Positions 1 through 64,000 of a stretch of DNA of 64,000 bases are shown one piece after another. Under the pieces are notes generated by a model. It was not told where the DNA came from and did no database searches. It worked only from the letters and a program-made list of their open reading frames with translations. Every line of letters begins with the position of its first letter. Within the stretch, counting starts at the first letter, position 1. Source of the DNA: Dongia sedimenti (GTDB lineage Bacteria; Pseudomonadota; Alphaproteobacteria; Dongiales; Dongiaceae); contig JAUYVI010000009.1 of the NCBI GenBank assembly GCA_030715195.1, positions 124,001-188,000 on the forward strand, written 5' to 3'. Both the position numbers and the translations under genes were made by a program.

Positions 1-334
1 GGGTTCAATGTTCGTCAACGTGCGCAATGACGGGAAGGCGGGCAGCGAGGATTGCTGGGTCTTCGCCGGCGACCTGATCTACAGCTACGCCAACCTCGAG
101 GGCTTCGAGCCCAATGATCCGCAATACATTCCGATCGGGCTCGCCACCGGCAGCCAGACCAATGTGATGCTGAAGATCGAGGAAATGATCAAGCTCGCCC
201 ACGGTCAGGTGAAGCGCGTCATCCCGATCCATGACGAGGCGTTGAAGGACATGTTTCCCTCGCGCATCACAGCGAAAGGGCTGCGCATCACCGAGCTCGC
301 GCTCGCCAAGGGCGACACGTCGCGGGTTCACTGA
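1..334 (+). CDS. Metallo-beta-lactamase-fold hydrolase, C-terminal part (5' end outside window)
   Basis: The reading frame is open to the left edge, so the gene starts outside the window; the visible part is about 110 residues. It carries the C-terminal features of an MBL-fold hydrolase resembling the N-acyl-homoserine-lactonase family: a GDLIYSYANLEG stretch (an Asp/Tyr region near the metal site), then a helical part with VIPIHDEAL, where the His could be the last metal ligand. The N-terminal HxHxDH motif cannot be seen. Family assignment is from remembered sequence character. The SDR gene downstream is convergent with a gap of 19 bases. The substrate cannot be decided, and lactonase activity is only one possibility. 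Confidence 0.6.
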   Translation, partial: GSMFVNVRNDGKAGSEDCWVFAGDLIYSYANLEGFEPNDPQYIPIGLATGSQTNVMLKIEEMIKLAHGQVKRVIPIHDEALKDMFPSRITAKGLRITELALAKGDTSRVH

Positions 335-353
335 TCGGTCGGGACGGCGCCGG

Positions 354-1139
354 CTAAAGCTGGTCGGCGCCGGCGACGAACCCGCCGCCATCGATCACAA
401 TGGCCTGGCCGGTGATGAATGAAGCCGCATCCGAGCTGAGGAACAGCACAAGTTGCGCGATCTCGGCCGGGTCGCTGATGCGGCCCATGGGGATCATCGG
501 CAGGACCGTGTCCCTGGCCGCCTGCTCGCCGCCGAACATGTCCCTGATCAGCGGCGTCATCACCGATCCCGGCGCAATGGCATTGACGCGGATGTTCTTG
601 CGGGCCACCTCGAGCGCCACGGAGTTCGTCAGGCCGATGACACCCCATTTGCTGGCGCAATAGACCGCGGTCGTGGCGAATCCCATGACGCCGAACAGAG
701 ACGAGGTGTTGACGACGGCTCCGCCACCCTTCGCGATCATGTGGGGAATCTGGTGTTTCAATCCGTAGAAAATGCCTTTGAGATTGACCTCCATCAGCAG
801 GTCGTAATCGGCGTCCTCAAGCTCATGCACGGGCGCGGTCTTTCCCGAAACGCCGGCATTGTTGAAGGCGACGTCGATGCGGCCGAAGCGCTCAAAGGCC
901 TCCTCGTGGAGCCGCTTCATAGCCTTGCCGTCCCGGACGTTCACCTCGCGGAACTCAAAATCCCTGCCGATGTCCTTGACTTCGGCACCGAGGCTGCGTC
1001 CATGCTCGGCACCGAGGCCGGCGACGAAAAGATTGGCGCCGGCCCGGGCAAAGGCCAGCACCGTTGCCCGGCCAATGCCGGTGGTGCCGCCGACCACGAG
1101 CACGCTCTTTCCCGAAAAGTCGTATTTCACCTGCGCCAT
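354..1139 (-). CDS. SDR-family NAD(P)-dependent oxidoreductase
   Basis: Classical short-chain dehydrogenase of 261 residues. The N-terminal Rossmann motif GGTTGIG, the NNAG motif, the SS-x-FG serine region and the YCASK active-site pair (Tyr-x3-Lys) are all present, and the C-terminus ends with a typical GGGF tail. The start MAQVKYDF at 1139 is chosen because the family begins just before the Rossmann strand; the open frame extends upstream without recognisable sequence. It is divergent from the sugar ABC operon at 1627 and shares a 487-base regulatory region with it, so it probably oxidises or reduces the sugar, polyol or derivative that the importer brings in. Exact substrate unknown. Confidence 0.85.
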   Translation of the reverse strand: MAQVKYDFSGKSVLVVGGTTGIGRATVLAFARAGANLFVAGLGAEHGRSLGAEVKDIGRDFEFREVNVRDGKAMKRLHEEAFERFGRIDVAFNNAGVSGKTAPVHELEDADYDLLMEVNLKGIFYGLKHQIPHMIAKGGGAVVNTSSLFGVMGFATTAVYCASKWGVIGLTNSVALEVARKNIRVNAIAPGSVMTPLIRDMFGGEQAARDTVLPMIPMGRISDPAEIAQLVLFLSSDAASFITGQAIVIDGGGFVAGADQL

Positions 1140-1243
1140 GTCAGTCCCCTGTGCCTGCGCGCCGCGCCGGTCCCAGGGCCAGCGTCCGCGTGTAAGTTGA
1201 TACGGCCCGCGACTTCGCGCCGGCCCGCGCCCCTGAACGTATT

Positions 1244-1257
1244 TGATACCGATAACA
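1244..1257. promoter_or_regulatory. LacI-family operator-like site 1
   Basis: TGATACCGATAACA fits the degenerate palindrome TGnTAnCGnTAnCA, typical of LacI-family regulators with a central CG; 10 of 14 positions obey the symmetry. It lies 105 bases upstream of the SDR start. A second, similar site sits at 1545-1558. The cognate regulator is not obvious; the LacI protein at 61403 is the only family member in the window. Confidence 0.45.
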
Positions 1258-1544
1258 TTCTCTAGTGAAAAAAGCTGGACGTGTGCCCTGGTGAGGCCCG
1301 TGTCGAGCCGCTCTGCCGGGGGAGCGGCACCGCGCCAAGCCGAGCCCGGGGACCGTGCGGTCACCGGCTGCGGGCGTGCTTCGGGCTGCGCGATTTCGCT
1401 GCGTATACTGGCGATAGTGATCCATTTCCTTGGATGTACCTTCCGGCTGGAGCGCCGATGCGCCGCGCAATCGACGCGATGGCAAAAGCCGGTCGCCACC
1501 CAGCCAAGGGAAGGGCCTGTTGCCAGGTTCACGAAGCTGCTTTA

Positions 1545-1558
1545 TGGTACCGCTATCA
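1545..1558. promoter_or_regulatory. LacI-family operator-like site 2
   Basis: TGGTACCGCTATCA is a near-perfect LacI-type palindrome and differs by one base from the TGGTACCGCTACCA operator known for the Caulobacter xylose regulator. It ends 68 bases upstream of the ATG of the sugar-binding protein gene at 1627, a position where a repressor would act on that promoter. Confidence 0.55.
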
Positions 1559-1626
1559 AAGGTCGGATCATCGGCCTCATAAACGCTGCCCCGGCAAGGG
1601 GCGGCAGCATCAAGGGGAGGAACAAG

Positions 1627-2553
1627 ATGCGTAAACTGTCTTTCGCCGCCGCAGCCATCGCCTGCGTGCTTTCCGCAAGCGCCGCCAACGCCAAGACGCT
1701 CGGTATCGTCGCGCTTCTGGCCAATGACGCGCTGAATATCGATGTGATCGGCGGTGCAACAGAAGCCGCCAAGGCAGCCGGTTGGGACGTCAAGGTCGTC
1801 GATACCCAGGCCAGCGCCGACAAGGCCAACGCGGCCATGAACACGCTCGCCGTCGAGCATGTGGACGCCATCTTCGTCCTGGCCTTCGCCAGCAGCTCGA
1901 TCGGCTCCGGTCTCGAGGCGGCGCGGCAGGCGCATATCCCGGTCGCGACCTGGGGCGGCGAGCTGGTGCCCGGTATCGTCGTCACGACCAGCGGCCGGCA
2001 GGTCGGCGACGATTCGGCCAAGTTCCTGCTCGGCAAGGTCGGCGACAGCGCCGATATCCTGGCGCTGACCTTCCACCCGGGCAAGCTCTGCATCGATCGC
2101 GGTCTGGCCTTCGAAGAGGCCGTGAAGGGCAAGTCCGATATCAAGGTCACCTATAGCGAAGTCACGGTTCCGGGCCAGGTGCAGAGCGGCAACGCCCTCG
2201 CCCAGGCCTGGCTGACGACCCATCCCGCGGATGGTGGTCGCAAGCTCGGCATCTGGTCGTGCTGGGACGAGCCGACGACGGGCGCCGTGGCGGCGTTGCG
2301 GCAAGCCGGACGGACCGATGTTGTCATTTCGTCGGTCAATGGCAGCCCGCAGGCGCTGCAGATGGTGAAGGACGGCGATATGACGGCGACCACCTGGCAG
2401 CCGGCCTACGAGGAAGGCAAGCAGGTGTTCCAGGCGATTCTCGATGCCATGGCCGCCGGCGATTCCTGGACGCCCAAGGTCATCTCGATCCCGGGCACGG
2501 TGGTCAGCAGCGAGAACGTCGACCAGTTCATGAAGGACCATCCGAGCCAGTAA
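1627..2553 (+). CDS. Sugar ABC transporter substrate-binding protein
   Basis: Periplasmic binding protein of 308 residues, Peripla_BP_4 (ribose/xylose-binding) type. Residues 1-22 form a signal peptide ending ANA-KT, and the mature part opens with the strand LGIVALLANDALN typical of the sugar-binding fold. The ATG at 1627 is chosen for the signal peptide and the GGGGAGG ribosome binding site before it; a longer frame from 1243 lacks similarity. The stop overlaps the ATPase start (TAATG), so the operon is translationally coupled. Together with the ATPase and permease it forms a complete CUT2-type importer. The ligand is unknown; the SDR neighbour and the LacI-like sites fit a pentose, polyol or related sugar. 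Confidence 0.88.
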   Translation: MRKLSFAAAAIACVLSASAANAKTLGIVALLANDALNIDVIGGATEAAKAAGWDVKVVDTQASADKANAAMNTLAVEHVDAIFVLAFASSSIGSGLEAARQAHIPVATWGGELVPGIVVTTSGRQVGDDSAKFLLGKVGDSADILALTFHPGKLCIDRGLAFEEAVKGKSDIKVTYSEVTVPGQVQSGNALAQAWLTTHPADGGRKLGIWSCWDEPTTGAVAALRQAGRTDVVISSVNGSPQALQMVKDGDMTATTWQPAYEEGKQVFQAILDAMAAGDSWTPKVISIPGTVVSSENVDQFMKDHPSQ

Positions 2554-4145
2554 TGCTCGCGAGCAGTCCAGATTCCGAAGGTTCTGCCGACGGGGGATCC
2601 GCGAACCTGCGATCCCCCGAAGGGTGGATGGAAATTCGCGGTCTCACCAAGTCCTTCGCCGGCGAACGCGCGCTGGTCGAAGCCGATCTCGACCTTGCAA
2701 GGGGCGAGGTTCACGGCCTGGTGGGCGCCAACGGTGCCGGCAAGTCCACCCTGATCCGTTGTCTTGCGGGCGTGACCACGGCCGATCGCGGCCGGATCAC
2801 CATCGACGGGGAGGAACTCCGGCAAGGTTCCCCGCAGGCATCGGAGCGCGCCGGCTTGGCGTTCATCCATCAGGAGCTGAACCTCATCCCGCATTTCAGC
2901 GCCCTGCAGAACATGCTGCTCGGCGTGCGCAAGACCACCCGATTCGGCCTTATCGACTGGAAGCGATCGAGCGTACAGGCCCGCGCCGCGGCCGAACGCG
3001 TCGGCATACATTTTCCACTCGACACCCGCGTCTCCGAACTCTCCGTCGCCGAGCGCTGGCTGGTGATGATCGGCAAGGCGCTGGCGCGGGACGCCAGCTT
3101 CATTGCGATGGACGAACCCACCGCATCCCTGTCCGGTCCCGAGAGCGAAAAGCTCTTTTCGATCATTCGCGATCTTTCCCGTCACGGCGTGGCGATCCTC
3201 TACGTGTCCCATCGCCTCGAAGAAGTGCTCGACCTGTGCGACCGGATCACCGTGCTGCGCGACGGCCGGATCGTCGATGAGGCGGTCCGGGGGCGGCTCG
3301 ACAAGAAGGGGCTGGTCCGCGCCATCATCGGCCACGACATCCGCTCGCCCGAGGACCGCGAGCACTTCACGGCCGACAGGTCTGGCAGACCCATCTTCTC
3401 CGTTCGCGGCGTCGCGTGGCGGGGCGCGGTGAAGGATGTCAGCTTTGACGTCTTTTCCGGCGAGGTTCTCGCACTCGGCGGACTGGTCGGGGCGGGGCGT
3501 ACCGAGCTGGCGCACCTGGCGGCCGGCGTGCGGCGGCCGGATGCGGGTCATTTCGAGCTCGACGGGAAGCGGCTCGACCTGGCCGACGAGGCCGCGGCGG
3601 TCGAAGCCGGAATCGCCCTGGTGCCGGAAGAGCGCCGTTCGCAGGGGTTGATGCTGCAGCACTCGGTCGCCTACAACATGAACATCGCGTCGCTCGTCAA
3701 TCTGCGGAGCTTTCCCGCGCTGCCGTTCCTGTCCGCGCGCAAGGGGCGTCGGCAGGCGGAGGACCTGGTCGACAGGCTCAGCATCAAGACCCCCAGCATC
3801 GACACGAAGATCGCCAGCCTCTCCGGCGGCAACCAGCAGAAGGCGCTGATCGCCCGCTGGCTGAATTCGGGGATCCGGCTGCTGATTCTTGATGAGCCGT
3901 CGCGCGGCGTGGATGTCGGCGCGCGCGAGGAGATCCATGCTGCCATCCGTGCGCTGGCCCGTTCCGGCGTGGGCATCATCTTGATCTCCTCGGATGTCGA
4001 GGAACTCGCCATCCTCGCCGACCGGGTCCTGGTCATGCGCGAGGGTCGTCTGACGGGGGAGCTCAGCGGCCGCGACATCACCGAGGCCCGCATCATTGAA
4101 CTCAGCTATCATACTGCCGACAGTGGACAAGGAGAGCCGGCGTGA
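2553..4145 (+). CDS. Sugar ABC transporter ATP-binding protein (double-domain, RbsA/MglA type)
   Basis: A 530-residue tandem ATPase of the CUT2 sugar importer family. Domain 1 (about residues 26-255) has Walker A GANGAGKST, a Q-loop HQELNL and Walker B FIAMDEPT. Its signature region reads LSVAERW rather than LSGGQ, as is common in the first half of such proteins. Domain 2 (about 275-515) has the degenerate Walker A GLVGAGRTE, an intact LSGGNQQK signature and LLILDEPSRGVDVG, as in RbsA and MglA. The ATG at 2553 overlaps the upstream stop; a second ATG at 2628 sits directly before the first ABC strand and is a possible alternative start. The end overlaps the permease start by four bases. Confidence 0.9.
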   Translation: MLASSPDSEGSADGGSANLRSPEGWMEIRGLTKSFAGERALVEADLDLARGEVHGLVGANGAGKSTLIRCLAGVTTADRGRITIDGEELRQGSPQASERAGLAFIHQELNLIPHFSALQNMLLGVRKTTRFGLIDWKRSSVQARAAAERVGIHFPLDTRVSELSVAERWLVMIGKALARDASFIAMDEPTASLSGPESEKLFSIIRDLSRHGVAILYVSHRLEEVLDLCDRITVLRDGRIVDEAVRGRLDKKGLVRAIIGHDIRSPEDREHFTADRSGRPIFSVRGVAWRGAVKDVSFDVFSGEVLALGGLVGAGRTELAHLAAGVRRPDAGHFELDGKRLDLADEAAAVEAGIALVPEERRSQGLMLQHSVAYNMNIASLVNLRSFPALPFLSARKGRRQAEDLVDRLSIKTPSIDTKIASLSGGNQQKALIARWLNSGIRLLILDEPSRGVDVGAREEIHAAIRALARSGVGIILISSDVEELAILADRVLVMREGRLTGELSGRDITEARIIELSYHTADSGQGEPA

Positions 4146-5155
4146 TCAACCGTAGCGACGCGGCAGTAGCGGCCGTGGGCGGCCGCAAGCCCATCGACTG
4201 GAGGCGCGCCGGACTGGTGTTCCTGTCGCGCTATGGCACCATTGTCGGCCTGCTGCTGATGCTCGTGTTCTTCTCGATCATGGCACCCAACACGTTCTTC
4301 TCGCGCGCGAACTTCCTCAACATTCTGAGCCAGGCCTCCCTGACCGCGATCATCGCCGCGGGGCTGACCTACACTCTCGTCGTCGGCGAGTTCGATCTCA
4401 GCGTCGGTTTCGTGGCCAGTTTCATCGGCCTGATCGTGGTCGGCTTCATGTCGTATCAGGGGCTGCCGATCTGGATCAGCATCGCGCTCGCCCTGGCCGT
4501 CGGCATCGGCCTTGGCCTGATCAACGGTGTGCTGGTCACCAAGGTGCGCATAAACGCCGTCATTTCGACGCTCGGGGTCGGCACGATGCTCACCGGCATC
4601 GGCTTCTCTTACAGCGCCTTCCCGATCGCCAGCGGCATTCCGCGCGCCTTTACCAATCTGTCGCTCGGCCGGGTGCTGTTCGGCGTGCCGAATCCGGTCT
4701 TCTTCATGCTCGGCATCCTGCTGATTCTTTGGACCATCCTCAACCGGACCGACATCGGCCAGAAGATGCAGGCGGTCGGCGCCAATATCGAGGCGGCGCG
4801 GCTCTCGGGCATTCGCGTCGACCGGATCAAGATGTTCGCCTTTGCGACGGCGGGCTTCTGCGCGGCGGTCACCGGCACGCTGCTCTCCTCACTGCTGGGC
4901 AGCGGGACGCTCGGCGTCGGTGATGGCTATCTCCTTGACGCCTTTGCCGCCGTCTTCCTGGGTTCGGCGACGTTGCGCGACGGCCAGTTCCACATCGTCG
5001 GCACGTTCGTCGGCGTGCTGATCCTCGCGGTCGGGTTCAACGGCCTCGCCATTCTTGGCGCGCCTTCTAACTTTCAGCCGATCTACAAAGGCGGAATTCT
5101 GATTCTGGCCGTCGGCATGTCCGCATTGGCGCGGCGCTACGCCGCCGCGCGCTGA
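4142..5155 (+). CDS. Sugar ABC transporter permease (RbsC type)
   Basis: Integral membrane protein of 337 residues, BPD_transp_2 family. About eight to ten hydrophobic segments begin near residue 27 (LSRYGTIVGLLLML). The family motif EFDLSVG follows the second segment, and the cytoplasmic coupling region GANIEAARLSGI is clear. A GTG start at 4142 overlaps the ATPase stop. It is the last gene of the SBP-ATPase-permease operon and the only permease, so it would work as a homodimer, as in RbsC. The following regulator gene is convergent. Confidence 0.9.
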   Translation: MINRSDAAVAAVGGRKPIDWRRAGLVFLSRYGTIVGLLLMLVFFSIMAPNTFFSRANFLNILSQASLTAIIAAGLTYTLVVGEFDLSVGFVASFIGLIVVGFMSYQGLPIWISIALALAVGIGLGLINGVLVTKVRINAVISTLGVGTMLTGIGFSYSAFPIASGIPRAFTNLSLGRVLFGVPNPVFFMLGILLILWTILNRTDIGQKMQAVGANIEAARLSGIRVDRIKMFAFATAGFCAAVTGTLLSSLLGSGTLGVGDGYLLDAFAAVFLGSATLRDGQFHIVGTFVGVLILAVGFNGLAILGAPSNFQPIYKGGILILAVGMSALARRYAAAR

Positions 5156-5204
5156 GACCAGAGCACAGCGGATCTCGTCAGGTTCGGGGGGGCTGCCGCC
5201 TCGG

Positions 5205-5927
5205 CTACTTGAGCGGGCTGGCGCGCAGCGAGGCGAGAATGCTCTCGGCGGCCTCGCCGATATCGGCCTCGATCGCGGAGCGTGCCTTGCCGCCGTCGCG
5301 CTTTGCCAGCGCCTTCAGCATCAAGGCGTGGTGGTTCAGGAAATCGGGCGCGCCGAAATCCGTATCCACGTGATGCAGGAAGGGGCCGATCTGCAGCCAA
5401 AGCGTTTCCACGATCGACATCGCCTGCGGCATGCGGGCGGCCATGTAGAGCTGGAAATGGAATTCCTGATTCAGCGCCAGGTACTTCTTGGTGCCGAGCC
5501 GGAGCTTGGCGATCATCTCGTCATTGAGCCGCGTCATGCGCTTCAACTCGTCCGGCGTGATGTGCTTCGCCGCGGTCTCCGCCATCATGCCTTCGAGCGC
5601 CAGGCGGATGCGCACGATCTCGTCGAACTTCTCGGCGGTCATCACCGGCAGTGTGACCGAGCGGTTGGGCAGGAGCTCCAGGGCGCGCTCCGCAACCAGA
5701 CGACGCAAGGCCTCGCGCACCGGCATCACGCTGGTGCCGAGCGCCTTCGCCAGCGCGCGGATGGTCATGGGCTCGCCGGGCGCGATCGTGCCGCCCATGA
5801 TCGCCTTCTTCACTTCGTCATAGGCCCGCTCATGCAGGGTCTCGCGCTCGAGCTTGGCCAAGCCGAAGGCCGGGCGTTCCTGGGTCGATGCTGTTGCTGC
5901 TGGTGCCATGCGTCCTGGGTCGGCCAT
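5205..5927 (-). CDS. GntR-family transcriptional regulator, FCD subfamily
   Basis: 240 residues. The N-terminal winged helix (about 33-95) contains TIRALAKALGTSVMPVREALRRL, the GntR recognition region, written here only to name the helix; the C-terminal all-helical FCD domain (about 105-225) has the spaced His/Asp residues (NQEFHF, NHHALML) that usually bind a metal and an acid ligand. It heads a catabolic island and is divergent from the amino-acid binding protein at 6231. A site resembling two further copies upstream of the BKACE and hyuB genes lies at 6062-6085, oriented toward this gene. It is therefore the best candidate for regulator of the whole island and for autoregulation. The ligand is unknown. 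Confidence 0.88.
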   Translation of the reverse strand: MADPGRMAPAATASTQERPAFGLAKLERETLHERAYDEVKKAIMGGTIAPGEPMTIRALAKALGTSVMPVREALRRLVAERALELLPNRSVTLPVMTAEKFDEIVRIRLALEGMMAETAAKHITPDELKRMTRLNDEMIAKLRLGTKKYLALNQEFHFQLYMAARMPQAMSIVETLWLQIGPFLHHVDTDFGAPDFLNHHALMLKALAKRDGGKARSAIEADIGEAAESILASLRASPLK

Positions 5928-6230
5928 TAAAACTCGTGAACTGATACCGCCCTGACTCGGCCGGAAGCCAGCGGAAAGCGCGTGTGGAGACTGAGGCCGC
6001 CGTCACCACACTGGCCGGAACCGCACCCCTCAGCTTGACAGTGGCCGGAGAGAGTCCTTAGCATTACATCAGCCGTGATCACAAGTCACAAGTCATGATG
6101 CCGATGGAACAGGCATCGGGATCGACGGCTGGGGCAGGGGGCAACGAATTGAAATGCCGCACGAAATCCCCCTCATTGAGGCAATGAAGCGGACCCGCCG
6201 CGTGGTCGGCGGGCAGACAGGGAGCTGACA
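5928..6230. promoter_or_regulatory. Divergent promoter region gntR / amino-acid binding protein
   Basis: This 303-base gap between divergent genes contains the GntR-type operator candidate at 6062-6085 and a purine-rich ribosome binding site (GGGAGC) just before 6231. No other gene or clear promoter box is visible. Confidence 0.5.
6062..6085 (-). promoter_or_regulatory. Candidate GntR operator/promoter upstream of gntR
   Basis: Read on the minus strand, the site starts CTTGTGATCAC and ends TGATGTAAT, toward the gntR start 135 bases away. The two end blocks match the sites at 9380-9408 and 13216-13244 (CTTGTGATCACA... and ...TGATG-n-TAAT), but the spacer between them is shorter. The TGATCA core is palindromic. 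It fits autoregulation. Confidence 0.5.
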
Positions 6231-7124
6231 ATGATGAAGATGATTTCGCGTCGCGTTTTGCTTGGAATGACGCTCGGCCTGACGGCCGTGGTGACGCTGG
6301 CTACCGGCATGGCGGGACTTGCTAAGGCCGACACGCTGGATGACATCAAGAAGACCGGCACCATCAAGGTCGGCGTCGGGGTGATGGGCCTGAAGCCCTG
6401 GGTCTGGCAGAACGAGGATGGCAGCTACGGCGGCATGGAGTTCGAGATGCTGCAGAAAATGCTGCCGCATCTCGGCGTTGCCAAGTTCGAGTATGTGCCG
6501 GTGGAATGGGACGCGCTCATCCCCGGCCTGAAGGCCAAACGGTTCGACATCATCTTCTCGGGCATGACCGTGACCGAGGAGCGGCGCCAAGGCTCCGGCA
6601 TCGAGTTCTCCCGGCCCTATTACTTTGAGAGCGATCGCATCGCGGTGCTGGAAGACTCGCCCTACCAGAAACCCGAGGACCTGAAAGGCAAGATCATCGG
6701 CACCACGGTGGGCACGGTCGAGGAGATGCAGGCCAACAAGATGGTCTCGCAAGGCTGGGGCGGCTCGGTGAAGGCATTCGACGACTTCGCGGCTCCCTTC
6801 ATGGCGCTGCAGAACAAGCAGGTCGATGCCGTGGTCGCGGATTTCACCAGCCTCGGCGAGCAGAAGAAGGTGACGCCGAATATCCGGGCGATCGGCGAGC
6901 CGATGTCGCTCGAGCCGAAGCCGGAATGGAAGGAGAAGCAGGCCGCGGCCGGCTACAAGTTCGGCGGCGCTGGAATCGGTGTGCGCAAGGAAGACGCGGC
7001 CCTGCTGGCCGCCGTCAACAAGGCGCTGGACGCCATGGACGAAGCCGGCGAGCGCCAGAAGATTCTCGAAGGCTACGGCCTCTGGGACGAATCGCTGTCC
7101 CGCGAAGCCATGATGGGCAAGTAG
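6231..7124 (+). CDS. Amino-acid ABC transporter substrate-binding protein (family 3)
   Basis: 297 residues, SBP_bac_3 fold. A signal peptide of about 33 residues (RRVLLGMTLGL core, cleavage near AKA-DT) precedes the first strand TIKVGVGVMGLKPW. The motif GMTVTEERRQGSGIEFSRPYYFES is typical of polar amino-acid binding proteins (named for recognition; positions about 112-135). A permease follows at 7214 after a strong hairpin, but no ATPase gene follows. It is probably controlled by the divergent GntR regulator. The ligand is likely an amino acid or related zwitterion, in line with the aminotransferase next door. Confidence 0.87.
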   Translation: MMKMISRRVLLGMTLGLTAVVTLATGMAGLAKADTLDDIKKTGTIKVGVGVMGLKPWVWQNEDGSYGGMEFEMLQKMLPHLGVAKFEYVPVEWDALIPGLKAKRFDIIFSGMTVTEERRQGSGIEFSRPYYFESDRIAVLEDSPYQKPEDLKGKIIGTTVGTVEEMQANKMVSQGWGGSVKAFDDFAAPFMALQNKQVDAVVADFTSLGEQKKVTPNIRAIGEPMSLEPKPEWKEKQAAAGYKFGGAGIGVRKEDAALLAAVNKALDAMDEAGERQKILEGYGLWDESLSREAMMGK

Positions 7125-7142
7125 CCGTCGGGGCAAGGACTC

Positions 7143-7174
7143 AGGCCCGCCGATCCGGTCGGCGGGCCTTTTTC
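7143..7174 (+). terminator. Rho-independent terminator or attenuator
   Basis: A perfect 11-bp stem (AGGCCCGCCGA pairing with TCGGCGGGCCT) with the five-base loop TCCGG is followed by a T run. It lies between the binding-protein gene and its permease gene, so it probably lets through only part of transcription and gives excess binding protein. Confidence 0.85.
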
Positions 7175-7213
7175 TTGCTCGGAACACCGTGCGATTGACG
7201 AGGGCCGCCTGCA

Positions 7214-7891
7214 ATGTGGGATTTCTTCACCGAGTTCGTGCCCAAATACCTGCCGCGCCTGCTGAAGGGCGTGCCGGTCACGCTGGAGCTCACGTTCTGC
7301 AGCATGCTGGTCAGCATTGCGATCGGCGTGGTCTGCGCGATCGCGACCCAGACCAAGAGCCGCTTTGCCAAGTGGTTTGTGTGCGTCTATGTCGAAATCT
7401 GCCGCGATGTTCCGCTGATCGTCATTCTGCTGTTCGTCTATTTCTCGCTGCCGCGCTACGGGGTCAGCCTGCCGGCGTTCTGGGCCGCCGTCCTAGGGCT
7501 TTCCGTGGTGATCGGCGCCTACTTGAGCGAAGTGTTTCGCGCGGCGATCGAGGCGATCGATCCTGGCCAGCATCAGGCGGGCATGGCGCTGGGCATGAGC
7601 CGCTTCGCGGTCTATTGGAAGATCATTCTGCCGCAGGCCATGTCGATCGCCATTCCGACCGTCGGCGGCTATTTCATCTCCGTCCTGAAGGACTGTGCGC
7701 TGGTCTCCTTCATCGGCGTCGAGGAACTGCTGCGCCAGGGCAAATACGTGATCGCCGAGACCTTCCGCAGCGAGGAAACCTATTTTCTGATCGGAATGAT
7801 CTACTTCATCCTGAGCTTCACCGCGGCGCGCACGGTGAGGCATGTGGAGAACTGGCTGCGGCCGGCCTATCTCAGGAAAAAGTCGGGATGA
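7214..7891 (+). CDS. Amino-acid ABC transporter permease (HisM/GlnP type)
   Basis: 225 residues, five or so membrane segments, BPD_transp_1 family. The N-terminal amphipathic region and first segment (LTFCSMLVSIAIGVV) are typical, and the EAA coupling loop EAIDPGQHQAGMALGMS followed by FxxILPQA is clear. Paired with the binding protein at 6231. Polar amino-acid importers need an ATPase; none lies beside this permease, and the nearest encoded one is at 48139 with its own partners. The aminotransferase gene downstream is convergent and begins one base after the stop. Confidence 0.88.
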   Translation: MWDFFTEFVPKYLPRLLKGVPVTLELTFCSMLVSIAIGVVCAIATQTKSRFAKWFVCVYVEICRDVPLIVILLFVYFSLPRYGVSLPAFWAAVLGLSVVIGAYLSEVFRAAIEAIDPGQHQAGMALGMSRFAVYWKIILPQAMSIAIPTVGGYFISVLKDCALVSFIGVEELLRQGKYVIAETFRSEETYFLIGMIYFILSFTAARTVRHVENWLRPAYLRKKSG

Positions 7892-9262
7892 TCAGCCCAT
7901 CACCTGCCGGATCAGCGTGCCGCGGCTGGTCAGGAACTCGTCCAGCGCCTCGATGAACAGGTCGACGTCGGCCTGGCTGGTGACCAGCGAGAGGTTGCCG
8001 AGGATCCGGCGCGTGACGTAGAGGCCGCGCGCGAACATATCGAGCTGGTAAAGCTTCTTCAGCGCGGCGACATCGTGTTCGCGCCCCTTCTCGCCCGCGT
8101 CGAGGTCGTGGCTGTTGCGGATCGGCCCGGTGTGGAAGTGCAGGCCGAAGATCGAGCCGGTGCCGGTCGCCTGCAGCGGCAGGCCGTGCTTGGCGGCTAG
8201 GGCGTTGGCGCGATCGCGCAGCGAATCGCCGAGCCCGTTCATGCGGTCGAGCGCCGCCGGGGTCAGCACCTTGGTGAAACCGGCCAGGCCGGCGGACATG
8301 GCGAGCACGTTGTTGTTGAAGGTGCCGCCATGGGGGAAGGAATCAGGACGGGTGGGGTCGAACCGGTCCATGATGTCGCCGCGGCCACCGAAGGCGCCGA
8401 TGGTCATGCCGCCGCCGACATACTTGCCGAGCGTGGTGAGGTCCGGCGTGATGCCGTGCTTGCCCTGCAGCCCGCCCGGCCCGAGCCGCGAGGTCATGAC
8501 CTCGTCGAACACCAGCAGCACGCCGTGCTTGGTGCAGGCGTCGCGCAGCGCCTTCAGGAATTCCGGGGTGCCGGGGATGGCGCCGGCGCCGCCCTGCATC
8601 GGCTCCAGGATCACCGCGGCCAGGGTCGCGGCGTTGGCTGCAATGTCGGCGACCGCCCGGTCGGTGTCGTTGTAGACGGATTCGATCACCGGGATCGGCA
8701 TGTTCAGCGGCGAGGGGCCGTGGCTGTAATAGAGCAGGCTGCCGTGATAGGCGCCGCCGAAGATCAGCGCGTTGGGCTTGCCGGATACCGCGCGGGCGGT
8801 GGCGAGCGCCAGCAGGTTCGCCTCGGTGCCGGAATTGCAGAAGCGCAGCCGCGCCATCGAGGGGAAACGGGCGATGATCGCCGCCGCGAGGTCGTGCTCG
8901 TAGATGTTCGGCGCGCCGAGCGTCAGGCCGTCATCGATCGCCTGTTTCAGTGCGGCCTGGATCACCGGCTCGGAATGGCCGAACACGCCTGCCGTGTGCT
9001 CGTTGATGAAATCGACGTAGCTGTGGCCGTCGACATCGGTAACCTTGGATCCCTTGGCCGATCGAACCGCGAGCGGGAAGGGACCGTAATGCAGGGTGGT
9101 CCGGGTGTTGCCGCCCGGCATCGTCGCCCGCGCGCCCTGGTTCAACTTCGCGCTGCCCGGATTGGCCGACACGTAACGCTGCTCGGCCTCGGCCACCGCC
9201 GACTCCAGATGCTGGTTGGTCTGGCGTCCGGTCTTTGCGGTGTCGGCGCGCACGCTGCTCAT
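7892..9262 (-). CDS. Class III PLP aminotransferase resembling beta-phenylalanine transaminase
   Basis: 456 residues. The PLP lysine is K280 (LTTLGKYVGGG), the pyridine-N aspartate is D253 (VFDEVMTSRLGP) and the phosphate-binding region includes NSGTEAN (about 143-149). The class covers glutamate-1-semialdehyde aminomutase and several transaminases. The motif MPGGNTR (R54), the stretch FGGRGDIM and GTFNNNV closely resemble, from memory, the Variovorax beta-phenylalanine aminotransferase, in which an Arg at the R54 position binds a carboxylate. I infer a beta-amino-acid transaminase making a beta-keto acid, which is what the neighbouring BKACE enzyme consumes. The start at 9262 has a good GGAGGGG ribosome binding site. 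It is divergent from the BKACE operon. Confidence 0.85.
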   Translation of the reverse strand: MSSVRADTAKTGRQTNQHLESAVAEAEQRYVSANPGSAKLNQGARATMPGGNTRTTLHYGPFPLAVRSAKGSKVTDVDGHSYVDFINEHTAGVFGHSEPVIQAALKQAIDDGLTLGAPNIYEHDLAAAIIARFPSMARLRFCNSGTEANLLALATARAVSGKPNALIFGGAYHGSLLYYSHGPSPLNMPIPVIESVYNDTDRAVADIAANAATLAAVILEPMQGGAGAIPGTPEFLKALRDACTKHGVLLVFDEVMTSRLGPGGLQGKHGITPDLTTLGKYVGGGMTIGAFGGRGDIMDRFDPTRPDSFPHGGTFNNNVLAMSAGLAGFTKVLTPAALDRMNGLGDSLRDRANALAAKHGLPLQATGTGSIFGLHFHTGPIRNSHDLDAGEKGREHDVAALKKLYQLDMFARGLYVTRRILGNLSLVTSQADVDLFIEALDEFLTSRGTLIRQVMG

Positions 9263-9379
9263 TATCCCCTCCGAAGGTCTCTTTCTTGTTCGACGGCCCG
9301 GCCGGATCATAACCGAACGGCGCCCCGCGTCTCGCCGAGATCGACGGCGCTGTAAAAGCCGCCGCCGCTCCGCTGATAT

Positions 9380-9408
9380 CTTGTGATCACAGATATTGTG
9401 ATGCTAAT
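9380..9408 (+). promoter_or_regulatory. Candidate GntR operator overlapping promoter of BKACE operon
   Basis: The site is CTTGTGATCACA followed by GATATTGTGATGCTAAT. It contains the perfect palindrome TGTGATCACA and a second inverted repeat, ATCACA-n5-TGTGAT. The end TGCTAATAT (9402-9410) resembles an extended -10 box. Another copy at 13216-13244 is identical at 27 of 29 positions. It lies 85 bases before the BKACE start and 118 bases from the divergent aminotransferase, so it could control both. Confidence 0.65.
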
Positions 9409-9492
9409 ATCGCCTCAACGACAGTGTCAAGAAGGCGCCCCGCGGGGTGGCGGAAGGCACGGCGAATATCCAACAGGGGAGTGCGTGGAATC

Positions 9493-10461
9493 ATGAGCAC
9501 GGCAGCTGCTGATCCGAAGCCCAAGAGCAAATCCGGTCGGAAAGTCATCATCACCTGCGCCGTCACCGGTTCGGTGCACACGCCGACCATGTCGCCGTAT
9601 TTGCCGATCACGCCGGACCAGATCGCCGCCGATTCCATCGCCGCCGCCGAGGCCGGGGCCGCGATCATCCACCTGCACGCGCGCAATCCCGAGGACGGAA
9701 GCCCGACCCCGGATCCGAAGGTGTTCATGCAGTTCCTGCCGCGCATCAAGCAGAACTGCGATGCCGTCATCAACATCACCACCGGCGGTTCGCTGGGCAT
9801 GAGCATGGAAGACCGCCTGGCCGCGCCGCTCCGTGCCAAGCCGGAGCTCTGCTCGCTCAACATGGGCTCGATGAATTTCGGGATCTTCCACGTGACCGAC
9901 AAGATCACCGATTGGAAGTTTCCCTGGGAGAAGGCCTATGTGGAGCGGACCAAGGAGAACGTGGTCAGCAACAGCTTCGCCCAGATCGAGCGCTTCGTGA
10001 AAGAACTGGGCGACGGGCACGGCACGCGCTTCGAATGCGAGTGCTACGACGTCGGGCATCTCTACACCCTGGCGCATTTCGTCGACCGCAAGCTGCTGAC
10101 TCCGCCGTTCTTCGTGCAGACCATCTTCGGCGTGCTGGGCGGGATCGGTCCGCACCCGGAGGACCTGATGCACATGCGCCGCACGGCGGACCGACTGTTC
10201 GGCAGCGATTACCAATGGTCGATCCTGGCCGCCGGCCGGCACCAGATCAATCTTGCCACGATCGGCGCCACCATGGGCGGCAACGTCCGGGTCGGCATGG
10301 AAGACAGCATCTATCTCGGGCCCGGCCAGCTCGCCAAGAGCAATGCCGAGCAGGTGACGAAGATCCGCGGCATCCTGGAGAACCTCTCGCTGCAGATCGC
10401 CACGCCCGCCGAGGCACGCGAGATGCTGAAGCTCAAAGGCGGCGACAAGGTCGGCTTCTGA
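9493..10461 (+). CDS. Beta-keto acid cleavage enzyme (BKACE, DUF849 family)
   Basis: 322 residues, TIM-barrel BKACE family: a beta-keto acid plus acetyl-CoA gives acetoacetate plus a new acyl-CoA. Zinc ligands H60 and H62 (IIHLHARNP) and E270 (NVRVGMED) are present, as are the NITTGGS loop (94-100) and EC-E-CYDVGH. The ATG at 9493 is chosen because family similarity starts at VIITCAVTGS; a frame from 9424 has no similarity. It is followed two bases later by a thioesterase gene, the same order as the dehydrocarnitine cleavage enzyme and betainyl-CoA thioesterase of carnitine degradation in Pseudomonas. Carnitine dehydrogenase is absent here, and a transaminase stands in its place, so a different beta-keto acid is likely. 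Confidence 0.9.
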   Translation: MSTAAADPKPKSKSGRKVIITCAVTGSVHTPTMSPYLPITPDQIAADSIAAAEAGAAIIHLHARNPEDGSPTPDPKVFMQFLPRIKQNCDAVINITTGGSLGMSMEDRLAAPLRAKPELCSLNMGSMNFGIFHVTDKITDWKFPWEKAYVERTKENVVSNSFAQIERFVKELGDGHGTRFECECYDVGHLYTLAHFVDRKLLTPPFFVQTIFGVLGGIGPHPEDLMHMRRTADRLFGSDYQWSILAAGRHQINLATIGATMGGNVRVGMEDSIYLGPGQLAKSNAEQVTKIRGILENLSLQIATPAEAREMLKLKGGDKVGF

Positions 10462-10463
10462 CC

Positions 10464-10883
10464 ATGGCGGGCGCGGTCGAGACCTATCGCGGCGTCGCTT
10501 ATCCCTGGAACTGCGATTCCATGGGACACATGAACACCCAGTTCTATGCCGCGCTTTACGACGGCGCCTCGTTCCATTTCCTCTCCATGCTGGCGCCCTA
10601 CAACGAGTTGAAGGTGCGGGGCCTCGGCTGGGCCGATGTGCGCCAGACCATCGAGTACAAGCACGAGGTGCGCGCGGGGGCGCTGCTGGTGGTGCGGACG
10701 GTGCTGCGGCGGCTCGGCAACAAGTCGGTTGAATACCGGCATGAAATCCACAATGCCGAGACCGACGACCTCCATTCGAGCAGCGACCAGGTCACGGTGC
10801 TGTTCGATCTCAACGCCCGCGCCGCGGCGCCGCTGACCGAGGAGATCCGCCGGCGCGGCGCCTCCCTCGGCATCGCGGCGTGA
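10464..10883 (+). CDS. Acyl-CoA thioesterase, 4HBT hot-dog fold
   Basis: 139 residues with the 4-hydroxybenzoyl-CoA thioesterase pattern: NCDSMGHMN with the likely catalytic D18, then the long helix and strands up to VTVLFDLNARA. The start lies two bases after the BKACE stop and the stop overlaps the next start (GTGA), so it is translationally coupled on both sides. In this context it probably hydrolyses the acyl-CoA released by BKACE, in the way proposed for CdhB in carnitine catabolism. The acyl group is unknown. Confidence 0.8.
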   Translation: MAGAVETYRGVAYPWNCDSMGHMNTQFYAALYDGASFHFLSMLAPYNELKVRGLGWADVRQTIEYKHEVRAGALLVVRTVLRRLGNKSVEYRHEIHNAETDDLHSSSDQVTVLFDLNARAAAPLTEEIRRRGASLGIAA

Positions 10884-12301
10884 CGCCGATGCAGACGCGG
10901 ATCGCCGGCCGCGGACCCTGGCTGCGCGAAGCCATTGCGCCGGGCGAGCAGGACGAGCCGGCGCTCGAGGGCGCGCAGCGCGCCGATATCTGCATCGTCG
11001 GCGGCGGCATGGCCGGCATGTGGACCGCGCTGGAACTGAAGCGGCGCCGGCCGGAGCTCGACATCGCCATCGTCGAGGCGGATATCCTCGGCGGCGGCGC
11101 CAGCGGGCGCAATTCCGGCATGGTGCTCTCGCAATGGGCCAAGTTCGCCGCCTTGCAGGCGTTCTGCGGGACCGAGGACGCGATCCGGCTGGGCCATGTC
11201 TTCGGCAATTCCGCGACCGAGATCGACGCCTTCTTCCGCGAGGCGGGCATCGACATCGAGTTCAGAAGGGACGGCTGGATCTGGGGCGCCACCTGTCGCC
11301 GCCACATCGGTTCCTGGAACGGCATCCTCGCTGCACTGGCACAGCATGGACTGGCGCCGTTCCGCGAAGTGACCGCGGCGGAGATCACCGCCATGACCGG
11401 CACGAAGTCCTTCCTGGCCGGGATCCATGATCCAAGCGCCGCGACCATTCATCCCGGCAAGCTGGCGCGCGGGCTCCGCCGCGTGGTGCTGAAGCGCGGC
11501 ATCCGGGTCTACGAGCATTCCGCTATGACCCGGCTGGAGCGCGGCCGTCCCGCCGTCGTGCACGCCGCCCGAGGCTCGATCACCGCCGCGCGTGTCGTGC
11601 TCACCATGAACGCCTGGTCGACCTCGATCCCGGAGCTGCGCTCGGCGATCCTGGTGATCGCCAGCGAGGACGCGGTCACCGAGCCCATTCCCGATCTCTT
11701 GGAGAAGCTCGGCTACAAGGAGAAGCCGCTGATGGGCGACTCCCAGCTCTTCGTCACCGGCTTTCGCACCACCCGCGATCATCGCTTCAACCCGGGAGTC
11801 ACCGGCGGCGTCATCGGCTTCGGCGGCCTCAACGGTGGGCGCTGGGAAGGCCGCTCGCCGCGCGAGGACGTGATCCGCGATTGCGTGCGCCGCGGCTATC
11901 CGGCGCTGGCCAACGTCCCCTTCGCCGACAGCTGGTTCGGGCCGATCGATCGCACCCGCAGCGGCCTGCCGCTGTTCGGTGCCTTGCCGGGCTCTTCGCA
12001 CATTTTTTACGGCTATGGCTTCTCGGGGAATGGCGTCGCGACCACGCCGATCGCCGGACGCATCCTCGCCTCGCTCGCGCTCGATCTGAAAGACGAATGG
12101 TCGGGTTGCGGCCTGGTGCGCCCCCCGGAGCGCTGGCTGCCGCCGGAGCCGATCCGCTACATCGGCGCGCATATGGTGCGGGCGGCGATCGCGCGGAAGG
12201 ACCGCCTCGATCACCTGGACCGGACGCCGGGACCGATCGTGCGCGCCCTGGCCGGGCTGGCGCCGGGGGGCATCACCACGTCACGCGTCACCAAGAGCTG
12301 A
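10880..12301 (+). CDS. FAD-dependent amine/amino-acid oxidoreductase (DAO family)
   Basis: 473 residues. The N-terminal FAD-binding motif is VGGGMAGMW (about 39-47), followed by an acidic strand end (IVEAD) and GGGASGRNSGMV, the typical DAO/GlpD second motif. The C-terminal GYGFSGNGVATTPIAGRIL helps bind FAD. No signal peptide, so it is cytoplasmic or membrane-associated. A GTG start overlaps the thioesterase stop; an ATG nine bases later is also possible. Relatives oxidise gamma-glutamylputrescine, sarcosine, dimethylglycine or D-amino acids. In this operon it may deaminate or demethylate the compound entering the transaminase/BKACE steps or the acid leaving them. Confidence 0.85.
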   Translation: MTPMQTRIAGRGPWLREAIAPGEQDEPALEGAQRADICIVGGGMAGMWTALELKRRRPELDIAIVEADILGGGASGRNSGMVLSQWAKFAALQAFCGTEDAIRLGHVFGNSATEIDAFFREAGIDIEFRRDGWIWGATCRRHIGSWNGILAALAQHGLAPFREVTAAEITAMTGTKSFLAGIHDPSAATIHPGKLARGLRRVVLKRGIRVYEHSAMTRLERGRPAVVHAARGSITAARVVLTMNAWSTSIPELRSAILVIASEDAVTEPIPDLLEKLGYKEKPLMGDSQLFVTGFRTTRDHRFNPGVTGGVIGFGGLNGGRWEGRSPREDVIRDCVRRGYPALANVPFADSWFGPIDRTRSGLPLFGALPGSSHIFYGYGFSGNGVATTPIAGRILASLALDLKDEWSGCGLVRPPERWLPPEPIRYIGAHMVRAAIARKDRLDHLDRTPGPIVRALAGLAPGGITTSRVTKS

Positions 12302-12326
12302 AGAAACGAGCAAACAGGAGGGCGAC

Positions 12327-12692
12327 ATGCCGAACGCCATTCACTTCAAGCGCAACGAACTCCCGTTCATTCCATGCAAGGCGCCGGGCGGCGAGACCAA
12401 GATTGCCCGCGTGATCAACGCCAAGATCAGCCAGAACATGGGCGGCGGCCTCGAAATCGCCGAGAACATCAAGGTCCATTGGACCACGTTGTACGACGAA
12501 ATCCTCTTCATTCACGAAGGCAGCATGATCGTCCGCACCGACCAGGGCGAGATGGAATGCAATGCCGGGGACATCGTCTGGCTGCCCGAGGGCTGCACGC
12601 TGGATTACGACTTCACCGGGCGGCGCTGCGCCTACTTCTACGCGCTCTATCCCTTCGACTGGGCCAAGCGCCACGGCATGGAAGAGCCCTGA
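12327..12692 (+). CDS. Cupin-domain protein
   Basis: 121 residues forming one small beta-barrel cupin, with ILFIHEGSM and GDIVWLPEGCTLDY as the two cupin motifs, reminiscent of EutQ-like cupins. Not all canonical metal His residues are visible, so metal binding is uncertain. A strong ribosome binding site (AGGAGG) lies before the ATG at 12327. It sits inside the BKACE operon between the FAD oxidase and RraA-like genes, so it may be an isomerase, a lyase or a small-molecule sensor in the pathway. No specific function can be assigned. Confidence 0.75.
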   Translation: MPNAIHFKRNELPFIPCKAPGGETKIARVINAKISQNMGGGLEIAENIKVHWTTLYDEILFIHEGSMIVRTDQGEMECNAGDIVWLPEGCTLDYDFTGRRCAYFYALYPFDWAKRHGMEEP

Positions 12693-12733
12693 TCACCTCC
12701 GGTCGGCCGGCAACGCTTGCGAGGGCGCACACC

Positions 12734-13213
12734 ATGGATTTCTCGACCGCTGATCTCTGGGACGCGCATCACGCGATGATCGGTGTTTGTGACGCGCAGT
12801 TCCGCAGCTTCGGCCTGCGCCGCCGTTTCTCCGGCGCCTGCGTTACGGTGAAGACTCCGGGCGACCATCGCCAGGTCAGGGCGCTGGCGGTGACACCGGG
12901 CGCGGGCCGGGTGATCGTGGTCGATGGCGGGTCGGCGATGCAGGTCGCGCTGCTCGGTGACCGGATCGCCACCGCGGCGATGGCGAACGGCTGGGCCGGG
13001 ATCGTCGCCTTCGGCGCGATCCGCGACACCGCAACGATCGACGCCATGAATTTCGGCGTCAAGGCCCTGGGCACGATCGCCCGCCGGGCGGAGAGCGAGG
13101 TTGGCGGCGAGACCGGGGTCGCGCTCGCCGTGGCCGGTCTCACCATCCGGCCCGGCGATTGGATCTACGCCGATGCGGATTCCGTGGTGGTCAGCCCGAA
13201 GCGGCTCGCCTGA
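12734..13213 (+). CDS. RraA-like protein, possibly 4-hydroxy-4-methyl-2-oxoglutarate aldolase type
   Basis: 159 residues, RraA/methyltransferase-like fold, near the usual length of about 160. The phosphate-like loop VVVDGGSAM and the pair GAIRD (about 96-100) are present; the Arg-Asp pair is kept in divalent-metal pyruvate aldolases, whereas the E. coli RNase E inhibitor RraA lacks the Asp. I therefore favour an aldolase or decarboxylase role in the pathway over RNase regulation, but this rests on one residue pair. It is the last gene of the BKACE operon before the second operator at 13216. Confidence 0.75.
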   Translation: MDFSTADLWDAHHAMIGVCDAQFRSFGLRRRFSGACVTVKTPGDHRQVRALAVTPGAGRVIVVDGGSAMQVALLGDRIATAAMANGWAGIVAFGAIRDTATIDAMNFGVKALGTIARRAESEVGGETGVALAVAGLTIRPGDWIYADADSVVVSPKRLA

Positions 13214-13215
13214 CT

Positions 13216-13244
13216 CTTGTGATCACAGATACTGTGATGGTAAT
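13216..13244 (+). promoter_or_regulatory. Candidate GntR operator overlapping promoter of hyuB-liv-hyuA operon
   Basis: The site is CTTGTGATCACA followed by GATACTGTGATGGTAAT, identical to the copy at 9380-9408 except at two positions. It lies three bases after the RraA-like stop and 42 bases before the hyuB start. TGGTAATGT resembles an extended -10 element. The conservation in a non-coding position before a new transcription unit is good evidence for a shared regulator. Confidence 0.65.
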
Positions 13245-13286
13245 GTACTCGAAACAAAAGACGTAACAGGGCAGATGGGGGACTGA

Positions 13287-15143
13287 ATGGCTGACGGCGG
13301 CCCCGGAAGGGCGAGCGCGCGCAAGGCGGCGGATTTCGATCCGGTGCTGCTGGCGGTGCTTTCGAACCGCTTCGAATCCATCATCCGCGAGATGACCAAC
13401 ACGGTCATGAAGGCCAGCCGGTCGAGCGTCATCAAGAACGCGCGCGACATGTCCTGCGGGTTGCTGACCTATGACCACCGCCTGGTCTCGGTCGAGGAGG
13501 CGCTGCCGATCCATGTGACCGGCCTGGAGCTCACCACCCAGCCGATCACCAAGCTGTTCACCGAGATCAAGGAAGGCGACGCCTATCTCAACAACAGCCC
13601 GTTCTACGGCGGCACGCATCATGCCGACCTGACGCTCTGCATCCCCGTCTTCTGCGATGGCGAGCCGATGTTCTGGACCCTGGCCCGCTCGCACCACGCG
13701 GATATCGGCGCGCCCGAGCCAACCACCTATCTGCCTTATGCCGGCGACATCTACATGGAAGGCGTGCACTTCCCCTGCGTGCGGGTGCATGAGAACTATC
13801 AGGAAAAGGCCGACATCGTCCGCATCGGCCTGCAGAAGATCCGCGTGCCGTCGATCTGGTACGGCGACTATCGCGCCCAGGTCGGCGCCTGCCGCACCGG
13901 CGAGCGGCGGCTCAAGGAGCTGGTCAAGCACTACGGCATCGATGTCATCAAGCACTTCATCGAGGCCTGGATGGATTACGGCGAGCGCCGCGCCATCGAT
14001 GCGATCAAGCAGCTGCCGGGCGGCACCTTCTCCTATGAAGTCCGCCACGACCCGGTGCCGGGCGTCGCCGACGAGGGCGTGCCGATCAAGGCCAAGGTCA
14101 CGATCGACAATCGGAAGGGCCTGATCACCGTTGATGTGCGCGACAATCCGGATTGCGTACCAGGCGGCCTCAACGTGACCGAGGCCTGCGTCATCGCCTC
14201 CTGCCGCACGGGTGTCTACTACAACATCGATTCCACGATCCCGCACAATCACGGCAGCGCCAGCCGGATCGTGCCGCTGCTGCGCGACAATTGCGTGGTG
14301 GGCAGGCCGCAGCATCCGATCGGCACCTCCTGCGCCACCAGCAACGTCAACGAGCGCCTGGCCAATGCGGTGCAGTGCTGCTTCGCCCAACTCGGCAAGC
14401 CCTATGGGATGGCGGAGGGCGGGGGCAACGCCTCGGCCGCGCTCGGCGTCGTCTCCGGCACCGACAAACGGCGCAAGGAGGCGGTGCCCTATGTCACCCA
14501 GGTCATGCTCGGCCTGTCCGGCGGTCCCGGCAGCCACGGCCATGACGGCTGGTTGACCTATGAGTGCTCGGTCGGCAACGGCATCATGGTCAACGACTCA
14601 ATCGAGATCGACGAGGCGACCTATCCGATCCTGATCGAAGAGCGCAGCGTCGCCCGGGACAGCATGGGCTTTGGCGAATGGAACGGCGCGCCGGCGGTCA
14701 AGGGCTCCTATCGCTCGCTCACCGGTGAGATGACGGTCTATTTCTTCGGCGACGGCGGAACCTTTCCGCCCAAAGGCGTGCTCGGCGGCCTGCCGGGCAG
14801 CGGCTGCGGCACCTGGAAACGTCTGAAGAACGGCAAGCTGGAGCGTCAGCCGGATTTCGACCATTGCTCGGCCGGCGAGAAGGAAGCGGTGCACTACCGG
14901 AGCTGCGCCGGCGGCGGTTACGGATCGCCGCGCGACCGCGATCCGGAACGCGTGCTCGCCGATCTCAACCGCGGCTGGCTCAGTCCCGAAAAGGCCCGCA
15001 GCGTGTTCGGCGTGGCGGCCAGGCGCGGTGCCAATGGCGTCGATTACGAGCTCGATATGGCGGGGACGGCAAAGCTGCGCGCCGCGAAGCCTAAAACAAC
15101 ATCACGAAAAGCAAAAAGCAGCAGCAACAGGAGGCGGAAATGA
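13287..15143 (+). CDS. Hydantoinase B / 5-oxoprolinase beta-subunit family protein
   Basis: 618 residues, HyuB family, near the usual length for the separate B subunit. The N-terminal pattern of an R-F-ESI stretch, then SSVIKNARDMSCGLL and the motif EALPIHVTGLELT are typical, as is the glycine-rich stretch GGGNASAALG and a late GGGYGSP. HyuA and HyuB together hydrolyse cyclic amides such as hydantoins, 5-oxoproline or lactams, usually with ATP, or act as acetone/acetophenone carboxylase-like enzymes. The partner HyuA is encoded at 19768, separated by a complete ABC importer. The gene starts an operon directly behind the second GntR-type operator and overlaps the binding-protein gene by four bases. 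Confidence 0.9.
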   Translation: MADGGPGRASARKAADFDPVLLAVLSNRFESIIREMTNTVMKASRSSVIKNARDMSCGLLTYDHRLVSVEEALPIHVTGLELTTQPITKLFTEIKEGDAYLNNSPFYGGTHHADLTLCIPVFCDGEPMFWTLARSHHADIGAPEPTTYLPYAGDIYMEGVHFPCVRVHENYQEKADIVRIGLQKIRVPSIWYGDYRAQVGACRTGERRLKELVKHYGIDVIKHFIEAWMDYGERRAIDAIKQLPGGTFSYEVRHDPVPGVADEGVPIKAKVTIDNRKGLITVDVRDNPDCVPGGLNVTEACVIASCRTGVYYNIDSTIPHNHGSASRIVPLLRDNCVVGRPQHPIGTSCATSNVNERLANAVQCCFAQLGKPYGMAEGGGNASAALGVVSGTDKRRKEAVPYVTQVMLGLSGGPGSHGHDGWLTYECSVGNGIMVNDSIEIDEATYPILIEERSVARDSMGFGEWNGAPAVKGSYRSLTGEMTVYFFGDGGTFPPKGVLGGLPGSGCGTWKRLKNGKLERQPDFDHCSAGEKEAVHYRSCAGGGYGSPRDRDPERVLADLNRGWLSPEKARSVFGVAARRGANGVDYELDMAGTAKLRAAKPKTTSRKAKSSSNRRRK

Positions 15144-16327
15144 AGCAAGGCATGTGGTTCAAGCGCATGGGCAGCCTGGCGGTTCTCGCCGCCGCGCTGG
15201 CTTTCGGCTCGGCGGCGCAAGCCGAAGATCCGATCGTGATCGGCGCGGCGATCGCCCAGAGCGGCGGCGTGGCGCCTTATGACGAAGGTCCGGCTGGCGG
15301 CATGGAGATTGCGATCGACGAGATCAACGCGAAGGGCGGGTTGCTCGGCCATCCGCTGAAGATCGTCTATGCCGACACCAAGTCCGACATCGCCTATGGC
15401 GCGACTGCGGCGCAGCAGGTGATCGACGAGGGCGCCAAGATGGTGGTGGTGACCTGCGATTACGACTACGGCAGCGCGGCGGCCTCGGTCGCCGACGGCG
15501 CCAACCTGATCGCCTTCTCGACCTGTGCCGGCGATCCCAAGTTCGGCCCGAGCGGCATCGGCCCCAATGCCTTCACCATGGCGACGGGCGCACCCGGCCA
15601 GGCCGTGGCGATGGCGGAGTGGGCGTATAACGTGAAGGGCTGGCGCAAGGGCTACATCCTGAAGGACACCACCATCGCCTTCGACGCGACCTGGGCGGAT
15701 TTCTTCAAGCGGCGCTGGGCCGAACTCGCCGGCGCCGATGCCTTGCTCGGCATGGACACGTTCGGCGGCGAGGACCCGCAGATCGCCAGCCAGATCACCC
15801 GCATCAAGGCGCTCAGCGACAAGCCCGACTTCATCGTGCTTGCCTCCTTCCCGCCGGGCGGCGTCAGCGCCATGCGGCAGATCCGCGCCGCCGGCGTCGA
15901 GACGCCGCTGCTCGGCTCGGAATCCTGGGACGGCGACTATTGGCTGGAGGGCGTGCCGAACCTGAGCGACATGTATTTCGTGACCTATGGCTCGATGTTC
16001 GGCGCCGATCCGCGGCCCGAGGTCCAGGCCTTCATGGAGAAGTACAAGGCCAAGTTCGGCAAGCCGCCGGTCACCTCGCACTCGGTCACCGGCTACAGCG
16101 TGATCGAGGCTTGGAGCAAGGCGGTGGAGAAGGCGGGCACCTTCGACACCGACAAGGTGCGCGACGTGCTGCAGAGTTTCAAGGACGAGAAGCTGCTGGC
16201 GGGTCCCACGACCTTTACCGAGAAGGAGCACATCAACATGCAGCGCGATCTGCTGTTGATCGAGGTGGTGGGCGGCAAGTCCGGCAACATCATCCAGGTG
16301 GTCAAGGCCGCGCAGATGCCGAAATAG
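15140..16327 (+). CDS. Branched-chain-type ABC transporter substrate-binding protein
   Basis: 395 residues, LivK-like periplasmic binding protein (Peripla_BP_6). A signal peptide ends AQA-ED near residue 29, and the mature part starts with IVIGAAIAQSGGVAPYDEG. The start overlaps the hyuB stop (ATGA), with an AACAGGAGGCGG ribosome binding site. Being embedded between hyuB and hyuA, it most likely carries the ring compound or amide that HyuAB opens, or a related carboxylate. Downstream are all four other components of a Liv-type importer. Confidence 0.9.
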   Translation: MKQGMWFKRMGSLAVLAAALAFGSAAQAEDPIVIGAAIAQSGGVAPYDEGPAGGMEIAIDEINAKGGLLGHPLKIVYADTKSDIAYGATAAQQVIDEGAKMVVVTCDYDYGSAAASVADGANLIAFSTCAGDPKFGPSGIGPNAFTMATGAPGQAVAMAEWAYNVKGWRKGYILKDTTIAFDATWADFFKRRWAELAGADALLGMDTFGGEDPQIASQITRIKALSDKPDFIVLASFPPGGVSAMRQIRAAGVETPLLGSESWDGDYWLEGVPNLSDMYFVTYGSMFGADPRPEVQAFMEKYKAKFGKPPVTSHSVTGYSVIEAWSKAVEKAGTFDTDKVRDVLQSFKDEKLLAGPTTFTEKEHINMQRDLLLIEVVGGKSGNIIQVVKAAQMPK

Positions 16328-16360
16328 GCATCGGCTTGGCATCCGGAACATGATGAAGCC

Positions 16361-17110
16361 ATGACCGGCGAAGCAGGGGTTGCGACGGCGTCGGCGCTGG
16401 AAGTCGCCGGCGTCGTCGTCAACTTTCAGGGCCTGCGGGCCATCGACGACATTCACCTGACCCTGCGGCCGGGCGAGATCCTCGGCTTGATCGGGCCGAA
16501 CGGCGCCGGGAAGACCACGCTGATCAACGTGCTGACCGGCTTCCAGGTGCCCGACCACGGCAGCGTCGCCTTGAACGGCGTCGATCTGCTGCCGCTGAAG
16601 CCGCATCAGCGCAGCCGGTTGGGATTGGTGCGCACCTTCCAGAACGTGCTGCCCTTCGCCGGGCTGACCGCGTTGGAGAATGTTGAAGCCGGCGCGATGG
16701 CGACAGGCATGGCCCGTGGCGCGGGCCGCGCCTGGGCGATGGAGGTGCTCGGCCGCCTCGGCCTCGCCGACAAGGCCGCGCGCCGGGTCGATACCCTGCC
16801 GTTCGGCGAGGAGCGCCGGGTCGGCATCGCCCGCGCCGTCGCCATGAAGCCCAAGTTCCTGCTGATGGACGAGCCTGCCGCCGGATTGAACGATGCCGAG
16901 GCGGAAGAGCTTCAGCGCGTCGTCGCCGGCATCGTCGCGGAAGGCGAATGCGGCGTGCTGCTGATCGAGCACCGGATGCCGCTGGTGTTCCGGCTCTGTC
17001 ACCGCATCCAGGTGCTGCAGCACGGCGCGACCATCGCCCTCGGCACCCCGGAGGAGATTCGCGCGCACAATGCGGTGCGCGCCGCTTATCTCGGCGACGA
17101 GGCGGTCTAG
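16361..17110 (+). CDS. livG: Branched-chain-type ABC transporter ATP-binding protein (LivG)
   Basis: 249 residues. Walker A GPNGAGKTT (45-53), Q-loop LVRTFQNV and Walker B FLLMDEPAAGL are intact. The signature is LPFGEERR, a variation of LSGGQ that is tolerated in LivG relatives (often LSYGEQR). It would pair with the LivF-type ATPase encoded two bases downstream to form the heterodimeric motor. Confidence 0.9.
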   Translation: MTGEAGVATASALEVAGVVVNFQGLRAIDDIHLTLRPGEILGLIGPNGAGKTTLINVLTGFQVPDHGSVALNGVDLLPLKPHQRSRLGLVRTFQNVLPFAGLTALENVEAGAMATGMARGAGRAWAMEVLGRLGLADKAARRVDTLPFGEERRVGIARAVAMKPKFLLMDEPAAGLNDAEAEELQRVVAGIVAEGECGVLLIEHRMPLVFRLCHRIQVLQHGATIALGTPEEIRAHNAVRAAYLGDEAV

Positions 17111-17112
17111 CC

Positions 17113-17847
17113 ATGCTGGCCATTGAAAAGCTGCAGGTCAACTATGGCAGCATCACCGCCTTGCGCGGCGTCGATATCACGGTCGCCAAGGGTGAGATCG
17201 TGGCGGTGATCGGCCCGAACGGCGCCGGCAAGTCCACCTTACTGCTGACCATCGCCGGCGTGGTGAAGGCCAAGGCGGGCAGCGTGAAATTCGACAGCCG
17301 TCCGATCCTCGGGCTGGCGCCGGAGAAGCTCGCGGCCTCGGGTCTCGCTTTGGTGCCGGAAGGGCGTCACATCTTCGGCAGCCTCAGCGTCGCCGAGAAT
17401 ATCGCGCTCGGCGCCACGCCGCGCAGCGATCGCGACGGCATTGCCGCCGACACCGACAAGGTGCTCGGCATGTTCCCGGTGCTGCGCGACCGCTACCGCC
17501 AGCGCGCCGGCAATCTCTCCGGCGGCGAGCAGCAGATGCTGGCGATCGGCCGTGCCTTGCTGTCGCGGCCGAAGCTCTTGCTGCTGGACGAGCCGTCGCT
17601 CGGCCTGGCACCCCTGATCGTCAAGCAGGTCTATGACGCGATCTATGCGCTGCGCGAGCAGGGCCTGACCGTTCTCGTGGTGGAGCAGAGCGTCAACCGT
17701 GCGCTCAACGCCGCCGACCGTGCCTACGTGATGAGCGGCGGCGCCATCGCCATGGTCGGGCGATCGAGCGAGCTCCAGGGCACGGCGGAGTTCGACGCCG
17801 CCTATTTCGGCGCCGGGCAACGCGACCCGGGGCGGAGCCCGGCATGA
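17113..17847 (+). CDS. livF: Branched-chain-type ABC transporter ATP-binding protein (LivF)
   Basis: 244 residues. Walker A GPNGAGKST, Q-loop LVPEGRHIF, signature LSGGEQQ and Walker B LLLLDEPSLGLAP are all canonical for LivF. The ATG at 17113 is two bases after the livG stop, and the end overlaps the livH start by four bases (ATGA). Partner of LivG in the importer of this operon. Confidence 0.92.
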   Translation: MLAIEKLQVNYGSITALRGVDITVAKGEIVAVIGPNGAGKSTLLLTIAGVVKAKAGSVKFDSRPILGLAPEKLAASGLALVPEGRHIFGSLSVAENIALGATPRSDRDGIAADTDKVLGMFPVLRDRYRQRAGNLSGGEQQMLAIGRALLSRPKLLLLDEPSLGLAPLIVKQVYDAIYALREQGLTVLVVEQSVNRALNAADRAYVMSGGAIAMVGRSSELQGTAEFDAAYFGAGQRDPGRSPA

Positions 17848-18722
17848 TCGTCGTCCAGAACCTGATCGACGCGATCAGCCTCGGCTCGGTCTACGCCTTG
17901 GCGGCCCTCGGCATCGGCCTCATCTTCAGCATCATGCGCCTCATCAACTTCGCCCATGGCGAGCTGATCATGGTCGGCGGCTTCGTGATTTATGCGCTGG
18001 CCGGCAATCCGATGCTCGTGATGGCGCTGAGCGCCATCATCGTCGTCACCATCCTCGCCCTCGGCATGGAGCGGCTGGCCTTCCGGCCCTTGCGCAAGGC
18101 GAGCCCGCCGACCCTGTTGATCGCCTCCTTTGCGGTTTCCTACTTCGTGCAGCATGTGATCCTGATGATCTTCGGCTCGCGGCCGATGGGAGTCGATTTC
18201 CTCTCGGTGCTCGGCGAGAGCTTCGAATTCGCCGGACTTCGGGTGCCGCGCCTGCAATGCATCGCCATCGTCGTCACGCTGGCATTGATGGTCGGGCTCG
18301 TGGTGTTTTTCCGCGCGTCCCGGATCGGCGTCCAGATGCGGGCTGCCGCCGAGGACTTCACCATGGCGCGCCTGCTCGGCGTCAAGGCCGACCGGGTGAT
18401 CGCCGTCGCCTTCGCGCTCTCCGGCATCCTGGCCAGCTTCGTCTCGCTCTACCTGGTCGCACAGACCGGCACCGTCTCCTACAAGATGGGCGTCAACATG
18501 GTGCTGATCGCCTTCGTCGCCTCGGTGATCGGCGGGATGGGCTCGCTGACCGGCGCCGCGCTCGGCGGCTTTATCGTCGGCATTGTCTCGGTTTCGCTCC
18601 AGGCCTACCTGCCGGAGGAGCTGCGGCCCTACCGCGACGCCTTTGTGTTTCTTCTGTTCATCGCCTTCCTGCTGTGGCGGCCGCAAGGCTTGCTGGTGCG
18701 GCGGGCAAGCGAGCGGGTGTAA
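17844..18722 (+). CDS. livH: Branched-chain-type ABC transporter permease (LivH)
   Basis: 292 residues, about eight membrane segments. The N-terminal region DAISLGSVYALAALGIGL and the phrase INFAHGELIM are hallmarks of LivH. The coupling region ADRVIAVAFALSGILA and C-terminal RPQGL are also typical. It overlaps livF by four bases and is followed three bases later by livM. Confidence 0.92.
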   Translation: MIVVQNLIDAISLGSVYALAALGIGLIFSIMRLINFAHGELIMVGGFVIYALAGNPMLVMALSAIIVVTILALGMERLAFRPLRKASPPTLLIASFAVSYFVQHVILMIFGSRPMGVDFLSVLGESFEFAGLRVPRLQCIAIVVTLALMVGLVVFFRASRIGVQMRAAAEDFTMARLLGVKADRVIAVAFALSGILASFVSLYLVAQTGTVSYKMGVNMVLIAFVASVIGGMGSLTGAALGGFIVGIVSVSLQAYLPEELRPYRDAFVFLLFIAFLLWRPQGLLVRRASERV

Positions 18723-18725
18723 GCC

Positions 18726-19751
18726 ATGGCCGAGCCTTCGACTCCCGTCGCCCACAATCCCCTGCACACCGCTTTGCTGCTGGCGCTGATCCTGCTGGTC
18801 GTCGCGGCAATAGCCGGTTTCTTCCCGCCGGCGCTGCAGCGCACCGTGACCCAGGCGATGATCATGCTGGTGGTGGTCACCGGCCTCTACACCTTCTGCG
18901 GCAATTCCGGCGTCTTCTCCTTCGGCCACATCGCCTTCATGGCGATCGGCGGCTATACCTCGGCGATCCTCACGATCCTGCCGGGCAAGAAGGAGGTCGC
19001 GCTCGATCTTCCGGTCTGGCTGGAGCAGATTCAGCTCCCGGTCAGCGTCGCCGGGCCGGTGGCGGTGCTGTTCGCCGGCCTGGTGGCGCTGCTGGTCGGG
19101 CTGGTGTTCATGCGCCTGCGCGGCATCGCGCTGCCGATGGCGACCTTTGCCATGCTGGTCATTGTCTATGTCGTCGCCCTCAATTGGCAGGCGGTGACCG
19201 GCGGGCGGCAGGCGCTGGTCGGCCTGCCGCGGACCACCGGCCTCTGGACCGGCTTCGGCTTTGCAGCCCTCGGACTGTTCGTCGCAGCGCTCTACGACCG
19301 GACCCGGCACGGCCTCGCCTTGCGCTGCTCGCGGGAGAGCGAGGTCGCGGCCGCCGCGACCGGCATCGATCTGGAGCGCGAGCGGCTGATCGCCTTCGTG
19401 GTCAGCGCCATGATCGTCGCCGCGGGCGGTGTGCTGTTCGCGCATTTCCTCGGCACCATGACCGCCAACACCTTCTATCTCGACCTCACCTTCGTCACCC
19501 TGACCATGCTGGTGGTCGGCGGCATGCGCAGCCTGACCGGGGCCTGCGCCGGCGTCGCCCTGGTCTCCGTCGTTTCCGAAGTCTTCCGCAGCATCGAGCG
19601 TGGCTTCTCCCTCGGCGGGACGACGATCGCCGCGCCGCCAGGCCTGCAGGAGATCGTGCTGGCGCTCATTCTGCTCGTCATTCTGCTGCTGCGGCCGCAT
19701 GGCCTGGCCGGGGACTGGGAACTGACCCTCCCCGGGCGCAGCCAACGTTAG
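18726..19751 (+). CDS. livM: Branched-chain-type ABC transporter permease (LivM)
   Basis: 341 residues, membrane protein with about nine hydrophobic segments. The motif GVFSFGHIAFMAIGGY is the LivM signature, and the coupling region GLALRCSRESEVAAAATGID contains the usual small-residue helix. Forms the heterodimeric pore with LivH. HyuA follows after 16 bases with its own ribosome binding site. Confidence 0.92.
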   Translation: MAEPSTPVAHNPLHTALLLALILLVVAAIAGFFPPALQRTVTQAMIMLVVVTGLYTFCGNSGVFSFGHIAFMAIGGYTSAILTILPGKKEVALDLPVWLEQIQLPVSVAGPVAVLFAGLVALLVGLVFMRLRGIALPMATFAMLVIVYVVALNWQAVTGGRQALVGLPRTTGLWTGFGFAALGLFVAALYDRTRHGLALRCSRESEVAAAATGIDLERERLIAFVVSAMIVAAGGVLFAHFLGTMTANTFYLDLTFVTLTMLVVGGMRSLTGACAGVALVSVVSEVFRSIERGFSLGGTTIAAPPGLQEIVLALILLVILLLRPHGLAGDWELTLPGRSQR

Positions 19752-19767
19752 AAAGAGGGAAACTGAG

Positions 19768-21825
19768 ATGTACTCGGGCTGCATCGATATCGGCGGCACC
19801 TTCACCGACCTGGTCCTGCACGACCGGGAGCGCGGGCTTGAGATCTTCAAGTCGCCGACCACGCCCGGCGAGTTCGAGAAGGGCTTCATCAACGTGCTCG
19901 GCGTCGCCGCCGACAGCCGCGGCCTCTCGCTGCGCGATTTCCTGGGCCGGATGGATCTGCTGGTGCACGGCACCACGGTCTCGACCAACGCCCTGGTCGA
20001 GGGCAAGGTGGCGGCGGCCGGGCTCATCTGCAATGCCGGCCACCCTGACATCCTCACTTTGCGGGAATCGCCGCGCAAGCGCGCCTTCAATGTGAAGATC
20101 GACTTCCCGGCACCGTTCATCGCGCGCAGCCGGACCTGCGAGGTGAAGGGTCGCATCGACGCCATGGGCAACGAGATCGAGCCGTTGAAGACCGCCGATG
20201 TCGTGGCGGCGGTAAAGCACCTGAAGAAGTGCAGGGTGCAGGCGATCGCCGTCTGCCTGCTCTGGTCGATCGTCAATCCGGCTCATGAGCGCAAGGTGCG
20301 GGAGATCATCGCCAAGGAATGGCCGGAGATCCCGGTCACCCTCAGCCATGAGCTCAACCCGATCCCCCGCGAATACCGCCGCACCATCTCGACGGCGATC
20401 AACGCGGCCTTGTTCCCCATCGTCAGTGCCTATACCGGCAAGCTGACCGCTGCGCTGAAACAGGAAGGCTTCAAGAACGAGCTGCTGATCGCCAATTGCG
20501 TCGGCGGCATGATGCCGCCGGACGAGATCATCCGCCGTCCAATCTACAGCGTGATGTCGGGCCCGACCCTGGCGCCGATCGCCGGCATGCATCTCACCAC
20601 CGACGAGAACGTCATCGTGGTCGATATGGGCGGCACCACCTTCGACGTCTCCGCGCTCCGCAGCCGCCGCCTGGTGGTGACCTCGGAGGCGACCTTCGGC
20701 ATGGAGATGTTGGGCATCCCGAAGATCGACGTGCGCTCGGTCGGCGCCGGCGGCGGCTCGATCGCCTGGGTCGACCCCGGCGGGCTCCTGCATGTCGGGC
20801 CGCAGAGCGCGAGCGCGCGGCCGGGGCCGGCCTGCTACGGGCTCGGCGGCACCGAGCCGACGGTCACCGATGCCAATGTCGTGCTCGGCATCATCGATCC
20901 CGACTACTATCTCGGCGGCAAGATCCGGCTCGACCGGGCCAAGGCCGAGGCCGCGATCGGCAAGATCGCCAAGCGGCTGAAGCTGTCTTTGAAAGAGGCG
21001 GCCTACGCGATCTACACCACTAGCAACCACAACATGATCGCGGCGATCGAGGACATCACCATCAACGAAGGCATCGACCCGCGCGATTCCTACGTGGTCA
21101 GCGGCGGCGGCGCCACCGCCTGCCATATCGGCGAGATGGCGCGGCTGATGGGCATCAAGCGCTTCATGGTGCCGAAATTCGCCGCAGGCCTCAGCGCCTT
21201 CGGCGGCCTGATCTCCGACGTGCGCTGGGAGGAGGCCGGCACCCATCACACGACCGGCCGCGACTTCGACCTCGCCAAGGTGAACGCGCTGCTGGCCGAG
21301 CTCACGAAGCGCGGGAAGGCCTTCCTGAAGCGCGCGCGGTTCCCGGCGGAGAAGCAGCGGTTCGAGTTCGCCTTTCAGGGCCGCTATCTCTACCAGTCCT
21401 GGGACATCGAGGTGCCGTTCGAGATGAGCGGCGGCAAGCTGCAGAAGAGCGACATCGCCACGCTGGTCGCCGCCTTCCATCAGATGCACGAACGCATCTA
21501 TACGATCAAGGACGAGGCTGACACGGTGGAGTTCACCACCTGGAAGGTTCGCGCGATCGGCGATACCGGCGGCGCGCAGCGCACGGGCAGCAGGCTCTCC
21601 ACCCAGTCCGGCAGGGCCCGGCCGAAATCTGAGCGTGAGATCTTCCTCGGCCGGGCGGGCGAGCTGCGCGTCCCGGTCTATGCCGGAGAGGCGCTGATGG
21701 CCGGCGCCACCGTGGCGGGTCCGGCCATTGTCGAACAGCCGACGACCACCCTGCTGCTGCTCGACGGCCAGGTGGCGACCACCAATGCGTCGGGCGATTT
21801 CCTCGTGGAGGCGGCGCCGGTGTGA
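19768..21825 (+). CDS. Hydantoinase A / 5-oxoprolinase alpha-subunit family protein
   Basis: 685 residues, HyuA family, close to the typical length. The N-terminal ASKHA phosphate motif GCIDIGGTFTDLVLHD, the VHGTTVSTNALVEGK motif, EYRRTISTAINAAL and the second phosphate motif VVDMGGTTFDVS are all intact, so ATP binding is likely. The GGGGA motif (SGGGATACHIG) also matches. Works with HyuB (13287) in ATP-dependent ring opening or carboxylation. It ends the hyuB-liv-hyuA operon. The exact cyclic substrate cannot be told from sequence. Confidence 0.9.
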   Translation: MYSGCIDIGGTFTDLVLHDRERGLEIFKSPTTPGEFEKGFINVLGVAADSRGLSLRDFLGRMDLLVHGTTVSTNALVEGKVAAAGLICNAGHPDILTLRESPRKRAFNVKIDFPAPFIARSRTCEVKGRIDAMGNEIEPLKTADVVAAVKHLKKCRVQAIAVCLLWSIVNPAHERKVREIIAKEWPEIPVTLSHELNPIPREYRRTISTAINAALFPIVSAYTGKLTAALKQEGFKNELLIANCVGGMMPPDEIIRRPIYSVMSGPTLAPIAGMHLTTDENVIVVDMGGTTFDVSALRSRRLVVTSEATFGMEMLGIPKIDVRSVGAGGGSIAWVDPGGLLHVGPQSASARPGPACYGLGGTEPTVTDANVVLGIIDPDYYLGGKIRLDRAKAEAAIGKIAKRLKLSLKEAAYAIYTTSNHNMIAAIEDITINEGIDPRDSYVVSGGGATACHIGEMARLMGIKRFMVPKFAAGLSAFGGLISDVRWEEAGTHHTTGRDFDLAKVNALLAELTKRGKAFLKRARFPAEKQRFEFAFQGRYLYQSWDIEVPFEMSGGKLQKSDIATLVAAFHQMHERIYTIKDEADTVEFTTWKVRAIGDTGGAQRTGSRLSTQSGRARPKSEREIFLGRAGELRVPVYAGEALMAGATVAGPAIVEQPTTTLLLLDGQVATTNASGDFLVEAAPV

Positions 21826-21923
21826 CCCGGCGAAGCCGCGGTCGCAGGCCACCGGATTGGGCGGATCGCTTATGCGCACCCCATTCTGTATAGTCGGGTG
21901 ATAACGCGTCAGAGGGGGTGGCG

Positions 21924-22778
21924 ATGGATTCAGTGCGGGTGAGAGAGAAGCCGTTCGCATTGGCGACCGAAGAGATCGCCGCATATCAGGCCCGCGGTGT
22001 GCTGTTTCCGCGCCCGGCGATCAGTGCCGCGGCGGCGCAAGGCCTGCTGCAGAAGTTCGAGGCGCTGGAGCGGCAGGAGGGTGGGCGGATCTCCAAGCGG
22101 ACCAACCACAAGCCGCATCTGCTGCTGACCTGGCTCGCCGACCTGGTCCGGCACCCGACGATCCTGGATCAGGTCGAGAGTTTGCTCGGGCCGAACCTGC
22201 TCTGCTGGGCCTCGGATTTCTTCAGCAAGAGCCCGGATGACGGCATGCGGGTGACCTGGCACCAGGATTCGACCTATTGGGGCCTGTCCAAGCCCGACAT
22301 CGTCACCGCCTGGGTCGCCTTCACGCCGAGCACGGTCGCGAGTGGCTGCCTGCGCGTCGTGCCGGGCAGCCATCTCAAGGACCAACTGCCCCATGGCGAT
22401 ACCTTCGCCGCCGACAACATGCTGAGCCGCGGCCAGGAGATCAAGGTCGCGGTGGACGAGCGCGACGCGGTCGATGTCGTGCTGCAGCCGGGCGAGCTGT
22501 CGCTGCACCACGTGCGCCTGATCCACGGTTCGGAGCCGAACCGCGCCGACCATCGCCGGATCGGCTTTGCGATCCGCTATCTGCCGACTTCTGTGCGGCA
22601 GACCAGCGGCATGCGGGATACTGCCAGCCTGGTGCGTGGCCGCGATGATTTCGGCCATTTCGATCTCGAGCCGGCGCCCGTCTCGGATTTCCATCCGGAC
22701 GCCGTCGCCTTCCACGCCAAGAGCTATGACGACACGACCGCGATCCTCTACGCCGGCGCGGCCCAGCGGCCGGCCTAG
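21924..22778 (+). CDS. Phytanoyl-CoA dioxygenase (PhyH) family protein
   Basis: 284 residues, Fe(II)/2-oxoglutarate dioxygenase fold. The metal triad is visible as H113-x-D115 (TWHQD) and H201 (RLIHGSEPN), and an Arg close to residue 211 (DHRRIGF) would bind 2-oxoglutarate. ATG at 21924 is preceded by AGAGGGGG; a GTG six bases upstream is less likely. Bacterial members often hydroxylate small molecules such as ectoine or proline-like compounds. It is 98 bases beyond hyuA and may be in its own unit; a TATAGT sequence near 21890 could be a -10 box. Possibly the last enzyme of the catabolic island. Confidence 0.85.
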   Translation: MDSVRVREKPFALATEEIAAYQARGVLFPRPAISAAAAQGLLQKFEALERQEGGRISKRTNHKPHLLLTWLADLVRHPTILDQVESLLGPNLLCWASDFFSKSPDDGMRVTWHQDSTYWGLSKPDIVTAWVAFTPSTVASGCLRVVPGSHLKDQLPHGDTFAADNMLSRGQEIKVAVDERDAVDVVLQPGELSLHHVRLIHGSEPNRADHRRIGFAIRYLPTSVRQTSGMRDTASLVRGRDDFGHFDLEPAPVSDFHPDAVAFHAKSYDDTTAILYAGAAQRPA

Positions 22779-22957
22779 TCCTGCGGGACGGCCGGCCCGC
22801 GCAGATGCCGAACGATCGCCCAGACGACGATTCCCGCGAACAGGAAGAACAGAACGGCCGCCAAGGCAATGCGGGCGGCAATATAGAGCAGCAGCGCGCC
22901 GACCAGCAGGCCGAGTGCCGCCAGCGCCGCGATGATTGAAATGAGAGTGGTCTTCAT
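22775..22957 (-). CDS. Small membrane protein, unknown function
   Basis: 60 residues, mostly two adjoining hydrophobic segments (ISIIAALAALGLLVGALLLYI and ALAAVLFFLFAGIVVWAIV regions, given to mark the membrane part), ending in a charged tail (RHLRGPAVPQD). Start MKTTLIS at 22957 is chosen over a frame from 22993 because the hydrophobic helix follows directly. It is convergent with the PhyH gene, overlapping four bases. Codon use is normal for the window. No family recognised. Confidence 0.55.
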   Translation of the reverse strand: MKTTLISIIAALAALGLLVGALLLYIAARIALAAVLFFLFAGIVVWAIVRHLRGPAVPQD

Positions 22958-23024
22958 GGGTTCACGCGCCTCGGTCGTCACGCCGCTTCTCATGGGTAGA
23001 ACAGCGCGGCGGGCAGAAAGCTCC

Positions 23025-25061
23025 CTAACGCCACATCCCTAAAATCCGCTCCCGGATCGCGGCGCCGGCGATGCGCGAGGGTCCGTCGCTGGACGCCGTG
23101 ACCTTCGGCCACGACACTTGCTCGAAATGCTCCAGCAGGCGCGCCGGAATGAACCGTGTCCGCGCCGCGGTCACGTGCCGGTCGCCCATCGCCGGCTGGC
23201 CGTGGGTGAAGAACTGGCGCGGCGTGATCAGATGCAGCTGGTCCTTGGCCCGGGTCATGGCGACGTAGAGGAGGCGGCGCTCCTCCTCGATCTCGTCGCG
23301 GCTGCCGACGCCGAGATCGGCGGGGATGCAGCCATCGACCGTGTTCAGGACGAAGACCGAGGTCCATTCCAGGCCCTTTGCCGAATGGATGGTGGAGAGG
23401 ATGAGATAGTCCTCGTCGAGCAGTGGCGGGCCGGATTCGTCGCTGGCGGATTGCGCCGGGTCGAGCGTCAGATCGGTCAGGAACTGCTCGCGGCTGGCGA
23501 AGCTGGACGCGATCTGGCAGAGCTGCTCGAGATCGGCCTTGCGGGCGCGCGGGTCCTCGTGGCCCTGCTCGAGGAAGGGCTCATACCATTGCCGCACCGC
23601 TTCGATTTCCGCCGGCCAGCCGGCGAGGCCCGCGGTGAGGCGCTGGATGAGGGCGAAGAAGCCCGGCCAATGCGCGGCGACGGATGCCGGCGGCTTGAAG
23701 CGCGCGATCGCCTCGAGCAGCGGCGTGTTGCGCGCGGTCTGCTGCACCAGGCGGTCGGCGGTCTTCGGCCCGATGCCGGGCAGGAGCTGCAGCACGCGGA
23801 AGCCGGAGACCTGGTCCTTCGGATTGGTGGCCCAGCGCAACACGGCGAGCAGGTCCTTCACATGCGCGGTATCGAGGAACTTCAGGCCGCCGAACTTCAC
23901 GAACGGGATGTTGCGGCGGCCGAGCTCGAGCTCGAGTGCCGCGCTGTGATGGCCGGCGCGGAACAGCACCGCTTGCGATTTCAGCGTGATGCCTTGCTCG
24001 CGGTTCTCCAGCACCTGTTCGGCGACGTAGCGCGCCTGCTCTTGCCCGTCGGGCACGACGACCAGCAGCGGCTTCTGTTCCGAAGGCCGCTCCGACCAGA
24101 GGTCTTTGGCATAGCGCTCGGCGGCGAGGCTGATCACGGCATTCGACGCCGCGAGGATCGCCTGGGTCGAGCGGTAATTGCGCGCGAGCGTCACGATACG
24201 GGCCGGCGGATCGAACTGCTTCGGGAAATCGAGGATGTTGCGCACCGTTGCCGCGCGGAAGCTGTAGATCGACTGCGCATCGTCGCCGACGACGGTGAGG
24301 CCGCTGCCGTCCGGCTTCATCCGCAGCAGGATCGAGGATTGCAGCCGGTTGGTGTCCTGATATTCATCGACCAGCACATGGTCGAATCGGCCGCCGATCT
24401 CGGCGGCGATCTCCGGCACCGTCATCATCTGCGCCCAGTAGAGCAGCAGGTCGTCGTAATCGAGCAGGTTCTGCCGCTGCTTCGCTTCGACATAGGCGCC
24501 GAACAGCGTGCGCAGCTCCTCGCCCCACATGCGGCACCAGGGGAAGACCTCGTCCAGCAGATCCTGCAGTGGCAGTTCGGTGTTCACCGCGCGCGAATAT
24601 ATGGATATGCAGGTGGCCTTGGTCGGGAAACGCTGCTCCTTGGCGGCAAGGCCGAGGCCTTGCCGCGCGAAATTGAGGAGATCGGCGGCGTCCTCGCGGT
24701 CGAGGATGGTGAAGGCGGGGTCGAGGCCGATCGTGCGCGCATGCAGCCGCAGCAGGCGCGCGCCCACCGCATGGAAGGTGCCCGCCCAGCCGAGCCGCGG
24801 CGCCTGCGGCACGACGCGGCCGACCAGCAGCTCGACCCGGCGTTTCATCTCGGCGGCGGCCCGGCGCGAAAAGGTGAGCAGCAGGATGCGGTTGGGATCG
24901 GCGCCGCCCAGCACCAGATGCGCGACCCGGTGCGCCAGGGTGTTGGTCTTGCCCGAGCCGGCGCCGGCGATGATGAGCAACGGGGCTGCGTCGTGTTCGA
25001 CCGCCTGGCGCTGCTCCAGATTGAGCCCGTCCAGGATCCCCGCCGCGATGCTCCCGTCCAT
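23025..25061 (-). CDS. UvrD/Rep-type ATP-dependent DNA helicase (superfamily 1)
   Basis: 678 residues. Motif Q and I are LNLEQRQAV and IIAGAGSGKTNTL (Walker A near residues 34-41), motif Ia LLTFSRRAAAEM, motif II VLVDEYQDTN, motif III VVGDDAQSIYSFR, motif IV TLARNYRST, motif V LSTIHSAKGLEW and motif VI LLYVAMTRAKD. All helicase motifs are intact, so a 3'-to-5' helicase for repair or replication restart is expected. It is somewhat shorter than E. coli UvrD and lacks its long C-terminal tail. Start: ATG at 25061 is preferred to a GTG nine bases earlier. Confidence 0.92.
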   Translation of the reverse strand: MDGSIAAGILDGLNLEQRQAVEHDAAPLLIIAGAGSGKTNTLAHRVAHLVLGGADPNRILLLTFSRRAAAEMKRRVELLVGRVVPQAPRLGWAGTFHAVGARLLRLHARTIGLDPAFTILDREDAADLLNFARQGLGLAAKEQRFPTKATCISIYSRAVNTELPLQDLLDEVFPWCRMWGEELRTLFGAYVEAKQRQNLLDYDDLLLYWAQMMTVPEIAAEIGGRFDHVLVDEYQDTNRLQSSILLRMKPDGSGLTVVGDDAQSIYSFRAATVRNILDFPKQFDPPARIVTLARNYRSTQAILAASNAVISLAAERYAKDLWSERPSEQKPLLVVVPDGQEQARYVAEQVLENREQGITLKSQAVLFRAGHHSAALELELGRRNIPFVKFGGLKFLDTAHVKDLLAVLRWATNPKDQVSGFRVLQLLPGIGPKTADRLVQQTARNTPLLEAIARFKPPASVAAHWPGFFALIQRLTAGLAGWPAEIEAVRQWYEPFLEQGHEDPRARKADLEQLCQIASSFASREQFLTDLTLDPAQSASDESGPPLLDEDYLILSTIHSAKGLEWTSVFVLNTVDGCIPADLGVGSRDEIEEERRLLYVAMTRAKDQLHLITPRQFFTHGQPAMGDRHVTAARTRFIPARLLEHFEQVSWPKVTASSDGPSRIAGAAIRERILGMWR

Positions 25062-25418
25062 GGCGTACACTCTTTCTAAGCCGGCGCAGTAGCTCTGCTC
25101 GCCAATCCATTGTTCTTGCTATGTTCTAAAGGGATCCCGCGGTTTTGGCAAGCGCAACCGTCACGCAAAGAAACAGCCCCTTCGCCGGGGGAGGCGAAGG
25201 GGCTCAGGTCGAGACCATTTACTTATTGCCGCAGCGCCGGGCAGGGGATGCGCCGGCAGCGGCCCCTGGATACCAGGGAGACGACCAAGGCTGGGACCGC
25301 CGCGCGCCGGAGGGGAACCCGTCGCGTTCAATCGGAATGGCCGTCTAAGAGGTCAACACAGCGAGGCGGGCTGGGTTCCTTCCCGGGTCACAAAATCGCC
25401 AAGCGGGCAAAGCGGGGA
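25062..25418. other. Intergenic region between porin end and helicase start
   Basis: Both flanking genes are on the minus strand. The stretch holds the helicase promoter region and a strong hairpin at 25175-25204. A frame on the plus strand (25145-25348) begins at TTG and overlaps the hairpin, so it is not accepted as a gene. Nothing else is visible. Confidence 0.5.
25175..25204 (-). terminator. Rho-independent terminator-like hairpin downstream of porin
   Basis: A perfect 12-bp stem (AGCCCCTTCGCC and GGCGAAGGGGCT) with a six-base loop. On the minus strand the stem is followed by GTTTCTTTG, a moderate T-rich tail, which fits termination of the porin transcript 215 bases after its stop. Confidence 0.65.
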
Positions 25419-26561
25419 TCAGAAGGTAAACGCGCTGCCGATGGCGATGTCATAGCCATGGTAGCTGTCGAGCGCGCTATCGACCCCGTCGCCGCTGTCA
25501 TGGAACCAAGTGTAGCCGATTTCGCCGTCCAGCATGATGCCGGGCGCCAGTGCGTATTGGCTGGTCGCGATCACCCGGTTGAGGCTGCGGCTGCCGCCCG
25601 GATTCGGAGCAAACGTAAAGGCAGTCTGGCCGTCGTAGTGGCCGTGGCTGCCCTGCAGCCCGAAGGTCCACGGGGCGAGCGTGTAGGAGAGCCCGCCGCC
25701 CAGGACATAGGCGTTGTTGTCGCTGCCACCCTGATCGTAATACTCCATCACGCCGCCAATGCCGAAATTGCCGAGCGTGAGATTGAGGCCGGTTTGGTAG
25801 TCGGAACTCTTGCCGTCGTTCCCGCCCGCCGTGCCGTTGAACTGGGTCTGCCAGGAACCGCCGCCGCCCCATTGCAGGCCCCAACCGTCGCCGTCGTATT
25901 TGTAGGTCGCGTAAGTGCTGAAACTGTGATGGGCGGTGCCGTTGGGATTGGTAGGCGTTCCGGAGCCGTTGACGCCGGCCTGGGTGTAATCCTCGGCATT
26001 GTTGCTGGGCGTGTAACTGACCCAGAGCTGGAATCCGTCGAAGTTCGGCGTCGCATAGACGATGCCCTGGTTGTCGCCCTCGGTATCGACGCAGGCCGCG
26101 TTGGAGCCGATCGGATCGTTCGAGCCCCAGGTGGCATCCGGCGAAAAGGCAGAGAAGTTCGCCGTGCCGCCCGGCGGCAGCAGGCAGTAGTTGGCGATCG
26201 CCTTGTCCTGGGAGCCGACCTGGAAGCGGCCGAAGCCGCCCTGCCAATACACATAGGATTGGTCGATCTGATCGGCGGCGTTCTCGGCCTCGAGCTCGAT
26301 CTGGGCGCCGACGGTCAGCCCGTTGTCGAGCGTGGTCTCGCCCTGAAACCAGACTTCGCCGTCATGCTTGAAGGCGTCGGTGTTGCGATGATTGCCGAAA
26401 TGGCCGTCGCGCTTCGAATCGAAGAGGCCCTGATAGACGACGTTGAAGAACCCGCCGACGTCGAGCTTCACGCCGTCGGCAGCGCGGGCGGTGGAAGAGG
26501 TCGCACCGAGGATCGACGTAACGCCGATCAGCGCGGTGCTGCCGAGGTACAAACGTTTCAT
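25419..26561 (-). CDS. Outer-membrane porin (Gram-negative general porin type)
   Basis: 380 residues. A signal peptide (MKRLYLGSTALIG...STARA, about 27 residues) precedes a beta-rich mature chain with alternating aromatic residues, and the protein ends SAFTF with the C-terminal Phe required for outer-membrane insertion. VGAQIELEAE, FGRFQVGSQD and IDQSYVYWQG match porin strands and the first turn of alphaproteobacterial porins. The ATG at 26561 is chosen for the signal peptide. Two Cys residues (CLLPP and AACVD, about 55 bases apart in the gene coding for 30 residues) may form a loop disulphide. Probably gives uptake of small hydrophilic solutes. Confidence 0.88.
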   Translation of the reverse strand: MKRLYLGSTALIGVTSILGATSSTARAADGVKLDVGGFFNVVYQGLFDSKRDGHFGNHRNTDAFKHDGEVWFQGETTLDNGLTVGAQIELEAENAADQIDQSYVYWQGGFGRFQVGSQDKAIANYCLLPPGGTANFSAFSPDATWGSNDPIGSNAACVDTEGDNQGIVYATPNFDGFQLWVSYTPSNNAEDYTQAGVNGSGTPTNPNGTAHHSFSTYATYKYDGDGWGLQWGGGGSWQTQFNGTAGGNDGKSSDYQTGLNLTLGNFGIGGVMEYYDQGGSDNNAYVLGGGLSYTLAPWTFGLQGSHGHYDGQTAFTFAPNPGGSRSLNRVIATSQYALAPGIMLDGEIGYTWFHDSGDGVDSALDSYHGYDIAIGSAFTF

Positions 26562-26653
26562 GCCTGGACCAATGTCCAAAATCTGCAACCTGAAGATATC
26601 GCAGGCGCAGGCGGGGAGGTGTGCGACCCCGGAATACCTGATCCGCCGTGCGC

Positions 26654-27316
26654 TCAGCGCAAGGCCGGCTTCACCAGCTGCGCCAGGCGCGCCGCATCGA
26701 CCGGCGCGCGGACCTTGGCGTCATTGTCGAAATAGACATAGACGTCTCGGCCTTTGGACGCCCCAGCCGGCCGTGGCGCCGGTTTCGCTGTAACGCGAAG
26801 GGCATCGGCCGGTTCCCGGCCCTTGGCCCAGGCGGCCACCCTAATCGCCCAGCGCTTGAGCGTCGTATCGTCATAGCCGCTGGCATAGAGCTCTTCGGAG
26901 CCGTGGAGCCGGCAGTAAATGAAGTCTGCTGTGAGGTCCATGAGGAGGGGCCAGTCCACGGTGTCGGCGCAGACTAGGCCGATCCGGTGCTTGCGCAGGA
27001 GGGCGATGAACGCCGGTGTCCGGAAGCTGTCATGGCGGATCTCGATCGCATGCCGCAGGCGTCGCTTGTGGTCAATCTCCAGGGTGGTGCGCCCCTTGAC
27101 CGCGAAGACGAAGTTGTCCGGCGTCGCCGCCGCCCATTGCCGGAAGCTGTCAGGGCTCTGGAGGGAGTAGAAGGTGCCGTTGATCTCGACGGTCGGAAAC
27201 TTGGATGCGGCGTAGGCCAGTTCGTCCTTCTGCCGCAGACCCTTCGGATAGAACTTCCCCCGCCACGGCGCGTAGCGCCAGCCGCTGATGCCGATCCTGA
27301 TCCCGCCCAGCGCCAC
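26654..27316 (-). CDS. DUF72 (YecE-like) protein, apparently with an internal deletion
   Basis: 220 residues; the family usually has about 240-300. The N-terminus IGISGWRYAPWRGKFYP and NGTFYSLQSPDSFRQW is typical, as are LRHAIEIRHDSF, FIYCRLHGSEELYASGYD and DVYVYFDND. Between FVFAVKG (about residue 75) and LRHAIEIRH (about 87) the family normally has a long region including the LGPILWQLPP stretch, and only about a dozen residues remain. The frame stays open, so the deletion is in frame. GTG at 27316 is preferred to a TTG one codon earlier. No ribosome binding site is seen; the gene probably is coupled to the one ending at 27329. Function of the family is unknown. Confidence 0.8.
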   Translation of the reverse strand: MALGGIRIGISGWRYAPWRGKFYPKGLRQKDELAYAASKFPTVEINGTFYSLQSPDSFRQWAAATPDNFVFAVKGRTTLEIDHKRRLRHAIEIRHDSFRTPAFIALLRKHRIGLVCADTVDWPLLMDLTADFIYCRLHGSEELYASGYDDTTLKRWAIRVAAWAKGREPADALRVTAKPAPRPAGASKGRDVYVYFDNDAKVRAPVDAARLAQLVKPALR

Positions 27317-27328
27317 CAACGGTCGCTG

Positions 27329-27679
27329 CTAGGCGCGAGCTTTGGATTGCATCGGGCCGGCGAGTACCATGACCTTCTTGTCTGCGAACTCGCCGCGGTT
27401 TAGGCCGACATCTTCCGGCAGCGGGCGCGCGAAGTAGAGCTTCTCGTCCGCGAACCCGGCAGTCATAGTTTGGCTCTCGTTGCCAATATGCACCAGTCGA
27501 AGATGGCGCAGCGCCCAGCGCTCGGCCTCGAGCCGTGCGAAAGCGGCGCTCGGCGCGGCCACGACCAGCTGCCAGATTTGCCGGCCTTGCCAGTACGAAT
27601 CATCCGGTGCCGCACTCGGCTCGATCAGCCAGAGCTGGCTCTGGAGAGTGTCCTCGCTCCGCTGCACAGCGTCGTCCAC
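27329..27679 (-). CDS. Hypothetical protein
   Basis: About 116 residues, not recognised. It contains QSQLWLIEPS, WQGRQIWQLVVAAPSAAFARLEAERWALRHLRLVHIGNES, described here as a central conserved-looking helix and strand region (roughly residues 30-75), and a tail with FARPLPEDVG. No signal peptide or membrane segment. GTG at 27679 has an AGGGG ribosome binding site and starts one base after the stop of the DUF2934 gene. A GTG at 27739 would overlap that gene by 59 bases and lacks a ribosome binding site. Part of a run of small minus-strand genes with the DUF72 gene downstream. Confidence 0.6.
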   Translation of the reverse strand: MDDAVQRSEDTLQSQLWLIEPSAAPDDSYWQGRQIWQLVVAAPSAAFARLEAERWALRHLRLVHIGNESQTMTAGFADEKLYFARPLPEDVGLNRGEFADKKVMVLAGPMQSKARA

Positions 27680-27680
27680 C

Positions 27681-27914
27681 TCAGACCCCTCGGGCGCCGG
27701 GACCGGCCGGACGTATGTCTCCGAGGCTGTTGCCTTCACTTGCCGGCGCGATATCGACGGCCGGACCGCGCTTGTCGTTCTTCTCTTTGTGCTGGTCGGC
27801 GTCGATCAGCCGCGCGGCATTCATCCAATGCTCGTCGGACCGGCCTTCCGGCCGCCCGGCTTCTTCCCACAGCGCATGCGCCTTGGCGCGGATTCGCTCT
27901 TCGCGATCGTCCAT
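27681..27914 (-). CDS. DUF2934 family small protein
   Basis: 77 residues. The first 35 (REERIRAKAHALWEEAGRPEGRSDEHW, positions about 3-30, named for the motif) are the DUF2934 signature found in many rhizobial small proteins: R-E-x-IR-x-A-x-x-LWE-x-x-GRP-x-G-x-x-x-x-HW. The tail is charged and low in complexity. Function of the family is unknown. It may be an operon with the downstream hypothetical and DUF72 genes. Confidence 0.75.
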   Translation of the reverse strand: MDDREERIRAKAHALWEEAGRPEGRSDEHWMNAARLIDADQHKEKNDKRGPAVDIAPASEGNSLGDIRPAGPGARGV

Positions 27915-27997
27915 AAGGTGCTCCCAAAGCTGACCAGTGTGTCAGCCGGTTAACCCTGGCTAGCGCGACTGTGTTCCCTGCGTGCGGGAGCGGAGGC

Positions 27998-28162
27998 TCA
28001 CGTTTCGCTGGATGCTTTTCGGGGCGTCGGTGCGGGTTCCGGCAGCGAGCGGGGCGCGACGTGGCGGGCGGGGTCGTTGTCATTGGCGGAGCCGGCAGCC
28101 TTGCGCTTCGCCGGCTCGGGCGGCGTCAACCAGGTCGCTTCGTCATTCGTGTAGGGCCACAT
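27998..28162 (-). CDS. Small hydrophilic protein (54 residues)
   Basis: Below the usual length cut-off. Translation starts MWPYTNDEATWLTPP at 28162, eight bases after a GGAG ribosome binding site, then has AKRKAAGSANDND and a proline-rich tail, ending at TGA 28000-27998. The WPYT-x-x-E-x-x-WL start looks like a small-protein family I have seen in rhizobial genomes, but I cannot name it. Low complexity C-terminus, no membrane segment. It precedes the DUF2934 gene on the same strand with an 83-base gap. Confidence 0.5.
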   Translation of the reverse strand: MWPYTNDEATWLTPPEPAKRKAAGSANDNDPARHVAPRSLPEPAPTPRKASSET

Positions 28163-28326
28163 AGGAAGAGCTCCAAATCGTTAAGATCATTGGGCTTCTT
28201 CCTCCCAGGATCGTTTCCGGGCGCAGTCTTATGCTGCACTGCACAATGATATGGGGAAATCGAAAAGGTATTCAAGTGGCGCCTTTGATTGCGGCAGGAA
28301 GTCGCGCCGTGCTAACCCCCGCCGAA

Positions 28327-28950
28327 ATGAAGATCGGACCCCATGATCTGCGGCGCCTGACCCGCGCCCAGCTACCGCGCGAAACCGTGGCGCTGGCCCG
28401 GTTCCTGATCGGCAAGGTGGTTGTGCGGGTTCTGCCGGAGGGCCCGCTGGCCGGCCGGATCGTCGAGACCGAGGCCTATATCCAGGGCGACACCGCCTGC
28501 CATGCCTTCAACGGCATGACGCCCCGCAATCGCTCGCTCTTCCTGCGGCACGGCCATGCCTATGTCTATCTCGCCTATGGCACGTCCTGGATGCTGAACG
28601 TGTCCAGCGAGGAGGAGGGGGTTGGGTCCGGGGTGCTGATCCGGGCCCTGGAACCTCTGGCCGGCATCGATGCGATGGCGGCACGTCGCGGCACGGAGAA
28701 ACCGCGCGACCTGCTGCGCGGACCCGGGCGGATCGCGCAGGCTTTGGCGATCGATCGGGTTTTGGACGGGCTGGACCTCACCCGCGACAAGCGGCTCTGG
28801 CTCGGGATCGACGCGACCGGGGAAAGAACTTCGCCCGCAAAGATCGGCACCAGCACGCGCATCGGGCTCACCAAGGATGCACACCGGCCGCTGCGATTTT
28901 TTTTGAGGGGCAGCGCCTTCGTGAGCGGACCCACAGCGCTCAACCGCTGA
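28327..28950 (+). CDS. DNA-3-methyladenine glycosylase (AAG/MPG family)
   Basis: 207 residues, the usual size for bacterial AAG. It removes alkylated purines during base-excision repair. RIVETEAYIQGDTACHAFNGMTPRN contains the catalytic Glu (VETEAY) and the conserved H-A-x-x-G-x-T-x-R-N motif; AYVYLAYG and GVLIRALEP follow, and LLRGPGRIAQAL marks the DNA-binding part. ATG at 28327 is chosen because similarity starts shortly after it; the frame is open upstream to 28231. A run of eight T within codons for LRFFLRG (about 28896-28903) is a possible slippage site but the frame continues normally. Confidence 0.88.
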   Translation: MKIGPHDLRRLTRAQLPRETVALARFLIGKVVVRVLPEGPLAGRIVETEAYIQGDTACHAFNGMTPRNRSLFLRHGHAYVYLAYGTSWMLNVSSEEEGVGSGVLIRALEPLAGIDAMAARRGTEKPRDLLRGPGRIAQALAIDRVLDGLDLTRDKRLWLGIDATGERTSPAKIGTSTRIGLTKDAHRPLRFFLRGSAFVSGPTALNR

Positions 28951-29259
28951 TTTTCACGCCTTTGTGCAGCACGTGAATTTGTTCGCGGCATCCGCGCGTC
29001 GCATGCAACGTTTCTTATTGCAGATGCACAACGGCCGGAGGCCGCGCGCGCCAGTTGCGGGCTTGTCTTCGACCACCGATTTGTATTTAAGTAAGACAAA
29101 TAGGCGCCACCGCAATGCGCCACTGATAAGCGTAAAAACGCAACTACAGGGGAGAATGCAAAGCGCCCGGCGCAGCAGCAGCGATCCAATTCGGTCGATC
29201 GCCAACGTCGTAAAAATCCAAGAACCGTCCATGTCCACACTCTCTGGGAGGAGTCTCGA
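28951..29259. promoter_or_regulatory. Promoter region of sugar ABC operon 2
   Basis: This gap has a locally AT-rich stretch (about 29075-29105) unlike the surroundings. It holds an inverted repeat ATTTGT-n11-ACAAAT (29079-29101), inside a wider pair TTGTCTT (29063-29069) and AAGACAA (29093-29099). These could be operator and promoter elements for the binding-protein gene at 29260. A frame at 28964-29263 is read through it but looks non-coding. Confidence 0.4.
29079..29101. promoter_or_regulatory. Inverted repeat, possible operator upstream of sugar ABC operon 2
   Basis: ATTTGT and ACAAAT are separated by 11 bases in an AT-rich patch 158 bases before the binding-protein start. The arms resemble those at 53479-53500 (TTTGTT-n10-AACAAA) beside the ROK repressor gene. 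The relationship is weak because both are short and A/T-rich. Confidence 0.3.
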
Positions 29260-30210
29260 ATGAAGCGTCTCGCATCCACCGCCATCGCACTCGCCTTGGG
29301 CCTCGCCTTCGCCGGCGCGGCGCATGCCGAGGACAAGAAGACCCTGGCCTTCGTCGTCAACGGTGCCTCCGATTTCTGGAAGGCCGCCGAAGCCGGCGTG
29401 AAGAAGGCGCAGGAAGAACTGCCGAACTACAATCTCGTGCTGAAATATCCGGAGCAGTCCTCGGCCGCGATCCAGATCCGCCTGATGGACGATCTTGTCG
29501 CCTCTGGCGTCGCCGGCATCATGGTCAGCGCGGTCGATCCGAAGACCGAGAGCGACGCGCTCAACCGCATCGGCAAGGAAGTGGCGCTCGCCACCACCGA
29601 TTCCGATGCGCCGCAGACCAGCCGTATCGCCTATATCGGCTCCTCCAACACCGATGCCGGCAAGCAGGCCGGCGAGCTGGTGCTGAAGGCGCTGCCCGAG
29701 GGCGGCAAGTGCATGGGCTTCGTCGGTCTGCTCGGTGCGGACAACGCCAAGGAACGCATCCAGGGTGTGAAGGACGTGATCAAGGGCTCGAAGGTCGAGC
29801 TCGTGGACGTCCGCGGCGACGACATCGACTTCACCCGTGCCAAGCGCAATGTCGAGGATACGCTGACCGCCAATCCCGACATCAATTGCATGATCGGCTT
29901 CTACTCGTACAACACGCCGAAGATCTACGAGGCGCTGAAGGAAGCGGGCCAGCTCGGCAAGATCAAGGTCATCGGCTTCGACGAGGATCCGACCACCCTC
30001 GGCGGCGTGCGCGAAGGCACCATCGTCGGCACCGTCGTGCAGCAACCGTATGAGTGGGGCTATCAGGGCATGAAGTACCTCGCCGCCTACCTGGAAGGCG
30101 ACAAGTCCTGGATTCCCGAGAACAAGCTGCTGATCGTGCCGACCAAGATCATCGACAAGAGCAATGTCGATGCCTTCGAGGCCGAGCTGAAGAAGCGCCA
30201 AGGTAAATGA
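29260..30210 (+). CDS. Sugar ABC transporter substrate-binding protein
   Basis: 316 residues, Peripla_BP_4 fold (RbsB-like). The signal peptide ends AHA-ED near residue 23, and the first strand TLAFVVNGASDFWKAAEAG is typical. The middle has VSAVDPKTESDALNRI and the hinge region, and VIGFDEDPTTLGGV near the end corresponds to the sugar-binding Asp region. A GGGAGGAG ribosome binding site is close to the ATG. First gene of an SBP-ATPase-permease operon. A hairpin follows its stop. Ligand unknown; likely a pentose or related sugar. Confidence 0.9.
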   Translation: MKRLASTAIALALGLAFAGAAHAEDKKTLAFVVNGASDFWKAAEAGVKKAQEELPNYNLVLKYPEQSSAAIQIRLMDDLVASGVAGIMVSAVDPKTESDALNRIGKEVALATTDSDAPQTSRIAYIGSSNTDAGKQAGELVLKALPEGGKCMGFVGLLGADNAKERIQGVKDVIKGSKVELVDVRGDDIDFTRAKRNVEDTLTANPDINCMIGFYSYNTPKIYEALKEAGQLGKIKVIGFDEDPTTLGGVREGTIVGTVVQQPYEWGYQGMKYLAAYLEGDKSWIPENKLLIVPTKIIDKSNVDAFEAELKKRQGK

Positions 30211-30259
30211 GCTTGGGCAAGTAAGCTTGGGTAGATAAGTCCAGCTTGCGTCTGGTGCG

Positions 30260-30291
30260 AGGGGTCGGTGCCGGTGACGGCACCGACCCTT
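30260..30291 (+). terminator. Hairpin between binding protein and ATPase genes
   Basis: GGGTCGGTGCC pairs with GGCACCGACCC around a six-base loop, followed by TTTCGTT. It is a weak terminator or RNA-stabilising hairpin, likely to reduce expression of the ATPase and permease relative to the binding protein. Confidence 0.65.
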
Positions 30292-30375
30292 TCGTTGCAA
30301 TAAGGCTGCTTCTCTGCTTCCATCCCCGAACGGACATTCCCCGATCAAAGACTCGTTTGCGACAAGGCCTTGTCC

Positions 30376-31908
30376 ATGGGTGAACCGAACCAGCCCTTTC
30401 TCGAGCTGAACGCGATCAGCAAGACCTATCCCGGCGTGGTGGCGTTGAACGACGTCAGCCTCGCGGTCGGGCGCGGCGAGATCGTCGGCTTGATCGGCGA
30501 GAATGGGGCCGGGAAGTCCACTTTGATGAAGGTCTTGGGCGGCGTGATCGCCCCCACCAGCGGCACGATCAAGGTCGATGGCAGAGAGCATGCGGGGCTG
30601 ACGGTCAACGATGCGATCAAAAGCGGCATCGCTTTCGTGCACCAGGAACTCAATCTGTTCGACAACCTCGATGTCGCGGGCAATGTCTTCATCGGCCGCG
30701 AGCCGCTGTATGGCGGGCCGCTAAAGCTGCTCGACCGGAAGAAGCTGCACCGCCAGGTGCAGCCGCTGCTGGACAAGCTCGGGGTCGATTTCGCGTCCGA
30801 TACGCTGGTCGCCGATCTCTCGCTGGCGCAGCGGCAATTGCTGGAGATTGCCAAGGCGCTGTCGCTGGACGCGCGGCTGGTGATCATGGACGAGCCGACC
30901 TCCAGCTTGACCCTGTCGGAGACCGAGCGCCTGCTGGGGGTGATGAACGATCTCCGCGCCGACGGGGTCAGCATCATCTTCATCTCGCACCGCCTGAACG
31001 AGGTGAAGTTCTGCGCCGACCGCGTGGTGGTGCTGCGCGACGGCCGCATGGTTGGCGGGCTCGACCGCACCGAGGCCCGGCCCGAGGCGATGATCCGGCT
31101 GATGATTGGCCGGGACCTAAAGTCGCTCTATATTCCGCCGCAGGCGCCGCCGGGCGCGCCGGCGCTCGAGATCATGGACTTCCGCACCACGGCCTTTCCG
31201 AACCATCCGGTCAGCCTCACCCTGCGCCGAGGCGAGATCCTCGGTCTCGCCGGTCTCGTGGGGGCGGGACGCACCGAGCTCGCCCGTGCGGTGTTCGGGA
31301 TCGATCGGCGCCTGGGCGGAGATTTGAAGATCGACGGGCAGGCGGTCGGCATCGGCACGCCGCGTGATGCCATCGACCGCGGGCTCTTCCTGGTCCCGGA
31401 GGACCGCAAGCAATCGGGCCTGCATCTCGACTTCTCGTTGACCGAGAACATCTCGCTGCCGGATCTCGTGCGCTATGCGCCGGGTATGCTGATCAGCGGC
31501 GCGGCGGAAGGAAAGAACGCCGAAGCGCAGAAGCGCCGGCTGAACATCAAGGCGTTCGACGTTGCGACCGTCGCCGGCACGCTCTCCGGCGGCAACCAGC
31601 AGAAGATCGTGCTGGCGAAATGGCTGTCGATGAAACCCAGCATCATTATCTTCGACGAGCCCACCCGCGGCATCGATGTCGGCGCCAAGAGCGAGATCTA
31701 CCAGCTGATGCGCAACTTGGCCGATGCCGGCGTCGCGGTGCTGATGATCTCCTCCGATATGGAGGAGGTGATCGGCGTCAGCGACCGCATGGCGGTGATG
31801 CACGAGGGCGCGATCAGCGGTTTCCTGGAACGCGACCGGTTCAGCGAGCACAATGTGCTGCAGCTCGCGGTCGGAAAACGCCTCGATCGAGAAGGGCATT
31901 TGAATTGA
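30376..31908 (+). CDS. Sugar ABC transporter ATP-binding protein (double-domain)
   Basis: 510 residues, RbsA/MglA type. Domain 1 has Walker A GENGAGKST, Q-loop HQELNLFD, signature-like LSLAQRQ and Walker B LVIMDEPTSSL. Domain 2 has GLVGAGRTE, the signature LSGGNQQK and IIIFDEPTRGIDVG. ATG at 30376 is preferred; a TTG two codons upstream would add only two residues. It is linked to the permease gene 10 bases downstream. Serves the importer of the 29260 binding protein. Confidence 0.92.
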   Translation: MGEPNQPFLELNAISKTYPGVVALNDVSLAVGRGEIVGLIGENGAGKSTLMKVLGGVIAPTSGTIKVDGREHAGLTVNDAIKSGIAFVHQELNLFDNLDVAGNVFIGREPLYGGPLKLLDRKKLHRQVQPLLDKLGVDFASDTLVADLSLAQRQLLEIAKALSLDARLVIMDEPTSSLTLSETERLLGVMNDLRADGVSIIFISHRLNEVKFCADRVVVLRDGRMVGGLDRTEARPEAMIRLMIGRDLKSLYIPPQAPPGAPALEIMDFRTTAFPNHPVSLTLRRGEILGLAGLVGAGRTELARAVFGIDRRLGGDLKIDGQAVGIGTPRDAIDRGLFLVPEDRKQSGLHLDFSLTENISLPDLVRYAPGMLISGAAEGKNAEAQKRRLNIKAFDVATVAGTLSGGNQQKIVLAKWLSMKPSIIIFDEPTRGIDVGAKSEIYQLMRNLADAGVAVLMISSDMEEVIGVSDRMAVMHEGAISGFLERDRFSEHNVLQLAVGKRLDREGHLN

Positions 31909-31918
31909 GATCCATCCC

Positions 31919-32974
31919 ATGCTGAAGAAAGATCTCGGGCTCCTCATCCTCATCCTGGTCGTGGGGACGGTCGTCGCACTTTTGAACCCGCGCTTCGTCT
32001 CGCAGATCAACGTGGCCAACACAGCGAACCTGATTGGCCTGTTCGGGCTGTTTGCGATCGGCCAGGGATTCGTCATCATCACCGGCGGCATCGATCTCTC
32101 AGTCGGATCGATCTTCGCACTGCTCGGCGTGATCTTCATCGACATGATCGGCCTGTGGGGCGTGCCCTGGCCGGTGGCCTTCCTGCTCACCATTCTCGGC
32201 GGCGTGATGCTGGGCGGGCTCCACGCCTTCCTGGTCACCAGGATGAAGATGCAGCCCTTCGTGGTGACCCTCTGCGGGTTGTTGATCTATCGCGGCCTCG
32301 CCCGTTGGTACACCGGAGACGGCACGGCCGGCTTTGAGTTCGGCCAGAGCTTTCCGGCGCTCGAATGGCTGACCATGGGGCGCTCGCCGATACCATATTG
32401 GCTGCCGGAATCTTGGGGCGGACCGGGTTTCTTCCCCATGCCCAACAGCTTCATTGCCTTCATCATCGTCGCGCTCATCATGGGGGTCGTGCTGCACCGT
32501 TCGGTCTACGGCCGTTACCTGTTCGCGGTCGGCAAGAATGAGGAGGCGGCGCGCTACTCGGGCATCAACACCAGGAAGGTGATCGCAGCGGCCTATCTTA
32601 TCTCCGGCCTGCTCGCGGGAATCTCTACGGTCTACTTCGCGATGTACACGCGCTCGATCTCGCCGGCCTCGCACGGCAATTTCTATGAGCTCTACGCCAT
32701 CGCCGCCGCGGTGCTCGGCGGCTGCTCGCTGCGGGGCGGCGAGGGGTCGGTGCTCGGCATCGTGCTCGGCGCCGTGCTGCTGCAGGTGCTACAGAACTTG
32801 GTCAACCTGCTGGGCATCGAGAGCTCGCTCAATTTCGCGGTCATGGGCGGCGTCATCCTGATCGGCGTCATTGCCGACCAGCAGCTGGTGAAGTACCGGA
32901 CCCGGAAGGCGAACGAACGCAAGCGCGCCCTCGGACATGGCGCACTCAGTCCGGTGGCGCAGCAGGAGAAGTAG
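31919..32974 (+). CDS. Sugar ABC transporter permease (RbsC type)
   Basis: 351 residues, BPD_transp_2 family, with about ten hydrophobic segments from residue 7 on. The motif GGIDLSVGSIFAL follows the second segment, and the coupling region GKNEEAARYSGIN is canonical. Last gene of the operon. A convergent gene for a small secreted protein follows four bases later. Confidence 0.92.
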   Translation: MLKKDLGLLILILVVGTVVALLNPRFVSQINVANTANLIGLFGLFAIGQGFVIITGGIDLSVGSIFALLGVIFIDMIGLWGVPWPVAFLLTILGGVMLGGLHAFLVTRMKMQPFVVTLCGLLIYRGLARWYTGDGTAGFEFGQSFPALEWLTMGRSPIPYWLPESWGGPGFFPMPNSFIAFIIVALIMGVVLHRSVYGRYLFAVGKNEEAARYSGINTRKVIAAAYLISGLLAGISTVYFAMYTRSISPASHGNFYELYAIAAAVLGGCSLRGGEGSVLGIVLGAVLLQVLQNLVNLLGIESSLNFAVMGGVILIGVIADQQLVKYRTRKANERKRALGHGALSPVAQQEK

Positions 32975-32978
32975 GGCC

Positions 32979-33320
32979 TTACTGGTCGAGCTTCTTCAGC
33001 TTCACGCAGCTCTTCTCGATCGCCGCATTGGCACCTTTCAGGCGCTCCTTGGTCGGCTGTTGGGCCACGGCCAGCCACATCGCGTTGGCGTTCTGCAGCT
33101 CCGCCCGCATCGCTTTGCTGGGCTCGTCCTTCGTCGCGTCGTAAGACGCTTTGACGTCGGCGATCGCATTCGGACAGCGGCGGACCTTCGTGGCGGCGAT
33201 CTCTTCGCTGCAGGCCGTTACGCCTTCATGCATGACCGTGCAGAACCCGGCGCCGGTGGCGTCGGCCAAGGCGGGCAGGGAGATCAGGGTTAGTGCCGCG
33301 GTTGCGAAATACTTGAGCAT
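32979..33320 (-). CDS. Small secreted hypothetical protein
   Basis: 113 residues with a clear signal peptide (MLKYFATAALTLISLPALA, cleavage near residue 19). The mature part is helical with three Cys (FCTVMHEG, ACSEEI, RRCPN) and a fourth near the end (KSCVKL), so two disulphides are possible in the periplasm. No family recognised. ATG at 33320 is chosen for the signal peptide; the frame runs open further upstream without similarity. Convergent with the permease gene at 32974. Confidence 0.7.
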   Translation of the reverse strand: MLKYFATAALTLISLPALADATGAGFCTVMHEGVTACSEEIAATKVRRCPNAIADVKASYDATKDEPSKAMRAELQNANAMWLAVAQQPTKERLKGANAAIEKSCVKLKKLDQ

Positions 33321-33599
33321 TGAAGCCTCCGTTGATGGGGCGCCCTCTGTAACCGAGGGTAGGAGGAGAGGCAAGCCTGGATGCCGCGCTGGACATTGCC
33401 TCACAAGGTCTGCGGTCGACTTGCCGCAATCGCGAAGGCACGCGGCGACGCGCAATCGGCGATCCAGGCGTTGACTCACACACCCTTCAATGGTTCGGTA
33501 GTGCGGGAGCCGAAGGATGACAGGAAACGCGCCTGCGGCTTTCTAGAAAATTAGGGCCGCGCTCAAACAGCGGTCACAACCCTTGGGAGGAGCGTCACG

Positions 33600-34625
33600 A
33601 TGAAGAAGACTCTCATTATGTCGGCGTTGGGTGCACTCGTTTTGAGTGCAGGTTTTGCTGGCACCGCCAGCGCCGCCGATATCGGCGCCTGCCTGATCAC
33701 CAAGACCGATTCCAATCCGTTCTTCGTGAAGATGAAGGAAGGCGCGCAGAAGAAAGCCGAAGAGCTCGGCATGACGCTGAAGGCCTATGCCGGCAAGATG
33801 GACGGCGACAACGAGAGCCAGGTCGCGGCGATCGAGAGCTGCATCGCCGACGGCGCCAAGGGCATCCTGATCACGCCGTCCGATACCAAAGCGATCGTCT
33901 CTTCGGTGAAGCAGGCGCGTGACGCCGGCCTCCTGGTCATCGCCCTCGACACGCCGCTGGAGCCGATCGATGCCGCCGACGCGACCTTTGCCACCGACAA
34001 TTTCATGGCCGGCAAGCTGATCGGCGAATGGGCGCTGAAAACCCTAGGCGACAAGGCCAAGGACGCCAAGATCGCGCTGCTCGACATCAATGTCAGCCAG
34101 CCGACCGTCGAAGTGCTGCGCGACCAGGGCTTCCTCACCGGCTTCGGGATCGATACGGTCGATATCCACCGGAACGGCGATGAAAAGGATCCGCGGATCG
34201 TCGGCAACGACGTCACCGACGGCAACGAGGAAGGCGGCCGCCGGGCGATGGAGAACCTGCTCCAGAAGGATCCCGGCATCAACCTCGTCTACACCATCAA
34301 CGAGCCGGCGGCGGCCGGCGCGTATGAGGCGCTGAAGGCGGTCGGGCGCGAGAAGGACGTGCTGATCGTCTCGGTCGATGGCGGCTGCCCAGGCGTGAAG
34401 AACGTCGCCGAGGGTGTCATCGGGGCCACCTCGCAGCAGTACCCGCTGCTGATGGCCTCGATGGGCATGGAGGCGATCAAGGCCTGGGCCGAGACCCAGA
34501 AGAAGCCGGAGAAGACGCCGGGCCTCGACTTCTTCAACACCGGTGTCACGCTGATCACCGACCATCCGGTGGACGGCGTCCCCTCGATCGACACCAAGGA
34601 AGGCCTCGCCAAGTGCTGGGGTTGA
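33600..34625 (+). CDS. frcB: Sugar ABC transporter substrate-binding protein, FrcB-like
   Basis: 341 residues. The signal peptide ends ASA-AD near residue 22. [20 protein letters not shown] at the start of the mature protein, and the order SBP-permease-single ATPase, match the fructose/mannose/ribose importer FrcBCA of Sinorhizobium from memory. [13 protein letters not shown] and the C-terminal CWG are typical. A TTGGGAGGAGCG ribosome binding site precedes the ATG. It is probably specific for fructose or a related hexose, but no other fructose gene is adjacent. Confidence 0.88.
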
Positions 34626-34670
34626 CCGTCTAGCGGATCGGCAAGACACTGACTCTCAAGAAGGCGTGCG

Positions 34671-34698
34671 CGGTCCCCGGGTTCATTTCCGGGGGCCG
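34671..34698 (+). terminator. Stem-loop between binding protein and permease genes
   Basis: CGGTCCCCGG and CCGGGGGCCG form a 10-bp stem with one G-T pair around an eight-base loop. There is no T tail, so it is more probably an RNA-stabilising or attenuating hairpin than a full terminator. Confidence 0.5.
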
Positions 34699-34725
34699 AC
34701 CCAGCCTCGCATTCCGGGAGGACTG

Positions 34726-35808
34726 ATGGCCGACGCGAAAGCGGGCGGGGTGCAACCCGCGGATTTCGAGAAGACCTTGGCCCAGGCCGATACCAAGGTC
34801 GCGTCGTTCGACGAGCGCGAGCGTTCGCCGATCGAGCGCATCCAGCACTTCCTGCATTCGAGCCCGTCGGCGGTGCCGCTGCTGGTGCTGATCGCCTCGG
34901 TCGCCATATTCGGGGTGATCAACGGCTCGAAGTTCTTCTCGCCGTTTGCGCTGACGCTGATCCTCCAGCAGGTGGCGATCGTCGGCATCATCGGCTCGGC
35001 GCAGACGCTGATCATTCTCACCGCCGGCATCGATCTCTCGGTCGGCGCCATCATGGTGCTCTGCTCCGTGGTGATGGGCCGGTTCAGCATCAACTACGGC
35101 CTGCCGCCGGCCGTCGGGTTGGCGGCGGGGCTGACCCTGGGTCTGGCCTGCGGCGCCTTCAACGGTTTCCTGGTCGCCCGCATCAAGCTGCCGCCCTTCA
35201 TCGTGACGCTGGGCACCTGGTCGATCTACAGCGCGGCGAACTACATCTACGCCGCGAACGAGACGATCCGCAGCCAGGACATCGATGCCGTGGCGCCGGT
35301 CCTCCATTTCTTCGGCCAGAAGATCGAGCTCGGCCAGGCGAACTTCACCTTCGCGGTCATCCTGATGATCGCGCTTGCGGCGTTCCTCTGGTACGTGCTG
35401 AACCATACGGCGTGGGGCCGGCATGTCTATGCGATCGGCGACGATCCGGAGGCGGCGCGGCTCTCGGGCATCAATGTCGACCGCATGCTGATCACGGTCT
35501 ATGCCGTTGCCGGGCTGATCTGCGCGGTCGCCGGTTGGGTGCTGATCGGGCGCATCGGCTCGGTCTCGCCGCAGGGCGGGCAGAACGCCAATATCGAATC
35601 CATCACCGCCGCGGTGATCGGCGGCACTTCGCTGTTCGGTGGACGCGGCTCGATTCTCGGGACCGTGTTCGGGGCGCTGATCGTCGGCGTGTTCGGGCTG
35701 GGCTTGCGGCTCTGGGGCACCGATCCGCAATGGACGTACCTGACGGTCGGCGCGCTGATCATCATCGCGGTCGCGACCGACCAGTGGATCCGTAAGGTGT
35801 CGGCATGA
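34726..35808 (+). CDS. frcC: Sugar ABC transporter permease, FrcC-like
   Basis: 360 residues. A soluble N-terminal stretch of about 50 residues with RSPIERIQHFLHSSP precedes ten or so membrane segments, as in FrcC proteins. ILTAGIDLSVGAIMVL is the family motif, and GDDPEAARLSGINV is the coupling region. ATG at 34726 follows GGGAGGACTG. The end overlaps the ATPase start by four bases. Confidence 0.9.
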   Translation: MADAKAGGVQPADFEKTLAQADTKVASFDERERSPIERIQHFLHSSPSAVPLLVLIASVAIFGVINGSKFFSPFALTLILQQVAIVGIIGSAQTLIILTAGIDLSVGAIMVLCSVVMGRFSINYGLPPAVGLAAGLTLGLACGAFNGFLVARIKLPPFIVTLGTWSIYSAANYIYAANETIRSQDIDAVAPVLHFFGQKIELGQANFTFAVILMIALAAFLWYVLNHTAWGRHVYAIGDDPEAARLSGINVDRMLITVYAVAGLICAVAGWVLIGRIGSVSPQGGQNANIESITAAVIGGTSLFGGRGSILGTVFGALIVGVFGLGLRLWGTDPQWTYLTVGALIIIAVATDQWIRKVSA

Positions 35809-36596
35809 CGGATGCGACGGTGCAACCGATCCTCTACGCCCGCGGCCTGGTCAAGCATTTCGGGCGGGTGGTGGCGCTCGACGGCTGCGACTTCGATCTC
35901 TACCCGGGTGAGATCCTGGGTGTCATCGGCGACAACGGCGCCGGCAAGTCGACCCTGATCAAGGGGATCTGCGGCGCCATGACCCTCGATGCCGGCGAAG
36001 TCTGGTTCGACGGGCACCGAGTTTCGTTCCGCTCGCCGATGGAAGCGCGGCAGGCCGGGATCGAGACCGTGCACCAGAACCTGGCGCTGTCGCCGGCGCT
36101 CTCGATCGCCGACAACATGTTTCTCGGTCGCGAGATCCGCAAACCGGGCTTCGTCGGCAAGTGGCTGCGTCTGCTGGACCATGCCGAGATGGAGAGGCGG
36201 GCCAGGGACAAGCTTTCGGAGATCGGCCTGCTCACCATCCAGAACATCGGCCAAGCCGTGGAGACGCTCTCCGGCGGCCAGCGCCAGGGCGTCGCGGTGG
36301 CGCGCGCCGCGGCGTTCGGCTCCAAGGTGGTGATCATGGACGAGCCGACCGCGGCACTCGGCGTCAAGGAATCCCGCCGGGTGCTGGAACTGATCCTGGA
36401 TGTGAAGAAGCGGGGTATCGCCATCGTGCTGATCTCCCATAACATGCCGCATGTCTTCGAAGTCTCGGACCGGATCCACATCAATCGGCTCGGCAAGCGG
36501 CTCTGCGTGATCGATCCCAAGGACCATTCGATGTCCGATGCCGTCGCCCTGATGACCGGCGCCAAGGCTCCACCGACCGTTTCCGAGGCGGCCTGA
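35805..36596 (+). CDS. frcA: Sugar ABC transporter ATP-binding protein, FrcA-like (single domain)
   Basis: 263 residues, one ABC domain rather than the double form of the two sugar importers before it. Walker A GDNGAGKST, Q-loop HQNLALSP, signature LSGGQRQG and Walker [14 protein letters not shown] are intact. The LGVKESR stretch and terminal NMPHVFEVSDRIH are typical of FrcA/XylG single-domain ATPases. Forms a homodimer with FrcC. Confidence 0.9.
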   Translation: MTDATVQPILYARGLVKHFGRVVALDGCDFDLYPGEILGVIGDNGAGKSTLIKGICGAMTLDAGEVWFDGHRVSFRSPMEARQAGIETVHQNLALSPALSIADNMFLGREIRKPGFVGKWLRLLDHAEMERRARDKLSEIGLLTIQNIGQAVETLSGGQRQGVAVARAAAFGSKVVIMDEPTAALGVKESRRVLELILDVKKRGIAIVLISHNMPHVFEVSDRIHINRLGKRLCVIDPKDHSMSDAVALMTGAKAPPTVSEAA

Positions 36597-36599
36597 GAG

Positions 36600-36620
36600 A
36601 TACTTGACTGAGTCAAGTAT
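36600..36620. promoter_or_regulatory. Perfect palindrome, candidate MarR operator
   Basis: Arms ATACTTGAC and GTCAAGTAT flank TGA, a 9+3+9 perfect palindrome just after frcA and 96 bases before the MarR-GNAT start. MarR proteins commonly bind such TTGAC/GTCAA palindromes, so autoregulation of the MarR-GNAT gene is likely. The 14-base core ACTTGACTGAGTCA recurs at 50048-50061. Confidence 0.7.
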
Positions 36621-36634
36621 ATCGTCCAGGATCC

Positions 36635-36707
36635 GTCATCGCCGGGCGTGACCCGGCGATCATTCAGATTGGGGCGGGAGGTCCCCGGGTCAAAGCCCGG
36701 CGATGAC
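36635..36707. repeat. Dispersed palindromic repeat element, 73 bp
   Basis: Terminal inverted repeats GTCATCGCCGGGC and GCCCGGCGATGAC (13 bp, exact) enclose inner hairpins such as GCCGGGC-GTGA-CCCGGC. It ends nine bases before the MarR-GNAT start. It resembles intergenic palindromes common in Alphaproteobacteria, and a second element with GTCATC/GATGAC ends lies at 62545-62630. Confidence 0.75.
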
Positions 36708-36715
36708 GATTCTAG

Positions 36716-37696
36716 ATGGCCATTGCATCTCCACAGGACGAGCTTGAGCGGGATATCGCCGCTGTTCGGCGCTTCAACCGCTTCTATACCCAGAAGATTG
36801 GCGTGCTGGGCGAGGGATGGCTGCACTCTCCCTTCACCCTGACCGAGGCGCGCGTCCTCTACGAGGTTGCGCATCGCGTCGATGCGACCGCGACCGAGCT
36901 CGCCCGCGATCTCGCGCTGGACGCGGGCTATCTGAGCCGCATCCTGGCGAGCTTCGAGAAGAAGAAGCTGCTGAAGCGCACGCCGTCCGAGACCGATCGC
37001 CGCCGCTACCACCTGTCCCTGACCGACAAGGGCCACAAGACCTTCGCGCCGCTCGAGGAATCGACCCGTGCGGATGTGTCCGCCATGCTGGAACCGATGC
37101 CGCCGGCGGAGCGTCACCGCATGGTGCAGGCGATGGATGCGATCGAGGCGGCGATGGGCGCCGGCGCGTCGCATCCTCCCGGCTACATCCTGCGCGCGCC
37201 GAAGCCCGGCGATCTCACCTTGGTGATCTCGCGCCAGGCCCGGCTCTATGCCGAAGAATACGGCTGGAACGCGGAGTTCGAGTGGATGGCCGGCGAGATC
37301 GCGGTCAATTTTGCCAAGACCTTTGATCCGGGCAAGGAACGCTGCTGGATCGCGGAGCGGGACGGGGCGGTGATCGGCTCGGTCTTCCTCGTCAAGGACA
37401 GCGACACGGTCGCCAAGTTGCGTCTGCTCTATGTCGATGCCTCGGCGCGCGGCCTCGGCCTGGGCAAGCGGCTGGTGGAGGAATGTGTCGCCCAGGCGCG
37501 CGCCTTCGGTTACAAGAAGCTCATCCTCTGGACCAACGATATCCTGGCGGCCGCGCGCAGCATCTATATCCGGCGAGGCTTCCGGCTGGTCAAAGAGGAG
37601 CGCCATCATTCCTTCGGCAAGGACCTGATGGGGCAATATTGGGAACTCGACCTGGAGGCGAAGGAATGTCCAGCGGAACACCGCCGCTCGGCCTGA
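36716..37696 (+). CDS. MarR-type regulator fused to GNAT N-acetyltransferase
   Basis: 326 residues. Residues about 1-150 are a MarR winged helix: LTEARVLYEV, TATELARDLALDAGYLSRILASFEKK (recognition helix region) and ETDRRRYHLSLTDKG (wing). Residues about 165-320 are a GNAT domain with the acetyl-CoA motif ARGLGLGKRLVEE and YIRRGFRLVKEE. The architecture is known but its targets are mostly not. A palindrome that a MarR dimer could bind lies at 36600-36620. No good ribosome binding site is visible before the ATG, because a repeat element ends nine bases upstream. The thioesterase gene starts inside its 3' end. Confidence 0.88.
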   Translation: MAIASPQDELERDIAAVRRFNRFYTQKIGVLGEGWLHSPFTLTEARVLYEVAHRVDATATELARDLALDAGYLSRILASFEKKKLLKRTPSETDRRRYHLSLTDKGHKTFAPLEESTRADVSAMLEPMPPAERHRMVQAMDAIEAAMGAGASHPPGYILRAPKPGDLTLVISRQARLYAEEYGWNAEFEWMAGEIAVNFAKTFDPGKERCWIAERDGAVIGSVFLVKDSDTVAKLRLLYVDASARGLGLGKRLVEECVAQARAFGYKKLILWTNDILAAARSIYIRRGFRLVKEERHHSFGKDLMGQYWELDLEAKECPAEHRRSA

Positions 37697-38079
37697 AGCA
37701 CAAGCAGAGCATCACCGTCACCCCGGACCTCACCGTCCCTTCCGTCTCAAAGCGCTTCGCCGGTTTCCAGGATATGCCGCCGGTCTTCGCGACGGCCTTC
37801 ATGGTTGGCTTCGTCGAGGACACCTGCGTGGCCGCGCTGAAGCCGCATCTGGCGCCGGGCCAGCGCAGCGTCGGCACCCATGTGAATGTCAGTCACAGCG
37901 CCGCCACGCCGATCGGCATGACCGCCAGCTGCGAAGTCGAGCTGGTCGAAGTCGATGGCCGAAAGCTGAAGTTCAAGGTGCACTGCACCGACGAGAAAGG
38001 GTCGATCGGCGAGGGCTTTCACGAGCGCGTCCTCATCGATCTCGAGCGTTTCCTGGCGCGACTCGATGGCAAGAAATAA
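37666..38079 (+). CDS. FlK-like acyl-CoA thioesterase
   Basis: 137 residues, hot-dog fold. PPVFATAFMVGFVE, VGTHVNVSHSAATPIG and GEGFHERVLIDLERF closely follow, from memory, the fluoroacetyl-CoA thioesterase FlK of Streptomyces cattleya. The FlK catalytic Thr, Glu and His (T42, E50, H76) correspond to T43, E51 and H77 here. It overlaps the MarR-GNAT gene by 31 bases, which suggests coupled expression. FlK relatives outside fluoroacetate producers are widespread, and most probably hydrolyse other short acyl-CoAs; fluoroacetyl-CoA activity is unproven. ATG at 37666 has the ribosome binding site GGCGAAGG. Confidence 0.82.
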   Translation: MSSGTPPLGLKHKQSITVTPDLTVPSVSKRFAGFQDMPPVFATAFMVGFVEDTCVAALKPHLAPGQRSVGTHVNVSHSAATPIGMTASCEVELVEVDGRKLKFKVHCTDEKGSIGEGFHERVLIDLERFLARLDGKK

Positions 38080-38163
38080 CCCTTTTCAGGGTTGTCTGGC
38101 CCCCATCCATACAGGATAGAATGCGCCGCCGGATCGGTTCCGGCAGGCATTCAAGGTGCGAGC

Positions 38164-39171
38164 ATGGACGTCGCCGCGATCGAGAAAGCGCCGGAGATCT
38201 ACAGGAAATCGATCGTGTGGGACGGCCATTCCTGCATGCCGATCATGGCGAACCAGGATCTCTCCGCGGTCGAGCGGCACCGCCGCGCCGGGGCGAGCTT
38301 CGTCTCGCTGAATGTCGGCATGGACTTCAACCCTCTGGCGCAATGCATCCGGGTGATCGCGGGCTTTCGCGACTGGATTGCGAAGAACAGTGATCGCTAC
38401 CTGCTGGCCGGCACGGTCGAGGATGTGAAGCGCGCCAAGCGCGAAGGCAAGCTTGCCATTGCCTTCGATCTCGAAGGCTCGGCCATGCTGGAGGACGACC
38501 TCGCGATGCTGGGCCTGTTCCGGGACCTCGGCGTGCGCCAGATCCATCTCGCCTACAATCTCAACAACTCGATCGCTTCCGGCTGTCATGACCAGGATCG
38601 CGGCCTGACGGCGCTGGGGCGCGCGGTGGTGAGGGAGATCAACCGCGTCGGCATGCTGATGGATTGCTCGCATACCGGCCGCAAGACCAGCCTGGAGATC
38701 ATGGAAATCTCCTCGAAGCCGGTGATCTTCTCGCATTCCAATCCACTGGCCTTGCGCGAGCATGTCCGCAACATCACCGACGAGCAGATCGACAGATGCG
38801 CCGAGACCGGCGGCGTGATCGGGATCTGCGGCATTGGTCCGTTCCTCGGCAACAACGACATCCGCACCGAGACCGTCATCCGGCATATCGACTACGTGGC
38901 ACAGCGCGTCGGTGCGCAGCATATCGGCCTCGGCCTCGACTACGTCTTCCATCCGGAGATCGACGACCTGCCGGCGGATCAGGATGCCGACAAGTGGTGG
39001 CCGCGCGCACTCGGCTATGGCAGCACCAACGGCGCCATGCAGATCGTACCGCCGGAGCAACTGCCGGCGATTGCCGAGGGACTGGTGAAACGCGGCTATG
39101 CGGAGGCCGATATCGCCGGAATTCTTGGCGGCAATTTCATCCGCGCCGCGGAACGGACCTGGATCGCCTGA
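38164..39171 (+). CDS. Peptidase M19 (renal dipeptidase-like) family protein
   Basis: 335 residues, TIM-barrel amidohydrolase of the M19 dipeptidase family. Expected metal ligands are H22 (DGH), E104 (AFDLEGS), H170 (MDCSHTG) and H191 (IFSHSNP), and GLGLDYVFH gives the catalytic Asp. The usual DGH-x-D first motif reads DGHSC, so the Asp ligand is replaced by C24. Such proteins may be changed in metal content or be non-peptidases. ATG at 38164 is chosen because the family starts just before the WDGH strand. Follows the FlK-like gene by 84 bases, and precedes an SDR gene by 22. Confidence 0.82.
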   Translation: MDVAAIEKAPEIYRKSIVWDGHSCMPIMANQDLSAVERHRRAGASFVSLNVGMDFNPLAQCIRVIAGFRDWIAKNSDRYLLAGTVEDVKRAKREGKLAIAFDLEGSAMLEDDLAMLGLFRDLGVRQIHLAYNLNNSIASGCHDQDRGLTALGRAVVREINRVGMLMDCSHTGRKTSLEIMEISSKPVIFSHSNPLALREHVRNITDEQIDRCAETGGVIGICGIGPFLGNNDIRTETVIRHIDYVAQRVGAQHIGLGLDYVFHPEIDDLPADQDADKWWPRALGYGSTNGAMQIVPPEQLPAIAEGLVKRGYAEADIAGILGGNFIRAAERTWIA

Positions 39172-39193
39172 TCCTCAGCCAGACGGAAGCAAC

Positions 39194-39937
39194 ATGGACA
39201 AAGTCGTGCTTGTAACCGGTGCCGGCCGCGGCATCGGCGCCGCCATCGCCCGTGCCGCGGGCAAGGCGGGTTATCGCGTGGTCGTTAACTACGGCCGCTC
39301 GCGGGAAGCGGCGGAAGGCGTGGTTCGCGATATCGTTTCCGGCGGCGGCGAAGCGATCGCCGTCCAAGGCGATGTCGCTTCAGAGAGCGATGTCGTGCGG
39401 CTGTTCCAGACGGTCGATGAGAGATACGGGCGGCTCGATGCCCTGGTGAACAATGCCGGGATCATCGGTGCGTTCGGGCGCGTCGATGCGGTCACCGCGC
39501 AGTCGATCCAGGAGCTGCTGGCGATCAACGTGACCGGCGCCTTCATCTGCGCGCGCGAAGCGGTGCGGCGGATGTCCACTGAGCGTGGCGGCAGGGGCGG
39601 CGTCATCGTCAATATCTCGTCCGCGGCGACCACCCTCGGCGCACCGAACGAGTTCGTGCCGTATGCCGCCTCGAAGGGCGCCATCAACACCATGACGATC
39701 GGGCTCGCCAAAGAGGTGGGGCGGGAAGGCATCCGCGTGATCGCCGTGGAGCCCGGTCTCATTGCGACGGAGATCCACGAATCCGCTCCGGCCGGAAGGC
39801 TCGAACGCCTCGGCCCCACCGTGCCGATCGGCCGCGTCGCGCCGCCGGAAGAGGTCGCGGGTCCGGTTCTTTTCCTGATGTCGGATGCGGCCTCCTACAT
39901 CACGGGGACTGTGTTGCGCGTGGCAGGCGGCCGCTAG
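39194..39937 (+). CDS. SDR-family oxidoreductase (FabG-like)
   Basis: 247 residues. Rossmann motif TGAGRGIG, NNAG, catalytic Ser in NISSAA, and Tyr-x3-Lys in YAASKGA are all present; the C-terminus ends VAGGR. FabG-like enzymes reduce 3-oxo or similar substrates with NAD(P)H. It is encoded with the M19 protein in the same direction with a short gap. The end overlaps the histidine-kinase gene on the other strand by four bases. Substrate unknown. Confidence 0.87.
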   Translation: MDKVVLVTGAGRGIGAAIARAAGKAGYRVVVNYGRSREAAEGVVRDIVSGGGEAIAVQGDVASESDVVRLFQTVDERYGRLDALVNNAGIIGAFGRVDAVTAQSIQELLAINVTGAFICAREAVRRMSTERGGRGGVIVNISSAATTLGAPNEFVPYAASKGAINTMTIGLAKEVGREGIRVIAVEPGLIATEIHESAPAGRLERLGPTVPIGRVAPPEEVAGPVLFLMSDAASYITGTVLRVAGGR

Positions 39938-41685
39938 GCCGCGTTCTCGGCGCCGGCGGGCTCGATCGGCTCGGCCGGCTTGGGCTCGAGATCGAACTCC
40001 AGCGTCATCATCGTGCCCGGCGGGCCGGAGGCGGTCAGCTTGCCGCCGAGCTGGCGCGTGAAAGCGCCGATCAGGTTCTGTCCCATCGTCTTGGCCCCGG
40101 GAACCGCCTCCGGCTCCGCGGTGCCGACGCCGTCATCGGCGATCGTCAGCACCGCCTTGCCGTCCGGCTCGGCGCGTATCTGCACCAGGATATTGCCGGC
40201 GCGGTGATCCGGGAAGGCATGCTTGAAGGCATTGGTCAGGATCTCGGTGGTCAGCAACGCCAGCGGCACTGCGCGATCGCCGGACAGGGTGATCGGGGGG
40301 ATATCGACCTTCAGCCGCACCCGCCGGGTCGGCACGCCGCTGCCGTCCTGGATCAGCCGGACCAGGTTGGACATGAAGGCGGCGAGGTCGATCTCGCGCA
40401 GATCCTGGCTCTCGTAGAGATGCCGGTGCACCAGCGCCAGTGTGTTGATACGCGTTTGCACATCGGCGAAGGCCTGCTTGATCGCCTCGCCGCGCGGGAT
40501 GCGCGCATAAAGATTGAGCAGGCTGGTGACGGTCTGCAGGTTGTTCTTCACCCTGTGATGGATCTCGCGCAGCATCATCTGCTTCTGCGAAACGGATTCG
40601 CTGAGTTCCGCTTCGCGCGCCTTGATCTTCGCCGCCATGGTCATCAGCGTGTCGTTGAGCTCACGGATCTCGGTCGGCGCGCCGCTGAAATTGTACGTCT
40701 GGGGCACTTCGCCCAGGGTGATGGCACGCGCCTCCTCGGTCAGCCGCGCGATCCAGCGCGTCACCAGGAGCTGCGAGCCGATCAGCGCCGCGGCGAGGCC
40801 GCCGAGCACGACCAGCGTGAGCGTCGCGATCTGGATTGCGAGATCGCGCTGCAGCGGCGCGATCAGCGTACGGGTCGGCTGTCCGAGCAGGATGTAGAGG
40901 CTGCCGCCGGCGATCGGGTGGACGGCGTAGTAGCGCTGCACGCCGTCCCGCCCGACGGCCTCGAAGGTCAGCGCGCCGCCGGTAATCACGCGCCCCAGAT
41001 ATGCGTCATCCGGCAATCCGCCGGACCCCCTGTCGGCATCGGAGATCACCAGCGGGCGGCCGGTCTTGTCGAGCAGATCGACGCTGGCCTCGGGCGGCAG
41101 TCCGGGCTCCTGGCCGCTGGCTGCGAGCCAGCGCAGCCGGATGCCGAGACCGAGCACGGCGATGACCTTGCCCTGGGCGTTGCTGACCGGCATGCCGAAG
41201 GCGAGGACCGGCTCGTTCAGAGTCTGCGCGAAGGTGTAGCCGCTCAGCACCGAGCGTCCCGCCGAAATCGCTTCCTTGAACCATTCCTGATTGGCCGCGT
41301 TGCTCTTGGCGCGGTTGCCGGTGGAGCGGCACAGCGCCTCGCCGCCCGGCGTCAGCACCGAGGCGACCGCATAGGCGGGGTAGGGGTCGATCGCCTTCTT
41401 CAGCGTCGCTTCGCATTCATCGAAATTGCCCGCGCCGGAGATCACGTTCCGGATCGCGGGGTCGTGCGCCAAGTCATCGACGATGCGCTGCGATTGCCAA
41501 AGGAGGTTGGTCTCGTTGTTGGAGGCGAGCGTCGCATAGCGCTCGGTCGAGCGGCGCGCCTGGTCCATCTGACCTTGAAAATGATCGACCGCGGCCACGA
41601 TGCCGAAAGCCGTCGGCACCGCCAGGACGATGAAGAAGACCAGAAGGAGGCGCCGCCGCAAGGGTCCGAGGAACTGCCGAATCAT
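39934..41685 (-). CDS. Sensor histidine kinase, HisKA_2/HWE type, general stress response
   Basis: 583 residues. A first membrane helix (about 11-33), a periplasmic sensor domain of about 230 residues (dCache-like), a second helix (about 284-308) with HAMP (about 310-360), then the dimerisation domain with phospho-His H377 in IHHRVKNNLQ. The ATPase part has NAFKHAFP, and ADDGVG as the G1-type motif. Kinases of this HRxxN class phosphorylate PhyR, and the adjacent phyR gene downstream of 41735 fits this role. It lies 49 bases after the phyR stop in the same direction. The signal sensed in the periplasm is unknown. Confidence 0.88.
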   Translation of the reverse strand: MIRQFLGPLRRRLLLVFFIVLAVPTAFGIVAAVDHFQGQMDQARRSTERYATLASNNETNLLWQSQRIVDDLAHDPAIRNVISGAGNFDECEATLKKAIDPYPAYAVASVLTPGGEALCRSTGNRAKSNAANQEWFKEAISAGRSVLSGYTFAQTLNEPVLAFGMPVSNAQGKVIAVLGLGIRLRWLAASGQEPGLPPEASVDLLDKTGRPLVISDADRGSGGLPDDAYLGRVITGGALTFEAVGRDGVQRYYAVHPIAGGSLYILLGQPTRTLIAPLQRDLAIQIATLTLVVLGGLAAALIGSQLLVTRWIARLTEEARAITLGEVPQTYNFSGAPTEIRELNDTLMTMAAKIKAREAELSESVSQKQMMLREIHHRVKNNLQTVTSLLNLYARIPRGEAIKQAFADVQTRINTLALVHRHLYESQDLREIDLAAFMSNLVRLIQDGSGVPTRRVRLKVDIPPITLSGDRAVPLALLTTEILTNAFKHAFPDHRAGNILVQIRAEPDGKAVLTIADDGVGTAEPEAVPGAKTMGQNLIGAFTRQLGGKLTASGPPGTMMTLEFDLEPKPAEPIEPAGAENAA

Positions 41686-41734
41686 GATATCCGCGCAACC
41701 TCAAATCTGCGGCGGCGAAATGCACGGGAGGCGA

Positions 41735-42553
41735 TCAAACCGCTTGCCGCGTCTCCTGCGGGCGCGTGCCGAAAAAGGACAGAGCCTGCGAAATCGTGAC
41801 CTTGAGCGTATCCGGCTCGAACGGCTTGGTCACCAGGTATGTCGGCTCCGGCCGCTCGCCGGTCAGCAGGCGTTCCGGATAGGCGGTCACGAAGATCACC
41901 GGAACGGTCATGCTCTGCAGGATCGACTTGACCGCGGTCAGGCCCGAGCCGCCGGCGCCGAGGTCGATGTCGGCCAGCACTAGCCCGGGCTGCGCCTTGC
42001 GCGCGATCTGCACCGCTTCGCTCTGGCTGGCGGCCACGCCGACCACCGAATGACCCATGTCGTTGACCAGGCCGGCGATGTCCAGTGCGATCACCGGCTC
42101 GTCCTCGATGATCAGGATCGTGGTCGCCATCTGCTGATTGACCATCGACCAGGCATCGGCGACCAGCGCCGAAGCGGTTGCCTCCGGCACCTTCAGAATC
42201 TCCGCCGCCTGATCGACGGAGAAGCCTTCGAGCGTGGTGAGCAGCAGGGCTTGGCGCTCGGCGGGCGGAAGCGCCTGCAGCCTCGATTCGACGGTGAGGT
42301 CAGTCAGTTCTCCAGGATCGAGCGCATCCGAGGCGGAATCGCGGACGCCGGTCCGGCTCAGCACCTCGTGGAACAGCGAGAACAATTGCACCCGAGCATC
42401 GGGGCCAGATCGGACTCGGCCCGGCTCCTGCACCAGGGTCTCGAGGCAGATCCGCACATAGGTGTCCCCCACGGCCTGGTCGCCCACCAGGGCGCGCGCA
42501 TAACGGCGGAGGTATGGAATGATGGTAAGGAGTTGCTCGGTGACGTCTGACAT
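41735..42553 (-). CDS. phyR: PhyR-type response regulator / anti-anti-sigma factor
   Basis: 272 residues. The N-terminal sigma-like domain (about 5-140), with LPPAERQALLLTTLEGFSVDQAAEIL and WSMVNQQ, imitates an ECF sigma factor and binds NepR. The receiver domain (about 143-265) has the phospho-acceptor D195 in LVLADIDLG, acidic pair IEDE and K in VTKPF. Phosphorylated PhyR takes NepR off EcfG. The ATG at 42553 is chosen because the sigma-like domain begins there; the longer open frame upstream overlaps the promoter. Divergent from nepR-ecfG across a symmetrical sigma-EcfG promoter. Confidence 0.93.
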   Translation of the reverse strand: MSDVTEQLLTIIPYLRRYARALVGDQAVGDTYVRICLETLVQEPGRVRSGPDARVQLFSLFHEVLSRTGVRDSASDALDPGELTDLTVESRLQALPPAERQALLLTTLEGFSVDQAAEILKVPEATASALVADAWSMVNQQMATTILIIEDEPVIALDIAGLVNDMGHSVVGVAASQSEAVQIARKAQPGLVLADIDLGAGGSGLTAVKSILQSMTVPVIFVTAYPERLLTGERPEPTYLVTKPFEPDTLKVTISQALSFFGTRPQETRQAV

Positions 42554-42625
42554 GCTGATCCCTTTTGAGCCCCGCGATGGCTGTCTGCTCACGGTCGATT
42601 GTTGCGTATTTTTTCCCGTTGCGAA

Positions 42626-42652
42626 GGAACCCCGGACTTTTGGCAGGGTTCC
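42626..42652. promoter_or_regulatory. Bidirectional sigma-EcfG promoter between phyR and nepR
   Basis: On the plus strand GGAAC (42626-42630), 16 bases, then GGTT (42647-42650). On the minus strand the same pattern, GGAAC-n16-GGTT, reads toward phyR, because the two ends are inverted copies. The EcfG consensus is GGAAC-n16/17-CGTT. It lies 73 bases before phyR and 165 before nepR, so the stress sigma factor would control its own regulators in both directions. Confidence 0.8.
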
Positions 42653-42816
42653 CTTTTTCGTGAAATATACGAAATTCGCAACCTTTCGCGGCCCGCCGGT
42701 CTTAATACACCCGGGAGACATCCTGGTGCGCAGCGAGCGGCCGGCCGTCGGGGCGATTGGGCAATGACATACCAGAATACGGCGGCGCCGCATGCGGGCC
42801 GTCGGGGCGAGATCGG

Positions 42817-43050
42817 ATGATCGACAAGAAAGACGAGTCGATGAAGGCGCGGCCTGAAAAGCAGGCATCGGAAGGTGCAATGGACATCCCTCAGACGAGT
42901 AAGGTTAATCCCAATGCGAAGGCGCCGCCGGTGCAAGACCGCTGGTTCGATACACAGCTGAGCCGGATGTATGCCGATCTCGCTTCGGAGCCTTTGCCGA
43001 AGGAAATGATGGCCCTGCTCGACAAGCTGAAGACCAACAAGACGCCATAA
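42817..43050 (+). CDS. nepR: NepR-type anti-sigma factor
   Basis: About 77 residues. The C-terminal half has the NepR core, WFDTQLSRMYADLASEPLPKEMMALLDKLK described by its pattern: L-x-x-x-Y, then EPLP, then a last helix LLDKL (about residues 45-74). NepR holds EcfG inactive until PhyR-P binds it. The start is uncertain; MIDKK at 42817 and MKARP at 42841 are both possible, and a frame from 42757 seems too long. Located between phyR and ecfG, 94 bases before the likely ecfG start. Confidence 0.88.
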   Translation: MIDKKDESMKARPEKQASEGAMDIPQTSKVNPNAKAPPVQDRWFDTQLSRMYADLASEPLPKEMMALLDKLKTNKTP

Positions 43051-43144
43051 CAATCTGCGGGTTACCGGGGTGGAAACCGCAATCGATCCGGCGTCCGCGC
43101 CGTCGGGAATCAAGCCGGCCATTCCGGCCAAGGGTGAGGTACGA

Positions 43145-43744
43145 ATGGGTCAGCCGACCTTCGAGGAAATGTCGTCGGATATGCGCACCGCTCTGTTGGA
43201 GTCGGTACCGCATCTTCGCGCCTTTGCACGATCGCTGACGCGCAACCGCGACCAGGCGGATGACCTGGTGAACGATACGATCGTGCGCGCGATCGCCGCC
43301 TCCAATCAGTTCACCCCAGGTACGAACTTCCGCGCCTGGGTGTTCACGATCCTGCGTAACCTGTTCTACAATCAGGGTCGTCGCGGCAAAGCCCGCTTCT
43401 CCTCGATCGACGATCTTAATGTCGATGAACCGTCGGAAAGCGCCACCCAGGAGGCGAGCCTCGAGTTCTGCGATTTCCGCCGCGCGTTCTGGCAATTGCC
43501 CGAGCATCATCGCGAAGCGCTGATCCTGGTCGGCGCCAGCGGCCTCAACTATGAGGACGCCGCGCGAATTTGCGGCTGTCAGGTCGGCACCATGAAGAGC
43601 CGCGTCTCGCGTGCGCGCGCCGAGCTGCGCCGGATGATCGACGACGACGCGATCGTGGCGAAGCGCGGCGATACGAAGCCGATCACGGGCAAGGATCCGT
43701 TCGACCTCATCCAGACTCGCGCGGCCCAGATTCGCGCAAAATAG
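43145..43744 (+). CDS. ecfG: EcfG-type ECF sigma factor, general stress response
   Basis: 199 residues. Region 2 contains LRAFARSLTRNRDQADDLVNDTIVRAI (about 20-46) and FRAWVFTILRNLFYNQ, and region 4 has LPEHHREALILVGASGLNYEDAARICGCQVGTMKSRVSRAR with the recognition helix; these are described for recognition. ATG at 43145 has the ribosome binding site GGTGAGG. A GTG at 43070 would add 25 residues without similarity. Directs transcription from GGAAC-n16-CGTT promoters under stress and is held by NepR. Likely in one transcript with nepR from the promoter at 42626. Confidence 0.92.
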   Translation: MGQPTFEEMSSDMRTALLESVPHLRAFARSLTRNRDQADDLVNDTIVRAIAASNQFTPGTNFRAWVFTILRNLFYNQGRRGKARFSSIDDLNVDEPSESATQEASLEFCDFRRAFWQLPEHHREALILVGASGLNYEDAARICGCQVGTMKSRVSRARAELRRMIDDDAIVAKRGDTKPITGKDPFDLIQTRAAQIRAK

Positions 43745-43833
43745 GCCAGCTGTACACAGCTGCTTGAGTTTCAAGCCCCGGCAATGCTATTTCTCCAGGC
43801 GCCATCTGAGCGCGATCGGGGGAGTACAGTCGC

Positions 43834-45858
43834 TTGGCCAAGGTTATTACGCAGTTTCCGCGCAAGGTTCGGATCGTCGAGAACGTGTTCATTCCGATGT
43901 CCGACGGTGTACAGCTGGCGGCCAAGCTCTGGCTGCCGGAAGACGCTGAGACCAATCCTGTTCCGGCCATCCTGGAATACGTCCCCTATCGCAAGCGTGA
44001 GGGTACGCGCAGCTACGACCAGGGCTCGCATATGTACTGGGCCGGCCATGGCTATGCCTGCCTGCGCCTCGACATCCGCGGCAGCGGCGACAGTGAAGGC
44101 CTGATCGACGACGAATACACGCCGCAGGAACAAAAGGACGGCTGCGAGGCGATCGCCTGGATCGCGCGGCAAAGCTGGTGCGCCGGCAGCGTCGGCATGG
44201 TCGGCATCTCCTGGGGCGGATTCAACGGCTTACAGATCGCGGCGCTTCAGCCGCCGGCGCTGAAGACCGTCATCACGGTCGGGTCCACGGATGATCGCTA
44301 TGCGACCGATATCCACTGGGTCGGTGGCTGCCTCTCCAAGGACAATTTCGACTGGTCGGCCACGATGCTGGCGAACAACGACTTGCCGCCCGATCCGGAG
44401 ATCGTCGGCGAGAAGTGGCGCGCGATGTGGGACGAGCGCATCAAGCACAACAAGCCCTGGATCCTCACCTGGCTGAAGCATCAGCGCCGCGACGACTATT
44501 GGAAGCAAGGCTCGGTTTGCGAGGACTTCTCCAAGATCAATATCCCGGTTTATGCGGTGAACGGCTGGGCCGACAATTATTCGGAATCGATCCCGCGCCT
44601 GCTCGCCGGGTTGAGTGTGCCGTGCAAAGGCCTGATCGGCCCCTGGGCCCATTCCTACCCGCACCACGCGACGGTCAAGCCGGAGATCGGCTGGCTGCAG
44701 GAAGCCTTGCGCTGGTGGGACCAGTGGCTCAAGGGAAGGGACACCGGCATCATGGACGAGCCGCGCTATCGCGTCTGGATGCAGGAAAGCCTGCCGCCGA
44801 AGACCTGCTACCACGAGCGTCCCGGTCGCTGGGTCGCGGAAGCCGAATGGCCTTCGAAAAACATCGCCTGGCGAAAGCTGCATCTCAATGCCGGCGGTGC
44901 GCTCGAGGAGCGGACGCGCCGCACCGCGCCGCTGCCCATCTGCTCGCCGCTTTGGGTCGGCATGGCGGCGGGCGAGGTCGGGCGCTATGGCGACCAGGCG
45001 GAATGGGCGACTGACCAGCGCGAGGATGACGGCGGCTCGCTGGTGTTCGTGACCGAACCGCTGAAGGAGCGGCTGGAAATTCTCGGCGCCCCGCAGCTCG
45101 ATCTTGCCTTCTCGTCCGACAAGCCGCTGGCGCTGGTCGCGGTGCGCTTGAACGATGTGGCGCCGGACGGCAGCTCGACCCGCGTCACCGTCGGCCTGCT
45201 CAATCTCAATCACTTGAAGAGCCACGAGAAACCGGTCCGCCTGCGGCCGGGCACGCGCTACCAGACGACCGTCGATCTCGACGACATCGCCCATGCCTTT
45301 CCGGCCGGTCATCGCATCGCGGTTTCGCTCTCGACGGTCTATTGGCCGATCGCCTGGCCATCGCCGGAACTGGTGACGCTGACCGTCTTCTCGGGCCGCA
45401 CCGCTCTGCGTCTGCCGGTGCGGCCGGAGAACCCGGCGGATTCCGCCCTGCCGGCCTTCGGCGACCCGGAGCTGGCGGAAGACACGCCGGTCAACAAGCT
45501 CGAACCGTCGCCGCTCGGCCGCCGTACGGTGACGCGCGATCTCTTGACCGGAAAGATCACCGTCGATTTCCCGCGCTGGACCGGTCACACCGAGCTCACC
45601 GACATCGGCCAGACCGTCGATGGGCAAGCCCTTTGCCGCCACACCATCGTCGAGGGTGACCCGCTGTCCTCGGCGGTCGAAACCGAGTATCGCGTCCGCC
45701 TGAAGCGGCCCGACACGAGCGTCACGCACCACAGCACCGGCAGGATGACCTGCGACGCGACGCATTTCCGCGTCGAGGTCACGCTCGATGTTTATGAGAA
45801 CGATACGAAGATCTTCACCCGAAGCTGGGATCAGAGGATCAAGCGGGATTTCATGTAG
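43834..45858 (+). CDS. CocE/NonD family alpha/beta hydrolase
   Basis: 674 residues, X-Pro dipeptidyl-peptidase-like hydrolase. The nucleophile S126 lies in GISWGGFNG, the oxyanion region is RLDIRGSGDSEG (about 78-89) and the catalytic His is probable in GPWAHSYPHH. The C-terminal half (about 400-670) is the PepX_C beta-jelly roll, seen in GTRYQTTVDLDDIAHAFPAGHRI. TTG at 43834 is chosen: it has a GGGGGAG ribosome binding site, and the sequence starts with the expected VIPMSDGVQL shortly after. No signal peptide, so it is cytoplasmic. Relatives hydrolyse esters or amides such as cocaine or amino-acid esters; substrate here unknown. Confidence 0.88.
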   Translation: MAKVITQFPRKVRIVENVFIPMSDGVQLAAKLWLPEDAETNPVPAILEYVPYRKREGTRSYDQGSHMYWAGHGYACLRLDIRGSGDSEGLIDDEYTPQEQKDGCEAIAWIARQSWCAGSVGMVGISWGGFNGLQIAALQPPALKTVITVGSTDDRYATDIHWVGGCLSKDNFDWSATMLANNDLPPDPEIVGEKWRAMWDERIKHNKPWILTWLKHQRRDDYWKQGSVCEDFSKINIPVYAVNGWADNYSESIPRLLAGLSVPCKGLIGPWAHSYPHHATVKPEIGWLQEALRWWDQWLKGRDTGIMDEPRYRVWMQESLPPKTCYHERPGRWVAEAEWPSKNIAWRKLHLNAGGALEERTRRTAPLPICSPLWVGMAAGEVGRYGDQAEWATDQREDDGGSLVFVTEPLKERLEILGAPQLDLAFSSDKPLALVAVRLNDVAPDGSSTRVTVGLLNLNHLKSHEKPVRLRPGTRYQTTVDLDDIAHAFPAGHRIAVSLSTVYWPIAWPSPELVTLTVFSGRTALRLPVRPENPADSALPAFGDPELAEDTPVNKLEPSPLGRRTVTRDLLTGKITVDFPRWTGHTELTDIGQTVDGQALCRHTIVEGDPLSSAVETEYRVRLKRPDTSVTHHSTGRMTCDATHFRVEVTLDVYENDTKIFTRSWDQRIKRDFM

Positions 45859-45860
45859 CG

Positions 45861-46427
45861 CTACCGGCCGATGCGCCGGATGAAGGTCTCGAATCCGGCC
45901 AGCTGCTGCTTGATGATGTCGCGGCTGGCTTGGTCGGTGAGCTTCAGATCGCCGTCGAACTTGGTCTGGGCGGAGCCGACGAACACTTCCGGCCGATTGA
46001 AGACCAGGGCTTCCAGGAAGACCATCACCTGGCGCAGGTGATACTGCATCCGTACCCCGCCGAGCGCGCCGCCCGAGGCCGACTGCAGCAGGATCGGCTT
46101 GCCGGCAAAGGGCTGCTCCTTCAGCCGCGACAGCCAGTCGATGGCGTTCTTCAGCGCGCCGGGAATCGAATAATTGTATTCTGGCGAGCAGATGATCAGG
46201 CCGTCAGCCTTGCGGATCGCATCGGCCATGTCGGTGACCGGCTTTGCAAATCCTTCCGCCTGCAGATCGGCGTTGTAGAGCGGAATCTCGGCGATGCCCG
46301 ACAGTGCTTGGATCGACATCGCGGAAGGCGCCAGCTCCGGCAAGCTCCGTTGGACCGCCGCGTTGAACGAGCCCTTGCGCAGGCTGCCGCAGATCGAGAC
46401 GACGCTGAGGGGAGGCGTTTCGGACAT
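45861..46427 (-). CDS. NADPH-dependent FMN reductase (flavodoxin-like)
   Basis: 188 residues. Family features: the first strand with SICGSLRKGSFN, GLIICSPEYNYSIPGALKNAIDW, and GGVRMQYHLRQVMVFLEA. FMN binding by SPEYNYS is expected; such proteins reduce FMN, quinones, azo dyes or chromate. ATG at 46427 is preferred to the frame from 46532. Convergent with the CocE-type gene, with a gap of two bases. Confidence 0.88.
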   Translation of the reverse strand: MSETPPLSVVSICGSLRKGSFNAAVQRSLPELAPSAMSIQALSGIAEIPLYNADLQAEGFAKPVTDMADAIRKADGLIICSPEYNYSIPGALKNAIDWLSRLKEQPFAGKPILLQSASGGALGGVRMQYHLRQVMVFLEALVFNRPEVFVGSAQTKFDGDLKLTDQASRDIIKQQLAGFETFIRRIGR

Positions 46428-46543
46428 CGCAGTTCCTTTCGGGAGCTTGGTTACGGAAGTAGCAATGGCCAAGATTGCTATAGGGTTGCGTCCGGGGCCA
46501 TGCGACAATAGCGGGCAGTGCAAGTCAGCCACGGGGGGAGCCG

Positions 46544-48142
46544 ATGGCCAACGTAGCGACCACGGTCGGCACCAAGCCGCGCGCCGAGAGCAAGAAAGCC
46601 AATCTGCCCCGCGTGATCGCGCTGGTCCTGCTGCTATTGGTCGGGTTGCCCCTTGCGGTCTGGCTCGATCTTCGCGCGCTCTCGGGCGGCATCCTGAAAG
46701 AGCAGGCCTTCCAGACCGGTAAGATCATCGACGACATGCGCGGCTTCTATGCCTCCGATGTCGTCGCGCGGGTCCTGGCCGCGCACCAGCAGGTGAAGCC
46801 GGTTCACAACTACACCGAGATCGACGGCGCCATTCCGATCCCGGCGACGCTGTCGATCGAGCTCGGCCATCGGATCAGCGCCCGCAACGCCGCCGTCCAA
46901 TACCGCTTCGTATCGGATTTCCCGTTCAAGGGTCGCGAGGCGCATGCGCTCGACGGCTTCGAAACCGCCGCGCTCGCCAGCCTGCGGGCCAACCCGAAGC
47001 AGCAGATTGTGCAGGTTGCGGGTTCGATTTTCGACCGCAACGTCCGCATGGTGAGCCCGGTGATGATGGGTGAAGCCTGCGTCGCCTGTCACAACAGTCA
47101 TCCCGACAGCCCGAAGAAGGATTGGAAGGTCGGCGACGTGCGTGGCATCCAGGAGATCACCGTCCAGCAGCCGCTGGCCGCCAACATCTTCGCCTTCAAG
47201 TATTCGCTGATCTACTTCGCGATTGCGGCCTTTAGCGGGATCGCCTTCATCCGCATGCAGCGCCGTCAGTCGGCGACGATCACCGAGATGAACAACGACC
47301 TGACCGTCGCCAACGAATACCTCGCGACGGTTTCGATGAAGATCGCCCGCTATCTGCCGCCGCAGATCTACCGCAGCATCTTCAGCGGCGAGCGCGATGC
47401 GACGATCCAGACCGAGCGCAAGAAGCTGACGATCTTCTTCTCCGACATCCAGGATTTCACCGGCACCACCGAGCGCCTGCAGCCGGAGGAACTGACCGAG
47501 CTGCTGAACGAGTATCTGACCGAAATGTCGCGGATCGCCCTGTTCCACGGCGGCACGATCGACAAGTTCATCGGCGATGCGATGCTGGTTTTCTTCGGCG
47601 ATCCGGAGACCAAGGGTGTCGAGGAGGATGCCCGCGCCTGCCTGCTGATGGCGGTCGATATGCAGCGCCGCCTGCGGGAGCTCAATGCCCAATGGCGCCG
47701 GCGCGGCATCGAGAATCCGTTCCGGGCCCGCATGGGCATTAACACCGGCTACTGCAATGTCGGCAATTTCGGCAGCGCCGACCGCATGGACTACACGATC
47801 ATCGGCGCCGAGGCGAACCTCGCAGCCCGCCTGCAGGCGATCGCCGAGCCCAACGGAATCGTGCTCGCCTACGAGACCTATACGATCGTGCGCGACTTGG
47901 TGCGCGCCAAGCCTCTGGCGCCGATCCAGATGAAAGGCATCAGCCGTCCGGTCGTGCCTTATGCGGTGGAAGGATTGCTGGGCGAACTCGCGCAACGGAC
48001 ACGCGTGATCAGTGAGCACGAAACCGGCGTCGATCTCTTCGTGGATCTCGACGTGATCGACCGGGAGACCGCGGCGCGCACCATCCGCACGCTGCAGCAG
48101 GCTTTGGATGCGCTTGATGCGAAGCAGGCGGCGCAAACCTAA
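46544..48142 (+). CDS. Membrane adenylate/guanylate cyclase with DUF3365 sensor containing a heme c motif
   Basis: 532 residues. A first membrane helix (about 22-42) leads to a periplasmic DUF3365 (Tll0287-like) domain of about 170 residues, with CVACHNSHP (C179-x-x-C182-H183) as a covalent heme c attachment site. A second helix (about 215-237) and coiled linker lead to a class III cyclase domain (about 290-490). Metal Asp residues D301 (FFSDIQDFTG) and D345 (KFIGDAMLVFFG) and the dimer-arm MDYTIIGAEANLAARLQ are intact. It should make cAMP (K341 favours ATP) in response to redox state or a gas at the heme. The GGGGGAG ribosome binding site precedes the ATG. Stop overlaps the convergent ATPase gene by four bases. 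Confidence 0.9.
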   Translation: MANVATTVGTKPRAESKKANLPRVIALVLLLLVGLPLAVWLDLRALSGGILKEQAFQTGKIIDDMRGFYASDVVARVLAAHQQVKPVHNYTEIDGAIPIPATLSIELGHRISARNAAVQYRFVSDFPFKGREAHALDGFETAALASLRANPKQQIVQVAGSIFDRNVRMVSPVMMGEACVACHNSHPDSPKKDWKVGDVRGIQEITVQQPLAANIFAFKYSLIYFAIAAFSGIAFIRMQRRQSATITEMNNDLTVANEYLATVSMKIARYLPPQIYRSIFSGERDATIQTERKKLTIFFSDIQDFTGTTERLQPEELTELLNEYLTEMSRIALFHGGTIDKFIGDAMLVFFGDPETKGVEEDARACLLMAVDMQRRLRELNAQWRRRGIENPFRARMGINTGYCNVGNFGSADRMDYTIIGAEANLAARLQAIAEPNGIVLAYETYTIVRDLVRAKPLAPIQMKGISRPVVPYAVEGLLGELAQRTRVISEHETGVDLFVDLDVIDRETAARTIRTLQQALDALDAKQAAQT

Positions 48143-48882
48143 AGCCGCCCAGCCTCGATGATGCGCTTCAGGAAGGCGCGCGTCCGCTCGTCATGGGGAT
48201 CGCCGAAGATCTGCTCCGGCGGGCCTTCCTCGTGGATCACGCCTTCATGCAGGAAGCAGACCTTGGAGGCGACTTCGCGCGCGAAACCCATCTCGTGGGT
48301 GGCCAGCAGCATGGTCATGCCCTGGCCGGCAAGATCGCGGACGATGTTCAGCACTTCGGAGACCAGCTCCGGATCCAGCGCGGAGGTGATCTCGTCGAGC
48401 AGCAGGAGCTTCGGTTCCATGGCGAGCGCCCGGGTGATGGCGACGCGCTGCTGCTGGCCGCCCGAGAGGCGGTCCGGATAGGCGGTCGCCTTGGCCTCTA
48501 GGCCGATCCGCTTCAGCAGCGCCATCGCCTTGGCCTCCGCTTCGGCACGGCCCACCTTCAGCACCTTGATCGGCGCCAGCGTCACGTTCTCGAGCACCGA
48601 CATATGCGGGAACAGGTTGAAGGCCTGGAACACGATGCCGACCTGCTGCCGCAGCTTGTTGACATCGACGCCCGGGCCGGAGACACGGTCGTCCTCCAGG
48701 CGTATTTCTCCGCCCTGGATCGGGTCGAGTCCGTTGATGCAGCGGAGCAGGGTGGACTTGCCGCAGCCGGACGGGCCGATCAGGCAGACCACCTGATGCT
48801 CGTTGACCGAGAGGTCGAGACCGCGCAGCACTTCATGATCGCCGTAGCGTTTGTGAACGTCGCGCATCTCGAGGAAGGCCAT
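48139..48882 (-). CDS. Polar amino-acid ABC transporter ATP-binding protein
   Basis: 247 residues, GlnQ/HisP type. Walker A GPSGCGKST, Q-loop VFQAFNLFPH, signature LSGGQQQR and Walker B LLLDEITSALDPEL are canonical. ATG at 48882 is preferred; a frame from 48915 has no similarity. Last gene of the SBP-permease-ATPase operon (51055 to 48139). It is the only polar amino-acid ATPase in the window and might also serve the ATPase-less system at 6231-7891, but this is speculation. Confidence 0.92.
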   Translation of the reverse strand: MAFLEMRDVHKRYGDHEVLRGLDLSVNEHQVVCLIGPSGCGKSTLLRCINGLDPIQGGEIRLEDDRVSGPGVDVNKLRQQVGIVFQAFNLFPHMSVLENVTLAPIKVLKVGRAEAEAKAMALLKRIGLEAKATAYPDRLSGGQQQRVAITRALAMEPKLLLLDEITSALDPELVSEVLNIVRDLAGQGMTMLLATHEMGFAREVASKVCFLHEGVIHEEGPPEQIFGDPHDERTRAFLKRIIEAGRL

Positions 48883-48889
48883 GCGACGG

Positions 48890-50062
48890 TCAGCCTCCGG
48901 CCCGGATGCGCGCATTGTCGCGCTCGATCAGCTTATCGACGAAGCGCGCCTGCGGGATGGTGATCAGCACGAACAGGATGGCGACGATGGTGACGGCGGA
49001 AAGATTGAAGGCGTTGGAGGCGATGATGCGCGACTGGTTGAAGGCATCGACCACGCCGATCACCTGCACCAGCGCCGTGTCCTTCTGCAGGCCGATGAAG
49101 TCGTTCAGCAGCGGCGCGCCGATCCGGCGCACCGCCTGCGGCACCACGACATAGCGCATGGTTTGCAGGTAGGAGAGGCCGAGCGAGCGCGCGGCGGCAA
49201 CCTGGCTCCAATGGATGCTTTCGATGCCGGAGCGATAGACCTCGGCCACGTAGGCGCCGTAGGTCAGCGTGAGCGCCAGGATGCAATACCAGGTCAGCGG
49301 AATCTTCGCATATTCGGCGGCCGCCGCCGGATCGACGAACAGACCGGCGATCGGCGTGATGATGAGGGCCGGCAGGCCGGAAAGCGGCAGGCCGAAGCCG
49401 ACCAGATAGAGCGTTACGATGGCAGGGAGGCCGCGGAACACGTCGCAATAGATGATCGCGAGCGCCCGGATCGGCAGGCCGGCTGCGCCGGGCAGCAGGC
49501 GGAGGATCGCGACGATCAGGCCCCAGACCAGCACCAGGATTTCGGCGATCACGAAGATGAAGACGTTGTTCCAGAACGCCTTCAGCACCAAGGGCCACTT
49601 CTGCAGCATCAGCGGCAGGAAGAAGAAGGTCGAGCCCACCGAGGCATCGTTCATCAGGATGAAGCAGACCGTGCCCATAGCGATCAGCAGAAAGGTGCCC
49701 CAGCCGAAGGTCAGCACCGCGCTGTCCTTCGCCGCGGCGGTGTCGATGCGCGCATGCACGACATCGCCGGCGGCCTGGAACCGTTGTGCCTTGCGCGAGA
49801 GGGACATGGCGCGCAGGGAAGGCCAGAGCAGGATCGCCGAGACGACGATGGTGCCGATGAGCGGGATCTCCCAGGCGCCGGCATAGACGCCGAGATGCAC
49901 CAGCGCGCGCCGTACCAGGACGGTGGCGCCGAAGGCGGCAAGCACGCAGAGCGCTCCGAACAGCAGCGCGGCGAGGGAGAGACCGTCGGCTCGTTGGCGG
50001 GTTCCGTTCACGGCGGCGCGATGCCGCGGCAACGAAGGAACGTCAGGACTTGACTGAGTCAC
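48890..50062 (-). CDS. Polar amino-acid ABC transporter permease (long type)
   Basis: 390 residues, longer than usual (about 220-250) for a GlnP-type permease. The extra N-terminal part has three hydrophobic segments in about 140 residues, and the standard BPD_transp_1 core follows (from about 165) with the EAA loop IESIHWSQVAAARSLGLS and VVPQAVRRI. The GTG start at 50062 lies inside a TTGACTGAGTCA sequence that recurs from the MarR-type palindrome at 36600. The ribosome binding site is weak. Seven bases separate it from the ATPase gene. Confidence 0.88.
   Translation of the reverse strand: MTQSSPDVPSLPRHRAAVNGTRQRADGLSLAALLFGALCVLAAFGATVLVRRALVHLGVYAGAWEIPLIGTIVVSAILLWPSLRAMSLSRKAQRFQAAGDVVHARIDTAAAKDSAVLTFGWGTFLLIAMGTVCFILMNDASVGSTFFFLPLMLQKWPLVLKAFWNNVFIFVIAEILVLVWGLIVAILRLLPGAAGLPIRALAIIYCDVFRGLPAIVTLYLVGFGLPLSGLPALIITPIAGLFVDPAAAAEYAKIPLTWYCILALTLTYGAYVAEVYRSGIESIHWSQVAAARSLGLSYLQTMRYVVVPQAVRRIGAPLLNDFIGLQKDTALVQVIGVVDAFNQSRIIASNAFNLSAVTIVAILFVLITIPQARFVDKLIERDNARIRAGG
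50048..50061. promoter_or_regulatory. Partial copy of the MarR-type palindrome over the permease start
   Basis: ACTTGACTGAGTCA is identical to the core of the palindrome at 36600-36620. It covers the GTG start of the permease gene, so it is also coding (MTQSS reads through it). The full 9+3+9 palindrome is not kept. It may be chance, but a 14-base match is unlikely in 64 kb. Confidence 0.35.
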
Positions 50063-50080
50063 GATCTCGGGCGGGACGGA

Positions 50081-50113
50081 TTTCCCGGTCGCGGCGACGC
50101 CGCGACCGGGAAA
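50081..50113. terminator. Stem-loop between binding protein and permease genes
   Basis: TTTCCCGGTCGCGGC pairs with GCCGCGACCGGGAAA, a perfect 15-bp stem with a three-base loop, in the 63-base gap after the binding-protein stop. There is no clear T tail on the minus strand, so this is an attenuating or stabilising hairpin. Confidence 0.6.
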
Positions 50114-50125
50114 ATACCTTTCTGC

Positions 50126-51055
50126 TTACGGGTTCCAGACGGGAACGTCGGCCGGATCTTTGCCCCACGCTGCGGCCAGGTATTTCTGGCCCAGCTTCTT
50201 GATCGTGCCGTCGTCGATGATCGCCTGGATGATCTTGTCGATCGTGGCGTTGTTGGCGCCACCCTTCGGATAGAGCCCGCCGTAGGACTCGCCGGTCTTG
50301 TACTGGCCCATCACCTTGACCTTGCCCTGGCTGTTCACTTCCTCAGCCAGCACGATGGAGGTATCGGTGATCGCGGCGTCGATCTGTCCGGCGCGCAGAG
50401 CGGTGAACATGTCGCCCTGGTCCGGATAGACCTGCACCTTGGTCAGCTTCAGCGTATCGGTCGCGAAGGCGGCGCCCGTAGTCGCCTGCTGCACGCCGAC
50501 GGTCACGTCCTTGATCGTCTTGTCGTCAATCGGCTTGTCGGCGCGGGCCAGGACCGCGATGTCCGAGCTGAAATAGGGGACCGAGAAGTCCACGACCTTC
50601 TTGCGCTCGTCGGTGATCGAAATCTCGGAGAAGGCGACGTCGAAGCCGGAGGTCTGGCCGGTGACCAGCGGATCCCAGCCGACATTGACAACCTGCAGCG
50701 TCTCGAAGCCGGCGCGATAGGCGATCTCGGCCGCCAGGCAGTATTCCATGCCGTCCTTGATCGATTCCGGCGTATCGCCGTTCCACCAGATCGGGGCGGG
50801 CAGGGAGACTTCCACGGTCAGCTGGCCGGCCTTGGCCGGGCTGGCGATCGGGATCGAGCCCTTCGGCCCCACCACGTCGCAATTGCCGATCTTGGCGCCG
50901 CTCGCCGCCGGCGCGGTGGTGGCGGCCTCGTTCGTCGTGGTCGCGGCCGGCGCAGTCGATTGCTGCTCCTGAGCGGCCTGCTCTTCCTTCTTCTCGCCGC
51001 ATCCGGCCAGCAGAAAAGCGGCCAGCAGGGCACAGGTTGCTGTGCGGATGATCAT
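50126..51055 (-). CDS. Polar amino-acid ABC transporter binding lipoprotein
   Basis: 309 residues. A lipoprotein signal with lipobox LLAGC near residue 19 is followed by a linker rich in Ala, Thr, Glu and Gln (about 20-55), then the SBP_bac_3 domain (about 75-305) with VDFSVPYFSSDIAVLAR and DAAITDTSIVLAEE. It should be anchored in the inner membrane outer leaflet. The ribosome binding site is AGGAGGGG. First gene of the operon with the permease and ATPase. Confidence 0.9.
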   Translation of the reverse strand: MIIRTATCALLAAFLLAGCGEKKEEQAAQEQQSTAPAATTTNEAATTAPAASGAKIGNCDVVGPKGSIPIASPAKAGQLTVEVSLPAPIWWNGDTPESIKDGMEYCLAAEIAYRAGFETLQVVNVGWDPLVTGQTSGFDVAFSEISITDERKKVVDFSVPYFSSDIAVLARADKPIDDKTIKDVTVGVQQATTGAAFATDTLKLTKVQVYPDQGDMFTALRAGQIDAAITDTSIVLAEEVNSQGKVKVMGQYKTGESYGGLYPKGGANNATIDKIIQAIIDDGTIKKLGQKYLAAAWGKDPADVPVWNP

Positions 51056-51251
51056 CGAACCCCTCCTATCGCGGTTTTTATGGGAGAAAGCGCCATGCTT
51101 CCCCGTCGGCTCAGTGGATCGGCCTTGTATAGGCCGATGCGCGGCGATTCTGGAAGCCTTCCCCGGCGGCGCTCCACCGCTGGAGCGCCTCGGGGCATCC
51201 GATCAAGCCGTGCAGGTTGAGTCAAGTGCGTTGTGCTTTCGCGCTGCGCGG

Positions 51252-52157
51252 CTATTTCTTGCGGTTCTCGACTCCGTTCAACCCGGCCATGAAATCCACC
51301 ATGCGCGGGACGAAGCGCTGCGAATAGCCGGCATTCTCCGCCAGGATGAAGCTCTGATGCACGACTTCGGCGACGAACGAGGTGGCGGAGATCTGCTCGG
51401 TCATGTTGGTGTAGTAGCGCAGATCCTTCCGCGCCGTGCCGACGGCGAATTTGAGTGCAGTATCGTCGTCGGCGAGCGGCACCTTCATCAAGCGCTCGAA
51501 CATCACCGACTTTGCGCCGCCGGCCATCACGATGTCGAACAGCGCCTGGAGATCGACACCGGCCTTGGTCGCGGCGGTGATCGCCTCGGCCACGACGGTG
51601 GCGGTGCCGAGCGCGATGAAATTGTTGATCAGCTTCAGCTTGTGTCCGGCGCCGATGCCGCCGGCATGAATGATCGCCTCCGCGAAGCAGTCGAGGATCG
51701 GCCGCAGTTCCTTCAAGGTCGCATCGTCGCCGCCGGTCATCAGGCCGAGCTTGCCGGCTTCCGCCTCGACCGGGGTGCGGGTGAGCGGCGTGTCGGCGAA
51801 GCGGCCGCCCTTCTTCTGGATGTCGGCCGCGACCTTCAAGGTCGAGCTCGGTTCGGCGGTGCTGCAATCGGCGACGATCAGGCCCTGGTGCACGCCGGCC
51901 AGCAGGCCGTCCTCGCGATAGACCACCTCCTCGACCTGGGGTGAGCCGGTCACGCACAGGATGACGACGTCGCTCTCGGCGGCGATCTCGCGCGGGCTCT
52001 TGCCTTCGGTGGCGCCGAGCTTCAGCAGCTTCTCGACCGGCTCGCGGTTCTTGTGGGCCAGCACCTTCAGGCTGTGGCCCTTGGTCACGATGTTCTTGCC
52101 GATGCCGTAGCCCATCAATCCGACGCCGATCAAGCCGACGCGCTTACCCGCAGCCAT
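51252..52157 (-). CDS. NAD(P)-dependent beta-hydroxyacid dehydrogenase family protein
   Basis: 301 residues, 3-hydroxyisobutyrate dehydrogenase-like. The Rossmann motif GLIGVGLMGYGI, the substrate region DCSTAEPSSTLKVA and the catalytic-lysine helix GHKLKLINNFIALGTATVVAEA are intact. Members reduce or oxidise beta-hydroxyacids such as tartronate semialdehyde or 3-hydroxyisobutyrate. A good AAGGAGG ribosome binding site is present. Upstream of the amino-acid ABC operon on the same strand (197 bases); a common promoter cannot be shown. Confidence 0.88.
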   Translation of the reverse strand: MAAGKRVGLIGVGLMGYGIGKNIVTKGHSLKVLAHKNREPVEKLLKLGATEGKSPREIAAESDVVILCVTGSPQVEEVVYREDGLLAGVHQGLIVADCSTAEPSSTLKVAADIQKKGGRFADTPLTRTPVEAEAGKLGLMTGGDDATLKELRPILDCFAEAIIHAGGIGAGHKLKLINNFIALGTATVVAEAITAATKAGVDLQALFDIVMAGGAKSVMFERLMKVPLADDDTALKFAVGTARKDLRYYTNMTEQISATSFVAEVVHQSFILAENAGYSQRFVPRMVDFMAGLNGVENRKK

Positions 52158-52239
52158 CCGATCCTCCTTGAGGAATTGTCGTACATTCGAGGCGGGAGAC
52201 TATACGCCGCGCCGCGCCTTGTCAGCGGCCGTTGCCGGC

Positions 52240-53448
52240 TTAGCTGGGTTGAAAGGGCGCGTTGGCTTGAACCAGCGCGGTGATGCCGCGCAAGGTCAGG
52301 TCTTCGTCCCAGGGCCGCGGACGGATCTCGGTGTTGGCCAGCAGGGTCTCGACCAGTCCGTCCTGGAGGCTGCGCCGCATGCTGGGTTCCAGATATTCAT
52401 AGGCGCGCACGCCGCTTCCGGATACCAGGATCAGGCTGGGGCTGATCAGCGCGATCAGGTTGGTAAGGCCGAAACCGAGCGCGCGTCCGGCCTGCTCGAA
52501 CAGCCCCAGGGCCACCGGATCGCCCTTGGCGGCGAGATCGCAGAGCACCTGCATCTGCTCCTCGGAGGGATGCAGCGCGTCGGTGTTGGGGAGGTCGAGC
52601 ATGGCCCGCGCGTCGCGATAGAGCGCGTAATCGCCGACGAAGCTCTCGATGCAGCCGCGCCGGCCGCAGTGGCAGAACGGCCCGTCCATCTGGTACTTGG
52701 TGTGCCCGAACTCGGCGGCGGCGCCGGTGCGGCCGTCATAAACCTTGCCGCCGACGATCAGCCCCATGCCGACGCCGGTGCCGAGCATCAGCACCGCCAT
52801 GTTGTCGATCGCCTGGAACTCCGGCTTGTTCCGCAACGCGACGGCGATGCAGTTGGCGTCGTTGGCGGCATAGACGGGGAGGCCGAAGCGCCGCGCCAGC
52901 GGCTGCACGATGTCGACGTCGCGCACGCTCAGGGCCGGACTCCAGGCGATGATGTCGGAATCGCGCACCAGGCCCTGCACCGCGAGGCCGATGCCGAGGC
53001 AGGGTCCATAGCCCGGCGCCATGGTGCGGTGGCACCGCTCGATCGCATCGCCCAATGTGATCACGATATCGGCCGGCGACAGCGCGCGGGTATCGAGCGG
53101 CACGGTCTCGGTCCGCGCCATCGCGCCGGTGAAATCGCCGAGCGCCACCTGGATTTCGTTGATCGAAAGCTTCACCGCGATCACATGCGCGGTTTGCGGG
53201 ACCAGCGCGATGGTGACCTTGGGCCGCCCGCGACTGCGTCCCGATTCCGCGCCGTCGCTCTCGCGCCCGAACATCTCGCGCAGCGCGCCGGCCCGCATCA
53301 ACTCGCCGGTCACGCCGGAGACCGTCGCCGGGCTCATCTCGACGATCGCGCTGAGGTCGACGCGCGCCTGCGGCCCGTGCACGCGCAGGGCCTGCAGGAT
53401 GCGATCGCGTGTGGGTGAGCCGGCGTGTCCTGGGCTGATACGGTTCAT
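52240..53448 (-). CDS. ROK-family transcriptional repressor, likely XylR
   Basis: 402 residues. An N-terminal winged helix (about 12-65) with RVDLSAIVEMSPATVSGVTGELMRAG precedes a ROK sugar-kinase-like domain (about 80-395). The zinc motif CHCGRRGCIE (HxxxxCxCGxxGC type) and GTGVGMGLIVGGKVY are intact. Divergent from the XylFHG-like operon at 53791, which suggests a xylose-responsive repressor of the XylR type. ATG at 53448 is preferred to a frame from 53499. The regulatory region of 342 bases contains possible operators. Confidence 0.87.
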   Translation of the reverse strand: MNRISPGHAGSPTRDRILQALRVHGPQARVDLSAIVEMSPATVSGVTGELMRAGALREMFGRESDGAESGRSRGRPKVTIALVPQTAHVIAVKLSINEIQVALGDFTGAMARTETVPLDTRALSPADIVITLGDAIERCHRTMAPGYGPCLGIGLAVQGLVRDSDIIAWSPALSVRDVDIVQPLARRFGLPVYAANDANCIAVALRNKPEFQAIDNMAVLMLGTGVGMGLIVGGKVYDGRTGAAAEFGHTKYQMDGPFCHCGRRGCIESFVGDYALYRDARAMLDLPNTDALHPSEEQMQVLCDLAAKGDPVALGLFEQAGRALGFGLTNLIALISPSLILVSGSGVRAYEYLEPSMRRSLQDGLVETLLANTEIRPRPWDEDLTLRGITALVQANAPFQPS

Positions 53449-53790
53449 GGCGACAATTGTACGATGAAATCGGATGCTTTTGTTCAGCGTCGGAAACAAA
53501 TGCGAGAGGGCGCACCCTCTGTCAATGCGGAACGTCCAATGCCGCTGGATTCGGCGCCCGGTTTTTGCGCCGCAAGGGGATGTTGCGCTGCGAAAATCAG
53601 CGTGGCCGATGCCTGTCGCCCGGATCGGCTGAAATTCACTTGACCAGCTGCCCGTCCAAACCCCAAATTAAGTTCAACACCCGAAGATAATAATGCGTTG
53701 GGCTTTGATCTGCCGCAAGGCGTCTGCTGACACCATGACGGCAACGTTCAACACCCATAGTGCGGGGCTCATGACACGGGAGGACTGACA
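53449..53790. promoter_or_regulatory. Divergent promoter region ROK repressor / xylF
   Basis: A 342-base gap without a gene. It contains an inverted repeat TTTGTT-n10-AACAAA (53479-53500), the short palindrome ACAATTGT (53452-53459) and two direct copies of GTTCAACACCC (53672-53682 and 53746-53756, 74 bases apart). A GGGAGGA ribosome binding site lies before 53791. The exact promoter boxes are not clear. Confidence 0.5.
53479..53500. promoter_or_regulatory. Inverted repeat, possible ROK operator
   Basis: TTTGTT and AACAAA are separated by ten bases, 31 bases upstream of the ROK repressor start. Bacillus XylR, a ROK protein, binds related TTTGTT/AACAAA-type arms, so this may be an autoregulatory site. 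Confidence 0.4.
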
Positions 53791-54840
53791 ATGAATCGAT
53801 TCTTGAAATGGACGATGCCGGCCGTGGCGCTCGCCGCCACCGTTGCCGGCGCGGTGTTTACGGAGGCGAAAGCCCAGGACCTGGTGGTCGGAGTTTCCTG
53901 GTCGAACTTCCAGGAAGAGCGCTGGAAGACCGACGAAGCCGCGATCAAGGCGGCGCTGGCGGCGGCGGGTGCGAAGTACATTAGCGCCGACGCACAGAGC
54001 GATCCGACCAAGCAGCTGAACGACGTGCAGAGCCTGATCGCCGGCGGCGCCAAGGCGCTGATCGTGCTGGCACAGGACGCGAAGGCGATCGAGCCCGCGA
54101 TCACCGCGGCCTTGAACGAAGGCATTCCGGTGATCGGGTATGACCGCCTGATCGAGAATCCCGGCGCCTATTATCTCACTTTCGACAACAAGGAAGTGGG
54201 CCGCATGCAGGCACAGGGCGTGTTCGCGGTGCAGCCAAAAGGCAACTACGTCTTCATCAAGGGCTCTTCGACCGACCCGAATGCGGACTTCCTGCATGAG
54301 GGCCAGCTCGAAGTGCTGAAGGCCGCGATCGATGGCGGCGCGATCAAGGTGGTCGGCGAGCAGTACACCGATGGCTGGAAGCCGGAGAACGCGCAGAAGA
54401 ACATGGAGCAGATCCTGACCGCCACCGACAACAAGGTCGATGCGGTCGTGGCTTCCAACGACGGCACCGCGGGCGGCGTGGTCGCGGCGCTCACCGCCCA
54501 GGGCCTGCAGGGGATTCCTGTGTCGGGCCAGGACGGTGACCATGCGGCGCTCAACCGCGTGGCACTCGGCACCCAGACCGTCTCGGTCTGGAAGGACGCC
54601 CGCGAACTCGGCAAGGCCGCCGGCGAGATCGCCGTGCAGCTCGCCAAGGGCACCAAGCTTGCCGATATTCCGGGCACCGTGCAGTTCAAGAGCCCCGGCG
54701 GCAACACGCTGAACACCACCTTTCTGAAGCCGGTGCCGATCACCAAGGACAACCTGAACGTCGTGATCGACGCCGGCTGGATCACCAAGGACGAGGTCTG
54801 CCAGAGCGTGCCTGCCGGCAAGGTCGCCGCCTGCAAGTAA
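53791..54840 (+). CDS. xylF: D-xylose ABC transporter substrate-binding protein, XylF-like
   Basis: 349 residues. The signal peptide ends AKA-QD near residue 28. [19 protein letters not shown] at the N-terminus of the mature protein, [11 protein letters not shown] and [14 protein letters not shown] match XylF. The C-terminal [13 protein letters not shown] has two Cys. First gene of a three-gene operon with permease and single-domain ATPase, opposite a ROK repressor. Xylulokinase lies at 62655 in the same window, which supports xylose use. Confidence 0.9.
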
Positions 54841-54857
54841 CCTGAACTCGAACGCAT

Positions 54858-54899
54858 CCCGCCCCGACCCTCTCCGATCTCCGGAGCGGGTGGGGCGGG
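54858..54899 (+). terminator. Hairpin between xylF and xylH
   Basis: CCCGCCCC pairs with GGGGCGGG, followed inside by ACCC/GGGT and CTCCG/CGGAG, around a five-base loop. No T tail, so an attenuator or stabiliser that favours xylF expression. Confidence 0.6.
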
Positions 54900-54976
54900 C
54901 CATTACCTTCGAAGCCGAATTGGACTAACATCGGCGCGGAAGTCCGCGTCTCCAGGGGATAAGCGACCGTCCGGCC

Positions 54977-56242
54977 ATGAACCTGTTCCGCCGCCTGTTT
55001 GCGCGCCTCGAGATCGACGAGCGCCTGCTCGGGATGCTCATCAGCCTGGTCGTGATCTGGATCGGCTTCCACATCGCCTCCGACGGCAAGTTCATCACGC
55101 CGCGCAATCTCTACAATCTGGGCAACCAGACCGCCTCCGTCGCCGTGATGGCGATCGGCATGGTCATGGTGATCATCGTCCGCCATATCGATCTCTCGGT
55201 CGGCTCGATGCTCGGCGTCACCGCCATGGTCATGGGCGTGGTCCAGGCCACCTTGCTGCCGCCGCTGCTCGGCTACGGCCATCCGGCGATCTGGATCATC
55301 ACCGTGCTGGCGGGCATCCTCTGCGGCGCGCTGCTGGGCGGCCTCAACGGCTACATCATCGGCTATCTCGGCGTGCCCTCCTTCGTGGTGACCCTGGGCG
55401 GCCTGCTGATCTGGCGCGGCTGCGCCTGGTGGGTGACCTACGGCCAGACTGTGGCGCCGCTCGACCAGACCTTCACGCTGCTGGGCGGCGGCGTCTATGG
55501 CACCCTGCGCGAGACCGGCAGCTGGATCGCCGCCGGGATTGCGATCGCGATCATCGTCTGGGCGGCGCAGCGCCAGCGCCGCCAGCGCATCCGCTTCGGC
55601 TTTCCGATCCGCCCGGTCTGGGCCGAGGCGGTCGTGGTCGGGACGACCTGCCTCTTCGTCCTCGCCTTCGCCGCGACCATGATCGCCTATGAGATGCCGG
55701 AAGTGGCGGCGCGCCGCCTCGCCGAGGAGATGGGCTGGGCAATCCCGGAAGCCGGCCTGCACCTTGCCGAAGGCATCGCCATCCCCGTGCTGATCGTGGT
55801 GGTGCTGGCGGTCGCGGGCTCGATCCTGCTGAACAACATGCGGTTCGGCCGCTACGTCTTTGCCATGGGCGGCAATCCCGAGGCCGCCAACCTCGCCGGC
55901 ATCGACATCCGGCGGATGACGTTCTGGGTGTTCGTGCTGATGGGGGCGCTCTGCGGCATCGCCGCCGTCATCGCCTCGGCACGCCTGCAATCGGCCGGCA
56001 ACTCCATCGGCACCAACGACGAGTTGAAGACCATCGCCGCCGTGGTGATCGGCGGCGCCTCGCTGGCCGGCGGATCGGGCACGATCATCGGCGCCATCAT
56101 CGGCGCGGTCGTCATCCAGAGCTTGCAGAGCGGCATGTCGCTGCTGGGCTTCGACGCCTCGCTGCAGAACATCGTCACCGGCCTGGTGCTGGTCGTCGCG
56201 GTCTATGTCGACATGCTCTATCAGCGGCGGCGTGGCGTATGA
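54977..56242 (+). CDS. xylH: Xylose ABC transporter permease, XylH-like
   Basis: 421 residues, longer than RbsC and typical of XylH, with about ten to twelve membrane segments. [19 protein letters not shown] is the family motif and [13 protein letters not shown] the coupling region. It ends four bases into xylG (ATGA). Confidence 0.9.
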
Positions 56243-57042
56243 CGGAAGTTGGAGCAGCGATGTCGGACCAGGTGCAGGTCAATCAAGCAAAACCGCCGCT
56301 GGTCGAGATGCGGCACATCTCGGTCAGCTTCGGCGGCATCCGTGCGGTCGATGATTGCTCGATCGACCTTTATCCCGGCGAGGTGGTCGGCCTGGTCGGC
56401 CACAACGCCGCGGGAAAATCGACCCTCATCAAGGTGTTGTCCGGCGCCTATCACGCCGATGCCGGCGAGATCTGGATCGACGGCAAGCCGGCGCCGATCC
56501 ACAGCGCGCGCGACGCCCGGAACTACAACATCGAGACCATCTATCAGACCCTGGCGCTGGCCGACAATCTGGACGCCTGCGCCAACTTGTTTCTCGGGCG
56601 CGAGTTGGTGCAGACCGGCGGCCTGCTGGACGAGGCGGCGATGGAGGACGCGACCCGCAAGGTGATGAAGCGCCTCAACCCCAACTTCGTGAAGTTCCAT
56701 GCGCCGGTCTCGGTGCTGTCGGGCGGCCAGCGCCAGTCGGTGGCGATCGCCCGCGCGGTGCACTTCAACGCGCGCATCCTGATCATGGACGAGCCGACCG
56801 CCGCCTTGGGCGTGCAGGAGGCGCGCGGGGTCCACGAGCTCATCCGGCAGCTCCGGAGAGAAGGCCTCGGCATCTTCCTGATCAGCCATGACCTCCATGA
56901 CGTGTTCGATCTCTCCGACCGGATCAGCGTCATGAAGAACGGCAAGATGGTGGGCACCGTGCACACCAAGGACGTCACCAAGGACGACGTGCTCGGCATG
57001 ATCATCCTCGGCAAGCTGCCGCCCGCCGCCGCGCGGCAATAG
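56239..57042 (+). CDS. xylG: Xylose ABC transporter ATP-binding protein, XylG-like (single domain)
   Basis: 267 residues. Walker [11 protein letters not shown]-loop YQTLALAD, signature LSGGQRQS and Walker [14 protein letters not shown] are intact. The Walker A has Asn-Ala-Ala where most have Asn-Gly-Ala; it should still bind ATP. Single domain, unlike E. coli XylG, but normal for alphaproteobacterial XylFHG. ATG at 56239 overlaps the xylH stop; the ATG at 56260 is an alternative with a GGAGCAG ribosome binding site. Confidence 0.9.
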
Positions 57043-57057
57043 GCTGAGCCTGGCTCC

Positions 57058-57894
57058 CTAGAACCGATACCCGAGCCCGATGGCACCGAGCGCGACGACG
57101 GCACAGGCTCCGGCGCGGCGCGGCGTCAGGCGCTCTCCCAGGAACAACCAGCCGATCAGCACGGCAAAGACGACACTCGTTTCCCGGATGGCGGTGATCG
57201 GGCCGGCCGGCCCGAATGCGAAGGCCGCGACCACGGCGCCATAGGCCAGCAGGGCGACGCCGCCGCCGGCAAGCGCCTTCAAGGTCTCCGGAGCGCGGAG
57301 ATCGAAGGCCGGCTTGCCGCGACAGGCGATGAATGTCGCCGGAAGCAGGGTCCCGTAGCTCAGCAAGACCCATGCGGTGTAAGCGGCGGCGCTGCCGGCC
57401 TTCCGAACACCGATCGCATCCACCGTCGCATAGCAGGCGATGATCGTGCCCGTCGCCAGGGCATGGAGGATCGACACGGCCGCGGCGCGGTTCCGGCCCA
57501 GGGACAGGCTCATGATGCCGCCGGCCACCAGGAGGACGCCGGTGATTTGCAGCACAGTCAGATTCTGATCGGCCAGCACGAAGCCGCCGAGCGTGACCAG
57601 CAGGGGCACGCTGCCGCGGATGATCGGATAGATCTGACCGAGCTCACCATGCCGATAGGCCGCGACGAGGAACAGGCTGTAGCCGATTTGCAGCACGGAG
57701 GAGGCCGCGATGTAGAGCCAGGCTGACGTCGCCGGCAGGGGGCTGAAGAGCGCCAGCGGGATGGCGGCGGCGGTGCTGGAAAGACTCATCACGGTGACAG
57801 TCCACAGCCGGTCGCTTCCGGTGCGCAGGAAGGCGTTCCACGCCGCATGAAGGATCGCCGCGAACAGGGCTAGGCCGATGGCCAATCCGCTCAT
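57058..57894 (-). CDS. EamA/DMT-family membrane transporter
   Basis: 278 residues with ten hydrophobic segments in two repeats of five; the second EamA repeat begins near HALATGTIIACYATVDAIG. FGPAGPITAIRETSVVFAVLIGWLFLGERL is the typical end of a DMT exporter repeat. Start at 57894 overlaps the TetR stop by four bases (ATGA), so it is the second gene of a TetR-EamA operon and probably a small-molecule or drug exporter under TetR control. Substrate unknown. Confidence 0.85.
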   Translation of the reverse strand: MSGLAIGLALFAAILHAAWNAFLRTGSDRLWTVTVMSLSSTAAAIPLALFSPLPATSAWLYIAASSVLQIGYSLFLVAAYRHGELGQIYPIIRGSVPLLVTLGGFVLADQNLTVLQITGVLLVAGGIMSLSLGRNRAAAVSILHALATGTIIACYATVDAIGVRKAGSAAAYTAWVLLSYGTLLPATFIACRGKPAFDLRAPETLKALAGGGVALLAYGAVVAAFAFGPAGPITAIRETSVVFAVLIGWLFLGERLTPRRAGACAVVALGAIGLGYRF

Positions 57895-58466
57895 CGCGAT
57901 TCCACGATCTGCTGTGCGGCCGCCCAGGCATGGCGGATCGCGCGATCGCCCTGGCCCATTTGCGCAACCAGCGTGGCGCCTTCGATGAGCATCAGCAGCG
58001 CCGCGGCTGAACGCTCCGCGCGATTCTTCGGCATGACCGCGGCGAGGATATCCTGGAAGCGTCGCTGCAGGTTCTGCTTCTGCGCCGTCACCGCGACGAA
58101 CACCGGATGCGCGGGATCTCCGAATTCCGCCAGGGCATGGGCGAACAGGCAGCCATGGAAATCCGGCCGCTGGAACCAGCGTCCATACCAATCGAAGATT
58201 GCGCGGATCTTGCGCTCCGGCGTTGCCGTGCCTTGGGTCAGCCGATCGAGCTGGCGATCAAACCGCCGCGCCCGGTGGTTCAGCACTTCGACGATCAGAC
58301 CGTCCTTGCTGGGAAAGTTCCGGTACATGGTCATCTTGGCCACGTCCGCTTCGGCGATGATCCGGTCGATGCCGGTCGCGTGAAACCCGGCCCGCTTGAA
58401 CAACGCGTAGGCGGTGTCCACGATATGCTGTCGTTTGTTCGATCCGGCGTCGGTCGAGGTGTTCAT
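57891..58466 (-). CDS. TetR-family transcriptional regulator
   Basis: 191 residues. The N-terminal HTH contains IVDTAYALFKRAGFHATGIDRIIAEADVAKMTMYRNFPSKDGL (about 15-57), with the typical recognition region; the rest is the helical ligand domain. Residues WFQRPDFHGCLFAHA are typical of a TetR_C subfamily. A perfect 12+2+12 palindrome lies 12 bases upstream. Start at 58466 has no strong ribosome binding site. It probably represses itself and the EamA exporter. Confidence 0.88.
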   Translation of the reverse strand: MNTSTDAGSNKRQHIVDTAYALFKRAGFHATGIDRIIAEADVAKMTMYRNFPSKDGLIVEVLNHRARRFDRQLDRLTQGTATPERKIRAIFDWYGRWFQRPDFHGCLFAHALAEFGDPAHPVFVAVTAQKQNLQRRFQDILAAVMPKNRAERSAAALLMLIEGATLVAQMGQGDRAIRHAWAAAQQIVESR

Positions 58467-58477
58467 GCGGGCTACCA

Positions 58478-58503
58478 GTGATGAGACAGACCTGTCTCAT
58501 CAC
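58478..58503. promoter_or_regulatory. TetR operator, perfect palindrome
   Basis: GTGATGAGACAG and CTGTCTCATCAC flank AC, a 12+2+12 exact palindrome directly upstream of the tetR start. This is the form and place of an autorepression site. No other copy was noticed. Confidence 0.85.
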
Positions 58504-58537
58504 AATGGAGCGAACCCGCAATTCTGTCAAGCGCGGC

Positions 58538-59134
58538 CTAGCGCCACATCGGCAGGATGGAGGCGACCAGCAGCAGAGCCAGGGCGATGTTGACCGCGCG
58601 CCATTGGTTTTCGCTCTTGAGCAGGCGCGCCAGCACTTGCCCGCCGCTGCACCAGAGCAGCAGCGACAGGATCGCCGCGACGCCGAACACCGCGGCCAGC
58701 AACAGGCCAAGCCGCACCGGATCCTGGGCGAGTGCGGTGTAGGCGCCGGCGGCCCCAACCGCCATGGTCCAGCCCTTCGGATTGCTCCAGAGCAGCAGGA
58801 AGCCCCCGCCGAACGGAATGGGTTGCTCGCGCGCCGCGCCTTGCGCGCTCGGCGCACCGCGCCGTCCGATAGTCCAGGCGAGCCAGAGCAGATAGGCGCT
58901 GCCGAACAGGCGCAGCCAGAATTGCAGCGCTGGCCAGGACATGACCAAGGAGCCGAGCCCGCCGGCGACCACGCCGACCAGCGAGGCGAGGCCAAGGGCG
59001 ATCCCGAACAGCAGCGGCAGGCTGCGCGTCAGGCCGAAGCGCATGCCGGATGCGGTCGCCAAGGTCGTGGCGCCCCCCGGCGATGCGGTGGCGATCACCG
59101 CGAAGGTCAGCAGGGAGAGGAGCAGCTCCGACAT
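58538..59134 (-). CDS. LysE/RhtB-family amino-acid exporter
   Basis: 198 residues with six membrane segments. The motif ATASPGGATTLATASGMRFG is the LysE/RhtB N-terminal signature (SPGP form modified to SPGG). ATG at 59134 overlaps the threonine dehydratase stop by one base (TGATG), so they are one operon. It may export a threonine-like amino acid or the dehydratase product. Confidence 0.88.
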   Translation of the reverse strand: MSELLLSLLTFAVIATASPGGATTLATASGMRFGLTRSLPLLFGIALGLASLVGVVAGGLGSLVMSWPALQFWLRLFGSAYLLWLAWTIGRRGAPSAQGAAREQPIPFGGGFLLLWSNPKGWTMAVGAAGAYTALAQDPVRLGLLLAAVFGVAAILSLLLWCSGGQVLARLLKSENQWRAVNIALALLLVASILPMWR

Positions 59135-60108
59135 CAGGCTTGCGGCGTCTCGCCGGCGAGCACCCGGGCGAAGACCGGCATGTCCACATTGCCGCCGCTC
59201 AGGATCACGCCGATGCGGCGTCCCTTTTGCCGGTCGCGCTCCTGGATCAGGGCGGCCAAGGCGGCGGCACCGGCGCCCTCGGCCATGTTGTGGGTCGCAG
59301 TGTAATAGAGGCGCATCGCTTCCGCGATCTCCGCCTCGGTGACGCGCAGGATTCGCGCCGCACCCTCGACGATGATCGCCAGCGCCTCCGGTTGCGGGTC
59401 ACGGCAGGCGAGGCCGTCGGCGAAGGTGCGTGCGGTCGCCGTCGGCACGGGCTTGCCCGCTTCGAAGGAGAGGGCGACGGCCGGCGCATTCTCAGCCACC
59501 ACGCCGATGATCTCGGTCTTCAAGCCCAAGAGGTCCCGCGCCGTGATCGCGGCGCAGACGCCCGAGCCCATGCCGATCGGCACATAGAGCGCATCGAGAT
59601 CGCTCTGTGCGGTAAAAAGCTCCAGCGCGCAGGTCGCGACCCCGCGCACCAGGTCGGCGTGGAAAGAGGGTATGTAGTGATAGCCGCGTTCGCGCTCGAT
59701 CTCGGCGGCCCGGACCCGGCTCTCGTCGAAATCGCGCCCCGCGATCACCAATTCGCCGCCGAGGGCCTCCATCGCCGCGTTCTTTTCGGGCGAGTTGCCC
59801 TCCGGCACCACGAGGACGGCCGGAATGCCGAACCTCGACGCGGCGAGCGCCACCGATTGCCCGTGATTGCCCCGCGTCGCCGTGACGACGCCCTTCGGCA
59901 GCTTGCCCGCTCGGCGCAGGGAATCCATATAGACCAGGCCGCCGCGCACCTTGAACGCGCCGGTCGGCGTGTGGTTCTCGTGCTTCACGACGACCGTCGC
60001 GCCGATCCGGCGGGCGAGCAGGGGCCAGGCAAAGCTCGGCGTCGGCGGCACCACTTCGTGCACCAGGGCGGCGGCCGCATTGAGGTCGTCTCGGCTGAAC
60101 AGCGTCAT
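59134..60108 (-). CDS. Threonine/serine dehydratase-like PLP enzyme
   Basis: 324 residues, fold type II PLP family. The Schiff-base lysine is K53 (TPTGAFKVRGG), and SGGNVD near the C-terminus is the conserved glycine-serine region; TRGNHGQSVA binds the phosphate. Catalyses dehydration of L-threonine or L-serine to the 2-oxo acid and ammonia, or possibly dehydration of a hydroxyaspartate. No regulatory ACT domain, so a catabolic-type enzyme. ATG at 60108 has the AGGGG ribosome binding site; an ATG at 60114 is closer to it and less likely. Divergent from the AraC gene. Confidence 0.88.
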   Translation of the reverse strand: MTLFSRDDLNAAAALVHEVVPPTPSFAWPLLARRIGATVVVKHENHTPTGAFKVRGGLVYMDSLRRAGKLPKGVVTATRGNHGQSVALAASRFGIPAVLVVPEGNSPEKNAAMEALGGELVIAGRDFDESRVRAAEIERERGYHYIPSFHADLVRGVATCALELFTAQSDLDALYVPIGMGSGVCAAITARDLLGLKTEIIGVVAENAPAVALSFEAGKPVPTATARTFADGLACRDPQPEALAIIVEGAARILRVTEAEIAEAMRLYYTATHNMAEGAGAAALAALIQERDRQKGRRIGVILSGGNVDMPVFARVLAGETPQA

Positions 60109-60211
60109 GGTCATCCCCTAACAGGCGCGACGGCGCCGCGCTTTCGAGAATCTGACCCAAACCGCCGCGCACCGGTAGCGATGGCGCACCCGGCCCCGCT
60201 AGAATGGCGCC

Positions 60212-61003
60212 ATGGATCAGCGGATCGACCTGAAACCGCGGCGGTTCGAGCGGCCCGAAACCTGGACCGTCGAGCTGCTGCCGCGCACCGGCTACGAGGC
60301 GCAATACACGCCGGCGGCCCCGGTGATCGGCTTCGCCTTCGAGAGCCAGACCGGCCTTCATGCCTTCGGCACCGACCGGCGCAGCTTCTATCGCGCGCGA
60401 CCCAACGGTCTCGCCTTCGTGCCGGCCGGGTGCGACGTGTTCTCGAGCTCGGAGCGCGGCGGCGAGTACCTGAAGATCACGCTCGGTCCGAAGATGCAGG
60501 CGCCCTGGACCTGGGCGCGCCGCTTCAGCGACGCCGTCGACCCGGCGGCGATCGCCGCCGCGACCGATCTGCGCCGCCTTCTGCTTGCGCGCGACGCCAT
60601 CGATCCTCTGGACTGCGAGCGCCTGGTGCTGGCGCTGGAAGCCCGTGCGGCGGCGAGGCTGCTCATGGAGCCGGGCAGGGCGGAAGCCTGGATGACGCCG
60701 CAACGCCTGCGCCGGATCGACGAGCTGATCGAGGCGCGGCTGGAGGCCAAGCTCACCGTGCAGGAGCTCGCCGAGGCGCTCGGCCTCTCCGCCGGCTTCT
60801 TTGCCCGCGCCTTCAAACGGGCGACCGGGCGGGCGCCGCACGACTACATCATCGACCGGCGGATCGCCCGGGCCCGGCTGTTGCTGCGCGATCGGACCCT
60901 CGGCCTCGCCGCCGTGGCCCTGGCTTCGGGCTTCGCATCGCACGCCCATATGACCGCGACGTTTCGCACCCGGCTCGGCATTTCCCCGCGATCGCTGCGA
61001 TAA
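60212..61003 (+). CDS. AraC-family transcriptional regulator
   Basis: 263 residues. The C-terminal double HTH (about 165-260) has LTVQELAEALGLSAGFFARAFKRATGRAPHDYI and VALASGFASHAHMTATFRTRLGISPRSLR, with the second recognition helix. The N-terminal part (about 10-150) is a cupin-like ligand domain of no named type. It is divergent from the threonine dehydratase-LysE operon, separated by 103 bases, and may control it. Confidence 0.88.
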   Translation: MDQRIDLKPRRFERPETWTVELLPRTGYEAQYTPAAPVIGFAFESQTGLHAFGTDRRSFYRARPNGLAFVPAGCDVFSSSERGGEYLKITLGPKMQAPWTWARRFSDAVDPAAIAAATDLRRLLLARDAIDPLDCERLVLALEARAAARLLMEPGRAEAWMTPQRLRRIDELIEARLEAKLTVQELAEALGLSAGFFARAFKRATGRAPHDYIIDRRIARARLLLRDRTLGLAAVALASGFASHAHMTATFRTRLGISPRSLR

Positions 61004-61402
61004 TTATTTCCCGCTGCTGCAGCGCGGCGATTCCGGTGAATGCTGCAAATCGAACATTTTGCGCGCCGGTGCTGATCTAGGTTCTTAATCTTAGAATCGG
61101 CATTTGGTAACGCAAATTTAAGCGGTGCGGCGTAGGATAATCCTCACAACACTCGAGATTCTGCTGCGCCGCCTTGTTCCCCTGCTTGGCCCCGCAGCTT
61201 GGCGAAGTCCCCAGAGCGTTTGCCCTCCCAAGGGTGGCGCTCGGTACCGCCGGCCAGCCCTGCGCCTCTCCCCAAGGACAGGAACCGCTGGCCGGCGGTT
61301 CCCATTTTCAGCCCTTCCCATCTTCGTCGCGCAGTCCTTTGCTGCAGTGCGCTGAAGTGTTTTGACTTGCGTACCTCAAGCGGGATTTGCAGAGTACCGG
61401 CC
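61004..61402. other. Intergenic region upstream of LacI gene with large hairpin
   Basis: No gene is accepted in these 399 bases; open frames on both strands lack features. It starts with an AT-rich patch (about 61080-61125). A large inverted repeat lies at 61243-61302. The region after it reads like non-coding sequence up to the LacI start at 61403. Confidence 0.5.
61243..61302. repeat. Inverted repeat with 28-base loop
   Basis: ACCGCCGGCCAGC (61246-61258) and GCTGGCCGGCGGT (61287-61299) are exact 13-bp inverted arms, extendable to 16 bp with one mismatch. It is a stable hairpin with no T tail. Possibly a dispersed element remnant; no other copy was seen in the window. Confidence 0.6.
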
Positions 61403-62440
61403 ATGATCGAACGGCCGATGCGGATGACCTTGTCGGATGTCGCGCGGGAGGCGGGCGTCAGCCTCGCCACCGTCGATCGCGTGATCAATCGGCGGCCCGG
61501 CGTTTCCTCGCGCTCCGTCCACGCGGTCGAGCAGAGTCTGGAAAAGCTCGGCTACCGCCCGGACCCCATCGCCGCGAAGCTGGCGCGGCGTTCGGTGCAG
61601 CGCTTCTGTTTCGTCTTGCCATCGGGCAACAACACTTTCATGCGGCTACTGGCCGATCAGGTCGAAGCGGCGCGAAGCTGGCTTGAAAGCCAGCGCGCCT
61701 TTGCCGACGTGGTCTGGACCGATGTGTTCGATCCCGCCGCGCTGGCGCAGACGCTCGACCACATCGATGACTCCTATGAGGGCGTCGCCGTCGTGGCGCT
61801 CGACCACCCAATGGTGCGCCAGGCGATCGACGATCTCGACGCTCGCGGCATCGAGGTGGTCACGCTGGTTTCCGACGTTCCAGGCTCGAAGCGCGCGCAT
61901 TTCGTCGGGATCGACAATTCCGCGGCGGGCCGCACGGCCGCGACCCTGCTCGGCCGCTTCGCCGGTGGACGCGGGGGACCGGTTGCGATCCTCGCCGGCA
62001 GCCTTTCGCTGCGCGACCACGCGGAGCGCATCTACGGCTTTCAGCAGGTCCTGGCCGCCGACTACCCGCAACTCATGATCCTGCCGGTGCGCGAGGGCCG
62101 CGACGAGGGCGCACGCTGCCGCGCGGTGGTCGAATCCTTGCTCGACGAATGCCCGGACCTGGTCGGCGTCTACAATGCCGGCGCCGGCAATCGCGGCATC
62201 GCGGAAGCGCTCGAAGGCGCCGGCCGCGCCCGCGACGTCATTTTCGTTGGCCATGAACTGACGCCGCATTCCAAGCGTTTCCTGATGCGCGGCACCATGG
62301 ACGCGGTGATCAACCAGGACCCCGGCCACGAGGCCCGTTCTGCCGCGCGCGTGCTGATGGCGTTGGGTTCGAAACAGGCGATCGTTCCCGACCAGGAGCG
62401 CATTCGGATCGATATCTTCGTTCGCGACAATCTGCCATAA
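61403..62440 (+). CDS. LacI-family transcriptional regulator
   Basis: 345 residues. The HTH (about 8-60) reads LSDVAREAGVSLATVDRVINRRPGVS, followed by the hinge region YRPDPIAAKLARR, and the rest is a periplasmic-binding-protein-type sugar domain with FVGIDNSAAGRTAA and VGVYNAGAGNRGIAEALEGAGRA. ATG at 61403 is chosen because the HTH begins straight after; the longer frame from 61199 overlaps the hairpin. Followed by xylulokinase, so probably a pentose-responsive repressor. It could be the partner of the LacI-type sites at 1244 and 1545. Confidence 0.88.
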   Translation: MIERPMRMTLSDVAREAGVSLATVDRVINRRPGVSSRSVHAVEQSLEKLGYRPDPIAAKLARRSVQRFCFVLPSGNNTFMRLLADQVEAARSWLESQRAFADVVWTDVFDPAALAQTLDHIDDSYEGVAVVALDHPMVRQAIDDLDARGIEVVTLVSDVPGSKRAHFVGIDNSAAGRTAATLLGRFAGGRGGPVAILAGSLSLRDHAERIYGFQQVLAADYPQLMILPVREGRDEGARCRAVVESLLDECPDLVGVYNAGAGNRGIAEALEGAGRARDVIFVGHELTPHSKRFLMRGTMDAVINQDPGHEARSAARVLMALGSKQAIVPDQERIRIDIFVRDNLP

Positions 62441-62544
62441 ATTCCACGCCGCATCGGCCGCGGCGAAAGCAAAAACATTGGCCGAATTGGGAGGAAAATT
62501 TGGAAGCAGTGAATCTTCGGTGCCGGGCGAACGCCGATCTTTCC

Positions 62545-62630
62545 GTCATCCCCGAACTTGGTTCGGGGATCCACGCCTTTCTTTCTTCGAGCCCCAAGGC
62601 GTGGATCCCGCGACCTAGTCGCGGGATGAC
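62545..62630. repeat. Dispersed palindromic repeat element, 86 bp
   Basis: Ends GTCATCCC and GGGATGAC, with inner inverted arms GGATCCACGCCTT (62567-62579) and AAGGCGTGGATCC (62596-62608). Two further hairpins, one in each half, are seen (CCCGAAC/GTTCGGG and CCCGCGAC/GTCGCGGG). It is 24 bases before the xylulokinase start. The family is similar to that of 36635-36707, which shares the GTCATC/GATGAC ends. Confidence 0.8.
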
Positions 62631-62654
62631 GATCGAGTTCGGGGAATACTGATC

Positions 62655-64000
62655 ATGTTCATCGGCATCGATCTCGGCACTTCGTCGGTCAAGAGCATCC
62701 TGGTCGACGGCAACGACACGGTGATCGCGACCGCGAGCGCACCGCTCGAAGTTTCGCGCCCGCACCCGACCTGGTCGGAGCAGGCGCCGGCCGATTGGTG
62801 GACTGCGACCGTGAAGTCGCTGGACGAAATCAAGGCGAAGCACCCGAAGGAGATGGCCGCGGTCCAGGGGATTGGTCTCTCCGGCCAGCAGCACGGCGCC
62901 ACGCTCCTCGACAAGGACGGCAAGCCGCTGCGGCCCTGCATCCTCTGGAATGACGGACGCTCGGGGCAGGAATGCATCGAGATCACCGCCCAGTTCCCGG
63001 ACATCTCCAGGATCACCGGCAATCCCGCCATGCCGGGTTTCACCGGGCCGAAGCTGCTCTGGGTGCGTCGCCATGAGCCGGAAATCTTCAAGCAGGTCGC
63101 CTTCGTGCTCCTGCCCAAGGCCTATCTGCGCTATCTGCTGAGCGGCGAGATGGTCGAGGACATGTCGGATGCATCCGGCACGCTCTGGCTCGACGTCGGC
63201 AAGCGCGACTGGTCGGACGAGTTGTTGACCGCGATGCACATGTCGCGCAAGCAGATGCCGCGCCTGGTCGAGGGCAGCGCCGTCTCGGCGACCTTGAAGC
63301 CTGAGCTCGCGCAGCGCTGGGGCATGGCGAAGCCGCCGGTGATCGCCGGTGGCGGCGGCGACAACGCCGCCGGTGCCGTGGGTCTGGGCGCGATCCATCC
63401 CGGCGATGCCTTCGTCTCGCTCGGCACCTCTGGCGTGCTCTGGGCGACCACCGCCGGCTTCGCGCCCAACAAGAACCTGCCGATCCACGCCTTCTGCCAC
63501 GCGATCCCGAACACCTGGCATCAGATGGGTGTCATTCTCTCCGCGGCCTCGTCGCTGTCCTGGTGGTCGCGCGCGTCGAAGAGCAATGAGAAGGAACTGC
63601 TGGGTGAACTCGGCGACAGCGTGAAGGCGCCGAGCCCGCTGCTGTTCCTGCCTTATCTCTCCGGCGAGCGCACGCCGCACAACGATCCCACCATCCGCGG
63701 CGCCTTCACCGGCATCTCGCACGACACGACGCGAGCCGACATGACCCAGGCGGTGCTGGAAGGCGTCGCCTTTGCTTTCAGGGACTGCCTCGCAGCGCTG
63801 ACCGAAGCCGGCACCAAGATCACTAAGGCCGATGCGATCGGCGGCGGCTCGCAGTCGCGCCTCTGGCTTTCCATCATGGCCAACGTCCTCAACCTGCCGC
63901 TCAGCCGTCTCGAGGCCGGCGAGGCCGGCGGCTCGTTCGGTGCTGCGCGGCTCGGCCGCATGGCGGCGACCGGCGAGAGTCCCTCGGTCGTGTGCAAGCC
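62655..64000 (+). CDS. xylB: Xylulokinase (FGGY family), 3' end outside window
   Basis: The frame from ATG 62655 is open to the right edge, giving at least 448 residues; the family is about 480-490, so little is missing. FIGIDLGTSSVKSILVD is the first phosphate motif, GLSGQQHGATLLD and ILWNDGRSGQE are xylulokinase-type sugar-binding motifs, and VIAGGGGDNAAGAVG and AIGGGSQSRLWL are the later ATP motifs. It phosphorylates D-xylulose to xylulose 5-phosphate. It follows a LacI gene and, with XylFHG, indicates xylose use; xylose isomerase is not in the window. A GGGGA ribosome binding site precedes the ATG. Confidence 0.9.
   Translation, partial: MFIGIDLGTSSVKSILVDGNDTVIATASAPLEVSRPHPTWSEQAPADWWTATVKSLDEIKAKHPKEMAAVQGIGLSGQQHGATLLDKDGKPLRPCILWNDGRSGQECIEITAQFPDISRITGNPAMPGFTGPKLLWVRRHEPEIFKQVAFVLLPKAYLRYLLSGEMVEDMSDASGTLWLDVGKRDWSDELLTAMHMSRKQMPRLVEGSAVSATLKPELAQRWGMAKPPVIAGGGGDNAAGAVGLGAIHPGDAFVSLGTSGVLWATTAGFAPNKNLPIHAFCHAIPNTWHQMGVILSAASSLSWWSRASKSNEKELLGELGDSVKAPSPLLFLPYLSGERTPHNDPTIRGAFTGISHDTTRADMTQAVLEGVAFAFRDCLAALTEAGTKITKADAIGGGSQSRLWLSIMANVLNLPLSRLEAGEAGGSFGAARLGRMAATGESPSVVCK

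Follow-up and report, generated by a model that had tools for sequence, protein, structure and literature searches.

Carnitine degradation combines a carnitine dehydrogenase with a beta-keto acid cleavage enzyme (BKACE, CdhC) and a hot-dog thioesterase (CdhB), with the genes in the order cdhCAB. Barker's Pseudomonas route of beta-lysine degradation reportedly uses a transaminase (EC 2.6.1.65), an acetyl-CoA-dependent cleavage to acetoacetate and a thioesterase, and is said to include acetylation and deacetylation steps; we know of no genes for it, and our literature searches gave none. In lysine fermentation, as described in the accessible part of PMC3149608, removal of the C3 amino group gives a beta-keto acid which an enzyme of the BKACE family (Kce) cleaves with acetyl-CoA to acetoacetate; the deamination is by an NAD(P)-dependent dehydrogenase, and the transaminase described for that pathway, Kat, follows Kce and works on a CoA ester. 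The pathway in PMC6365646, according to its available text, likewise proceeds by oxidation to a beta-keto acid and then BKACE, with an SDR dehydrogenase acting on a hydroxy acid. The two-enzyme logic of a transaminase followed by BKACE is found in the engineered CORE-cycle module of E. coli, which, in the available portion of PMC11961710, is synthetic, leads from beta-alanine to formyl-CoA and takes its beta-alanine transaminase from another source than the locus described here. For BKACE15, a well-studied enzyme, the same portion calls the physiological role unknown, and the fate of the keto acid in the Variovorax and Mesorhizobium hosts of beta-phenylalanine transaminases has been termed uncertain (PMC6150868).

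Here, we analyzed a stretch of 64,000 nucleotides of Dongia sedimenti DNA (the window), which carries a gene unit that is probably catabolic for a beta-amino acid, or for a cyclic or amide precursor of one, by way of a transaminase, a BKACE and a thioesterase with release of acetoacetate. A sequence-only reading of this DNA had proposed a unit of these three genes at 7892–10883. All three genes are real and correctly positioned (PF00202, PF05853 and PF13279), but the extent was too short, since a shared operator-like motif links a region that starts at 5205 and reaches 21825 or further. The features are as follows.

5205–5927, minus strand: GntR-family (FCD) regulator, the likely regulator of the unit (PF07729 and PF00392)
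6059–6084, minus strand: operator-like site 1, between the GntR and amino-acid ABC genes (1 mismatch in 20 fixed bases)
6231–7124, plus strand: substrate-binding protein, family 3, amino-acid type (PF00497; solved relatives are amino-acid binders)
7214–7891, plus strand: ABC permease (PF00528)
7892–9262, minus strand: class III aminotransferase of beta-transaminase type (456 aa, internal ATG start; PF00202, residue alignment and tree)
9381–9406, plus strand: operator-like site 2, in the promoter region between the divergent transaminase and BKACE genes (0 mismatches)
9493–10461, plus strand: BKACE (322 aa; PF05853, NF053538, catalytic residues and tree)
10464–10883, plus strand: 4HBT hot-dog thioesterase (139 aa; PF13279 at 1.8e-16)
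10886–12301, plus strand: FAD-dependent amine oxidase-like protein, DAO family (PF01266)
12327–12692, plus strand: EutQ-type cupin (PF06249)
12734–13213, plus strand: RraA-like/aldolase-family protein (PF03737)
13217–13242, plus strand: operator-like site 3, before HyuB (1 mismatch)
13287–15143, plus strand: hydantoinase/oxoprolinase B, HyuB (PF02538)
15140–16327, plus strand: branched-chain amino-acid-type substrate-binding protein (PF13458)
16361–17110, plus strand: ABC ATPase 1 (PF00005)
16948–17847, plus strand: ABC ATPase 2 (PF00005; start uncertain, overlapping the ABC ATPase 1 reading frame)
17844–18722, plus strand: ABC permease (PF02653)
18726–19751, plus strand: ABC permease (PF02653)
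19768–21825, plus strand: hydantoinase/oxoprolinase A, HyuA (PF01968)
21918–22778, plus strand: PhyH-family dioxygenase, tentatively the last operon gene (PF05721; placed by position only)

The longest reading frame of the transaminase extends to 9310, the 456-residue protein being taken from an internal ATG, and its Pfam match to PF00202 is at 1.5e-52. Among class III aminotransferase structures its top solved relative is VpAT (4ao9, 8.9e-117), followed closely by the Mesorhizobium beta-transaminase (6iz9 and 2yku, 1.3e-115 and 1.6e-115) and then by 6k8h (6.9e-80); structures of glutamate-1-semialdehyde (GSA) aminomutases follow at 4.9e-64 and weaker. The sequence-only reading had allowed that the enzyme might turn out to be such an aminomutase; in that rival reading it would be situated here by chance. 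The two kinds of enzyme have a superfamily in common and hemL-type models give weak matches, but the score with the hemL model TIGR00713 is 246.7 bits (cut-off 527.3), the genome has no hemL scoring above that cut-off and encodes a 5-aminolevulinate synthase (627 bits), and VpAT is far ahead of the aminomutases among solved relatives. On these sequence comparisons GSA aminomutase identity is rejected, and we consider it almost certainly wrong.

Residues R41, E75, K267 and R398 of VpAT are all kept in the aligned window enzyme, whose nearest solved relatives are the Variovorax and Mesorhizobium beta-phenylalanine transaminases (4AO9, 6IZ9 and 2YKU) and for which beta-transaminase activity is predicted; we take K267 to be the catalytic lysine and likewise assume the role of R398 in VpAT numbering. 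The accessible part of PMC9850050 reports the roles of R41 (carboxylate) and E75 and identifies V43 and Y76 as contacts of the phenyl ring in VpAT. At the latter two positions the window enzyme has Thr and His, and in its clade of seven sequences position 43 is Thr throughout and position 76 is Tyr in four, His in two and Phe in one. Beta-phenylalanine is therefore less likely as a substrate, both reported contact residues being different; V43T and Y76H weaken its candidacy, yet Tyr76 is kept in four of the seven clade members. The likeness to the Variovorax enzyme that had been noted from the sequence is supported for the kind of transaminase and not for the substrate; the latter may be a polar compound carrying an additional amine that is N-alkylated.

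The BKACE matches PF05853 at 3.8e-106 (354.8 bits, cut-off 24.8) and lies above the cut-off of NCBIfam model NF053538 (529.7 versus 430 bits), whose name, that of a 3,5-dioxohexanoate-type BKACE, we counted against a beta-amino acid reading. It lies below the cut-off of NF052387, the model for Kce of lysine fermentation (237.5 versus 382). The alignment retains HxH and E258, which we take to be the zinc site. The catalytic residues E171 and R254 and the conserved Tyr173 (PdKce numbering) are also kept, and their roles are described in the available portions of PMC11961710 and PMC12871164. Among the BKACE substrate groups tabulated in the accessible part of PMC4922564 are a hydrophobic/uncharged polar group and a positively charged one; in our own reading NF053538 equals group G1, with 3E49 and 3E02 as the nearest structures, so that comparison with known subfamilies, as had been proposed, places the window BKACE in the former group and not the latter. 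A Cys at position 170 (FECECY, between two active-site Glu) seemed diagnostic of transaminase linkage, and among the 26 class-sample BKACE places compared, of 102 listed, eight of nine with Cys were linked and none of 17 without it, although related sequences are not independent and a neighboring transaminase could be missed in the latter set because several of its contigs span just 3.6 to 9.6 kb. The L066 BKACE and BKACEs of the L143 type have Phe at this position, yet are transaminase-linked, and we regard Cys170 as a marker only.

The thioesterase ATG stands 2 bases past the BKACE stop, and its product weakly matches the thioesterase portion of a carnitine 3-dehydrogenase model (E 1.6e-7). 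There is no carnitine dehydrogenase among the proteins of the unit scanned with Pfam or NCBIfam, and a transaminase stands in its place, as had been noted earlier; carnitine was rejected as a substrate on this ground. The unit thus resembles carnitine degradation in its BKACE and hot-dog thioesterase, and differs in having a transaminase and a BKACE of another family.

A scan of the 6.13-Mb genome allowing up to 3 mismatches gave three sites for the 26-bp operator-like motif (control 0), all of them at this locus and in three promoter regions: before the GntR and amino-acid ABC genes, between transaminase and BKACE, and before the HyuB-ABC-HyuA genes. The first 10 bases of site 2 are invariant in all seven aligned loci, and relatives of the GntR regulator (43–60%) are encoded in the six other motif-bearing loci. 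Across 15 further genomes the motif was found in five of the six with this type of locus and in none of the nine others; each of the five has it once before BKACE with 0 mismatches, G013 having a second site elsewhere with 3 mismatches. By itself, TGTGATCACA is weak evidence, as its four matches in the window compare with 1.07 expected and 3 of 100 shuffles reach as many. With this shared motif, the genes probably form a jointly and locally regulated unit.

In 11 of the order sample's 17 genomes, this one among them, such a transaminase is found no more than 2 kb from a BKACE, which is more than chance. On a tree of 53 BKACE loci, the linked label requires 6 changes compared to 17.9 in shuffles, none of 500 being as low (of the duplicate loci L076 = L147 and L078 = L156, L076 was left out of the trees, and L076 and L078 out of the transaminase table). 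One clade of 19 loci (support 97/96) has 17 that are transaminase-linked, the other two (G005 and G015) having a BKACE without a nearby transaminase. Since the transaminase tree divides the partners of these 17 among three separate clades, all supported, the transaminase has been exchanged while the pairing was kept. The shared motif, the recurrence and the swapped partners together support a functional tie, predicted from sequence comparison, between transaminase and BKACE. A thioesterase, whose coupling to BKACE had also been claimed earlier, is present in only seven of the 19 loci. A DAO gene is found in nine, the same nine that have the EutQ-type cupin, and a DMGDH-like gene in six, never together with DAO.

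Independent pairings are also found in other BKACE lineages, among them those of Sinorhizobium, Rhizobium and Phyllobacterium (the last with an acetoacetate-CoA ligase), with thioesterase, CoA-transferase A/B and thiolase genes joining the pair in Rhizobium CB3060. Microvirga has one together with CoA-transferase genes, and in Shinella (L243) a BKACE that is 65% identical to the window's adjoins another kind of class III aminotransferase (26% identical). In the class-wide sample, six of 56 transaminase places (E ≤ 1e-125) had a BKACE within 5 kb, four of them in one genus and two of the 56 (G005:C13 and G007:C22) judged by contig only, so the majority of these enzymes operate with no BKACE linked to them; the threshold missed the 44% transaminases beside the BKACEs of G192 and G287, which were found from the BKACE side. 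Importers vary by locus (family 3, PotD-like or peptide type), so the substrate may also differ.

In the route that we propose, the transaminase would transfer the beta-amino group to a keto acid acceptor, leaving a beta-keto acid that BKACE would convert with acetyl-CoA to acetoacetate and an acyl-CoA two carbons shorter, from which the thioesterase would free the acid. Activation of the acetoacetate would fall to an acetoacetyl-CoA synthetase whose gene lies outside this unit (959.7 bits, cut-off 520.9) and whose presence in the genome indicates that acetoacetate can be used. Together with the EutQ cupin, the DAO protein probably oxidizes an N-alkylated amine on the substrate or the freed acid; it scores 429.9 bits with TIGR03329, under the cut-off of 632.8. 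HyuA and HyuB probably open a lactam- or hydantoin-like precursor. The top solved relatives of HyuA are the 5-oxoprolinase 6yra and N-methylhydantoinase, and a 79% relative is near the BKACE of G009 (L055). A plasmid search found DAO-cupin pairs in other settings, one adjoining HyuA/HyuB in Paracoccus, which gave no substrate. The analysis shows what the genes are, that catalytic residues are kept, that a motif is shared and that the pairing recurs with exchanged partners; from this we infer the direction of the route, the substrate class and the roles of DAO, EutQ, RraA and HyuAB. The coherent path from a beta-amino acid to acetoacetate that had been claimed is thus favored by the kind of transaminase, its tie to BKACE and the synthetase, while the Variovorax-like substrate, a constant thioesterase and the three-gene extent were not upheld.

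Other readings of the unit are less probable. The transaminase may act on an amine elsewhere in the substrate, or for nitrogen supply, with the beta-keto acid coming from another step and only a substrate or a regulator in common. The low proportion of BKACE-linked transaminases (6/56) and the second amine-oxidizing enzyme in the unit agree with this, but we find it unlikely, given that different transaminase lineages have replaced one another next to a single BKACE clade, that R41 and E75 are kept, and that the unit's annotated genes include no beta-hydroxy-acid dehydrogenase. Beta-alanine or an amide of it, for which we see rather little chance, would give malonate semialdehyde, then formyl-CoA and acetoacetate by BKACE and formate by the thioesterase, a natural form of the CORE-cycle module. 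Known semialdehyde dehydrogenase routes are simpler, and the DAO, DMGDH-like and MttB-like partners would be left without explanation. Its appeal lies in the amidohydrolase genes repeatedly near such transaminases and in the accessible part of PMC11961710, where more than 20 BKACE homologs are active on malonate semialdehyde and a beta-alanine transaminase with BKACE allows a formate-auxotrophic E. coli to grow.

Beta-lysine, free or N-acylated, processed as in Barker's route to a 4-aminobutyrate derivative, is an outside candidate. The Shinella L243 cluster combines its aminotransferase and BKACE with a GNAT acetyltransferase, a deacetylase-family protein (PF00850, 2.9e-76) and a thioesterase, and rhizobial relatives of the transaminase adjoin GNAT, ArgE-type deacylase, CoA-transferase and thiolase genes, some near a lysine-2,3-aminomutase-like gene; the neutral-substrate family NF053538 of the window BKACE would also fit. 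Against this, neither GNAT nor deacetylase is present among the annotated and scanned proteins of the window's unit, leaving the acetylation and deacetylation steps without a gene, the Shinella aminotransferase belongs to another subfamily, and the genome has no KamA-family match, for which reason we rejected beta-lysine production in the same cell. Lastly, an aminocarnitine-like substrate would be converted to dehydrocarnitine and then by BKACE to betainyl-CoA, followed by stepwise demethylation of glycine betaine. MttB-family and DMGDH-like genes adjoin transaminase and BKACE in G192 and G287, the DMGDH-like and DAO genes are mutually exclusive in the 19 clade loci, and the thioesterase is similar to the one fused to carnitine dehydrogenase; it is nevertheless improbable, the BKACE being assigned to the hydrophobic/uncharged polar group (NF053538 and the available PMC4922564 table, with G1 equivalence as above).

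Returning to the beta-amino acid route, our search of the open-access literature yielded no account of a naturally occurring gene set that leads from a transaminase to BKACE. The earlier claim of an undescribed route narrows accordingly: the gene set, not the type of reaction, seems undescribed, because the chemistry has precedents, the nearest being Barker's beta-lysine route and lysine fermentation, the latter as described in PMC3149608. Tentatively, and with more doubt than for the unit itself, we suggest that Proteobacteria have a general route for beta-amino acids that is built of modules: interchangeable amidohydrolases and importers would release and import the compound, equally interchangeable transaminases would form the beta-keto acid, and BKACE lineages, interchangeable too, would split it to acetoacetate. 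The window unit would then serve an N-alkylated, possibly cyclic precursor, and the Shinella L243 and rhizobial L139-type clusters would contain the genes that the long-orphan beta-lysine route still lacks. Beta-transaminases serve biocatalysis, and the unit would show a possible downstream fate of their product. The conserved pairing, which is testable with two purified enzymes, connects two open ends, the fate of the beta-keto acid (PMC6150868) and the role of BKACE15 (PMC11961710, available portion). It also nominates candidates for the genes of beta-lysine catabolism and gives the engineered CORE-cycle module a counterpart in nature.

Coupling of the transaminase to BKACE, the beta-keto acid cleavage enzyme, was found to be well supported by comparative evidence. 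The sequence-only reading had combined both with a thioesterase into a possible, perhaps undescribed route from a beta-amino acid to acetoacetate, and its three genes are real and contiguous in the window (124001–188000 of a 222-kb contig; genome 6.13 Mb, 26 contigs). The transaminase is read leftwards, BKACE and the thioesterase rightwards, and the transaminase and BKACE starts are 230 bases apart.

Among 17 genomes of the order, 16 had BKACE matches and 16 transaminase matches, and the two genes lay within 2 kb of one another in 11. A class sample of 385 genomes (transaminase threshold E <= 1e-125) contained 56 transaminase places in 52 genomes; since only six (in G000, G002, G004, G007, G086 and G137) had a BKACE within 5 kb, with one further place at 5.2 kb, the pairing is not general across the transaminase family. 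With BKACE as the starting point, the pairing is clade-specific. A BKACE tree was built from 53 loci, some selected around transaminases and the others around BKACEs; on it the linked label (transaminase near BKACE) required six changes versus 17.9 in shuffles, none of 500 reaching so low a value, and 17 linked and two unlinked loci (G005, G015) made up a clade of 19 (97/96). The transaminases of the 17 linked loci fall into three separate supported clades of a tree built by a quick method: the window type (seven), the L057–L066 type (seven, with one unlinked plasmid copy interspersed) and the L221–L223 type (three). As these are partners of one BKACE clade, the transaminase has thus been swapped at least twice with the pairing retained, a history that hitch-hiking does not readily fit.

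The solved structures closest to the window transaminase are beta-transaminases (4ao9, 6iz9 and 2yku), and alignment to the Variovorax enzyme VpAT shows R41, E75, K267 and R398 all kept, V43 replaced by Thr and Y76 by His. In VpAT, R41 and E75 are reported to bind the carboxylate and V43 and Y76 to contact the ring (PMC9850050). Because Thr43 is constant in the seven-member window-type clade and position 76 varies (Tyr in four, His in two, Phe in one), these residues would argue only moderately against an aromatic side chain. A GSA aminomutase identity was rejected, the transaminase scoring 246.7 bits against a hemL cut-off of 527.3 and aminomutase structures scoring far below the beta-transaminases. 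The hemL profile had 20 matches in the host genome (best 365.1 bits), none above cut-off, and 5-aminolevulinate synthase is encoded there.

The window BKACE passes the NF053538 cut-off, falls short of the one for the lysine-fermentation enzyme model, and retains E171, R254, Tyr173 and E258. E171 is required for BKACE15 activity (PMC11961710), and Tyr173 is reported to occur in all BKACE sequences, with Phe instead in the divergent enzyme BsfD (PMC12871164). An oxidised hydroxy acid feeds BKACE in carnitine (PMC12482172) and deoxyribonate (PMC6365646) catabolism, a transaminase–BKACE pair has been engineered for beta-alanine (PMC11961710), and in lysine fermentation a beta-amino acid gives rise to a beta-keto acid that is then cleaved, although deamination there is by a dehydrogenase (PMC3149608), whereas the window unit has a transaminase. 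No natural transaminase-fed BKACE gene set was found in the literature passages searched. To that extent the gene set seems undescribed, but its beta-keto acid cleavage chemistry is known from lysine fermentation. The 2014 paper defining BKACE may already mention aminotransferases in its gene-context analysis.

The transaminase/BKACE interval contains the pattern TTGTGATCAC-N6-TGTGATGCTA. Allowing up to three mismatches, a genome scan found three sites (0, 1 and 1 mismatches), all inside 7.2 kb, and no match to a reversed control pattern. The sites, with a further gene considered for the unit, are:

6059–6084: motif site between the GntR gene and amino-acid ABC genes
9381–9406: motif site in the transaminase/BKACE interval
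13217–13242: motif site upstream of HyuB
21918–22778: PhyH-family dioxygenase, 92 bases after HyuA, weakly like chlorinating enzymes (98.2 bits, below the cut-off of 226.3)

In the seven aligned loci, those with a GntR relative of the window type, the first ten motif bases are invariant and the second half is kept in six. Of 15 further genomes, the motif was found in five of the six carrying the window locus type, without mismatches and before BKACE, and in 0/9 of the rest; the control pattern matched in none. One additional site, with three mismatches, lies elsewhere in G013, and a more diverged copy in G398 (the genome of L075) was missed by the scan. Six loci with another GntR type have TTTGATCAAA instead, in the transaminase–importer interval. 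From the three sites in this locus and the recurrence in related loci, we read GntR, the family-3 ABC importer, the transaminase, BKACE-thioesterase-DAO-EutQ-RraA and HyuB-ABC-HyuA as a single local regulon, to which the PhyH gene may also belong, with the GntR protein as the putative binder of the motif.

Independent pairings occur in other genomes. Rhizobium CB3060 has a cluster of M81 peptidase, Kce-like BKACE, thioesterase, transaminase, CoA-transferase A/B and acetyl-CoA acetyltransferase; in Microvirga VF16, CoA-transferase genes accompany the transaminase and BKACE; and on four rhizobial plasmids, an amidase and an arginine-deiminase-family protein are encoded together with transaminase, FCD regulator and BKACE, one of the four clusters including acetoacetate-CoA ligase. 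These adjoining acetoacetate-using genes support acetoacetate as product of the pair, and the host genome has an acetoacetyl-CoA synthetase. The direction and products of the route are supported on the basis of enzyme knowledge. In L143, L145, L218 and L220, transaminase-FCD regulator-BKACE is divergent from amidase, arginine-deiminase-family and ABC genes, suggesting a guanidino or ureido beta-amino acid as substrate. Where the CB3060 locus (L137, 4434–12622) has a transaminase, R. gallicum and S. meliloti USDA1021 (L241, L242) instead carry a 3-hydroxyacyl-CoA/carnitine-dehydrogenase-like gene that scores under the model cut-offs, with a neighbouring thioesterase and CoA-transferase resembling those of L137. 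M81 peptidases recur beside these transaminases (L137 4434–5927, L144 12108–13601, L136, L214) where their role may be to release beta-amino acids bound in peptides or amides; the L137 copy is related to microcystinase MlrC (201.9 bits, below the cut-off of 999).

In Shinella, the aminotransferase is a different class III enzyme with 26% identity to that of the window; alongside it are encoded a BKACE with 65% identity to the window BKACE, a thioesterase, and proteins of the GNAT and deacetylase families. This locus (L243 1029–9426, WSC3-e plasmid), which also has an ABC importer and LysR, may hold the genes of the beta-lysine route described in older biochemistry. Barker's beta-lysine route in Pseudomonas reportedly has the same reaction order as proposed here; the literature search found no paper on it. 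Rhizobial plasmids including pSymA carry a VpAT-like transaminase with GNAT (L139 4494–18116, L144 8998–19281, L146 4526–10326, L214, L215), together with thiolase and ArgE-type deacylase (L139, L146, L214), CoA-transferase (L139, L146), ATP-grasp-like genes (L139, L214, L215) and, within about 10 kb, a lysine-2,3-aminomutase-like gene (L139, L144, L215; in L139 TIGR03822 552.7, above the cut-off of 396.25). These symbiotic plasmids look as if they both make and break a beta-amino acid.

Within 12 kb of BKACE in the 19-locus clade, the thioesterase occurs in seven loci, DAO (an FAD-dependent amine oxidase-like protein) with EutQ in nine and a DMGDH-like protein in six, DAO and the DMGDH-like protein never together and both absent from four. 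An MttB-family methyltransferase adjoins transaminase and BKACE at L221 (11863–13410), L222 (5380–6921) and L223 (8310–9758), with PF06253 scores of 735.6 and 741.5 bits in the first two and a 94% relative in the third; a member of the family is encoded at the locus in G192 and in G287. HyuA, a relative (79%) of which lies close to BKACE in G009, has 5-oxoprolinase and N-methylhydantoinase as top solved relatives, which suggests that the precursor may be cyclic. N-methylated or otherwise alkylated amines are the substrates of the DAO, DMGDH and MttB families, from which we infer that the substrate or the released acid carries an N-alkylated amine.
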